From Unio delphinus (taxonomy: Eukaryota; Mollusca; Bivalvia; Unionida; Unionidae), in contig JAQISU010000170.1 in the NCBI GenBank assembly GCA_029339505.1, positions 1,452,001 to 1,516,000 on the forward strand: a DNA stretch of 64,000 nucleotides. The letters run 5' to 3'. Numbering within the stretch: the first letter of the stretch is position 1; every line of letters starts with the position of its first letter. Below, one piece after another: positions 1 through 64,000 of the stretch. The notes beneath the pieces were generated by a model. It did no database searches. It was not told the origin of the DNA and worked only from the letters and a program-made list of their open reading frames with translations. The translations under genes and the position numbers were made by a program.

Positions 1-99
1 ACTAAGTAATAAATACTGTATTGGTTAAGGTCCTTGTATAATATATATGGAAGATTTATAATTGATTAAGCTGAACTTATTAGATGTACTCTTTCCTAG

Positions 100-21840
<21,741 letters not shown>

Positions 21841-21916
21841 AAATGATAAAATGACTCCAGAATTAATTTATTTGTACACAAATTTAAAATGGTAAATTGA
21901 CATGTTTTTTTGTTGC

Positions 21917-22290
21917 AACATATACCATATCCTACTTGCCAGTTATGTATTTCTGTGTAACATATACCATATCATACTTGCTAATTATGTATTTCTGTGT
22001 AACATATACCATATCCTACTTGCCAATTATGTATTTTTGTGTAACATATACCATATCATACTTGCCAATTATGTATTTTTGTGTAACATATACCATATCA
22101 TACTTGCTAATTATGTATTTTTGTGTAACATATACCATATCATACTTGCCAGTTATGTATTTCTGTGTAACATATACCATATCATACTTGCCAGTTATGT
22201 ATTTTTGTGTAACATATACCATATCATACTTGCTAATTATGCATTTTTTGTCTAACATTTACCGTATATTAAACTTGCCAGTTATGTTGT
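21917..22290. repeat. 42-bp tandem repeat, about nine copies, just after the sulfatase stop
   Basis: The AACATATACCATATC start recurs every 42 bp (21917, 21959, 22001, ...). Because 42 is a multiple of three, several frames on both strands stay open through the array. Those frames are repeat artefacts, not genes. The array lies 77 bp past the sulfatase stop, probably in the 3' UTR or flank. Confidence 0.85.
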
Positions 22291-23567
22291 AATGGCTCCA
22301 TATTTATAATGGTTAACAGGCTAAGTGCTTTCTCGAGAACACTTCACATTTCATGTCTCTGCAGTATTATATGGAGAGCACATATGGTGTTAACCTTGTT
22401 TGACACATCATATTGCATACATGATATGAATTCAATTATAGGTAACTTACTGGTATACAAATTTAATGATTCACAGTATCTCCTAATATGTTAATTCTAT
22501 TCATTTTAGAAAATAATAAAAATAACAGTATTTCGTATGCTAGAGTTATTTTCCTCTGTCAGATAATCATGCAAACACAAGAGTCCCTATTGCACAGGAG
22601 AGTTATCAGTCTGCATGCTTTGTTATGAATATTAGCATTCTTGCCAAGATTAACAAAATGCTTGTGTAGAAAATATGCCAAAAAGACTAAAAGCAGAGAA
22701 ACTTTCACAAATAAAATTGGTTTTATGGTTGAATTTTGTAGGTGTGTTATCATGTACCTCAGTTCACTTGTCTCTAGGTGCTAAATCTCATTAATGCAAC
22801 ATTTTCTTTTTGTACAGCTCTTCTGCATATTTTTAAAATGTTTTTCTATGATGATTAGCCTTGCTGCAATGATTGCAGAGAAGTTGCGATATTAACGCGA
22901 TAATGTAATCAATGATCATTAAGTGCTTAAGATCACAATTTGCAGAAATTACTGAGAAGAGAGAGACTCTACAGTTTGGGTGGATTATTGCGGTTGTATG
23001 ATCATAATTCTCTGGTTCATTTTGCTGCTAATCATAGCTCTGATTGATTTTCAAATTTAATTTTGTAGGGATATGTTTGATTTTAATGTAGCTAAATATT
23101 TTATAATTACTCAGAAAGATATCACTGATGATGAAAGAGTTTTCTGATCCATCAGTCATCTGGAGAAAGCCAAACTGACCTTAAATTATAATGGTTTACT
23201 TTATGCCTATGATAATCAACACTTGTTTCTTGAATTTGGAATTTGATGGGACACAAATCAGCAATAACACTAACTTCTTAATACTGAGCACCAAGTGAGG
23301 CAACATACGACCTCCCACATTCAAGGCGGACACCCTGGCAACTTTAGCTTCTGTGTTTTTATAAGAGTGTGTGTTAAATATTAGGATCATTATCTTTGTC
23401 TGAGTCAAGGACATTGTGTTTTGCTTGTTTGTTATTATAGTTTTAGTAGCAGATTGTTCTAGGATGGAAAATGTACGTAAGGATTAGTATTTTCAGAAAA
23501 TCCCAACTATGACCTAGGTCAAGTAGAGGTCTTGATAATTTTGTTTGTCTAGAAACTATTCATTTGT

Positions 23568-24030
23568 GCTGTATGATCTTGATGTAGAATCATTTGTATT
23601 GTTGTGCTCAGTATTTGATTTGGTTGAAATTATTTATTCAGATTATTTATTAACCGGAAATACAAAGTACTCATGAATAATTTGCTGTATGATCTTGATG
23701 CAGAATCATTTGTATTGTTGTGTTCAGTATTTGATTTTGGTTGAAATTATTTATTCAGATTATTTATTCACTGGAAATACAAAGTGCGCATGAATAATTT
23801 GCTGTATGATCTTGATGCAGAATCATTTGTATTGTTGTGTTCAGTATTTGATTTGGTTGAAATTATTTATTCAGATTATTTATTCACTGGAAATACAAAG
23901 TGCTCATGAATAATTTGCTGTATGATGTTGATGCAGAATCATTTGTATTGTTGTATTCAATATTTGAATTTGGTGAAATTATTTATTCAGATTATTTATT
24001 AACTGGATATACAAAGTGCTCATGAATAAT
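23568..24030. repeat. 116-bp tandem repeat, four copies
   Basis: Unit beginning GCTGTATGATCTTGATG recurs at 23568, 23684, 23801 and 23917 with few mismatches. Non-coding satellite in the region 3' of the sulfatase. Confidence 0.85.
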
Positions 24031-24609
24031 TTTCTTGGACAGAGACATTAACATGGAAATGTAGTGAATTCATCAAAAGTATGTTGTCACATCAGCACGT
24101 CACACTACACTGTACAGGTACATCAACACCTTCAGTCCTGGATCTTATTTTGAACACCACTGAAACGACTATATTGAATAAGGGCCATTTTTTGCCTCCT
24201 CTCCAAATGTGCTTATATTATGTATACTGTACATATCAGGTGGTTAACATTTATTTCTGACATCAGTTTTGAAATTTAATTAGAACTTTATTCATTAAGA
24301 CTGTTGACGTAACCAGTTGGGCTATTTAAATTCTTTTAAAAGTTTCACTTTGTATTCAATAGAATAAAATTTGTTGAATTTTACAAATCTTGTTGTTTTT
24401 TGCTCTTTTCTAGTACTTAGTTTAAGACCAAAGCTGGTATGAGAACGTTTTGACTTAAAATTCTTAAGTATATTAATTTTATTATTTTGACTTGGGTATG
24501 TTTTAGCATCGCTAGTTACATTTTGACTGTAAATCATTCGAATAGTGACTTGCATCTCAGTTTTAAAAAAAAAACTTCTTGCTGTCCCAGTGAAAGCCCC
24601 ATTGTAACT

Positions 24610-24850
24610 TTTGAATCTGGGTGACAGGGTGGTCTAAAGCTCACGCCTTTACTGATGACTGCTCTCTCACCTCAGTTCGTGTAGGTTTGAGTTTTGGGCT
24701 TGGTCAATGTCGGACTGTGAGAATGCTGACAGGAGATTTCCATGGGTTGGTGGTTCCTACTGGAATTTTCCAAGTTTCTTCCTCCAACAGTTATACTGGC
24801 TGCTATGTATAACTTACCTTGATCTGAGAAATAGCATTCAAATCAAAATC
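24610..24850 (+). repeat. tRNA-derived SINE
   Basis: The head contains an A-box-like GGGTGGTCTAAAGC and a B-box-like GTAGGTTTGAGTTTTGG. It is followed by a SINE body and a tail (ATACTGGCTGCTATGTATAAC ... GAGAAATAGCATTCAA) related to the repeats at 6,437 and 26,405. Orientation follows the pol III boxes. Confidence 0.55.
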
Positions 24851-26030
24851 ATATGATGAGTGTGTTGTGGATTCCGTTCCCACAACCCCCAAATGTTCTT
24901 TAAAATAAGTGCCAATGTTGGATTCATGCATGTAGGAGGGACATTGTACGGCTGACAGAATCACAAGATGGACTTATATCTGCAGTAAACAGTTTATAAG
25001 TGGGATTGTCCTGCTGATGTATTATCCTGATCCTACATTAGCAACACTTATGCCTAACTGGATTCAATATTTATGTCTGTTTATAACAAAGAAAAGAATG
25101 AATATATTTTGCATTTTTTGTCGCTATCAAAACTATAAGATACATCTACTATTTCAGTTGGTTAGTCTCGTATGAATCGTATTAGTCTCACAAGATCGTG
25201 CCTTGTACTTGATAGTTGTAGTATTAGCTCTGATTAGCTTTAAATATTACTGTCATAAAAGTAATCTGACATTCGATAAGTGACTAGAAATGACATGATT
25301 CACCAGCAACTGGTTTATGCTATGCCTTCACTTGGGGTTAAGTCTATGAGAAATTTACTCTCAAGGAAGTATTGTCCCGTCTGTGCTGATATCTTGTAAT
25401 ATTATAGAGCGCCTACTAGAGCTATTCATCAATAATTCTAATTTTTATAAATTGACTGCGTTGAAAACATTTTGATTGGAAATACACAGCCATGTGATAC
25501 TGATCTGGTATTTCTGACACATCGATAAATTCTGCTGACTACTTTTGGTTCCCTGTTTCCAAATTATTTGATATGAAGTTTTATCTATATCAAACCCTTA
25601 CATCCTAATAATAACTACAGGCTCCCATCCACCACTTCTGCGTTTTCCGATCAATAATGACAAGTCATAGCTTAAAATCGTCCACTAGAAGCTAAAATAT
25701 TGTAAATGCACAGACTGTCCTGCACTCCTTGCTTACCCTTTTTGCCAAATAAGGCATCTGACAGACTTTAGAAACCAATCTTTTGATATTATTGCATTTC
25801 ACCTCGACAGCATGTCACAGCAATGTTTATTAAAAAAATGTCAACAAAAGGCATTCACTAAAATTGACACGATTTTGCTTTAGTAAGTTTGAAATGCTTA
25901 CCGAGAAACATCGACGTTGCTATAACAACACTTGCCATACGGAAGTGTATTTTTCTAATAAAAAGAATATTCCTAGTTCAAACGCAACAAATATATTTTA
26001 TATATTAAAATAATGATCATGAACAATATA
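24851..26030. other. Intergenic, no gene seen
   Basis: AT-rich sequence without long frames or recognisable domains on either strand. Confidence 0.5.
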
Positions 26031-26039
26031 TCACCGGCA

Positions 26040-26874
26040 TAATAATAATAATAATAATAATAACAATAATAATGATAATGAGGAATTTGTATAGTGCCTA
26101 ATTTGTAGATGTTCTATGTACTTTTACTACATCTATGATGATATGACTAGAAAAAAAATTCCCATGAAATTGGAAAACATAAAAAAGCTGAAAGTATTTA
26201 AGATATGAAACATTATTAGGTCATTAACTTTCCTCTTGCATTCGAAAGGTTGAATGTTAAGAGCACTCTTGAAAGGGATCACAGTATTTGTGTCAAATTT
26301 CAATGGGCAATTCGTTCCACGTTGCTGGCCCTGGTATGCAAAAGAAAAATGTCCATGTGACTTCATTTTAAGAGTGGGAATAATGACTATACATTATTAT
26401 ATATAATAATAATAATACTGGCCGCCATGTATAGCCTATCTTGTACTGAAAAATGGCGTTAAGCCCTATAACAACAACAACAATGAGTAAACGATTGTCA
26501 GAAGAGGAGGGTAAACATCTTGCTGGTGTGTACACATGAGTGACATGAGTGAGGTCAGTTAGGTATCCTGGACGAGAGTCGGTCAGTGAAACGTGGCACA
26601 AAGAACAAATTTTGTGTTTGATACTGGGTCGAATGGACAGCTAGTGTGAGGTACAGAGTAGTGGGGAGGTGTGCTCTGATCATGGTACTCTGAAGATGAT
26701 CCGGGCAGCTGTATTTTGAAGATTCTGGAGTAGATATTGAGACAAACAAGATAGAATTGAGTTACAGTCCAATCTTGAAAGTACTAATGAACAAACACGT
26801 GTTTTAGTGGCATCAACTGAACGATATTTACGAATGCAGCTGATGCGTCTCAGCTCAAGAAATGCAGCCTTGCA
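26040..26874 (-). mobile_element. 3' fragment of CR1/L2-like LINE
   Basis: Reads antisense. The tail (AAT)n is at about 26,040-26,075, and the C-terminal ORF2 sequence (FDTNTVIPFKSALNIQ; RRISCIRKYRSVDATKTRV) matches the other two LINE copies in this window. The match to them stops at about 26,874. A SINE fragment with ACTGAAAAATGGCGTTAAG is nested at about 26,394-26,480. Confidence 0.75.
26394..26480 (-). repeat. SINE fragment nested in LINE
   Basis: ACTGGCCGCCATGTATAGCC ... ACTGAAAAATGGCGTTAAG followed by (ACA)n, breaking the LINE sequence; same tail as at 6,437-6,500. Confidence 0.45.
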
Positions 26875-26884
26875 ATTAGTCACC

Positions 26885-29052
26885 CATGGTATAGCAGTGT
26901 TAGGGACCAGCTTCGCACTGCTAAAAGACATCGCCGAAAAGCAGAAAGTCTTTGCCTTTCCACCAGACTCACTATTGATAAACAAATCTACGAAGCCGCT
27001 AAGAAGAACGTCACAAACATAGTCCATTTAGCCAAATCATCCCACTACAGTACTAAGATCACAGAGAGTTCTAGCTGCAAAGAGCTCTTCGAGATAACTT
27101 AAAAACTAATGTCAAAGAACAAATGTACACCACTTGCAACAACCTTCTCTCCACTAGACTACCATACCAATTTGCAAATTTCTTCGATGACAAAGTACAA
27201 ACCATTAGAGATTCGCTTGACAGCACAATTTCAACTGATTCGTCACCATACAGTCATGATGCAGAATTTCAGCGACAATCGTTAGGAGCATTTGAACCTG
27301 TTTCAATTGATTTAGTACGGACAATCGTGATGAAAAGTGCACCAAAGTCTTGTGAACTTGATCCAATTCCGACATCACTGCTGCTTGAGTGCTTAGACTC
27401 AATATTGCCTTCACTAATTGATGTTAATATCTCTCTCTCATCAGGGGAATTCCCATAATGTTTCAAAACTGCCATCGTAAAGTCACTGCTGAAGAAACCA
27501 ACACTGGACCATAACGATTTAAAGAACTACTGCCCAGTTTCTAATCTCCCATTCATATAAAAAAAAATCTTAGAAAAGGTTTTTCTAACTCAACTTGTAT
27601 CTCATTTTAATTCAAACAGTCTTTTTAGCAATGTACAGTCTGCATATCGCCCTTGCCACAGTACGGAAACTACTCTTCTGAAAGTATTTAGTGACATTCT
27701 CTCTGCTTTTAATAGTGGAAAGATTACAGTCATCACTCTCCTGGATTTATCTGCAGCATTTGACACAATAGACCATGATATATTAAATCACCGTCTCCAG
27801 CATGTATTTGGCATTCAGAATATAGCCTTACAGTGGTTCAAGTCCTACTTAGTGAACAGGACACAAATTAAATCTGCAAATTGAATACACTCCAGCCCAG
27901 TTGACGTATGTTGTGATGTTCCACAGGGATCTGTTCTTTGTTCTTGGACATGTTCTCTTCATTCTGTATACTCAGACGCTCTCAAGTGTCATAGATCATC
28001 ACCCAGTGTCGCACCAATTGTATGCTGATGACACCCAAATATACAAGTCTAGCTACCCAACTGAAATTGATGATACCATCCATGGAGTAGAGAAGTGCAT
28101 TTCTGATGTGAAATCATGGATGACATGTAACAAGCTGCAGATGAATGATTATAAAACTGAGGCTATTCTGATCACAACACAAAGACTTTCTCATTCACAT
28201 CCTTTACCTCAGACAATAAATATTAGCAACACCAACATTAAATTCTCACAGTCACTACGGAACCTAGGCGTTACTCTAGACAGTACTCTCACAGTGTACC
28301 AACATGTCATGAACATATATTTGCAAGGCTGCATATCTTGAATTGAGACGCATCAGTTCCATTCGTAAATATCTTTCAATTGATGCCACTAAAACACTTG
28401 TGTGTTCATTAGTATTTTCAAGGCTGGACTATTGTAACTCAATTCTGTCTCGTTCGTCACAATATTTACTCCAGAAACTTCAAAAAGTTCAAAACACAAC
28501 TGCACGGATCATCTTTAGAGTACCGCGATCAGAGCACACCTCACCACTGCTCTGTACCCTACATTGGCTATCATTTCGATACAGAATCAAACACAAAATT
28601 TGTTCTCTGTGCTATGTTTCAATGACAGACTCCTGTCCAACATACCTATCCAGCCTCACACATGTGTATACACCAGCTAGATCCTAACGCTCTTCTTCTG
28701 ATAATCGTATACTCATTGTTCCCAAGGTGAAAACAAAGTCATATGGACAACGTTCGTTTGCACACCAGGGCCCGGCGACTTGGAACGAATGCCCAATGAA
28801 ATTAGACACAAAGACACAGTGGTCCCTTTTAAGAGTGCTCTTAAGACTCACCTGTTTCGACTGCAGGGACAAACTTAGCGACCTAATCATGTTTTGTATC
28901 TTATCTGTTTTCAGCATGTTTTTATGTTTTCCAATTTCATTGTTTTGTCATTTGTTGTTCTGTAGTGTAGTCATATCATTATTGATGGTGTAAATCGCTT
29001 AGAGCTTCGAAAGATTAGGCGCTTTACAAAGTCCTCATTATTATTATTATAC
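26885..29052 (+). mobile_element. CR1/L2-like LINE, ORF2 reverse transcriptase pseudogene
   Basis: The + strand carries the linker and reverse transcriptase of a non-LTR element in several frames: SLLKKPTLDHNDLKNYCPVS, TVITLLDLSAAFDTIDH, YADDTQIYKSSYPTEID, RISSIRKYLSIDATKTLVC and a C-terminal FKSAL-type block, ending in (ATT)n near 29,038-29,052. Stops and frameshifts separate the blocks (for example after NLPFI near 27,560 and at 27,882), and the endonuclease domain is missing. Its 5' end abuts the 5' end of the antisense fragment at 26,874, giving a head-to-head pair. Confidence 0.85.
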
Positions 29053-32000
29053 ATACTGCGTTGACGTTGTTCATGTTGTATTTGTTTGGATTGTTGCGAT
29101 GCCTGACCTTTCCGATCAATTCTTTGGCTACTTGTTTCTTGTTTGTTGTTTGCACGTCACTCTGGTCTTTCTTCTTGACTTTTGGTGGTGCCCATATCAT
29201 TTTTGGTGAACCACGCTTTCATTTCTTATATTATAGTAGGGACGGTGTCAACATGGCTGTCATATTTCATTAGATGGGGTTTGTAACCCATCACTGGATT
29301 CTTTCTATTTCTCTCCCATCGTGGTGACTGTGACTGATTTGGTTTATTTTGGCTTTTGTTTCTACTCGCTTTTGGTAACATTTTGTGAAGTCTCTCATGT
29401 TTACCTGTCATATTCAAAGGTTTCGGGTGAACGATGCAAGGACACAACAGGAATTGTCCACTGCTTCCATTACAATCATTTAAAGGTTTTATATTTTATT
29501 GTTTTCTTGCGTGTTTACCGTTCAGTTCCTTTCAACAGAGACATGTTTCAGTTTTGCGTTCTCCATTAACAAGGACTTAGTGGGAGCAACTCTGCGTTGT
29601 TATTATAAGGAGTCCATCTGCTTAAAAACGTCATGTCGTAAGACGTTTGATTATTGAGATATTACACAAGGGGTTTTCTTTTAGGTTTAGTTCTTAAAAT
29701 ATGTAACAGAAAGAAGTGACACCAATAATATAAGTAAAAATAACAATTGTTTTATTTTTCTACGATACAACGTGAAGATACAAGAGACACGTACAGCATT
29801 GTGAATTAAATTCCAATCAATTTTAAATGTTCCATCACAAGTCCAAACTATAGAGAATGTACCAAAGAATTTAAATAGTCATAAATGGTCTGGTATAACA
29901 CACTGATGCAATCCAGAATATATTTGAATGAGTTTACACACTCAAAAGTAATGTGCTAATCTAAACGTCATTGAGCCGTTGCCTTATTTCAATAAATACT
30001 ATACATAAATATTTCCTTCCGAATAAAAGCTGACACCACAACTGCAAACTCCGACCATGGATTCGAAAAGGAATGAATTATAGATATACTATTATTAAAT
30101 ATTGTTCAATACACATTTTTGATTGACGTAAATGTGAATCATCCCAATGTAACATTACAATCTACCTCTAAACAAGACTGGGCCTAGAATGTTCGGAACT
30201 CAAATGCTACTTAAACATTGAATGTATAGCTTACAATCATTGACTAAAGTTTGCCATGTTTTTCCGAATTTACAATACTATTTGATAGCTTGGTACGTGA
30301 CATAATTTTTGCGTGTTTAGGTGTAAAACATTCTCCTCTTCATATCTATGCACCATACTGTTTTGAAATTGAGAAAATCAGTGTAAGTTCCCCCATCAAT
30401 ATGCATCTAAATTTAGTATCTAAGTTATTTAATTATTCTAAATCAACGTATCACTCACCGAGCACGTGTAATTAAATTCAGAAAGTTCTACCACAAAAGG
30501 TACATTCCTAGCTTTTCACATTGAATTACCTGCATATATTTAAAATATCGCATTTAAGTGTTAAACATGACAGATAAATATCAACTATAGAACTCTTTTG
30601 TTTGCTTAAACAACTGGGTAGATTACTCCCATGTAGCAGTTAAAATTTTATTACAAGATTTAAGTGACAAAACATTCCATTAAAATTGGCTACGGATATA
30701 AAATTCATTATATGATGGACAACTTTACAATCGTCCTTCTTAAAATTGATATCTTGGTAATATCATCAAATTTTTAAAAAAAATTTGAAACAAAAATTTA
30801 TGATAGATTCCATGCCTCAGACTGCTCGTATACACTAAATATTTTGTATTAAAATGCGATATTATGTTGTCATGTCCATGCTCTATGCTGGAGAAATAAG
30901 AAGGCCATTCATGTGTTTACTTCATCAGTTTTCTACAATATTACTGATTTTTCTCTATATGAAAAAGAGCCACGATTTAATTCATAGCTCGCTTTCACTC
31001 GAGCGTGCATGCAAACATGGCGTGTTAATCAAAGCATGATACTGTGGATGCGCTGTATGCAAACCGTCTTGAGAAAAAATAAAACAGTAGTTTGATTGTA
31101 TTGATCTTGTTTACTGAATGTGTGTACTTGTGTGTGTGTGTATGTGTGTGTGTGTGTGTGTCTTTAGCTTTAATTTTTCACAGTACGACGATATGGATCT
31201 GTAGACGGGTATAGTGAGGTGATTTATGATACGATTTGAATGAAAACTCGGCATTCATCTTTTTAGTTTCTTACCTTTATTTCAGGTAAAAGTCCTAGTC
31301 TGCTAGGCGCAAGTTTATGCATTTTGTTCAGAACTTATTTTGCAATGTTCGAATAATGTAGGCATAAAGCAAACGACAAAAATATTCAAACACATCAAAT
31401 ACTCAAGTCATAATCGAACGATAGAATAATAGATATGCGTTAAATATATATATTAAAGCCAAAGGAACGACTTTATCCTATGTTATAAAATATATAATGG
31501 AAAACAACATTTACCAAATACGTTATGCATCATGGCTCTTTGTATGGATTATTCCTAGACACAGAGTATACTATTATAATGGAATAAATTATGGGAGAGG
31601 CGAGTTGCTCTGTGGTTATGTACATAGTCCCATTTCGTTCCAGTTAAATGTAAACGCCTCTACACGGCATAGGTTATTCTTTATCAGTATATGTTTAGCA
31701 AGCGTATCATGAAATATACATAATACGCCTGTCCCGTCTTTTATAGTTCTCCATGTAGGTTCTTGTAGAACCTAGCTTAAAGACTGGCTTTAACCATCTT
31801 AACTTTTGTAAAGCTGTGCGGATTGTGATTAAATGTAATGAGCTGAACAAACTAATCTGAATTAGACATGGTATGATCTTAACATCGGAACACAAAGCCC
31901 TTGCTGCACGAAGTTCACAAAATTTAGTGAAGGTAGTTAGGTGAAATACAATATTTTTGCAGGAACAATAGACATTTTTCTTTTAGCCCAAGATTAACAT

Positions 32001-32853
32001 TTATTGTGCATATCCTAATTGCTATCCCTCCGTAATTGTTGGTCAAGATACAAAGCCTAAAACTAAAGTTAAATTTCATGAAGCAGTTTTCCTCTTTTAG
32101 TCACAGCGATGTCGACTTTTAGGTTTCTTTCAAACCCATGGTGTAAGCCAATCAGTAACTTTTCGAAAGGTGCAAGGTCGAGATTTGAAGTTCGTTTCAC
32201 CCGCAACTCGACTTTGACCTCTTGACCCTCAATTCGATTGATCTCCTATTTGTCTCGAATGCAAGCCTTCCTCGATACTTCTTATGATGTATATCGCCTG
32301 TCTAGTAGAGTTCTTCTAGTCTTGTCATTTGACATTTTCAACCCAAAATCAATAGATGTGTCCCCTTTTTGAAATGCAAACAATCTACAAAGTTTCACCA
32401 ATGAATGATTTTTAGGATTTAAGCAGTTGTGAGTAAATAGTTTGCAATTTTCAGTACCTTTGACCTTGACTTCTCGAATTCTGACCCAACAATTAATTGT
32501 GTAGAAAGGTTGTGAAAACTAGTATAAAGAATCTCTTTTGATTTCAAATATATCAACATACTCTAATGAGATTCTAACTTATAAGACTGGTCGTGAAATT
32601 ATAATAAAACGCTTTTGAAACTCTTGTAATCGTTTGAATATCTACAGGTAACAAGAAACCTAGCTGGACTCTCATCATCAAAAGATTAGTGTTGGTATTG
32701 GTCAGCCGGGCATCAGGATAATGTACCTGGCTGGGAGGTGATATTACATGTCTGGGCATGATGCCCGATTGCTAGACATTACTATAAACTGCCTCAAAAC
32801 AGACATCGCAGCAATATGACTGAAAAGTTGTTAAAGCTATGTTAAAAATCGAA

Positions 32854-32884
<31 letters not shown>

Positions 32885-34498
32885 GTACTCGTGTGAAAAG
32901 AAACATAATTAAATGTATTAACCAGTGCCGTTGAAATAAATTCTGATGGATGAAATCACACTTGACCTTGCAAAACGACACCTATATTTTATTTTTTTAT
33001 TTTGCATAGACAGGCAATGTTACCTTTGTATGTTTATCCCACCATGGTTATTACTAAGTTTAATTCATTTAGGCTCCTGTTTTTTTGGTATACATATTCC
33101 TCAAAAACAATTCTACTTTCTAAATTACTGATTAAAATAGCTACCAAATGTGCATTATCAGGCAGAACATACTGCTCAGTTTGTATGTATCCATGGTAAG
33201 AGTACTTACATTAACTTTTTGAAGCAATGTACCTCTTATGTCTAAAAATAAAATTGATACCTCTCTATCTTTACATTCTATAAGTTACCTTCCTTTCTAG
33301 TAATGGATTGTCCGACCAGGGGAAGTACTTTGCTAGATTGTGATTATCTAGGGTAGCACTTGCATTAGTTTAAACTGATTGCATAGTATTTTTATTCAGA
33401 ACCATTTCGTGGGTATAATTTGTTTTAAATATTGTTTTAGACTTAATGTTTGTACAGTTAACTTTTACCATCAAACACTGAATAAAGAGGAATATTTTCT
33501 GTTTGCTTTACCTACTTAGAGAAGGTTATTCCTTCATTGAAATGGACATAATCCATATGATGCTAATATATATTTCTGGCAACATCTTCTGCATGCCTCT
33601 GGTTAATGTATTCACGTGTGTAATGTTAGTGTATATCTTTAACGGTATATCAGCCGGTGAATTCAAACCCTTGATATTGTCATGATCAGTAGATGTGTTA
33701 AACAATGTTAAGACTTCAATTTGGGCGTATGGGATAGATTCACGGCCGTATTAATTATGGTCTAATTATGGATTCGCTAATTTAATGTTGTAAGCCATAA
33801 TATATTGAAACGTATGATTACCAAATATAAAAAACCAGGTTAGACTCCTAACTGTTGGTATGTACAAAATACATTTGTAAACGGTAGCGGTCATTACCTT
33901 TTTGTAAATTGTAGAGCCTATCTTTATCGATGTAGTAATGCATCTGTTATTTGCATTGCCATAGAATGGAGAAAACATCCATGCAAATATACTGTTTTGA
34001 GCTTCAAAATATTTATAATCAAAAGATACTTACGTTTGGTTAAGTAGATATAAGGAAATGTTTAACGCGTGAAGTGGGAAGAATTTGTATTGCCGCTCAT
34101 GGTTTCGCCATAATTTACGACATAATGTTTCATATCTCTCGTAAAATATTACCCTATATCTACTAAATCACATAGGTATCCTCTATCTCTCATTGACATC
34201 TACTAATCTATTAAACCAAATAGGTATCCTCTATCTCCCATCGACATTTTATTTTGTTTTCAACTGCACATTTCTATTGTGGCTTATTTCATGAGATGTT
34301 CCATTCATTATCTTTTTACACTGTTGTTATTCCTTAAGTTTTTAAATACAATTTTCGAAACAATTATTATCCTTTATTTAAGAGCAGTAGTCTGTTCTAC
34401 ATTACGTTCTACCTATGGTTACTTTTCAACCGAGACAAATGTGTTCTTACTTTGTTTTAGTATTGAACCTAATTGCATGTAAAACTAATTTGTTGTCA
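29053..34498. other. Intergenic host sequence, no gene supported
   Basis: About 5.4 kb of AT-rich sequence. It holds a (GT)n run at about 31,131-31,161, a SINE 3' end at about 32,680-32,850 with a (CA)n tail at 32,857-32,883, and a repeated 'TAGGTATCCTCTATCTC' segment at about 34,170-34,240. No frame longer than about 80 codons has a recognisable domain. Confidence 0.55.
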
Positions 34499-34519
34499 TA
34501 TTTATATATTATATATATG

Positions 34520-34612
<93 letters not shown>
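34499..34612. repeat. (TA)n microsatellite at the edge of the outer Polinton
   Basis: Over 80 bp of pure TA dinucleotides end exactly at the A preceding AGCAGCAG. The outer element therefore appears to sit in, or next to, this tract. A target duplication inside a TA repeat would be invisible from this side. Confidence 0.85.
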
Positions 34613-34614
<2 letters not shown>

Positions 34615-34910
34615 CAGCAGAAGGGGCGAATCAGACAACATTTTTAGACAAGTTTTCACTGAAATCACGCTTAAAAACAATGAAACCAATGACATCAGGC
34701 CCCCCAATGTGTATGTGAATCATGGATTAGGTCCCAAAAAAAATATGAAAAAATCAATGAAATTAATAAAATCCTCCATCGATTTTTGGGAAAAAAGGGA
34801 CTACAACATCGTTGTCACTCACCCCTTCTGCTGCTAAAACTTTCAGTTGGGGTTAACCGAATATTTGATCCAGTCCGATACGATATCGTGTTCGAGGGTC
34901 ATGTAAATCA
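34613..34910. repeat. Outer element left TIR (minimum extent)
   Basis: It starts AGCAGCAGAAGGGG at 34,613 and carries an inverted copy of that motif at 34,822-34,835 (CCCCTTCTGCTGCT), the same internal arrangement as in the inner TIR. From 34,855 to about 34,910 the minus strand reads the last ~19 codons and stop of the packaging ATPase (HDPRTRYRIGLDQIFG then TAA), although the ATPase gene itself belongs at the other end of the element. The TIR therefore includes ATPase 3' coding sequence. The partner TIR is outside the window. Confidence 0.75.
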
Positions 34911-36284
34911 CTACGATTTTACAAACAGACTAATTTGTAAAACCTCCTCTTGTAAATCAATCAGATTATTAGACTGGTCAGTGAGTTTGAAATTAATTCT
35001 GGTTAATGAATTATTATGACATCGCATATAGACTGGATTCACCGGGGACTCAATTATTAAAAACCCTGGAGGAGCTGTTGGTGCAAATGAATACAAAATA
35101 TATCCTTGCTGAGCTTGATTTGATCGTTCTAAATTTATTTGATAGCTTCCTTCGATCACATCACATACTAAATTGAGCGCAATCACCGTTGAAATATTCA
35201 CATTGAACGGAGCAATATGCCTGCCACCACCGTCTGGGTCATTATTATGGGTCAGGATAGTTGTTTGTGGTTGTGATGGTGTTTTTTTCCACGTATCATG
35301 GATTTTTTTGAAACCTTCATCGATGGCATCATCGAGAGATTTTTGTAGTTCTAAGAGATTATATCCTGGTAGTTTGAATGTTGGAATATCTCCTATGCGG
35401 ATCCTATATTCTATTGCAAATAAATCTCTTGTTTTAGGACTACTGTCACCTAATACTTCTTGAATAATTTGTGAATGAAATGTTTCCATGTCATTGATGA
35501 TTTTGTTACATGTTTCTACGACACTGATAAATTCATCTCGGGTGAGAGTGCCGGATCTAAGAGATATAAACAACAACGAAATATCGTTATTGAAAGCTGT
35601 AAAATTTTCAGTGATTTTATCCCGGTTAGCAAGATGATGAATAAGTCGTACTCTTTCATCATATTCTACTCTAATGAAAAAATATGACTTATCATAATAT
35701 CTATAGCTTTTTATTGGATTATCAGATTTTATCCTGTCTGTGATATAATCGGTTTTTTGTGGTTCTGGTAATTTAACGGTTTTTCCACCGGGTGGTAATT
35801 CAGGCCATCCTAGTACGGTTCTAATAGAACTCTGATAGATATCTACGACGTATCCTTCTGTGCTTATTTCAATGGCAGATGATAGTGTGGGCACATGAAC
35901 TGTTATAGCTATTTTTGATTCTTTTCCAGTAATCGATTTTATTCTACGCGCGAATTCATCATTGATTTGTTCAATTTGATATGATCCGGTTGGTATGGAA
36001 ACAACATTCCAGTCTGGAGTTCCGTCGGGTTTATTCTTATTTGCAAATACCAGTGAATTATTGGGTTGTTGACCACCAAATGATTTTGACCTAATATTTG
36101 GCCAACTGTGGTATACTCGTAATTTTGCTAGCGCTATCTCCTTCACTGGGACCGGAGAGGGGAAATTCACACTGAATTCTGGATTCGTTGAGGTTATTGA
36201 GATCATGCTTGTTTGTACTGGTTTTGTGTTCTCCACTATTTGTTGAAGTAATTCCATCTGTGTTGTCATTGTTATTATACTCAT
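34911..36284 (-). CDS. Penton-like minor capsid protein (single jelly roll), outer copy
   Basis: 457 aa. N-terminal motifs EFSVNFPSPVPVKEIALAKL, VYHSWPNIRS, and IPTGSYQIEQINDEF are characteristic of the penton/minor capsid protein of Polintons and adintoviruses, which occupies the capsid vertices. The C-terminal ~110 aa (from NNDPDGGGRHIAPFNVNIS to SLFVKS) are nearly identical in the inner copy. The middle (about residues 170-330) diverges strongly. The first 194 nt overlap the preceding membrane-protein gene in another frame. Start could also be the Met at codon 6 or 10. Its stop directly abuts the TIR. Confidence 0.75.
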   Translation of the reverse strand: MSIITMTTQMELLQQIVENTKPVQTSMISITSTNPEFSVNFPSPVPVKEIALAKLRVYHSWPNIRSKSFGGQQPNNSLVFANKNKPDGTPDWNVVSIPTGSYQIEQINDEFARRIKSITGKESKIAITVHVPTLSSAIEISTEGYVVDIYQSSIRTVLGWPELPPGGKTVKLPEPQKTDYITDRIKSDNPIKSYRYYDKSYFFIRVEYDERVRLIHHLANRDKITENFTAFNNDISLLFISLRSGTLTRDEFISVVETCNKIINDMETFHSQIIQEVLGDSSPKTRDLFAIEYRIRIGDIPTFKLPGYNLLELQKSLDDAIDEGFKKIHDTWKKTPSQPQTTILTHNNDPDGGGRHIAPFNVNISTVIALNLVCDVIEGSYQINLERSNQAQQGYILYSFAPTAPPGFLIIESPVNPVYMRCHNNSLTRINFKLTDQSNNLIDLQEEVLQISLFVKS

Positions 36285-36738
36285 GTTTTTGTACTTCTAA
36301 TTTTGACATCGCAGAATCATATATATCTACCATCGCTGAAAACTCACTCTCTGATATAATTGTATCATCGAGCGATGACGATATCAATGAGGATAATTGC
36401 GAGTATGCAGTAGACACAACATGAAATTGAATTATGTAGTCTTGTAGTTTCCGTTGGCTGCATGAGGATATTTTTTTTGTGATTATTGAAATAATTCCAG
36501 CGATTGTTGTTGCCGCAGAAATGCAAATTGGAACAGCTATCGGAGCCATCATTGTCACTGAAGACAGTATAATACCGGCTCCGGTGATTACACCACTCAC
36601 TGAATACACAGTAACATCAATTGCGGTAATTCTCCTGCGATATTTTTTAATTTTCAATTCATACTCCTCAGACAGGGTTTTGAGTCTAGTTTGATACTCT
36701 CTGACCTGATCATAGCGATATTGCGATGATGAAATCAT
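36091..36738 (-). CDS. Membrane/coiled-coil virion-module protein, outer copy
   Basis: 215 aa. A basic, charged N-terminal helix (about residues 8-40, with KIKKYRRRITAI) is followed by a strongly hydrophobic stretch (about 42-90, two likely membrane segments), a mixed region, and an Asn/Ser-rich tail that overlaps the start of the penton gene. The inner copy (57,104) is well conserved through residue ~150. No named family recognised. Position between fibre-like and penton genes suggests a virion or egress membrane protein (inference). Preceded by the late motif at 36,754-36,769. Confidence 0.7.
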   Translation of the reverse strand: MISSSQYRYDQVREYQTRLKTLSEEYELKIKKYRRRITAIDVTVYSVSGVITGAGIILSSVTMMAPIAVPICISAATTIAGIISIITKKISSCSQRKLQDYIIQFHVVSTAYSQLSSLISSSLDDTIISESEFSAMVDIYDSAMSKLEVQKHEYNNNDNTDGITSTNSGEHKTSTNKHDLNNLNESRIQCEFPLSGPSEGDSASKITSIPQLAKY

Positions 36739-36753
36739 TTTTATTTTAAATAC

Positions 36754-36769
36754 GCTAGCGTTTTCAATT
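36754..36769 (-). promoter_or_regulatory. Late-type promoter motif, membrane-protein gene (outer)
   Basis: On minus: AATTGAAAACGCTAGC, 15 nt before the ATG at 36,738. It matches motif copies before 43,587, 53,115 and 57,104 almost exactly. Confidence 0.6.
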
Positions 36770-37798
36770 ACGATTTACTTAAATCCGCTACGAATTCCAC
36801 ATACCACGTTGTTGAGACCCTAACCAAATTTTTATCAGTAGATGTGATTGTAAACTTTTCAGTTGTATTCTTGTCGATGATCGTTGAAATCGTATTATTG
36901 ACCCCGGATGAACTGGACGATGATATATTAAATTGAGACAATGGTGTTACTAGTGTTAATCGATAAATACCCTTAACGGTTGCAGTGATATCTAATTTGT
37001 TGTTTGTAGGTGTCCACTCCAATGATCCGTGTTGGATCGTGTATACTACGTTGTTGGTTTTCTCATGAGGAATTTTTGTTTTTTCAATGGCTGTTATCAT
37101 CCTCGAAAGATCACCTTTGATGCCTTCGATGGAAGTTTTCGTCTCATCGATGGATTTTTTAATATCAGGGAGTTTTAGTTCAATTTTATCGAATGTAGTT
37201 CCAATAAATTTATCAATGATATTTCTACGAAATGCGGTAAACTGTTTTATGTGTTCTTCGGTTTTAGATTGAAGTGTTGCTAGTTCTAACGCAGAATCGT
37301 TGAGAGTTTTAAATCGATCTGTAATCGTCGAAAAAAGTACACCCGGTTTGAGTTTACCCTGATCGGAAAATAACGCGATAGTATCCTCGATTGCGTTTTG
37401 TTGTTTAACTAAAATATCATCCAGAGAAATATTACTGGTTTTCAATTTACCCTGATCGGAAAATAGCGCAACGGTGTTCCCGATTGCGTTTTGTTGTTTA
37501 ACTAAAATATCATCCAGAGAAATATTACTAGATTTCAATTTACCCTGATCGGAAAATAGCGCAACGGTGTTCTCGATTGCGTTTTGTTGTTTAACTAAAA
37601 TATCATCCAGAGAAATATTACTAGATTTCAATTTGCCCTGGCGATCTTGAAATACAACTATTTCGTTCGGGTCAACATTTACTAAATTCAACGTCTCAGC
37701 GATTTCATCTTTAATTTTTTTTTTATATCCTTGATAGAATCAGGGGTTGCAGTGTCATCGGGTTTGGGTTTCAGAGGTCTTCCCCAAATATCAATCAT
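36768..37798 (-). CDS. Fibre-like protein with tandem repeats, outer copy (frame broken)
   Basis: The natural start is MIDIWG at 37,798, as in the inner copy, but after about 32 codons the frame shifts within a run of ten A (37,705-37,714). The rest is open from there to 36,768 (an internal Met gives 307 aa). Residues after the conserved VDPNEIVVFQDRQGKLKSS block form three copies of a 31-aa repeat (SNISLDDILVKQQNAIE...LFSDQGKLK), exact at DNA level over about 93 bp. A coiled-coil-like region and a distinct C-terminal domain follow. Fixed N-terminus, repetitive shaft and variable tip resemble adenoviral-style fibres (inference). Confidence 0.65.
37360..37640 (-). repeat. 93-bp coding tandem repeat in fibre-like gene
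   Basis: Three nearly identical units each containing CAACGGTGTTC (or a variant) and ATCCAGAGAAATATTACTA. They are in frame, so copy number changes lengthen or shorten the shaft by 31 aa. Confidence 0.85.
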
Positions 37799-37799
37799 G

Positions 37800-38246
37800 T
37801 TATTGTAAAACTCTTTCTCTCTCTAAAAAGCGATTACTAGTGTAGTCATTAACGACAATATGAGGTGGTTTTCCCCTTGGGTTACCCAAGGAGTTAGAAA
37901 TAGCGTCAAGGACATTTAATACTTCACTGCCACATATTGGTGGGTCATTGATTTGTTGTGTTGGTAGCGTAGAATACCAAGTCTTCATTGGAAGGGTTTT
38001 TATATACCGCATAAACTCTTTTGGTGGGGCTAATCCATATGAATCAAAATAGACAATCCCACGTGGATCAATAGCGTATGCAACCCAGTGAGTTCCAGGT
38101 CCGGTGCTGTTATCGAGATTAATAATACCTGTTTCAGTTTTGTTTGGTTGATGTGGTAATTGATCTTTCATAAAAACTCCTCTGAAATTTTTAATCACTA
38201 GTTTTTTAGCAGCATCCATTAAATCAAAATTGGACATGGGAACCAT
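37800..38246 (-). CDS. Adenain-type cysteine protease, outer copy
   Basis: I place the start at the Met of MVPMSNFDL (38,246), just after the preceding stop. An upstream in-frame Met at 38,321 lies inside the previous gene. The product (about 148 aa) shows the adenovirus-type maturation protease pattern: catalytic His in GTHWVAYAIDPRG, acidic residue in VYFDSYGLAPP, Gln in LPTQQ and Cys in PPICGSEVLNVL. It would process virion precursors. The inner copy is about 80% alike by eye. Possible substrates with [MIL]xGG sites are encoded next door. Confidence 0.88.
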   Translation of the reverse strand: MVPMSNFDLMDAAKKLVIKNFRGVFMKDQLPHQPNKTETGIINLDNSTGPGTHWVAYAIDPRGIVYFDSYGLAPPKEFMRYIKTLPMKTWYSTLPTQQINDPPICGSEVLNVLDAISNSLGNPRGKPPHIVVNDYTSNRFLERERVLQ

Positions 38247-38260
38247 CGAAGATTTCTGAA

Positions 38261-38756
38261 TTAATAAATCGTTCCTGGTAGTCTCAGGCCTGATCCGTGA
38301 ACGGATCTCCCGCTGTACCATGAATACGGGGTTCCTGGTAGTTTTAGACCCAATCCTTGAACGGATCGTCTCTTTTTTTTATATCCTTGTCCAGCTGCCT
38401 TCTTAAGTGCCATTCCTGCTGCAGTACCAACGGCTCCTAACGCTGCTGCTTTAGCCACCGCTGGGGCTGCTGCTGCAATCAATGCTGGTATTGCAGCTAA
38501 CAATGGAAATATACCACCCGTTTTCATCATATTTTTAATAGCAGCCGCAGAGAGAGTAATCTGAACCCCTTTTTTATCCTTGAAAGCATCATTGAAATGT
38601 TTCACCTGACGAGTTGTCAGCGATAATTTATTTTCACCACCAGTCATTTGATTAGGTTTCAACGTGATTGTGGTTCCACATTTTTTTAGCCGATTCTGAT
38701 TGCAATTTTTTGATTTGACCAGGAGTTAACGTAACACTAATAACACTATATGACAT
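38261..38756 (-). CDS. Hydrophobic Ala-rich virion precursor-like protein, outer copy (frame broken)
   Basis: By comparison with the inner copy, the start is MSYSVIS at 38,756. A run of seven A (38,681-38,687) where the inner copy has six purines shifts the frame. Downstream the frame is open to 38,261. It contains a conserved MTGG|E site fitting the adenoviral protease consensus [MIL]xGG|x, a ~45-residue hydrophobic Ala-rich segment (FPLLAAIPALIAAAAPAVA), a basic KKKRR patch, and a C-terminal LPGTPYSWYSG...LPGTIY. Likely a membrane-active or core protein cleaved on maturation (inference). Confidence 0.65.
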
Positions 38757-38805
38757 TATATATAATTGATTGATTCTAATTCAATGAAAAATCGAGAAAA
38801 ATCGT

Positions 38806-40233
38806 TCAAAGATTTTCTACTGGGGCATCTACCACTCTCATTCTTCCACCAACACCTTCGAGTAACATTGATTTATCACTGAGAATGACAGCAACCGCTC
38901 TATAATCAGCAATAGCACCAACACCAACAGGACGAGTCACATTAGCTCTAAAGTGTATATCAACAACTGACTGTCTCATCAAATCGAGATGTTCCAGTGA
39001 GAAGTAATAGATCGGATACAGATTCTTAAAATCAAATTGTGATATTTGCAAACCAGTATCCACATTTTGATCGCGTGCCATAAATGACAACAGACGATGA
39101 TAAACTCGTGCAATATGATTTTCTGTGTAATTAAGTTGTATATCCTCAGATGGTTCCTGCTGGCCGTTTATTCTCAGTGAGACGTCTTTCACACCTAATT
39201 GATCAAATATCATATGACTTCGTTGTTGATTGCCAACTCGTGTGGTATCCTGTAACGCAATAAATATATGACGTGGCGCAGAAACTCCTTGATTTGATGC
39301 TAGGTTCCAAGTGAATAACCCGTTGATATTTGATTGCTTCACATCTGTACTCACGGTTAGCCAACTCAACAACGACTTTCCTCCTTGGTCCATAAATGAT
39401 AGTAATCGTCCTTCTGCGGTGATTGCTGGAGTCAACACTGGCATCCACAATGATATTTTTGTTAAATTGACTTTACCAGCATCAGCATTTGGATTTGCAG
39501 CATTTGCTGGAATCCTCCAAATTGCATCATTATCATCACTTTTTCGTACAAGCGATACTGTATGCTTCGCCCCGTAGATAACTTTTCTGACGTTTCTACA
39601 GAATCCAAATATGTGATGCAGTGGAATCGCGCATGAAAATGATTTACGCTCTCCTTGCAACATTGCGTTTCGTGTTGCAGCTCCTAGATTGAAATTAGGA
39701 TCGTTGTTTATAATCATATCCTCGATACCAGCAGGAGCAGGAGGAGCAGCACGATCATTTGGTCGTCTTACAACAAATGGATTTCCTCCAGCGGTATTCT
39801 TACCATCTTTTGCAAACATCATAGATGGACCCGCTGATCTTGTATAATCATCAGAATATCTCGCTAACCCTATGATTGTTGTAGCCACATCAACTTCACG
39901 ATCTATGGACTCAATTTCTTTTCCATCAATGAGATATCTAGCACTCTCAAATAGCGCCATAATACCATTATTGACAAAACCGACTTGAGTACCAGCTGGA
40001 TACAGTGCTGGTACAGCAGTAGTATCAGCAGCTGTTACAATTTCTCCTTCTACTTCAATAAATGCTTCACAGGGCAAAAAGTATTTACTGGTATCATGGA
40101 CTTGAAGATCAATTCTTGCTCGACTATTTGAGTCTATGGCATGATAGGCGTAATATTGATAATCGCGTACAGAATCATTCTTGGGGACTGGGGCGTCTAT
40201 ATCAAATGCTGGATCAGATGATTTTTTGAACAT
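38806..40233 (-). CDS. Major capsid protein (double jelly roll, hexon-like), outer copy
   Basis: 475 aa. Motifs typical of the Polinton/adintovirus major capsid protein include DTSKYFLPCEAFIEVEGEI near the N-terminus, VGFVNNGIMALFESARYLID with the conserved DGKEIE, and IIGLARYSDDYTRS. The C-terminal half includes NYTENHIARVYHRLL and YPIYYFSLEHLD. It forms the capsid trimers. Identity with the inner copy (53,115) is high except at about residues 145-195, a likely surface loop. No clear late motif precedes it, unlike the inner copy. Confidence 0.88.
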   Translation of the reverse strand: MFKKSSDPAFDIDAPVPKNDSVRDYQYYAYHAIDSNSRARIDLQVHDTSKYFLPCEAFIEVEGEIVTAADTTAVPALYPAGTQVGFVNNGIMALFESARYLIDGKEIESIDREVDVATTIIGLARYSDDYTRSAGPSMMFAKDGKNTAGGNPFVVRRPNDRAAPPAPAGIEDMIINNDPNFNLGAATRNAMLQGERKSFSCAIPLHHIFGFCRNVRKVIYGAKHTVSLVRKSDDNDAIWRIPANAANPNADAGKVNLTKISLWMPVLTPAITAEGRLLSFMDQGGKSLLSWLTVSTDVKQSNINGLFTWNLASNQGVSAPRHIFIALQDTTRVGNQQRSHMIFDQLGVKDVSLRINGQQEPSEDIQLNYTENHIARVYHRLLSFMARDQNVDTGLQISQFDFKNLYPIYYFSLEHLDLMRQSVVDIHFRANVTRPVGVGAIADYRAVAVILSDKSMLLEGVGGRMRVVDAPVENL

Positions 40234-40287
40234 TTTATTCTATTTATCAGAGTCTAAATAGTGAAATCGTAAACGATTTTTCCATTT

Positions 40288-40719
40288 TCATCGACGTAGT
40301 TTTTTAAGGCCACTTCCTGCTATCATGTTTGCAATATTGCTTTGGTCCCCTTGATTTACCATCGACGCTAGTTTTTCATCTACTGCGTTATTTATAATTT
40401 TACTAACACTTGCAGGCATTTCTTCTGTAGACGGTAACGGTTTCTTTTTTCGCCCCACTAATGATGTTATTTTATCCTTCGCAGTTGAAAACGCTTTCCC
40501 GGTAAGATCTCCAACAGTACTAATACCCTTATCACGAATAACATCAATGGCTTTCATTGATAACTGTTTAGCTAACGGCATCACTTTTGGGGCCATTCTT
40601 GAAAAGAATCCTAAAATGGTATTGCCGAGGCCATCTCCGTAGTATGCTCTATAAACTGGAAACCGTGAATTAACTACATAGACGAGGGTTGGTTTATCAT
40701 GATTGTAGTGTACGATCAT
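40288..40719 (-). CDS. pVI/pX-like basic virion protein, outer copy
   Basis: 143 aa. Conserved N-terminus MIVHYNHDKPTLVYVVNSRF, then an amphipathic Gly-containing region (YGDGLGNTILGFFSRMAP), a helix-rich middle, a KKK patch, and a C-terminus IAGSGLKKLRR. The IAGS|G sequence fits the second adenoviral-protease consensus [MIL]xGx|G and is conserved in the inner copy, as is the basic tail. Function by analogy with adenoviral minor core/lytic proteins is inference. Late motif at 40,733. Confidence 0.65.
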   Translation of the reverse strand: MIVHYNHDKPTLVYVVNSRFPVYRAYYGDGLGNTILGFFSRMAPKVMPLAKQLSMKAIDVIRDKGISTVGDLTGKAFSTAKDKITSLVGRKKKPLPSTEEMPASVSKIINNAVDEKLASMVNQGDQSNIANMIAGSGLKKLRR

Positions 40720-40732
40720 TATTATAAAAACA

Positions 40733-40747
40733 ATAGTGTTTTCAATT
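40733..40747 (-). promoter_or_regulatory. Late-type promoter motif, pVI/pX-like gene (outer)
   Basis: On minus: AATTGAAAACACTAT, 13 nt before the ATG at 40,719; same core as the other copies. Confidence 0.55.
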
Positions 40748-40752
40748 GTTAT

Positions 40753-41817
40753 TTAATCACTATGATACCCATTTGCTAACTCGTCAATGAAATCTCGATA
40801 TGTTTTGATATCCATGATACCGCCGGCAAATAACCGTCTACAGATATCAGCTGCTTCATTAATTATTTCCGGTGAATTATTTCCAGCTCGGAATCCTCCT
40901 ACAAGAACATCTAATCGTGATATATCATTGATAACACTATCAGGACAAGTGTTTCCAATCCTTGGATTTCCTAATCCACTTCCGCTATAACCAGTTGCTT
41001 CATCTAGTTTGTCTGTATCCGTGGTTTGTAAATAATCAAGAGTATCATCATCATCATCATCAGGTGGTAGTTGTTGTTTTTTTTGTCTCCGTGTTGGTGT
41101 TTGACGTCGTTCTTCTAAATCATCATCATCATCAGGTGGTAGTTGTTGTTTTTTTTGTCTTCTTGTTTGTCTACGTGTTGGTGTTTGACGTTTTAGTTCT
41201 TGCCGTTCTTCTATTTCTCGTTGTCGCTCTTCTATTTGTTCTCTTTTATAATTACTAATTCCCCTTTGAAATTCCTTGTATCCTATCTCATCCTTATTCA
41301 AACGACCAATCCCTTTATTTAGTTTATACAAATAATCGAACCAATCATTACTTGATATTCTATCATTCTTATACTCGTCCTTTAAAAAATCTTTTTTTGA
41401 ATTATAACTTTGAGCAGCAAAATTACCAAAGGCTTGATAATCCTTTGATTTCAATAATTCAAATTTTTTTATTACTATTTTAGCATGATCAGTAAATTTA
41501 TTCAACAGAGAAACAGTCGTTTTTTTCGGATCAGTTTGTTCAGTTTGTTCAGTTTTCGCTGCTAGTTTTTCAAGTACAGAAATAAGACCCTCTTCCTTTC
41601 TCTTACCGTCAGGATCATCTCCCGGTATAGCACGCTCTACCCCCTTCGTTGCTGTGGTTACTGGTTTAAACAATTCTTCAGACCCCAGAGCAAAATCAGT
41701 TTGTAAACTCTGTCGTTGTTGCAGTTTATTTCTTACAGAGTCACGAATTGGTATAAATTTCTTAATTGCATCTAGTCGCTCACGAGCCAGTCGGGTTGTT
41801 AATGCTTCATTGACCAT
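40753..41817 (-). CDS. Conserved Polinton-type protein, Gln/Arg/Asp-rich, outer copy
   Basis: 354 aa. N-terminus MVNEALTTRLARERLDAIKK and a C-terminal ~75-aa domain (ISRLDVLVGGFRAGNNS, IINEAADICRRLFAGGIMD, YRDFIDEL) are shared with the inner copy at 51,489. Between them is a low-complexity linker with two copies of a QKKQQLPPDDDDD-type repeat and many RQTPTRRQ units. The inner copy lacks this acidic repeat. First gene of the virion module. Family not recognised; possibly scaffold or packaging-related (inference). Confidence 0.65.
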   Translation of the reverse strand: MVNEALTTRLARERLDAIKKFIPIRDSVRNKLQQRQSLQTDFALGSEELFKPVTTATKGVERAIPGDDPDGKRKEEGLISVLEKLAAKTEQTEQTDPKKTTVSLLNKFTDHAKIVIKKFELLKSKDYQAFGNFAAQSYNSKKDFLKDEYKNDRISSNDWFDYLYKLNKGIGRLNKDEIGYKEFQRGISNYKREQIEERQREIEERQELKRQTPTRRQTRRQKKQQLPPDDDDDLEERRQTPTRRQKKQQLPPDDDDDDTLDYLQTTDTDKLDEATGYSGSGLGNPRIGNTCPDSVINDISRLDVLVGGFRAGNNSPEIINEAADICRRLFAGGIMDIKTYRDFIDELANGYHSD

Positions 41818-41836
41818 TATTTGAAATCAGAAACCA

Positions 41837-41845
41837 TTTTTCAAT
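41837..41845 (-). promoter_or_regulatory. Short late-type motif (outer, first virion gene)
   Basis: On minus: AATTGAAAA, 19 nt before ATG at 41,817; the CTAG half is not preserved. Confidence 0.4.
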
Positions 41846-42162
41846 TGTAAAACAATTTTTTAATCCGACCTAACACCATCGTGCAACTCCCTTTTTGACA
41901 TCAGTGACATGTCGGATGATTTTTAACACGGTCATGGAAGTGTTATTTCATCGTGAGACACCTTCTATCATTGATGAGGAAAGTATCAAAATTGTATATA
42001 AAATAAATAATACTGATAGTTTCCTCGTTCTTTTTTTGATCAATCTGACACATCATCCATCGATTTTTGACACCCCTTGAGGGTCGGCTAAAAAAAATGA
42101 TATGGTCGGGCAATCAAAAAATGATAATGGTCGGGCAATCAAAAAATGATTAATGGTCGGTC
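41846..42162. other. Outer-element intergenic tract with ~25-bp tandem repeat at the insertion point
   Basis: No gene. From about 42,081 there are units GGTCGGCTAAAAAAAATGAT, GGTCGGGCAATCAAAAAATG (twice), and a fourth GGTCGGTCA that is cut by the inner element. Its remainder, GTCAAAATTG, resumes at 59,318. The inner element's equivalent position holds a 92-codon minus-strand gene (51,117), absent here. Confidence 0.7.
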
Positions 42163-42163
42163 A
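42157..42163. repeat. Target site duplication, left copy (TCGGTCA)
   Basis: TCGGTCA here and at 59,311-59,317. One base at each side could belong to the TIR, so the true duplication is 5-6 bp, the size expected for Polinton integrases. Confidence 0.85.
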
Positions 42164-42358
42164 GCAGCAGAGAGGGTGAACCCTACAACCTTCCGAGCGT
42201 CGATTCGGAAATCTGAGGCTTCTGCCAAATAGTAAAAAAAATGGCGTCTATTCGATAAAATAAGATTTCCTTATATACGCCAACGTCGTTGTCATCCACC
42301 CTCTCTGCTGCTAGTGATTTCATCACTGGGTTAACAAAAATCATTTACGATTTCAACC
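42163..42358. repeat. Inner element left TIR (196 bp)
   Basis: Exact reverse complement of 59,116-59,311, with weaker similarity for about 17 more bases. Within it, 42,163-42,178 (AGCAGCAGAGAGGGTG) is repeated in inverted form at 42,297-42,312, bounding a 150-bp unit. The TIR ends inside the last codons of the ATPase gene. Confidence 0.93.
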
Positions 42359-43012
42359 AAATATTTGATCGAGTCCGATACGATATCGTGTCCGAGGATC
42401 ATGTAAATTTATTGTTACAAATCCATGCGGGGTTGACTGAGCATGACTAAAGAAATTTTTAAATTGATTGAAGTCCATATCGGAACACCATGTCTGCCAA
42501 ATATTTCGTAGCGTATGTGTATCAACGCCGTTAAACACAGCAAGAATATTACAGTTATCTCTGATCACTTTTGGAATCTGAGTGTAGCGTTGAGTGACAT
42601 ATATCACATCAGTGTTTTTGTGACGCCCCCGGGAAAATATTCTAGCTGGGTTTTTTTGATTGTCTAACATCACATCGTCGTATACGACTAAATTGTTAAT
42701 GCTCCCATCAAGGTCATCCACGGATGGCGCCTCGTCAATATCAGTTATAAAATCAATGGTATTCTCACCTTTAATTTCTGATGCATTCTCGTTAAAATCC
42801 TTTAACACTTCATAGCATCGTTGATCATCTACGCTAGGGGCAATTAAATACAACTTATCCCACTTCATCCATCTCATTATTAAATTGAGCAACAGTTGCG
42901 TTTTACCGGATCCAGATGGCCCGATTATAATTGCACGGATAGAGTTTGGTAGCGCTGCATGATGCTTAACTGGTTCTCTTATTTTAGTCGCTGAAAAATC
43001 AATTATATTCAT
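42353..43012 (-). CDS. Packaging ATPase (FtsK/HerA superfamily, A32-like)
   Basis: About 219 aa from MNIIDFSATKI (43,012). An upstream in-frame Met at 43,024 leaves only 5 bp to the divergent gene. Walker A is GPSGSGKT around residue 33, followed by LIMRWMKWDKLYLIAPS. Walker B lies in NLVVYDDVML, and FSRGRHKNTDVIYVTQRY is a typical FtsK/A32 motif. Genome-packaging ATPases of Polintons, adintoviruses and nucleocytoviruses share these. The last codons and stop lie in the TIR. The 17-bp gap to the divergent zinc-ribbon gene implies overlapping promoters. Confidence 0.9.
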   Translation of the reverse strand: MNIIDFSATKIREPVKHHAALPNSIRAIIIGPSGSGKTQLLLNLIMRWMKWDKLYLIAPSVDDQRCYEVLKDFNENASEIKGENTIDFITDIDEAPSVDDLDGSINNLVVYDDVMLDNQKNPARIFSRGRHKNTDVIYVTQRYTQIPKVIRDNCNILAVFNGVDTHTLRNIWQTWCSDMDFNQFKNFFSHAQSTPHGFVTINLHDPRTRYRIGLDQIFG

Positions 43013-43029
43013 ATCTCTATACATAAATT
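43013..43029. promoter_or_regulatory. 17-bp divergent intergenic spacer
   Basis: AT-rich spacer between the ATPase (minus) and zinc-ribbon (plus) start codons. Any promoter for either gene must extend into the opposite coding sequence. No AATTGAAAA motif here. Confidence 0.4.
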
Positions 43030-43236
43030 ATGGATCTATATTGTGTGAAGTGTAAAACGCGTACTAGCACAAATGATGTGACGACGGTTACAACTAAAAA
43101 TAACAGATCAGCACTAACTGGTAGATGTGCAACATGTGGTATAAAAAAGTTTAGATTTATTTCTACAAAATCAAAGATTTTACAATCCGGAGATGTTTTA
43201 AAAAAAAACGAGGAGGTGATATCGCAGCCAAATTGA
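43030..43236 (+). CDS. DUF5679-type zinc ribbon, likely N-terminal part of a zinc ribbon-PLA2 protein
   Basis: 68 codons. MDLYCVKCKTRTSTND...GRCATCGIKKFRF has the CxxC...CxxC spacing and the Lys-Phe-Arg ending of the DUF5679 zinc ribbon found in large DNA viruses. After a run of nine A (43,200-43,208) this frame soon stops at 43,234-43,236, while the overlapping -1 frame enters the PLA2 domain. The heptamer A AAA AAC (43,203-43,209) is in the correct frame for -1 slippage. Confidence 0.7.
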   Translation: MDLYCVKCKTRTSTNDVTTVTTKNNRSALTGRCATCGIKKFRFISTKSKILQSGDVLKKNEEVISQPN

Positions 43237-43568
43237 CAAAGCTCCCTGGAACCCCATGGGCAAAGTACCCCGGAGAAAAGCACCTTCCAGGATATAGCTA
43301 CTGTGGTCCCGGAACACGATTAGATATCAGACTTGATGATCAAAATCAACCCCGACCCGGTGAAGAACCAATAAACGCCATTGATAAGGCCTGTCACCTT
43401 CATGATGTTGCATATAAAAGCAGCAATCTGCAAAACAGGCATCTCGCGGATGTGAAATTAATTCATGCGTTAAATGCTATTCCTGATAAATCTTTTAAAG
43501 AAAAGTTGGCTTCGTGGTTGGTAAAATCAGCTATGAAAGGCAAATTGATGATGGGTGCTGGTAATTGA
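43233..43568 (+). CDS. Parvovirus-type phospholipase A2 domain (no own ATG)
   Basis: The frame shows the calcium loop YCGPGTRLD and the catalytic HD pair in DKACHLHDVAYKSS, as in secreted and parvoviral VP1 PLA2. It is preceded by LPGTPWAKYP and followed by a basic helix. There is no ATG before the catalytic site: the coordinate given begins at a TTG, and the frame stays open back to the A run at 43,200. It must therefore be expressed as a continuation of the zinc-ribbon gene, by frameshifting or because the assembled A run is one base short. In viruses such domains breach endosomal membranes. Its gene ends 18 nt before the integrase start. Confidence 0.75.
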   Translation: MTKLPGTPWAKYPGEKHLPGYSYCGPGTRLDIRLDDQNQPRPGEEPINAIDKACHLHDVAYKSSNLQNRHLADVKLIHALNAIPDKSFKEKLASWLVKSAMKGKLMMGAGN

Positions 43569-43578
43569 AAATGCTAGC
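43563..43578 (+). promoter_or_regulatory. Late-type promoter motif, integrase gene
   Basis: AATTGAAAATGCTAGC, 8 nt before the integrase ATG and overlapping the PLA2 stop codon. Confidence 0.6.
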
Positions 43579-43586
43579 ATTTTAAT

Positions 43587-44549
43587 ATGGAATCAATTTA
43601 TTATTCCCCAAGAGGATACTGGAGGGGTAAATCAGCAGTACATAAACTCGCTAGCGCTGCAAAAGTGAAAAAAACTACAGCGGCGGATTGGTTATCTAAA
43701 CAGGCACTATGGCAAATTTATCTACCACCACCTAAACAAATTCAATTCTCGCATTTTGATGTGACCGCTCCTAATGAAGTTCATCAGGCTGATATATTAT
43801 TTCTGCCACATGATCGTGGTTACAAATACGCGTTAACCGTAGTTGATATTGCAAGTCGATACAAAGAAGCAGAACCGTTAAAAACAAAATCAGCCACTGA
43901 AGTTGCTTCTGCATTTGAAAGGATTTATCGACGAGGTCCTCTGCACTGGCCGAATCTATTGCAGGTTGATCCTGGCAAGGAATTTCAGGGTGCAGTTCTA
44001 TCTACAATGAAAAATCATAATGTCACCATACGACGAGGGCATACTGCGCTACATCGCGATCAGGCCATTGTCGAACGATTTAATCGGACGATTGCTGAGC
44101 GGTTATTTGGATATCAATACGCAAAAGAATTCATTCAAGAAAAGCGATCCCGTGAATGGGTCAAAAGGTTACCAGCTGTGATTACTGCACTGAATAACGA
44201 GATTACTAGAACAATCAACATGAAACCTATCAACGCGATTAAAAAGAAGTCTATACCCGTACAACCACAAAAAGATTTCCCTAGAAACGCTAGCGTTTCC
44301 CAACCAATTCTTGGTAGTAATGTCACTGTTAGGTACTTATACGAACCAGGAGAGCTTGAAGGGGGTAGAAAAAGGGCTACTGATCCTATTTGGAGCGTCA
44401 CTACGCATAAGATATCTAGTATAACACGATCAACTGGTAGACCAGCAATCTATAAACTGGATTCAACTGCTCCTCAGCGAGGATTTACTCGACAACAACT
44501 GCAAGTGATTCCCGAGGATACTCAATTGCCACCGCATGGTCTTAATTAG
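43587..44549 (+). CDS. Polinton-type (retrovirus-like) DDE integrase
   Basis: 320 aa. The N-terminal YYSPRGYWRGKSAVHKLAS and DWLSKQALWQIYLPPP match the Polinton integrase N-domain, with no canonical HHCC zinc finger seen. Catalytic core: first Asp in HQADILFLP (about residue 68), second Asp in LLQVDPGKEF, Glu in QAIVERFNRTIAERL with 34 residues between the last two. A C-terminal SH3/chromo-like segment (VTVRYLYEPGE...PAIYKLDS) follows. It would cut and join element ends to give the 5-6-bp duplication seen here. It converges on the replicase gene and overlaps it by 8 bp. Confidence 0.92.
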   Translation: MESIYYSPRGYWRGKSAVHKLASAAKVKKTTAADWLSKQALWQIYLPPPKQIQFSHFDVTAPNEVHQADILFLPHDRGYKYALTVVDIASRYKEAEPLKTKSATEVASAFERIYRRGPLHWPNLLQVDPGKEFQGAVLSTMKNHNVTIRRGHTALHRDQAIVERFNRTIAERLFGYQYAKEFIQEKRSREWVKRLPAVITALNNEITRTINMKPINAIKKKSIPVQPQKDFPRNASVSQPILGSNVTVRYLYEPGELEGGRKRATDPIWSVTTHKISSITRSTGRPAIYKLDSTAPQRGFTRQQLQVIPEDTQLPPHGLN

Positions 44550-47500
44550 CACCCGATGCCAGAGGCATTGTGCTTTCACCCCGGCGTCTATTGCACTCAA
44601 GACAAGTCAACATCACATTATTTCTGACATGACCGAGATTGTTATTTTTTCTGTCTACGGTGAATTGGCGAGGATCCTTATCCGAATACTGCCAACGCAT
44701 TATACAATTGCAACTCGCGCAGTGATTATTCTGTTGTTTCTTCAAAGTGATTATTAATTTAGCATCAATATCAAATTCTCGTTGTTTTTTTTTGTCCTGT
44801 TGTTTGTAACCGGAGAGTTTTTTATTAATGATGCTAACATCAATATCACTTATTGTTGTGTCATTATCATCACCAATGATTTCATCATCGCCACCTGACT
44901 CTGTCATGACGACAATTCTTCGAAGCTGATTTATTCTTCGTACTCTGGATACTGCGAGATAGACTAAATTCGACCATTCGATGCGATTATCTACCATCCA
45001 AACAATTGTATCCGATATAGTCAATCCCTGTGAAGAGTGTATTGTTGCTGCGTATCCTAGCGTCCATGGGGATTTATTAGCACGCAATGCATCTTCAACG
45101 ACATTGATATCAACCAGCACAATATCATTTAACACGAGAATCTGCTTTTCACTTCCTGACTTTGTCAGGCTTGGAATATCAACTTCTATATTCTGCTTTC
45201 GTGTATCCGAAGGCCTATAACACAACGGTACTGGAAGCGTTGCAAATTTTTCTTTATGCAATTCAAATAACTTCATCTGAAGTGTGTCTCTGACTATTTT
45301 TCTACTTGCTACTATCAAATCATTTGGTCTCCACGTTTCCCAGAAATCATTCATAGGAGTTTCTGAAATTATTTCACGCGCTATTTCGCATTGGATTTTA
45401 TCCGGTTGTAATCTAAGCAGTGCTTTGAACTCGCGTAATTGTTCATCAAGTGATCTATGGTCGGTATTAATTTCTTCATAATAGTCTACAGAACCCTTTA
45501 GCCATTCATGTGGAGATCCACCGACAAATGGTGGTGGTTGGCCGTGATCCCCGCACATGACGACTTTTGTGTTTTTGTTTAACAACCACTCAAGAAATGT
45601 TTTTAATACATCTAATGACACTGTGCATATTTCATCCCAAATTATGATTTCAGGAATGAATTTATCACCCATACGCTCAGGAGTCCATTTGTCACCTTTC
45701 CATCGAAAAAAACTATGATAAGTACAGGCATTTACCCCTCGCTGTATCATCTCTCTGGCGAGTCTGTGAGTCGGTGTTAACACAATCATGTTAGTAGGAA
45801 TACAAGTATTTCCACCACCACGATATAATTCAATTGCACGAGTTGTCTTTCCTGACCCACCACAACCGTTTAAATAAACTGTCTTGTATCTACATATTGG
45901 ATCAGATACCGGTGGTGCATTAGAAAATTCTGATTGAATCTCATCACATTTTAAGTACTTTTCATCCATGGCAACGTCTGCGGATTCACAATACTCATGT
46001 AGCATCTCCTTTTTAAATCGCCAACGCCCCCACGCTTCCTCCGGATCTGTGAATGCCGCTACAGCTGATTTGTACTTATTGTGTATATACATCGAATCAG
46101 TGGCTACTCTAACCGCGGTATTAGGAAATCTATTTATCATCGAAAATAAATTGATAGAAGCATAAGCTAGCATTGAACTTCTCAAATGTGTGTACTGGGA
46201 ATTATATCCATCACAGTAGGTAACAACCGTACCTAATTTCTCACCATTGGATAGAAAAGCATCCTTACGGGATACAAGTTTTCCCTGTTTCGTTAAATCC
46301 GTTACAAGAAAATCGTATTCAGCGACATCTATGATCAACCGCGAAGAGTATTTTGCGTTGTCGTATCGTCCACCCTGGGTAAATTTACCGATTATTCTTC
46401 GTCCAAAATCTTTTGCTTGTTCTTTTTTAATTTCAAATAACTTCTTAGACCAATTCATGATTTGTTCTTCTGGAAACTGTTTTCGTAGTTCGTTGATTAT
46501 TCTATCTAGATCGGGTTGTGGTAGCCAAACTTCTTTTTGAGCTCGATAGCATATAATAGCTTCGGAAACAATCAACGATATCAGCATGCCACAATCAATC
46601 ATATATCTCAATAGCACTATTGGCATCCAGTGTTTTTCAGATAGGTGTCTACCGAGCCAAACATAACTACACGGATGTAACCCTGTAGCGAGTTCAAATG
46701 ATATCACACGAGCGAATCCGGTTAAATCAAAATCAGGCAATGGTCCATTAATCGCAACACGAGTCATTTCATGCGTGGGGTGTCCAAATCGTTTGAAGTA
46801 CTCAGCGCATTCCCCATACCCGAGAAAACTTCCAGGATAACACGCGGATATATCAATTGAAATCATACCGTCACGATGGTATTTTGTATTCCACAGTCCT
46901 CCATGACCAAATTCGATGCAACTCAATTTAACGTCCTCGAGAAAATCACTTCGTGTTGGACGCCATGAGTTTTTTTCTCTTGCGAAGTGAGCTACCACTG
47001 ATGGAATAGTAAAACTATCCGTGAGTAGTTTTTCATGGAAACTCTCCGGTGAAAAATCACTAGCGATTTTTCTCATTCTGTTATCTAATTCTTCAACGCG
47101 ATATAATTCACCATTTGGTCTTACAAATTGATCAAATCCTGATTCGGAACCAGCACTACTAAGTAACCACACTGACACAGGATCATCTTTACACAACGCA
47201 TGAATAGCATCAAATAATTTCTCTTCATAGAAAACATCCCCGGAAAATTCCCCGGAAAATTTCCGGGGGATATATTTCACGGTTCGTTCTCGTGGAAATA
47301 CTGTTACCGCAGGTGTCCACGCGTGTTTGTTATGATCAATAATCTGTATTGGGGCTCCATTTTTGTTATATTTCGGTTCGTATAAAACCTCTCCGGTTAT
47401 CGTCATAACTGTTATTGGAAATCTTAATAATGTTTCTAATTTAGCTATATCAGAAATCTTTGCACCGTGCTGTTTCACTGTCAGTTCCCATTCTGTTATT

Positions 47501-47613
47501 TTCCTACGTCGCAAATCAGTTAGTTTATTTCCTCGGGATGCATTTGTGAAGTGTTCCATTACCCGTGTTGCTACACAATTGAGCCTTGACGAAGTCAATG
47601 GTGAATATTTCAT
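44542..47613 (-). CDS. Replicase, main part: divergent family-B polymerase, SF1 helicase and HNH (inner copy)
   Basis: 1023 aa in this frame. Polymerase palm motif A-like SIDISACYPGSF (about 253-262), a possible motif B RRIIGKFTQGG (about 405), motif C VRVATDSMYI (about 501-510; the first Asp of DTD is Ala, the second kept) after LAYASINLFSMI. SF1 helicase: Walker A GCGGSGKTTRA (about 583), TPTHRLARE (Ia), IIIWDEI (II), CGDHGQPPPF (III), TIHSSQGLTI and VYLAVSRVRR (V/VI). C-terminal HNH with CASC...DRKNNNLGH...CLECN. The upstream part of the protein continues in another frame (47,745-48,479) past a one-base break. Unlike canonical Polinton PolB, helicase and polymerase are fused. Confidence 0.82.
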   Translation of the reverse strand: MKYSPLTSSRLNCVATRVMEHFTNASRGNKLTDLRRRKITEWELTVKQHGAKISDIAKLETLLRFPITVMTITGEVLYEPKYNKNGAPIQIIDHNKHAWTPAVTVFPRERTVKYIPRKFSGEFSGDVFYEEKLFDAIHALCKDDPVSVWLLSSAGSESGFDQFVRPNGELYRVEELDNRMRKIASDFSPESFHEKLLTDSFTIPSVVAHFAREKNSWRPTRSDFLEDVKLSCIEFGHGGLWNTKYHRDGMISIDISACYPGSFLGYGECAEYFKRFGHPTHEMTRVAINGPLPDFDLTGFARVISFELATGLHPCSYVWLGRHLSEKHWMPIVLLRYMIDCGMLISLIVSEAIICYRAQKEVWLPQPDLDRIINELRKQFPEEQIMNWSKKLFEIKKEQAKDFGRRIIGKFTQGGRYDNAKYSSRLIIDVAEYDFLVTDLTKQGKLVSRKDAFLSNGEKLGTVVTYCDGYNSQYTHLRSSMLAYASINLFSMINRFPNTAVRVATDSMYIHNKYKSAVAAFTDPEEAWGRWRFKKEMLHEYCESADVAMDEKYLKCDEIQSEFSNAPPVSDPICRYKTVYLNGCGGSGKTTRAIELYRGGGNTCIPTNMIVLTPTHRLAREMIQRGVNACTYHSFFRWKGDKWTPERMGDKFIPEIIIWDEICTVSLDVLKTFLEWLLNKNTKVVMCGDHGQPPPFVGGSPHEWLKGSVDYYEEINTDHRSLDEQLREFKALLRLQPDKIQCEIAREIISETPMNDFWETWRPNDLIVASRKIVRDTLQMKLFELHKEKFATLPVPLCYRPSDTRKQNIEVDIPSLTKSGSEKQILVLNDIVLVDINVVEDALRANKSPWTLGYAATIHSSQGLTISDTIVWMVDNRIEWSNLVYLAVSRVRRINQLRRIVVMTESGGDDEIIGDDNDTTISDIDVSIINKKLSGYKQQDKKKQREFDIDAKLIITLKKQQNNHCASCNCIMRWQYSDKDPRQFTVDRKNNNLGHVRNNVMLTCLECNRRRGESTMPLASGAN

Positions 47614-47744
47614 AGGAGCTAGTTTTGCAATATCGGGTTTATCATTTAACGGATATATCCCATAAACGATTGCTGTTACGGGATAAGATCTCTCGTAGTA
47701 TGGTTTGTCAATTCCAGTTAGAATTCCTGGTTTGGAATCTCTAC

Positions 47745-48479
47745 TTACAATGACAGCTTTTTATTCTTGAGGATTGGTTCAAATTTATCCCTAATAATCC
47801 ATTTGCCTTCGACTTCGATAATGAATTTTATTCTGAAAAAATACTTCTGATTGGAATTGCTTTGCTTGAAATCCTTTGGATTTCCACCTTTGGATGAAAA
47901 TCCCTTGGATTTTACACCAAGATGTGAAATTATCTCAGCTGCTCTTTTATCGTTCATAGTAGCATCGATGATGGGTACATTGACATCTTCATCAATAATT
48001 CGAAATGTCGACCAACAGTATGCTGCACCGTCTCGGTAGAATTCATTAAAACACTCCCTGATTTTACCGAGTATAGTTCTATCACCGATTAGACGTTTTG
48101 GTGTATCAGAGACTCTATCAAGATTGAATTTAGTATTTCTCCAAGGCTTAATTTTCGATAATCTTTGGAACTCCCTATCAAGATTGAATTTAGTATTTTT
48201 CCAAGGCTTAATTTTCGATAATCTTTGGAACTCCCTATCAAGATTGAATTTAGTATTTTTCCAAGGTTTGATTTTCGATAATCTTTGGAACTCCCTATCA
48301 AGATTGAATTTAGTATTTTTCCAAGGTTTGATTTTCGATAATCTTTGGAACTCCCTATCAAGATTGAATTTAGTATTTTTCCAAGGTTTGATTTTCGATA
48401 ATCTTTGGAACTCCCTATCAAGATTGAATTTAGTATTTTTCCAAGGCTTAATTTTCGATAATCTCTTGAACTCCTCCAT
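47745..48479 (-). CDS. Replicase N-terminal part with 20-aa repeats (inner copy, ends at a frame break)
   Basis: Start MEEFKRLSKIKPW at 48,479 matches the outer copy's MKEFKRL. Six tandem 20-aa units (EFQRLSKIKPWKNTKFNLDR) occupy about residues 2-120. A conserved domain follows (IRECFNEFYRDGAAYCWSTF ... WIIRDKFEPIL). The frame ends at 47,745 because the inner copy has one base fewer than the outer copy in an A-rich run near 47,758-47,763. The next frame continues directly into the polymerase. No 3'-5' exonuclease motif recognised. Role of the repeats unknown. Confidence 0.75.
   Translation of the reverse strand: MEEFKRLSKIKPWKNTKFNLDREFQRLSKIKPWKNTKFNLDREFQRLSKIKPWKNTKFNLDREFQRLSKIKPWKNTKFNLDREFQRLSKIKPWKNTKFNLDREFQRLSKIKPWRNTKFNLDRVSDTPKRLIGDRTILGKIRECFNEFYRDGAAYCWSTFRIIDEDVNVPIIDATMNDKRAAEIISHLGVKSKGFSSKGGNPKDFKQSNSNQKYFFRIKFIIEVEGKWIIRDKFEPILKNKKLSL
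48112..48475. repeat. 60-bp in-frame tandem repeat, six copies
   Basis: Units start TCAAGATTGAATTTAGTATT on the + strand every 60 bp (48,118, 48,178, ... 48,418) with only scattered substitutions (CTTA/TTTG). They open artificial frames on both strands. Confidence 0.9.
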
Positions 48480-48521
48480 GTTATAATTAAAACAAGTATT
48501 TAAATAGAAAAATATAGTATA
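48480..48521. promoter_or_regulatory. Bidirectional early-type promoter region (inner)
   Basis: A 42-bp AT-rich spacer between the replicase (minus) and zinc-finger gene (plus), containing TATTTAAATAG and TATAGTATA. The outer copy has an equivalent 42-bp spacer at 60,600-60,641. It lacks the AATTGAAAA late motif. Confidence 0.5.
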
Positions 48522-48848
48522 ATGAATCACTGCAAGTGGCTAATGATTGGATCTACAACCCCGTGTAACAAATCATGCAGAAGCGAATTCTGTGGGTATC
48601 ATATGCAAAGCGTGAGAAACGGTTCAAAAGGCCCTCTCGCATGCCTCCAATGTGGGGTGGGTGTTAGAGGAAAATCGCAATTATGCCTTGCTTGTGGGGG
48701 TAAACGATACAGGGAACTAAAACGCTACTATGACAAACGAATCATTGACTCCGTCATCCTTGATAAAATCAAGGACAAAGTAATAAAAACCCCTCAAGAT
48801 TATATCCAGAGATTTATAATTAAAGCAGATAATAAATTAGACAAGTAG
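48522..48848 (+). CDS. Small zinc-finger protein, inner copy
   Basis: 108 aa. MNHCKWLMIG...PCNKSC...FCGYHMQSV...CLQCGVGVRGKSQLCLACGGKRYRELKRYY: ten Cys and two His in CxxC-like clusters over the first 60 residues, then a basic/acidic helical tail. Conserved in the outer copy (60,222-60,599). Not a family I can name. Divergent from the replicase and upstream of HNH, so possibly an early regulator or DNA-binding protein (inference). Confidence 0.7.
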   Translation: MNHCKWLMIGSTTPCNKSCRSEFCGYHMQSVRNGSKGPLACLQCGVGVRGKSQLCLACGGKRYRELKRYYDKRIIDSVILDKIKDKVIKTPQDYIQRFIIKADNKLDK

Positions 48849-48861
48849 TATTATTATACAA

Positions 48862-49362
48862 ATGAGCCAAGATTTCAGACCTCACCCAGTGCTTGCTAAT
48901 TACGAAGCCTCTAGTGATGGTGTTGTCAGGCACCGCAGACTCAAAGAACCTGTTGGGTATCTGAATAATATGGGCTATTTGATGTTTTCAGCTGGGAGGA
49001 AGAAGTATCTCTGTCACAGAGCCATCTATGAAGCATTTTACGTATTAATCGAAGACGGTCTTGTGATTGATCACATAAATGGCGTGAAGACTGATAATTG
49101 TCTTGGGAATCTTCAAGCCGTCTCGCAGCGCGATAACCTTTTAAAAAGCAACGCTGGTAAGCACGCGAAACATCCCAAGGGTGTGAAATCGTTTGATTTA
49201 GAAAATAATGAAGAGAGAAGCTTTCAGTCGATAAATGCGGCTGGAAAATATTTCGATATTTGCAGTACTTCCATTCGATTTGTTGCTGAAAAAATCATTA
49301 AAACATCTCTGTCTAAAAAAAATGGTCATAAAATAAAGTTCGTATACACTGAAACTATTTAA
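48862..49362 (+). CDS. NUMOD4-HNH-NUMOD1 homing-type endonuclease, inner copy
   Basis: 166 aa. N-terminal NUMOD4-like segment (YEASSDGVVRHRRLKE), HNH_3 core (LCHRAIYEAFY ... VIDHINGVKTDNCLGNLQAV ... QRDN), and C-terminal NUMOD1-like DNA-binding helix (FQSINAAGKYFDICSTSIR). Such genes spread among phages and large DNA viruses as homing endonucleases. Here the copy sits in the same place in both elements, so it has been domesticated or inherited vertically. It starts 13 bp after the zinc-finger stop. Confidence 0.88.
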   Translation: MSQDFRPHPVLANYEASSDGVVRHRRLKEPVGYLNNMGYLMFSAGRKKYLCHRAIYEAFYVLIEDGLVIDHINGVKTDNCLGNLQAVSQRDNLLKSNAGKHAKHPKGVKSFDLENNEERSFQSINAAGKYFDICSTSIRFVAEKIIKTSLSKKNGHKIKFVYTETI

Positions 49363-49946
49363 GGGAGATAAATCCTTTATGGATAAATCCGCACTACAAT
49401 TCACACCCTACCTACTAAGTTCCCTTGTATTATGACGTCAAAGGAATTTGTCGCCTGCTATATTACCTGTACTTGACTAGGTGCGCCCACGTGACTGTAA
49501 TGGAGATATAATGCATGAGTTTTCGATAGAGAATAAAACTTTTTATTGTCACTTGTGGGCTAAAACTGCATTATTAGTTTTATTTATCTACATATCTCAT
49601 GTGTGGGGTGGGTGGACTAGCAGTAAAGCAGACAGCTAACTCGTTCTTTTCAGTACAGACGTTCTTTATAATCCACGCATTACCTATGTTCGCTCAGCCG
49701 GAACGCGAGTGTTTCCTATTCATTGAAGTATGTGGGCGTGGTTAAAATTCCTTGTATGTGAATGTATTTTATCTAGAGAATTATAACAGAGTATATAAAA
49801 CGCTGTTTTATTAAACAACTGTATTATTTTGTTTAAAATATTTCTCATTGTTGCAGCATAAAATTGTCTATTTTAAAAATCTCTTATTGTTAAGTATATC
49901 AGATATATATATATATATATTAAAAAATCTCTATTCTGTATGACTA

Positions 49947-50025
49947 GTCCGTGGTGTAATGGTATCGTGTTTGTCTTGTAAACATAGCTATCAACTACTA
50001 CGTGTTCGGTCCCCATAGCAGACAC
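49947..50025 (+). other. tRNA-like sequence (pol III boxes), not a functional tRNA
   Basis: An A-box TGGTGTAATGG, an anticodon-loop-like CTTGTAA (would read Thr) and a B-box-like GTTCGGTCCC occur in order. The acceptor and T stems do not pair, so it is a tRNA pseudogene or SINE head. Confidence 0.3.
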
Positions 50026-50098
50026 ATTATTTGATGGCGAAACGGAAGATGTTTTTTTCTATTAATTGGGGGGGGGGGGATGGGGCGGTCCCCCTCAG

Positions 50099-50209
50099 CC
50101 AAACCAACATGGCAACCCATGCTATCGCATTCTCGGTAGCGTGGGTTGGTGTTTTTTTCCAACTCATGCAACCATGAATGAGATTTCATGGGTTGCCATG
50201 TTGGTTTGG
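50099..50209. repeat. 23-bp perfect inverted repeat with 65-bp spacer (foldback)
   Basis: Arms 50,099-50,121 and 50,187-50,209 (core CCAACATGGCAACCCATG and its complement) are perfectly complementary. Could be a MITE or structured RNA. No target duplication seen. Confidence 0.75.
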
Positions 50210-50223
50210 TTTACCACGCCCAC

Positions 50224-50418
50224 ATCATACCATCATCGTTCCATTGAATTATAATCCATCCTTAATTAAGTATATGTTATGCCTAAAATTTGCCGCAACA
50301 CTCGAGCGGAAATATATCATACCATCATCGTTCCATTGAATTATAATCCATCCTTAATTAAGTTAATTAAGTATATGTTATGCCTAAAATTTGCCGCAAC
50401 ACTCGAGCGGAAATATAT
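50224..50418. repeat. ~95-bp direct duplication
   Basis: Two copies, starting at 50,224 and 50,316, of a unit containing CATCGTTCCATTGAATTATA and GCCGCAACACTCGAGCGG. The second has an extra TTAATTAAG. Near-identity means that it is recent. Confidence 0.85.
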
Positions 50419-50664
50419 GGCATTGTGCCGTCCATGTTGTGACGTTATACCTCAAGCATATCTTCTGGGCGGTCTAAGATGGCGTTTGCCACCTTAGGCC
50501 TCCCTTCCGGAGATGTATGTTTCGGGTCCCCCCTTGGGCTTACTTGGATGCGAAGGCACCCAAGGAATTCCAAAGATGTGTTGTCATATATGTTTTATTT
50601 TTATTAATTAGAGATACAGTATACTATATTTATAAATAAATTTATTTATATAAAAATATAAATA

Positions 50665-51021
50665 ATGGATATCAATGATGTAAATGCTATAATTGCTGAA
50701 ATCTCAAATTTAAATAATAAAGGGGTATTATTATCTGAAAGTCTCGACGTTGACAAGATTACCTCGGAATATGAAGATATTGAATATCTGTCTAGTAAGG
50801 GTCGTTATGTTTTACCTAGGATGTACAGGCTCGTGAAAGGAATTCAAAAATCCATTAATGGTTGTTTGTACGGTAACGACATTAATTTATTTATAACGCT
50901 ATTTAGCACCGTTGAAGCAATACGTCAAAAGCTTGGCCAAGAATATCAAAAACGAGCTGAAATTGGTTCTAAAGTTCGTGATCTTAGAAAAATGTTAAAC
51001 GAGGAGCGACCCGTATCTTAA
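50665..51021 (+). CDS. Small conserved element protein, inner copy
   Basis: 118 aa, MDINDVNAIIAEISNLNNKG ..., with helical, mixed-charge sequence and a C-terminal coiled-coil-like RQKLGQEYQKRAEIGSKVRDL. Clear homologue of the outer copy at 59,319-59,675 (IVEIAKLKN, DIEYGVSTNKYMLPKKYALIKKIQ). Family not recognised. Confidence 0.65.
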   Translation: MDINDVNAIIAEISNLNNKGVLLSESLDVDKITSEYEDIEYLSSKGRYVLPRMYRLVKGIQKSINGCLYGNDINLFITLFSTVEAIRQKLGQEYQKRAEIGSKVRDLRKMLNEERPVS

Positions 51022-51116
51022 CCACGTGAGTGTTACTAAAAAATAATATAGGCTTTCGTAAATAATTTAAATAATTTATTTATTTATTTTTTTTTAGCGT
51101 TTTTTTGTAACACTTG

Positions 51117-51395
51117 TTACATAGGATTTTCTCCTGAAAGGATACTCATCAGTTTGGACTTGCTCATGCAGTTATGTGCATAATGGATGATCTGGTCGTA
51201 GTAGCAAGTAATCACCGCGACGCCTCCATTTTCACGTAATTGTTCTTGTTGCCGCGTCGTTAACACAAATCGTTCATCGCCATTCTCAGATATTACAATT
51301 CTGAAATCCCCAGCGATGTTATTTCTGAAACACTCGCGAATAGCGTCGTACAGTTTAACCCTGTCGAAGATGAATACGTTAGCTTGATGGTACAT
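51117..51395 (-). CDS. 92-aa protein of unknown function, inner copy only
   Basis: MYHQANVFIFDRVKLYDAIR, then ECFRNNIAGDFRIVISENGDE and a C-terminal YYDQIIHYAHNC. Lies antisense between the small conserved gene and the virion module. No counterpart in the 340-bp equivalent region of the outer copy. The DAIRECF segment faintly resembles IRECFNEF in the replicase N-terminal domain. Unnamed. Confidence 0.5.
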   Translation of the reverse strand: MYHQANVFIFDRVKLYDAIRECFRNNIAGDFRIVISENGDERFVLTTRQQEQLRENGGVAVITCYYDQIIHYAHNCMSKSKLMSILSGENPM

Positions 51396-51488
51396 TATTT
51401 AATAACTAAGTTATTTAATAACTAAGCTTTTAATTATGATGGAAACCCTCCGGATTTCACATTTGAAAATTTAGTTCACAAACAATAT

Positions 51489-52541
51489 ATGGTTGGTGAA
51501 TCGCTTACAACTAGATTAGCCCGAGAGCGGCTAGCAGCAATTAAAAAGTTTATACCGGTTCGAGACAGAGTTCGCGATCAACTTCAACAACGACAACAAG
51601 CGCAGACTGACTTTTCTGTGTCAAGTGAACAACTGTTCGCCCCGGTAACTAAGGCGACCAGCGATGTGAAAACAGCAACTGAACGAGCAATATACGGAGA
51701 TATTCCTAAGGAAGGCAAGCGACGAGAAGTGCCTGTTCTTGGTGTGCTTGAAAAGGTAGCAGCAGAGACCGGACAAACACGCGCAGGGATACAACAGTTA
51801 TCCAGTGATATAAAAACTCAGCGTGAGTATGAACGATTAGCTGATATTGATGATTCCACACCTGAACCACAACTTGTTGATGTCGTCACCCCAAGAGGTG
51901 TTTCCTTTATAGACAAACTCACCGAAGGAGCTATAAAGGAAATCAAACGACCTCAATTGGAGAAACACCAGGATTATACGACTTTTGGTGATTTCGCCGC
52001 CAAAAGCTTTGATTCTAGAAAGGATTTTTTAAAAGACGAGTATAAAAACAGTAGAATAAGCCGAGATGAATGGGTTAATTGGTTGTATAAAACGAATAAG
52101 GGGATTATTGGTAATTTGAAAAAGGATACAATTGAGTATAGATCTTTTAAAGTAGGAGTTGATAGTTATGGTATACAAAAACAACAAGAACGAGAAAAAC
52201 AAAGTCGAGGCCGACAAAGGCAATTACTTGATGATAGTCAGGGCGCAACTGGTACAACTGAGGAAACAAGCGGAAAGGGATATTCGATTAAAAATCCAAA
52301 GGATGTATTTGACTCTACCGTGACATGTCCTGGTAATATTCTCAGTGATATATCACGGTTAGAGGTTCTCATCGGAGGGAAACGAGCCGGAAATAACTCC
52401 GTCGAGATAATTAACGAGGCCGCTGATATCTGTAGACGATTATTTGCTGGTGGTATCATGGACATTAATGTATATCGAGAACTTATTGCTGAATTAGTTG
52501 AAAATCACAACGATGAAAATCTTATGGATGTAAGCGATTGA
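51489..52541 (+). CDS. Conserved Polinton-type protein, Gln-rich, inner copy
   Basis: 350 aa. MVGESLTTRLARERLAAIKK at the N-terminus and ISRLEVLIGGKRAGNNSVEI, EAADICRRLFAGGIMDINV at the C-terminus match the outer copy (40,753). A central KDFLKDEYKN(S/D)RIS block is also kept. The linker is shorter and lacks the poly-Asp/Arg repeats seen in the outer copy. First gene of the + strand virion module. Function unknown. Confidence 0.65.
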   Translation: MVGESLTTRLARERLAAIKKFIPVRDRVRDQLQQRQQAQTDFSVSSEQLFAPVTKATSDVKTATERAIYGDIPKEGKRREVPVLGVLEKVAAETGQTRAGIQQLSSDIKTQREYERLADIDDSTPEPQLVDVVTPRGVSFIDKLTEGAIKEIKRPQLEKHQDYTTFGDFAAKSFDSRKDFLKDEYKNSRISRDEWVNWLYKTNKGIIGNLKKDTIEYRSFKVGVDSYGIQKQQEREKQSRGRQRQLLDDSQGATGTTEETSGKGYSIKNPKDVFDSTVTCPGNILSDISRLEVLIGGKRAGNNSVEIINEAADICRRLFAGGIMDINVYRELIAELVENHNDENLMDVSD

Positions 52542-52546
52542 CCACT

Positions 52547-52563
52547 AATTGAAAAACTACTAG
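52547..52563 (+). promoter_or_regulatory. Late-type promoter motif, pVI/pX-like gene (inner)
   Basis: AATTGAAAAACTACTAG, 12 nt before the ATG at 52,576. Two extra bases lie between the AATTGAAAA and CTAG halves. Confidence 0.55.
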
Positions 52564-52575
52564 TTTTATAACAAG

Positions 52576-53058
52576 ATGATTATACACTATAACCATGATA
52601 AACCCGTAAGTGTCTACGTGGTGAACTCACGATTGCCTGTTTATCGCGCGTGGTACGGAGATGGTTTCGGCAATACCATTGCGGGGTTATTTACAAGAAT
52701 GGCTCCCAAGGTGGCGCCGTTAGCTAAACAATTATCAATGAAAGCCATTGATATCATTCGTGATAAGGGAATCAATTTCGTTGGAAATCTTGCTGGAAAG
52801 GCATTTTCTGCTGCGAAAGATAAAATAGCATCATTGGTGCGAAAGAAACCAACGAAATCTCCGATTTTGCTGCCATCAACTACAGTGATGCCTGCAAAAA
52901 TCAGCAAAGTAATAAATAACGCAGTGGAAGAAAAACTAGCGCAATTGACTTCGTCACAATTGACAGCTTCGCCAGTAACAGATAACGCTATCATGAACGC
53001 GATAGCAGGAAGTGGTTTGAAACTAAAAAGAAATTCGAGGAATTTTCAACGACGATGA
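52576..53058 (+). CDS. pVI/pX-like basic virion protein, inner copy
   Basis: 160 aa. Same layout as the outer copy: MIIHYNHDKPVSVYVVNSRL, YGDGFGNTIAGLFTRMAPKV, a Lys-rich patch, then a C-terminal IAGSGLKLKR with an [MIL]xGx|G-type adenain site and a basic tail. About 17 residues longer, mainly in the linker before the C-terminus. Confidence 0.65.
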   Translation: MIIHYNHDKPVSVYVVNSRLPVYRAWYGDGFGNTIAGLFTRMAPKVAPLAKQLSMKAIDIIRDKGINFVGNLAGKAFSAAKDKIASLVRKKPTKSPILLPSTTVMPAKISKVINNAVEEKLAQLTSSQLTASPVTDNAIMNAIAGSGLKLKRNSRNFQRR

Positions 53059-53089
53059 TTACAAAGATGAAATTGCTTTGCAATTCACC

Positions 53090-53104
53090 AATTGAAAACA
53101 CTAG
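53090..53104 (+). promoter_or_regulatory. Late-type promoter motif, MCP gene (inner)
   Basis: AATTGAAAACACTAG, 10 nt before the MCP ATG at 53,115. Best match to the consensus. Confidence 0.65.
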
Positions 53105-53114
53105 TATGTTATAA

Positions 53115-54539
53115 ATGTTTAAACGAACAGCTGATCCCGCGCTTGATATGGAAGCCCCAATGCGAAAAGATGATTCCGTCCGCGATTATCAATACTATTC
53201 CTATCATGCAATACAACCCGACCTACGATCGCGAGTTGAACTTCAAGTTCAAGATACAAGTAAATACTTTTTGCCGTGTGAAGCATTTATCGAAATCGAA
53301 GGAAAACTCGTAACAAATGTTGCAGAGGATACCCCATATGCAGATGACCCAAATATCCGAGTTGGGTTCGTTAACAATGGCATAATGGCGTTATTTGAAA
53401 GTGCAAGATATCTCATTGATGGAAAAGAAATTGAATCAATAGAACGCGAGGTTGATGTTGCAACAACAATAATCGGACTAGCAAGATATTCCGATGATTA
53501 TACAAGATCGGCTGGTCCGTCTATGATGTTTGCAAAGGATACTACTGATAACGCTGACCACATTCAATACATTAAAGTGTTAACACCGCAAGACACTTCA
53601 GTTGATAATCAACGAGAAGCAACTAATCCAGAACGTCGAGCTAGACCCGGAGCTGCGTTTGATATTCTCGGAGGCGTTAATGGTAATTTCAATCTAGGGT
53701 TTGCAACACGAAAATTAGCATTGGAAGGACAAGAGAAAAAGTTTTCGTGTGCAATTCCACTCCATCACATATTTGGATTCTGCAGAAATGTCAGAAAAGT
53801 CATCTATGGAGCCAAACACACAATCGCGTTAGTGCGAAAAGGCAATGACAACGATGCAATTTGGCGTACTGGTGCCGCTGAGGGTAAAGTTAAAATAACT
53901 AAATTGGTATTGTGGATGCCAGTAATGACCCCATCAATTACCAGAGAAGAGCGGCTACTCTCATTTATGGAAACAGGTGGCAAATCATTGCTAAGTTGGC
54001 TAACAACAACGACTGATGTCAAACAGGATAATGTCGATGATATATTCACATGGCACCTGGCATCAAAACAAGGCGTTTCAGCTCCACGTCATATATTTAT
54101 AGCGTTACAGAATAATGAGCGAGTTGGTAATCAACAACGCAGCCATATGATATTTGATCAGTTAGGTGTTAGAGAAGTCTCGCTGAGAATAAACGGACAA
54201 CAAGAACCAACCGAGGATATACAACTTAATTACACAGAAAATCATATAGCACGTGTATATCATCGGATGCTGTCATATATGGGTCGTGATCAAAACGTTG
54301 ATACTGGTTTGCAAATATCTCAACTCGATTTTAAGAAATTGTATCCGATTTATTACTTTTCGCTGGAACATCTTGATTTAATGAGACAATCCGTTGTTGA
54401 CATACATTTTAGGGCTCGTATAGCTCCTGGTGGTGTTAATTATAGAGCGGTTGCTGTCATTCTCAGCGACAAATCAATGTTGTTAGAAGGGGTTGGCGGA
54501 CGAATGAGACTTGTTGATGCACCAGTGGAAAATCTGTAA
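53115..54539 (+). CDS. Major capsid protein (double jelly roll), inner copy
   Basis: 474 aa. DTSKYFLPCEAFIEIEGKL, VGFVNNGIMALFESARYLID, IIGLARYSDDYTRSAGPSM, and YPIYYFSLEHLDLMRQSVVD are shared with the outer copy almost unchanged. Residues about 147-195 (KDTTDNADHIQ to GGVNGNFNLG) are replaced by a different, longer loop. Full length, no break. The ATG is preceded by the consensus late motif. Confidence 0.9.
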   Translation: MFKRTADPALDMEAPMRKDDSVRDYQYYSYHAIQPDLRSRVELQVQDTSKYFLPCEAFIEIEGKLVTNVAEDTPYADDPNIRVGFVNNGIMALFESARYLIDGKEIESIEREVDVATTIIGLARYSDDYTRSAGPSMMFAKDTTDNADHIQYIKVLTPQDTSVDNQREATNPERRARPGAAFDILGGVNGNFNLGFATRKLALEGQEKKFSCAIPLHHIFGFCRNVRKVIYGAKHTIALVRKGNDNDAIWRTGAAEGKVKITKLVLWMPVMTPSITREERLLSFMETGGKSLLSWLTTTTDVKQDNVDDIFTWHLASKQGVSAPRHIFIALQNNERVGNQQRSHMIFDQLGVREVSLRINGQQEPTEDIQLNYTENHIARVYHRMLSYMGRDQNVDTGLQISQLDFKKLYPIYYFSLEHLDLMRQSVVDIHFRARIAPGGVNYRAVAVILSDKSMLLEGVGGRMRLVDAPVENL

Positions 54540-54581
54540 ATGAAACTTGAAAAGTTTCCATAGGATTTCCCCAATTAGATC

Positions 54582-54590
54582 AATTGAAAG
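54582..54590 (+). promoter_or_regulatory. Short late-type motif, Ala-rich protein gene (inner)
   Basis: AATTGAAAG, 7 nt before the first candidate ATG (54,598) and 22 before the homologous one (54,613). Confidence 0.4.
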
Positions 54591-54597
54591 AATAAAT

Positions 54598-55095
54598 ATG
54601 TTTTACAATAAAATGCCATATAGTGTTGTTAGTGTCAAGCTGACTGATGGTCAGGTCAAGAAATTAAAATCAAAATCCGCTAAGGAATGTGGAACAACAA
54701 TAACGTTAAAACCAGCGCAGATGTCCGGAGGTACACATAAAATATCATTAACGGATCGTCAAATAAAACATTTCAATGATGCAATGAAAAATAAGCGAGG
54801 AGTTCAAATAGAATTTTCGAAAGCCGCAGTCGCCAACATGATAAAATCAGGTGGTATATTTCCATTGTTAGCCGCAATACCAGCATTGATTGCAGCGGCT
54901 GCCCCAGCGGTGGCGAAGGCGGCAGCGTTGGGAGCCGTTGGTACCGCGGCAGGGATGGCGTTGAAAAAGGCAACTGGGAAAGGATATAAAAAAAAGGGAA
55001 AGGGGTTGTACCTACCAGGAACCCCGTATTCATGGTACAGCGGGAAATCCGTGAACGGATCGGGTCTAAGAAGAATACCAGGAACGGTTTATTAA
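54598..55095 (+). CDS. Hydrophobic Ala-rich virion precursor-like protein, inner copy
   Basis: The likely start is MFYNKMPYS (54,598) or the MPYSVVSVKL Met (54,613), which aligns with the outer copy. An earlier in-frame ATG at 54,547 precedes the promoter motif and is unlikely. MSGG|T (adenain consensus), then IFPLLAAIPALIAAAAPAVA, a KKKGKG patch and terminal LPGTPYSWYSG...IPGTVY. Intact here, whereas the outer copy has a one-base insertion. Confidence 0.7.
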   Translation: MFYNKMPYSVVSVKLTDGQVKKLKSKSAKECGTTITLKPAQMSGGTHKISLTDRQIKHFNDAMKNKRGVQIEFSKAAVANMIKSGGIFPLLAAIPALIAAAAPAVAKAAALGAVGTAAGMALKKATGKGYKKKGKGLYLPGTPYSWYSGKSVNGSGLRRIPGTVY

Positions 55096-55109
55096 TTGAA
55101 AAATCTTCG
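55094..55109 (+). promoter_or_regulatory. Late-type motif variant, protease gene (inner)
   Basis: AATTGAAAAATCTTCG, overlapping the preceding stop codon and 12 nt before the candidate ATG at 55,122. The outer copy has AATTCAGAAATCTTCG here. Confidence 0.45.
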
Positions 55110-55121
55110 ATTTCCGAACCT

Positions 55122-55586
55122 ATGGTTGAGGAACCTATGGTTCCTATGTCCAATTTTGATTTAATTGATGCTGCTAAAAAACTAGCGATTAAAAATTTCA
55201 GAGGTGTTTTTATGAGAGATCAATTACCGAGAAAACCAAATAACGTTGAAACCGGTATCATCAATCTTGATAACAGCAGCGGATCGGGAACTCACTGGGT
55301 TGCATACGCGATTGATCCACGTGGGATTGTCTATTTCGATTCATATGGGTTAGCTCCGCCAAGCGAGTTTATGCGGTATATAAATTCCTCGATGAAACTC
55401 AAAGGGTTTCCGATTTTTTATTCCACGCTGCCAACACAACAATTAAATGATCCACCGATATGCGGCCGTGAAGTATTAAATGTCCTCGCGGAGATTTCAT
55501 TAAAATCCTTTGGATCTCCGTGGAAACCACCTCATATTATTGTAAACGAATACACGAGTGGGAAATTACAAGGATCAATAAATTGA
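55122..55586 (+). CDS. Adenain-type cysteine protease, inner copy
   Basis: About 154 aa from MVEEPMVPMSNF. An in-frame Met at 55,032 lies inside the preceding gene and ahead of the promoter motif. His in SGTHWVAYAIDPRG, Asp in VYFDSYGLAPP, Gln in TLPTQQL and Cys in DPPICGREVLNVL form the adenain-like active site. No frame break. Confidence 0.88.
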   Translation: MVEEPMVPMSNFDLIDAAKKLAIKNFRGVFMRDQLPRKPNNVETGIINLDNSSGSGTHWVAYAIDPRGIVYFDSYGLAPPSEFMRYINSSMKLKGFPIFYSTLPTQQLNDPPICGREVLNVLAEISLKSFGSPWKPPHIIVNEYTSGKLQGSIN

Positions 55587-55595
55587 AAACACAAG
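55581..55595 (+). promoter_or_regulatory. Late-type promoter motif, fibre-like gene (inner)
   Basis: AATTGAAAACACAAG, 14 nt before ATG at 55,610, overlapping the protease stop. The outer copy lacks it at this place. Confidence 0.5.
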
Positions 55596-55609
55596 TTACG
55601 CTAACAATA

Positions 55610-57037
55610 ATGATTGATATTTGGGGACAATCTCTGTCAATGTTGGAACCCACCGAGGAAACATCTGCGGGTTCTATCGAGGATGTAAAAAAAATAATAG
55701 AAGATGAAATCGCTGAGACGTTAAATTTAACAAGTGTTGACCCGAACGAAATAGTTGTATTTCAAGATCGCCAGGGTAAATTGAAAAGCAGTAATATATC
55801 CGTGAATGACATTTTGATACGGCATCGCGCTGCCGCTGAAAACTCTATTGCACTGTATTCCAACGATGGACAACTTAAACCAGGCGCACTTGTGTCTACG
55901 ATCACCGACGCGATTGCTACCAACGAACGTGAGCTGAATGATTTTATACGAGGTTATAATAGTTTTCGCAAAAATGTCGTACATAAATTCTTTGGAACCC
56001 CGCTTGTGGTTGGCATGACTCTCGCTGAAATTAAAGACTTGTTGAATTCATTCTTCGCTAACAAGGAAGCTGGAAGGATGATGACTGCTTCAGAAATCAA
56101 GGCAAATTATCTCGAGATTTTTAAAGTAAGCGAAGATCAAAAACTCACAAACGACATTGTTGGTAGGTTCTTTGGAACCCCGCTTGTGGCTGGCATGACT
56201 CTCGCTGAAATCAGTGAGTTTATCGGCAAGCACACTCACAATGCCTACATCGCTAATAATTTCTTTGGTGTCCCGGCTACATCTACAATGACTCTCAAAG
56301 ATATTAATATGTTTATGGTGAGACAAACAACACTTAATACCATCGTGGATAAATTTTTAGGGAGAACACCTGTGTCTGAAACCACATCGTTGACAGGCAT
56401 GACTCTCGCGGAAATTAAAAGCGCTATTGACAAACAAAAGCACACCAGCGATATTGTTAATAAGTTCTTTGAGGGCAGTAGCCTCCAAGATATCACGACG
56501 AAATTTTCTAACATCGACAACCATATTAAAACCCAAGCAGAGCTTAAAGTTGAAGACCTTCTGGTTTCATTATTCTTCTCTAACAGGGAGGAGAGTGGAA
56601 AAACAATAGATCCTACCAAAATCAGGGTAAATTATCTCGATATTTTCGACGATCTTTTTAACCTGAAAAGAATATCTGAAAAGGTAAAGATTCCACATCA
56701 CTACACGGGCGTTAAAAATATCGTGTATACGGTTAATCATGGAACCATGGATTGGATAAGAGACGGTTATACTACATTATCCATCGGTATCTTGGGTCTT
56801 CCCGGCATAGTGGGCCCTGACTACAAGCCAACATGGGTCGATGGTATCTACAGGCTAACGTGGATCTCTATCGATCAATTTAATATGATCGCGGACGGTA
56901 AAACCTACTCTGGTGGCACCGCGACGTTAATTATGGATGATCGCAAAAAAAACTTTAATGTCGTCGCGGTTGATAGCTCCACCATTAGATCAAAAATAGC
57001 CTGGTGTTTAGAACTCGTAGCTCATTTTTCCGACTGA
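55610..57037 (+). CDS. Fibre-like protein, inner copy
   Basis: About 475 aa from MIDIWGQSLSML; an in-frame Met at 55,520 is within the protease gene. N-terminal IIEDEIAETLNL and VDPNEIVVFQDRQGKLKSS are shared with the outer copy, after which the sequences part. The shaft has four degenerate repeats around FFGTPLV(V/A)GMTLAEI, each followed by a helix. The C-terminal ~110 aa (from NIVYTVNHGTMDW) share only a scaffold with the outer copy (NVVYTIQHGSLEW). This is the pattern of a receptor-binding fibre with exchanged shaft and tip (inference). Confidence 0.68.
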   Translation: MIDIWGQSLSMLEPTEETSAGSIEDVKKIIEDEIAETLNLTSVDPNEIVVFQDRQGKLKSSNISVNDILIRHRAAAENSIALYSNDGQLKPGALVSTITDAIATNERELNDFIRGYNSFRKNVVHKFFGTPLVVGMTLAEIKDLLNSFFANKEAGRMMTASEIKANYLEIFKVSEDQKLTNDIVGRFFGTPLVAGMTLAEISEFIGKHTHNAYIANNFFGVPATSTMTLKDINMFMVRQTTLNTIVDKFLGRTPVSETTSLTGMTLAEIKSAIDKQKHTSDIVNKFFEGSSLQDITTKFSNIDNHIKTQAELKVEDLLVSLFFSNREESGKTIDPTKIRVNYLDIFDDLFNLKRISEKVKIPHHYTGVKNIVYTVNHGTMDWIRDGYTTLSIGILGLPGIVGPDYKPTWVDGIYRLTWISIDQFNMIADGKTYSGGTATLIMDDRKKNFNVVAVDSSTIRSKIAWCLELVAHFSD

Positions 57038-57069
57038 AGTACTAGCAATTCCCGCTAACGATGACAAAT

Positions 57070-57085
57070 AATTGAAAACACTAGC
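57070..57085 (+). promoter_or_regulatory. Late-type promoter motif, membrane-protein gene (inner)
   Basis: AATTGAAAACACTAGC, 18 nt before the ATG at 57,104. Near-identical to the outer gene's motif at 36,754. Confidence 0.6.
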
Positions 57086-57103
57086 AGATTTAAAATAACA
57101 ACA

Positions 57104-57655
57104 ATGACTTTGTCATCGACGCAATGTCGCTATGATCAGGTCAGAGAATTTCAGAATAGACTCAAAACCCTCACTGAGGAGTATCAAATAAAAATAAAAA
57201 AATACCGACGAAGAATCACCGCAATTGATGTTACTATATACTCGGTGTCAAGCGTTCTCACTGGTGCCGGAATAATACTTGCATCGGTTACAATGATTGC
57301 CCCGGTCGTAGTTCCAATTTGCATTTCTGCGGTGGCTACAATCGGGGGTATATTAACCGGGATAGCAAAAAAGATATCATCATGCAGCCAGAGTAAACTG
57401 CAGAATTACTTACTTCAATTTCATATTGCATCAACCGCATACTCGCAATTATCATTGATGATATCGTCGTCACTCGATAATACGATTATATCAGATAGTG
57501 AATTCTCAGCGATGGTCAGTATTTTTGATTCCGCGATATCGAAATTAGAGCGACAACATGAATATAATAACAATGACAACACCGATGGAATCAGAAAACA
57601 CGAACCCAAAAAAACAAAAAATGATCTCAATAATATCAACATTACCAGATTGTGA
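57104..57655 (+). CDS. Membrane/coiled-coil virion-module protein, inner copy (altered C-terminus)
   Basis: 183 aa. KIKKYRRRITAIDVTIYSVS and the following hydrophobic segments match the outer copy. After about residue 155 the C-terminus differs and stops early, because a local duplication (57,500-57,653 against 57,654-57,830) has separated it from the penton gene. The outer protein runs 32 residues longer, into the penton frame. Confidence 0.68.
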   Translation: MTLSSTQCRYDQVREFQNRLKTLTEEYQIKIKKYRRRITAIDVTIYSVSSVLTGAGIILASVTMIAPVVVPICISAVATIGGILTGIAKKISSCSQSKLQNYLLQFHIASTAYSQLSLMISSSLDNTIISDSEFSAMVSIFDSAISKLERQHEYNNNDNTDGIRKHEPKKTKNDLNNINITRL

Positions 57656-57830
57656 GTTCTCAGTGATGGTCAGTATTTATGATTCCTCGATACCAAAATT
57701 AGAAATAAATCATGAGTATAGCAGCGATGACGACACCGATGGAATTACTTCAACGAATAGTGGAGAACACGAACCCAGTACAAACGAGTATGATATCAAT
57801 AACATCAACGAATCCAGAATTCAGTGTGAA
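57500..57830. repeat. Imperfect ~155-175-bp tandem duplication across the membrane-protein/penton junction
   Basis: TTCTCAGCGATGGTCAGTAT at 57,503 and TTCTCAGTGATGGTCAGTAT at 57,657 each begin a unit containing a GACACCGATGGAAT-like block and the penton start context. The first unit's penton frame is abortive; the second provides the working start at 57,712. The outer copy has a single unit. Confidence 0.75.
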
Positions 57831-59061
57831 TTTCCCCTCTCCGATTCCAGTTCGTGAGATCGCGCTAGCAAAACTACGAGTGTATCACAGTTGGCCTAAT
57901 ATCAGATCGGTTGCATTTAGTGGTCAGCAACCCAATAACACACTGGTGTTCTCGTATAAGAATAAACCCGATGGTACTCCAGAGTGGGAAACAGTTTCGT
58001 TACCAACTGGGTCGTACCAAATTAAGCAAATCAATGCTGAAATTCAGCGTAGAATAAAATCAATCACTGGAAAAGAATCAAAAATAGCTATTAATGTTCA
58101 TCAACCGACACTCTCGTCGTCGATCGAAATAAGCACAGAGGGATACATTGTAGATATATATAACAGCTCGTTAAGAACAGTGTTAGGATGGCCTGAAAAA
58201 CCACCGGAAAAATCCGCCACCGACTTAACCACGGACATACAATCATATCATGAAATCAATCCCAGTTATCGAGATAATTTATCTGATATAAGAAAAGGAA
58301 GAATCGCCGATAGATTTATATTTACCAACAAAGACACATTGCAATGGGATTTTATCATTAAAAGAACAACCGACTCATCTGTCACTATTTCATTTACGCT
58401 AACTGACGTCCGTGGTTATTTTAATGAGATTAAACAATTATATGACACACAACTAGAACAACTACGGAAAACAAAATCGCAAAAACACGTTGAAATAATA
58501 AATCAGCTTATATCGGACATGAAATATATCTATGAACTAATTATTCAAACAATAATTAATGACAACAGCGACAATAAACAACGATTCCTAACCGATTACA
58601 ATATCACAGAGGACAATCTGCGTAATTTCAAGTTTCCCAAATACAACGCTGATGAACTAGCAAGAATTGTTAAAACCGATATCAAGGCGCTACAAAAATC
58701 AGATTCAGCTGTCCTCTTCAGGTATAATAATGATCCAGATGGTGGCGGTAGGCATATTGCCCCTCATAATGTGAATATTTCAACGGTGATTGCGCTCAAT
58801 TTAGTATGTGATGCAATTGAAGGAAGCTATCAAATTAATCTAGAGCAATCAAATCAAGCTCAGCAGGGATATATTCTTTATTCATTTGCACCAACAGCTC
58901 CTCCAGGATTCCTAATTATTGAAAACCCAATTAATCCTGTCTATATGCGATGCCATAATAATTCATTAACCAGAATTAATTTCAAACTCACCGACCAGTC
59001 AAATAATCTGATTGATTTACAAGAAGAGGTGTTAGCGATTAGTTTGTTTGTAAAATCCTAA
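57712..59061 (+). CDS. Penton-like minor capsid protein, inner copy
   Basis: 449 aa. EFSVNFPSPIPVREIALAKL, VYHSWPNIRS, LPTGSYQIKQINAE and a C-terminal NNDPDGGGRHIAPHNVNIS ... LFVKS match the outer copy; residues about 170-330 differ. First Met at 57,712, with alternatives at codons 6 and 10. Last gene of the module, ending 54 bp before the right TIR. Confidence 0.75.
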   Translation: MSIAAMTTPMELLQRIVENTNPVQTSMISITSTNPEFSVNFPSPIPVREIALAKLRVYHSWPNIRSVAFSGQQPNNTLVFSYKNKPDGTPEWETVSLPTGSYQIKQINAEIQRRIKSITGKESKIAINVHQPTLSSSIEISTEGYIVDIYNSSLRTVLGWPEKPPEKSATDLTTDIQSYHEINPSYRDNLSDIRKGRIADRFIFTNKDTLQWDFIIKRTTDSSVTISFTLTDVRGYFNEIKQLYDTQLEQLRKTKSQKHVEIINQLISDMKYIYELIIQTIINDNSDNKQRFLTDYNITEDNLRNFKFPKYNADELARIVKTDIKALQKSDSAVLFRYNNDPDGGGRHIAPHNVNISTVIALNLVCDAIEGSYQINLEQSNQAQQGYILYSFAPTAPPGFLIIENPINPVYMRCHNNSLTRINFKLTDQSNNLIDLQEEVLAISLFVKS

Positions 59062-59115
59062 AAATCTTCGATTTTCAACAAAGGATTTTCGTCCTAAAGA
59101 CTCGATCAAATTTTC

Positions 59116-59311
59116 GGTTGAAATCGTAAATGATTTTTGTTAACCCAGTGATGAAATCACTAGCAGCAGAGAGGGTGGATGACAACGACGTTGGCGTATA
59201 TAAGGAAATCTTATTTTATCGAATAGACGCCATTTTTTTTACTATTTGGCAGAAGCCTCAGATTTCCGAATCGACGCTCGGAAGGTTGTAGGGTTCACCC
59301 TCTCTGCTGCT
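59116..59311. repeat. Inner element right TIR (196 bp)
   Basis: Perfect reverse complement of 42,163-42,358, ending CTGCTGCT. Similarity continues weakly inward to about 59,099 (GACTCGATCAAAT), which corresponds to the last ATPase codons at the other end. Confidence 0.93.
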
Positions 59312-59317
59312 CGGTCA
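59311..59317. repeat. Target site duplication, right copy (TCGGTCA)
   Basis: Same seven bases as 42,157-42,163. Immediately after it the outer element's interrupted tandem repeat resumes (GTCAAAATTG). Confidence 0.85.
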
Positions 59318-59318
59318 G

Positions 59319-59675
59319 TCAAAATTGTTCATTTTCTTGAATTAATGCTCGTAGGTTTCTAATTTTAGAGTTGACTTCTTTTTTCAATTCGTATTCGTTA
59401 CCTAATTCTTTTCGTATTCGTTCTACGATAGTATACAACGGAACAAACACACTGATGTCACTGGAAAATGAAAGAGAGTCTTTAATAGAATTCTGAATTT
59501 TTTTGATGAGTGCATATTTCTTGGGTAGCATATATTTGTTAGTGCTAACTCCGTATTCAATATCCTGAAAATCAGACACAATTTGGTCAGGATTTAATCC
59601 ATCTGATAGTTTGATATCCTGATTTTTCAATTTTGCTATTTCAACTATGATGCTATTCATGTTTTCAGAATTCAT
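59319..59675 (-). CDS. Small conserved element protein, outer copy
   Basis: About 118 aa from MNSENMNSIIVEIAKL (59,675), which aligns with the start of the inner copy; a more upstream in-frame Met at 59,720 is unlikely. Same helical layout, ending with a coiled-coil-like ELGNEYELKKEVNSKIRNL. The inner element inserted just beyond its stop codon. Confidence 0.65.
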   Translation of the reverse strand: MNSENMNSIIVEIAKLKNQDIKLSDGLNPDQIVSDFQDIEYGVSTNKYMLPKKYALIKKIQNSIKDSLSFSSDISVFVPLYTIVERIRKELGNEYELKKEVNSKIRNLRALIQENEQF

Positions 59676-59719
59676 TATTCTATAAGAATGACATATCTCT
59701 AATTGAAAAATATGACGCA

Positions 59720-60211
59720 TTAGACATAACTAAATTGAACTTTTTGCCCACTCTTTTTCGAAATAGCCGTTTTGGTTATCCCCTCTGCAACTTTTCGTAC
59801 AGAAGATGAACAAATATCGAAAAATTTACCGGCTTCATATAATGATTGAAATATTTTTTCTTCGTTCAAAGATTTTACTGGTCTCGCTTTTTTTGAGCAC
59901 CTTCCAGTCCTTCCAGATGAATTATTCTCACTCTGTGTAACAGCTCGTAAATTATCTAAAGAATTATTCTTTCGATTAGAATCGATATGATCAATAACAA
60001 GACCATCCTCGATCAATCCATAAAAACATTCAAATGCGAAACGATGATTGAGATAAGTTTTCTTTTCTTTTCCTCCGCCAACAGTAAACTTCAAGTACCC
60101 GTGATTATTCACAACACCAACTGATTTCTTTAGTCTACGGTTTCTGACAGTACCATCACTGGATGCTTCATAATTTGTACTCACTGGGTGTGGTCTGAAT
60201 TCTTGGTTCAT
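59720..60211 (-). CDS. NUMOD4-HNH-NUMOD1 homing-type endonuclease, outer copy
   Basis: 163 aa. YEASSDGTVRNRRLKKSVGV, HRFAFECFYGLIEDGLVIDH, DSNRKNNSLDNLRAVTQSEN, FQSLYEAGKFFDICSSSVR. Same domain order and position as the inner copy (48,862). Full length. Confidence 0.88.
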   Translation of the reverse strand: MNQEFRPHPVSTNYEASSDGTVRNRRLKKSVGVVNNHGYLKFTVGGGKEKKTYLNHRFAFECFYGLIEDGLVIDHIDSNRKNNSLDNLRAVTQSENNSSGRTGRCSKKARPVKSLNEEKIFQSLYEAGKFFDICSSSVRKVAEGITKTAISKKSGQKVQFSYV

Positions 60212-60221
60212 ATATACTATT

Positions 60222-60599
60222 CTATTGTTTGTCTAATTCAGTGTTTGGTTCAATAATTACATCACTGGAAAATCTTTCGATGTAGTCTTGCGGAGTTCTT
60301 ATGATTTTGTCAGTGACGTTATCAGGGTCAAAGACTTTTTCAGGGTCATAATTTCTGATGGATTGTCCATTTTTTATTCTTTTATCATAATAACGCTTCA
60401 ATTCCCTATATCGCTTACCACCACAATCAATACACAATTGTGATCTTCCCTTAACCCCAACCCCACATCGAATACAGGGTAACGGACCAAGACTTCCACG
60501 TCGAAAACTTTGCATATGATACCTACAGTATTCATTTTTTCTGCATGATTTGTTACACGGGGTTACATTTCCCATCATGAGCCATTTGCAGTGATTCAT
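60222..60599 (-). CDS. Small zinc-finger protein, outer copy
   Basis: About 125 aa from MNHCKWLMMG (60,599); an in-frame Met six codons upstream (60,617) falls in the shared promoter. The Cys/His pattern (NHCKWLM, PCNKSC, YCRYHMQS, CIRCGVGVKGRSQLCIDCGG) matches the inner copy. The tail is longer by an extra acidic segment (NYDPEKVFDPDN). Confidence 0.7.
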   Translation of the reverse strand: MNHCKWLMMGNVTPCNKSCRKNEYCRYHMQSFRRGSLGPLPCIRCGVGVKGRSQLCIDCGGKRYRELKRYYDKRIKNGQSIRNYDPEKVFDPDNVTDKIIRTPQDYIERFSSDVIIEPNTELDKQ

Positions 60600-60641
60600 T
60601 ATACATAAATCTTTCATTTAAATGCTTGTTTTATATATAGC
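60600..60641. promoter_or_regulatory. Bidirectional early-type promoter region (outer)
   Basis: AT-rich 42-bp spacer between the divergent zinc-finger and replicase starts, containing CATTTAAATG and TTTATATATAG. Same length and layout as 48,480-48,521. Confidence 0.5.
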
Positions 60642-61072
60642 ATGAAGGAGTTCAAGAGATTGACTTCGAAAAATGCTAAATTCAATGCTGATAGAGAGTT
60701 CAAGAGATTATTGAAAATCAATCCTAGATTTAATCTCGATAGACCAAAAAAACGTCAAAAACGTCCAAGAGACGGAAACATGAAGGAGTTTAAGAGATTA
60801 TTAAAAATCAATCCTAGATTTAATCTCGATAGACCCCAAAAACGTCCAATAGACGGAAACAAACGTAACAAACGCCCAAGAGACGGAAACATGAAAGAGT
60901 TTAAGAGATTATTGAAAATTAACCCTAAATTTAATATCGATAAACCCAAAAAACGTCCAAAACGCCCAATAGACGGAAACATGAAAGAGTTTAAGAGATT
61001 ATTGAAAATCAATCCTAGATTTAATCGCGATAGACCCAAAAAACGTAACAAACGTCCAAGAGACGGAAACAT
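60642..61072 (+). repeat. Coding tandem repeat in replicase N-terminus (outer)
   Basis: Four main units of about 90-120 bp, each containing ATGAAGGAGTTTAAGAGATT or a variant and ending CGTCCAAGAGACGGAAAC. Units differ in the number of Lys/Arg-rich KRNKRP inserts. Confidence 0.85.
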
Positions 61073-64000
61073 GAGATCATCATGGAAGGATGCTCAATTC
61101 AATCTTGATATAGTTTCTAATACACCCAAGAATAAAATTCTTGATAAACCCATCAGAGACTGTTTTAATGAATTCAAGCGTGATGGAGCATCTTATTGTT
61201 GGTCAACATTTCGAATTGATGGTGTTGTTGACGCTACCATGAATGATGAAAAGGCAGCAGTGATCATTTCACGTGTTGGGGAAAAAAGTCATTTTTTCCG
61301 AATCAAATTCATTATCCGTGAGAATGGCAAATGGATTATTAAGGATAAATTTGAACCCATTCTCAAGGGCAAAAAAACTGTCACCGTGAATCAGGATTCC
61401 AAACCGGGAATTTTGACTGGAATTGATAAACCCTACTACGAAAGATCTTATCCTGTCACAGCAGTTGTTTACGGGATCTATCCGCTCAATGAAAAACCTG
61501 ATATTTCAAAACTAGCACCCATGAAATATTCGACAGGGCTAAATTGTGTAGCAGAACGAATAATAGAACACTTCACAAATGCGTCCCGGGGAAATAAACT
61601 CACTGATCTAAGACGAAAAAAAATAACCGAGTGGGAGTTCACGGTAAAAGAGCATGGAGCAACAATTCAGGATATAACTAAATTAGAAAAATCATTAAGA
61701 TTTCCAATATCGGTAAGGACAATCACCGGAGAAGTATTATACGAATCGAAATATAAATCACAGGGAGCCCCCATTGAAATTATTGATCATAACGCGCACG
61801 CGTGGTCATCTGCAGTAACAATATTCCCACGGGAAAGAACCGTAAAATATCTATCCCAAACCGAAGAGTTTTTTTCAGAGCAGAAATTATTTGATGCTAT
61901 TTACCATTTGAGTAAAAACGATCCTGTGTCAGCGTGGCTATTTCATAGTAATTCAGACGAAGAATGTAGATTTGATCAGTTTGTAAGGCCCAACGGAGAA
62001 TTATACCGTACTGAAGAACTGCAGAATCAAATGAAACAACTAGCTAGTGAGTTTTCTGGGGACGGAGAAGACAACGATCAATTATTAGCAAACTGTTTCA
62101 CAGTACCATCCATTGCAGCACATTTTGCTAGAAAGAAAAACGCGTGGAAACCAACACGAAGTGAGTTTTTATCAGATGTCAAATTGTCCTGTCTTGAATA
62201 CAGCCACGGCGGATTATGGAACACAAAATACACCGCTGATACCGTTATTTCAGTTGATATGATTGCGTGTTATCCAGGAAGTTTTCTTGGGTATGGAGAA
62301 TGCGAGAAATATTTCAAACGATTTGGACACCCTACACACGAAATGACCCGTGTTGCTATTAATGGACCACTTCCTGATTTTGATTTAACCGGATTCGCTT
62401 GTGTGGTATCATTTGAAATGGCTGAAGGACTTCATCCGTGTAGTTATCTTTGGATTGGTAAACACATGTCTGAAAAACACTGGATGCCAATAGTGTTACT
62501 ACGGTATATGCTTGATTGTAAGATGTTAAAATCATTAATTGTCAGTGAAGCAATTATATCCTATCGGGCACAGAAATCAGTCTGGTTACCACAACCTGAT
62601 CTAGAAAAAATAATTAGCGAAGAGCGAAAACTGTTTCCTGATTTTAATGAACAACAAATCATGGATTGGTCCAGACAGTTATTTGAAATCAGAAACAATG
62701 AAGCAAAAAATCTTGGACGAAGAATAATCGGTAAATTTACCCAAGGTGGTAAAGATGATAATACGAAATATTCTTCACGATTGATTATAGACAACGCTGA
62801 ATACGATTTTGTAATGGCGGATTTAACGAATAAGGGCCTATATGTCAATCGTAAGGACGCATTTATGTCCGATGGAACCAAATTGGGTACAATTGTTACC
62901 TACAATGATGGATACCATCCGCAGTACACACATTTGAGAGCTTCTATGCTTGGTTATGCTTCTATCAATCTGTTTTCAATGATCAATAGATTTCCTACCA
63001 CCGCAGTTAGAGTTGCTACTGACTCATTTTACATAAATAGCAAAATGGCTGATTTTAAGGCTACTGGCAACGAGAAATGGGGATCATGGAGAATTAAGAA
63101 AGAAATGATTCATGATTATATTCCATCAGCAGATGTTACCATTGAAAATAATTACTTAGAAAGCAATCAGTGTTCAGAATTTTCTAGTGCACCACCGATT
63201 TCTGATCCAATATGCCTGTATAAAACAGTTTATTTAAACGGCTGTGGTGGGTCAGGAAAAACAACCCGGGCAATTGAGTTATTTCGTGTTTCCGATCCAA
63301 ACATGATTGTGCTAACACCAACTCATAGACTTGCAAGAGAAATGATACAGAGAGGGGTAAATGCTTGCACTTATCACAGCTTTTTCCGATGGAAGGGAGA
63401 TAAATGGACTCCTGAGCGCATGGGAGAGAAATTTATTCCTGAAATAATCATTTGGGATGAAATAGACACAGTGTCAGAAGATGTCTTAAAAATATTTCTT
63501 GAGTGGTTGTTATTGAAGAATACAAAAGTCGTCATGTGCGGTGATCACGGCCAACCACCACCATTTGTCGGTGCATCTCCCCATGAATGGCTAAAGGGTT
63601 TTGTAGACTATTATGAAGAAATTGATACCGATCATAGATCACTTGATAATGAATTAAAAGAATTGAAGAAACTAATTAGATTACAACCGGATAGAATCCA
63701 GTGTGAAATAACCCGTGAAATAATTTCGGAAACTCCCATGAATGAGTTTTGGGAATTGTGGAGACCAAACGATTTAATCATTGCAAGTAGAAAAATAGTC
63801 AGGGACACACTTCAGATGAAGTTATTTGAATTGCATAAACAAAAATTTGCAACACTTCCAGTGCCTCTTTGTTATAGACCATCGGATACGCGAAAACAGA
63901 ACATCGAAGTTGATATTCCAGGCCTGACAGAGTCAAGGCGTGAAAAGCAGAGTCTCGTATTAAATGATATTGTGCTGGTTGATATCAATGTTGTTGAAGA
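60642..64000 (+). CDS. Replicase (repeat domain, family-B-like polymerase, SF1 helicase), outer copy, cut by window edge
   Basis: Open from MKEFKRLTS (60,642) to the window end, at least 1119 codons, with no break found. N-terminal repeats: units around MKEFKRLLKINPRFNLDRP followed by (P)KKRPKRP(R/I)DGN. Conserved FNEFKRDGASYCWSTF domain next, then motif A-like VISVDMIACYPGSF, motif C-like RVATDSFYI, Walker A GCGGSGKTTRA, Walker B IIIWDEI, GDHGQPPPF. The polymerase part aligns with the inner copy throughout, showing that the inner frame break near 47,760 is secondary. The C-terminal helicase motifs and HNH should lie beyond the window. Confidence 0.85.
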   Translation, partial: MKEFKRLTSKNAKFNADREFKRLLKINPRFNLDRPKKRQKRPRDGNMKEFKRLLKINPRFNLDRPQKRPIDGNKRNKRPRDGNMKEFKRLLKINPKFNIDKPKKRPKRPIDGNMKEFKRLLKINPRFNRDRPKKRNKRPRDGNMRSSWKDAQFNLDIVSNTPKNKILDKPIRDCFNEFKRDGASYCWSTFRIDGVVDATMNDEKAAVIISRVGEKSHFFRIKFIIRENGKWIIKDKFEPILKGKKTVTVNQDSKPGILTGIDKPYYERSYPVTAVVYGIYPLNEKPDISKLAPMKYSTGLNCVAERIIEHFTNASRGNKLTDLRRKKITEWEFTVKEHGATIQDITKLEKSLRFPISVRTITGEVLYESKYKSQGAPIEIIDHNAHAWSSAVTIFPRERTVKYLSQTEEFFSEQKLFDAIYHLSKNDPVSAWLFHSNSDEECRFDQFVRPNGELYRTEELQNQMKQLASEFSGDGEDNDQLLANCFTVPSIAAHFARKKNAWKPTRSEFLSDVKLSCLEYSHGGLWNTKYTADTVISVDMIACYPGSFLGYGECEKYFKRFGHPTHEMTRVAINGPLPDFDLTGFACVVSFEMAEGLHPCSYLWIGKHMSEKHWMPIVLLRYMLDCKMLKSLIVSEAIISYRAQKSVWLPQPDLEKIISEERKLFPDFNEQQIMDWSRQLFEIRNNEAKNLGRRIIGKFTQGGKDDNTKYSSRLIIDNAEYDFVMADLTNKGLYVNRKDAFMSDGTKLGTIVTYNDGYHPQYTHLRASMLGYASINLFSMINRFPTTAVRVATDSFYINSKMADFKATGNEKWGSWRIKKEMIHDYIPSADVTIENNYLESNQCSEFSSAPPISDPICLYKTVYLNGCGGSGKTTRAIELFRVSDPNMIVLTPTHRLAREMIQRGVNACTYHSFFRWKGDKWTPERMGEKFIPEIIIWDEIDTVSEDVLKIFLEWLLLKNTKVVMCGDHGQPPPFVGASPHEWLKGFVDYYEEIDTDHRSLDNELKELKKLIRLQPDRIQCEITREIISETPMNEFWELWRPNDLIIASRKIVRDTLQMKLFELHKQKFATLPVPLCYRPSDTRKQNIEVDIPGLTESRREKQSLVLNDIVLVDINVVE

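What the first reader, a model, noticed from the sequence alone, without database searches (positions are those of the whole stretch)
44542..48479. Polinton replicase as a polymerase-helicase-HNH fusion with N-terminal repeats
Typical Polintons and adintoviruses encode a stand-alone protein-primed PolB. Here one protein combines a divergent PolB-like palm (motif A DxxxCYPG, motif C ATDS with the first Asp lost), an SF1 Pif1/RecD-like helicase with motifs I-III and VI, and a C-terminal HNH. No exonuclease or terminal-protein region was recognisable. This suggests a different replication strategy inside the Polinton framework, and the HNH might process replication ends.
Basis: partly seen in the sequence, partly recalled or inferred. 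Interest (0 to 1): 0.88.

Follow-up and report, generated by a model that had tools for sequence, protein, structure and literature searches.

The report
Polinton polymerase-helicase-nuclease fusion protein
A virus-like mobile element in what is probably a mollusc genome carries one large predicted replication protein that joins a protein-primed type of DNA polymerase, a helicase and a nuclease; this kind of fusion is already described from protist viruses, so it looks like a new member in new hosts rather than a new kind of machine.

Summary

Two points of the reading change. The N-terminus has weak matches to a terminal-protein-like fold and an OTU protease fold; only the exonuclease appears missing. 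And the architecture (TP-vOTU-palm-S1H, C-terminal HNH or GIY-YIG in some, first motif C Asp lost) is published as 'Tlr1-like helicase' or pPolB-S1H, predicted there to be an active polymerase. So this is most likely protein-primed replication by a known type of fusion, here the only polymerase found in the inner element. The HNH occurs in slug, fungal and window lineages, which argues against a recent insertion. The inner copy changes frame near 47.75 kb. Kinship to published fusions was not tested by tree.

The parts
42163..42375 (+). left terminal inverted repeat of the inner Polinton (element 42163-59311, 17.1 kb; ends AGCAGC...GCTGCT; flanked by CGGTC on both sides)
   Evidence: inverted pair I10, 213 nt, 99%; termini and 5-bp flanking repeat
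59099..59311 (-). right terminal inverted repeat of the inner Polinton
44542..47613 (-). replicase ORF of the inner element, 1023 aa: vOTU-like region, palm, SF1 helicase, HNH
47745..48530 (-). upstream ORF in another frame: six 20-aa repeats plus the first part of the N-terminal (terminal-protein-like) domain
48115..48474 (-). tandem array, 60-nt unit, 6.0 copies, 97% matches
   Evidence: six matches of one protein motif
47278..47613 (-). vOTU-like region; conserved Cys (LNCVA, nt 47583-47569) and His (IIDHNKHAW, nt 47343-47317)
   Evidence: (model of the outer copy, weak matches)
45934..47091 (-). protein-primed PolB palm region as modelled (motif A nt 46860-46831, B 46395-46369, C 46110-46087)
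44899..45921 (-). SF1 (Pif1/RecD/Dda-like) helicase domain, borders approximate
44560..44832 (-). C-terminal four-Cys HNH domain, borders approximate
   Evidence: endonuclease VII/HNH profiles; conservation
60642..63998 (+). homologous replicase of the outer element, open at the window end; repeats, TP-like, vOTU-like, palm and most of the helicase in one frame
43587..44549 (+). rve integrase of the inner element, next to the replicase
   Evidence: PF00665 E 1.5e-8
42353..43024 (-). A32-like packaging ATPase of the inner element
   Evidence: PF04665 E 2.7e-11
53115..54539 (+). double jelly-roll major capsid protein of the inner element
   Evidence: PF21738 E 4.6e-20
55032..55586 (+). adenain-like protease of the inner element (weak)
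   Evidence: PF00770 E 0.011, below the curated cut-off

Best explanation
This is the replicase of an integrated Polinton-type virus: a pPolB-S1H fusion ('Tlr1-like helicase') with the order repeats - terminal protein - vOTU protease - protein-primed PolB palm - SF1 helicase - HNH nuclease. Shown: the palm fold, the helicase family, the HNH motif, the conserved order in relatives, and the Polinton setting with TIRs, integrase, ATPase and capsid protein. Inferred: the N-terminal domain primes synthesis at the TIR ends through a hydroxyl residue (candidate outside the fungal members: the Tyr of the (A/S)YPV motif); the vOTU cuts the primer domain from the polymerase; the helicase clears the way for the palm, which lacks the exonuclease domain; the HNH trims or resolves branched replication DNA.
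Confidence: 0.82

Rival explanations
1. The palm is catalytically dead (as first proposed for Tlr1-like helicases in 2016) and serves only as a scaffold; the protein works as a helicase-nuclease and DNA is copied by a host or helper polymerase.
For: The first Asp of motif C is absent in all 61 rows (57 Ala, 2 Val, 1 Thr, 1 Pro).
Against: Motif A Asp, motif B Lys and second motif C Asp are invariant where present; dN/dS of the palm (0.18) is near that of the helicase (0.14), although such a ratio shows past constraint, not activity; PMC11071308 lists active polymerases without that Asp, mavirus among them; no other polymerase was found in the inner element, so this model needs an outside enzyme.
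Confidence: 0.15
2. The HNH is a homing endonuclease (or intein remnant) riding on the replicase gene and plays no part in replication.
For: The 2024 preprint reads C-terminal GIY-YIG/HNH domains of Tlr1-like helicases as intein invasions (PMC11071308); a separate HNH_3/NUMOD1 homing-type gene lies next door (48862-49362); the relative P0005 has 96% of the helicase and stops just before the HNH (whether its contig is cut there is unknown).
Against: It is C-terminal with almost nothing after it, and present in window, Elysia and fungal lineages; its Cys965, 968, 1004 and Asn999 are kept in 44 of 44 rows that reach them, Cys1007 in 43 of 43, His995 in 43 of 44. The 17 of 60 rows with under 60% of the domain stop or break before or inside it; only P0005 and P0047 (which ends inside the HNH) have 95% or more of the helicase.
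Confidence: 0.3
3. A replicase of a quite different kind, not related to protein-primed PolB, that only resembles it in motifs.
For: Pfam and PHROGs do not recognise the palm; identity to phi29 polymerase in the structural alignments is only 12-15%.
Confidence: 0.03

Closest known systems
Tlr1-like helicase / pPolB-S1H fusion (Tlr1 element of Tetrahymena, Polinton-like viruses, transpovirons). Krupovic et al. 2016 not held, known only through papers that cite it; 2024 preprint PMC11071308, sections 7 and 10 and passages read
   Same: N-terminal extension with vOTU, protein-primed palm without exonuclease, motif C without its first Asp, S1H after the palm, HNH at the C-terminus in some members; rve integrase in the Tlr1 element.
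   Different: Relatives in molluscs and Glomeromycotina; here in a Polinton with a PLA2 gene; LF/PAD-like TP likely (reported for TvV-S1, other folds in Tlr1 and others); HNH widespread in the family; N-terminal repeats. Direct kinship not tested.
Canonical Polinton/adintovirus pPolB
   Same: Protein-primed palm, TP and vOTU at the N-terminus (from PMC11071308), same type of element: TIRs, rve integrase, DJR capsid protein, A32 ATPase.
   Different: No exonuclease here; helicase and HNH fused downstream.
OmPLV Helicase SF1-pPolB of Oxyrrhis marina (PMC12721341, abstract and passages read)
   Same: SF1 helicase fused to pPolB in an endogenous Polinton-like virus.
   Different: There the helicase is N-terminal and the exonuclease is kept; its authors judge it an independent fusion.
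SF1 helicase fusions with HNH or GIY-YIG in cryptophyte PLVs (PMC12220804, passages read)
   Same: Helicase joined to a homing-type nuclease; in one cluster the gene lies beside the rve integrase, as here.
   Different: There the HNH is at the N-terminal side; the C-terminal nuclease is GIY-YIG.
HelPol of Buck et al. (PMC11071296, passages read)
   Same: Another unusual polymerase of mid-size linear DNA viruses.
   Different: Described as remotely similar to cellular PolBc/Pol delta; no link was tested here.

Membership tests
pPolB-S1H (Tlr1-like helicase) | protein-primed PolB palm | tested here: met
pPolB-S1H (Tlr1-like helicase) | SF1 helicase C-terminal to the palm in one protein | tested here: met
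pPolB-S1H (Tlr1-like helicase) | first Asp of motif C absent, motifs A and B kept | tested here: met
   0 of 61 Asp at that site; motif A Asp 56 of 56 rows with a letter, motif B Lys 61 of 61
pPolB-S1H (Tlr1-like helicase) | no exonuclease domain | tested here: met
   by space only: vOTU His motif at 91-99, palm model from 175 of P0001; no exonuclease profile was run on its own
pPolB-S1H (Tlr1-like helicase) | vOTU with catalytic Cys and His | tested here: inconclusive
pPolB-S1H (Tlr1-like helicase) | TP or TP-replacing alpha/beta domain upstream of the vOTU | tested here: inconclusive
pPolB-S1H (Tlr1-like helicase) | groups with Tlr1/PLV/transpoviron proteins in a tree | not tested
   no such sequence was obtained; two scans of viral contigs confirmed no relative
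Polinton/Maverick element | TIRs and short target-site duplication | tested here: met
   213-nt TIRs at 99%; CGGTC on both sides, 5 bp (6 bp is usual, recalled)
Polinton/Maverick element | rve integrase, A32 ATPase, DJR major capsid protein | tested here: met
   all above the curated cut-offs
Polinton/Maverick element | Ulp1/adenain-type protease | tested here: inconclusive
   PF00770 E 0.011, 15.8 bits, cut-off 21.3
Polinton/Maverick element (narrow sense) | stand-alone canonical pPolB | tested here: not met
   no PolB family in 16 of 22 ORFs of the inner element scanned with Pfam; the fusion takes its place. Pfam also missed this palm, so a divergent form could be missed

The most novel reading that the evidence does not exclude
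A lineage of Polintons in animals and Glomeromycotina fungi has replaced the canonical polymerase by a TP-vOTU-palm-S1H-HNH protein in which the HNH is a fixed replication nuclease (for example resolving branched or hairpin TIR intermediates), making a one-protein replisome: primer, protease, polymerase, helicase and nuclease.
Probability: 0.35. Interest if true: 0.62.

Novelty: new member of a known kind. Interest (0 to 1): 0.42.

Why it matters
It extends the pPolB-S1H replicase, described from protist viruses and transpovirons, to a Polinton of what is probably a mollusc and shows relatives in sea slugs and fungi, so such elements cannot be defined by a stand-alone pPolB. Scans that look for PolB profiles miss it (Pfam and PHROGs did here), which may explain elements reported without a detectable polymerase: Bellas et al. 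[quoted passage not shown] The long-kept HNH makes it testable whether the C-terminal nuclease is selfish or part of replication.

Tried and rejected
Circular permutation of two elements: the gene orders of the two blocks at first looked permuted; the TIR pair 42163/59311 shows one Polinton inserted into a related one, so this was dropped. Palm as chance motifs: rejected by the model. Relatives in IMG/VR: two scans confirmed none (the tool notes that records near the window's own genome may be left out); tblastn against phages gave pieces over the helicase and HNH, one of them starting before the helicase at residue 544. The window's own genome: the genome search did not complete in five tries, so copy number and host are unknown; a mollusc host is inferred from named relatives (Sinanodonta, Elysia for the replicase; Sinanodonta and Potamilus for the capsid protein). 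Foldseek of the N-terminal model gave no PDB match with E <= 0.001. The 2016 paper that founded the family is not held. For a printed report of this fusion in molluscs or Glomeromycotina six searches were made; listings were seen, passages of nine papers read, and none reported it; most subscription journals are not in the library.

Full report
What is there. The window holds two related Polinton-type elements. The inner one runs from 42163 to 59311 (17.1 kb): its ends are 213-nt inverted repeats, 99% alike, beginning AGCAGC and ending GCTGCT, flanked by CGGTC on both sides. It sits in an outer, related element whose structural genes lie at 34911-41817 (-) and whose accessory genes and replicase lie from 59319 to beyond the window end. 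Inner genes with a family match are an A32-like ATPase, a PLA2-like protein, an rve integrase, a double jelly-roll capsid protein and a weak adenain-like protease (E 0.011).

Conservation. The searches returned 91 and 90 proteins with E <= 0.001, of 7644 and 7981 candidates scored; most have no name. Named ones come from Elysia crispata and E. marginata, Sinanodonta woodiana (two fragments of 469 and 561 aa), and fungi (Rhizophagus, Gigaspora, Diversispora, Racocetra, Cetraspora); three carry the label of a Thiodiazotropha MAG, perhaps clam host DNA. For motif counts I aligned 61 rows: 58 of the 120 relatives, chosen for coverage, both window copies, and the palm piece again. Motif A Asp is kept in 56 of 56 rows with a letter, motif B Lys in 61 of 61, the second motif C Asp in 61 of 61; the first motif C Asp is never present (57 Ala, 2 Val, 1 Thr, 1 Pro). 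HNH Cys965, 968 and 1004 are kept in 44 of 44 rows with a letter, Cys1007 in 43 of 43, His995 in 43 of 44, Asn999 in 44 of 44, Asn1008 in 41 of 43. Of the 60 rows without the duplicate, 39 hold vOTU, palm, S1H and HNH together, 4 hold palm, S1H and HNH, and 17 have under 60% of the HNH; these 17 stop or break earlier, and only P0005 and P0047 have 95% or more of the helicase: P0005 stops just before the HNH, P0047 inside it. The HNH is present in window, Elysia and fungal lineages.

A quick tree (SH-aLRT support only) of 105 of 122 rows, the other 17 dropped for under 60% of the palm, puts the two window copies with four unnamed rows (P0002-P0005) and one Sinanodonta protein (support 100; that protein has a long branch), the 19 fungal rows plus one unnamed row on one side of a branch (100), and the three Elysia rows elsewhere. 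dN/dS between the window copies is 0.18 (palm), 0.14 (helicase), 0.20 (vOTU region) by NG86, with dS 0.5-1.1; YN00 gave 0.13 and 0.10 for helicase and vOTU region and failed for the palm.

State of the inner gene. The repeat ORF and the main ORF are in different frames; the frame changes near 47.75 kb. Whether that is a mutation, an intron or a sequencing error cannot be told; it was not mended. The repeats are six near-identical 20-aa units; the same motif occurs once in P0002, so they look like a local expansion. The outer copy has repeats of its own.

What it is. PMC11071308 (sections 7 and 10 read) describes Tlr1-like helicases as proteins with a variable N-terminal part, vOTU, palm and S1H, protein-primed, without the first motif C Asp, with C-terminal GIY-YIG or HNH in different PLVs, and predicts them to be active polymerases; the lost exonuclease is stated in its section 11 (passages). 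The palm, helicase, motif C and exonuclease features are met here; the two N-terminal ones are supported weakly; kinship by tree was not tested. I file it as a new member of a known kind. New, as far as six searches show, are the hosts and the wide retention of the HNH. PMC12220804 (passages) reports HNH-helicase fusions with the HNH at the N-terminal side in cryptophyte PLVs, and mentions pPolB genes of Polintons in molluscs.

How it most likely works. Priming by the N-terminal domain at the TIR ends, release by the vOTU, synthesis by the palm with the helicase clearing the way, and action of the HNH on branched or terminal DNA. Only the domains are shown, the first two weakly; each activity is inference. 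On rechecking, the confidence of the best explanation was lowered from 0.85 to 0.82 because the candidate priming Tyr is missing in the fungal rows.

Noticed in passing
window 34911-41817 and 59319-64000: Second, related Polinton (replicase 76% identical over 821 aligned codons) interrupted by the inner element: nested Polintons of one family.
   Followed up: partly
window 43233-43568: Phospholipase A2-like protein (PF08398, E 2.6e-12) between ATPase and integrase; reminiscent of the PLA2 domain of parvovirus capsid proteins (recalled).
   Followed up: no
window 48862-49362 and 59720-60211: Homing-type HNH genes in both elements (the first matches HNH_3; the second is alike by eye), each next to a small Cys-rich protein gene; distinct from the replicase HNH.
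   Followed up: no
window 37353-37640 and 55988-56424: 93-nt tandem repeat (3.1 copies) in a gene of the outer element; the inner counterpart (55520-57037) has other repeats (D5): perhaps a variable fibre-like protein (guess).
   Followed up: no
window 53115-54539: A JGI metagenome protein is 92% identical to the inner capsid protein (P0122); named relatives are Sinanodonta and Potamilus: circulating virus or mussel DNA.
   Followed up: no
window 5460-5879 and 27901-28341: Reverse-transcriptase-like ORF fragments (LINE type, judged by eye) in the flank left of the elements.
   Followed up: no
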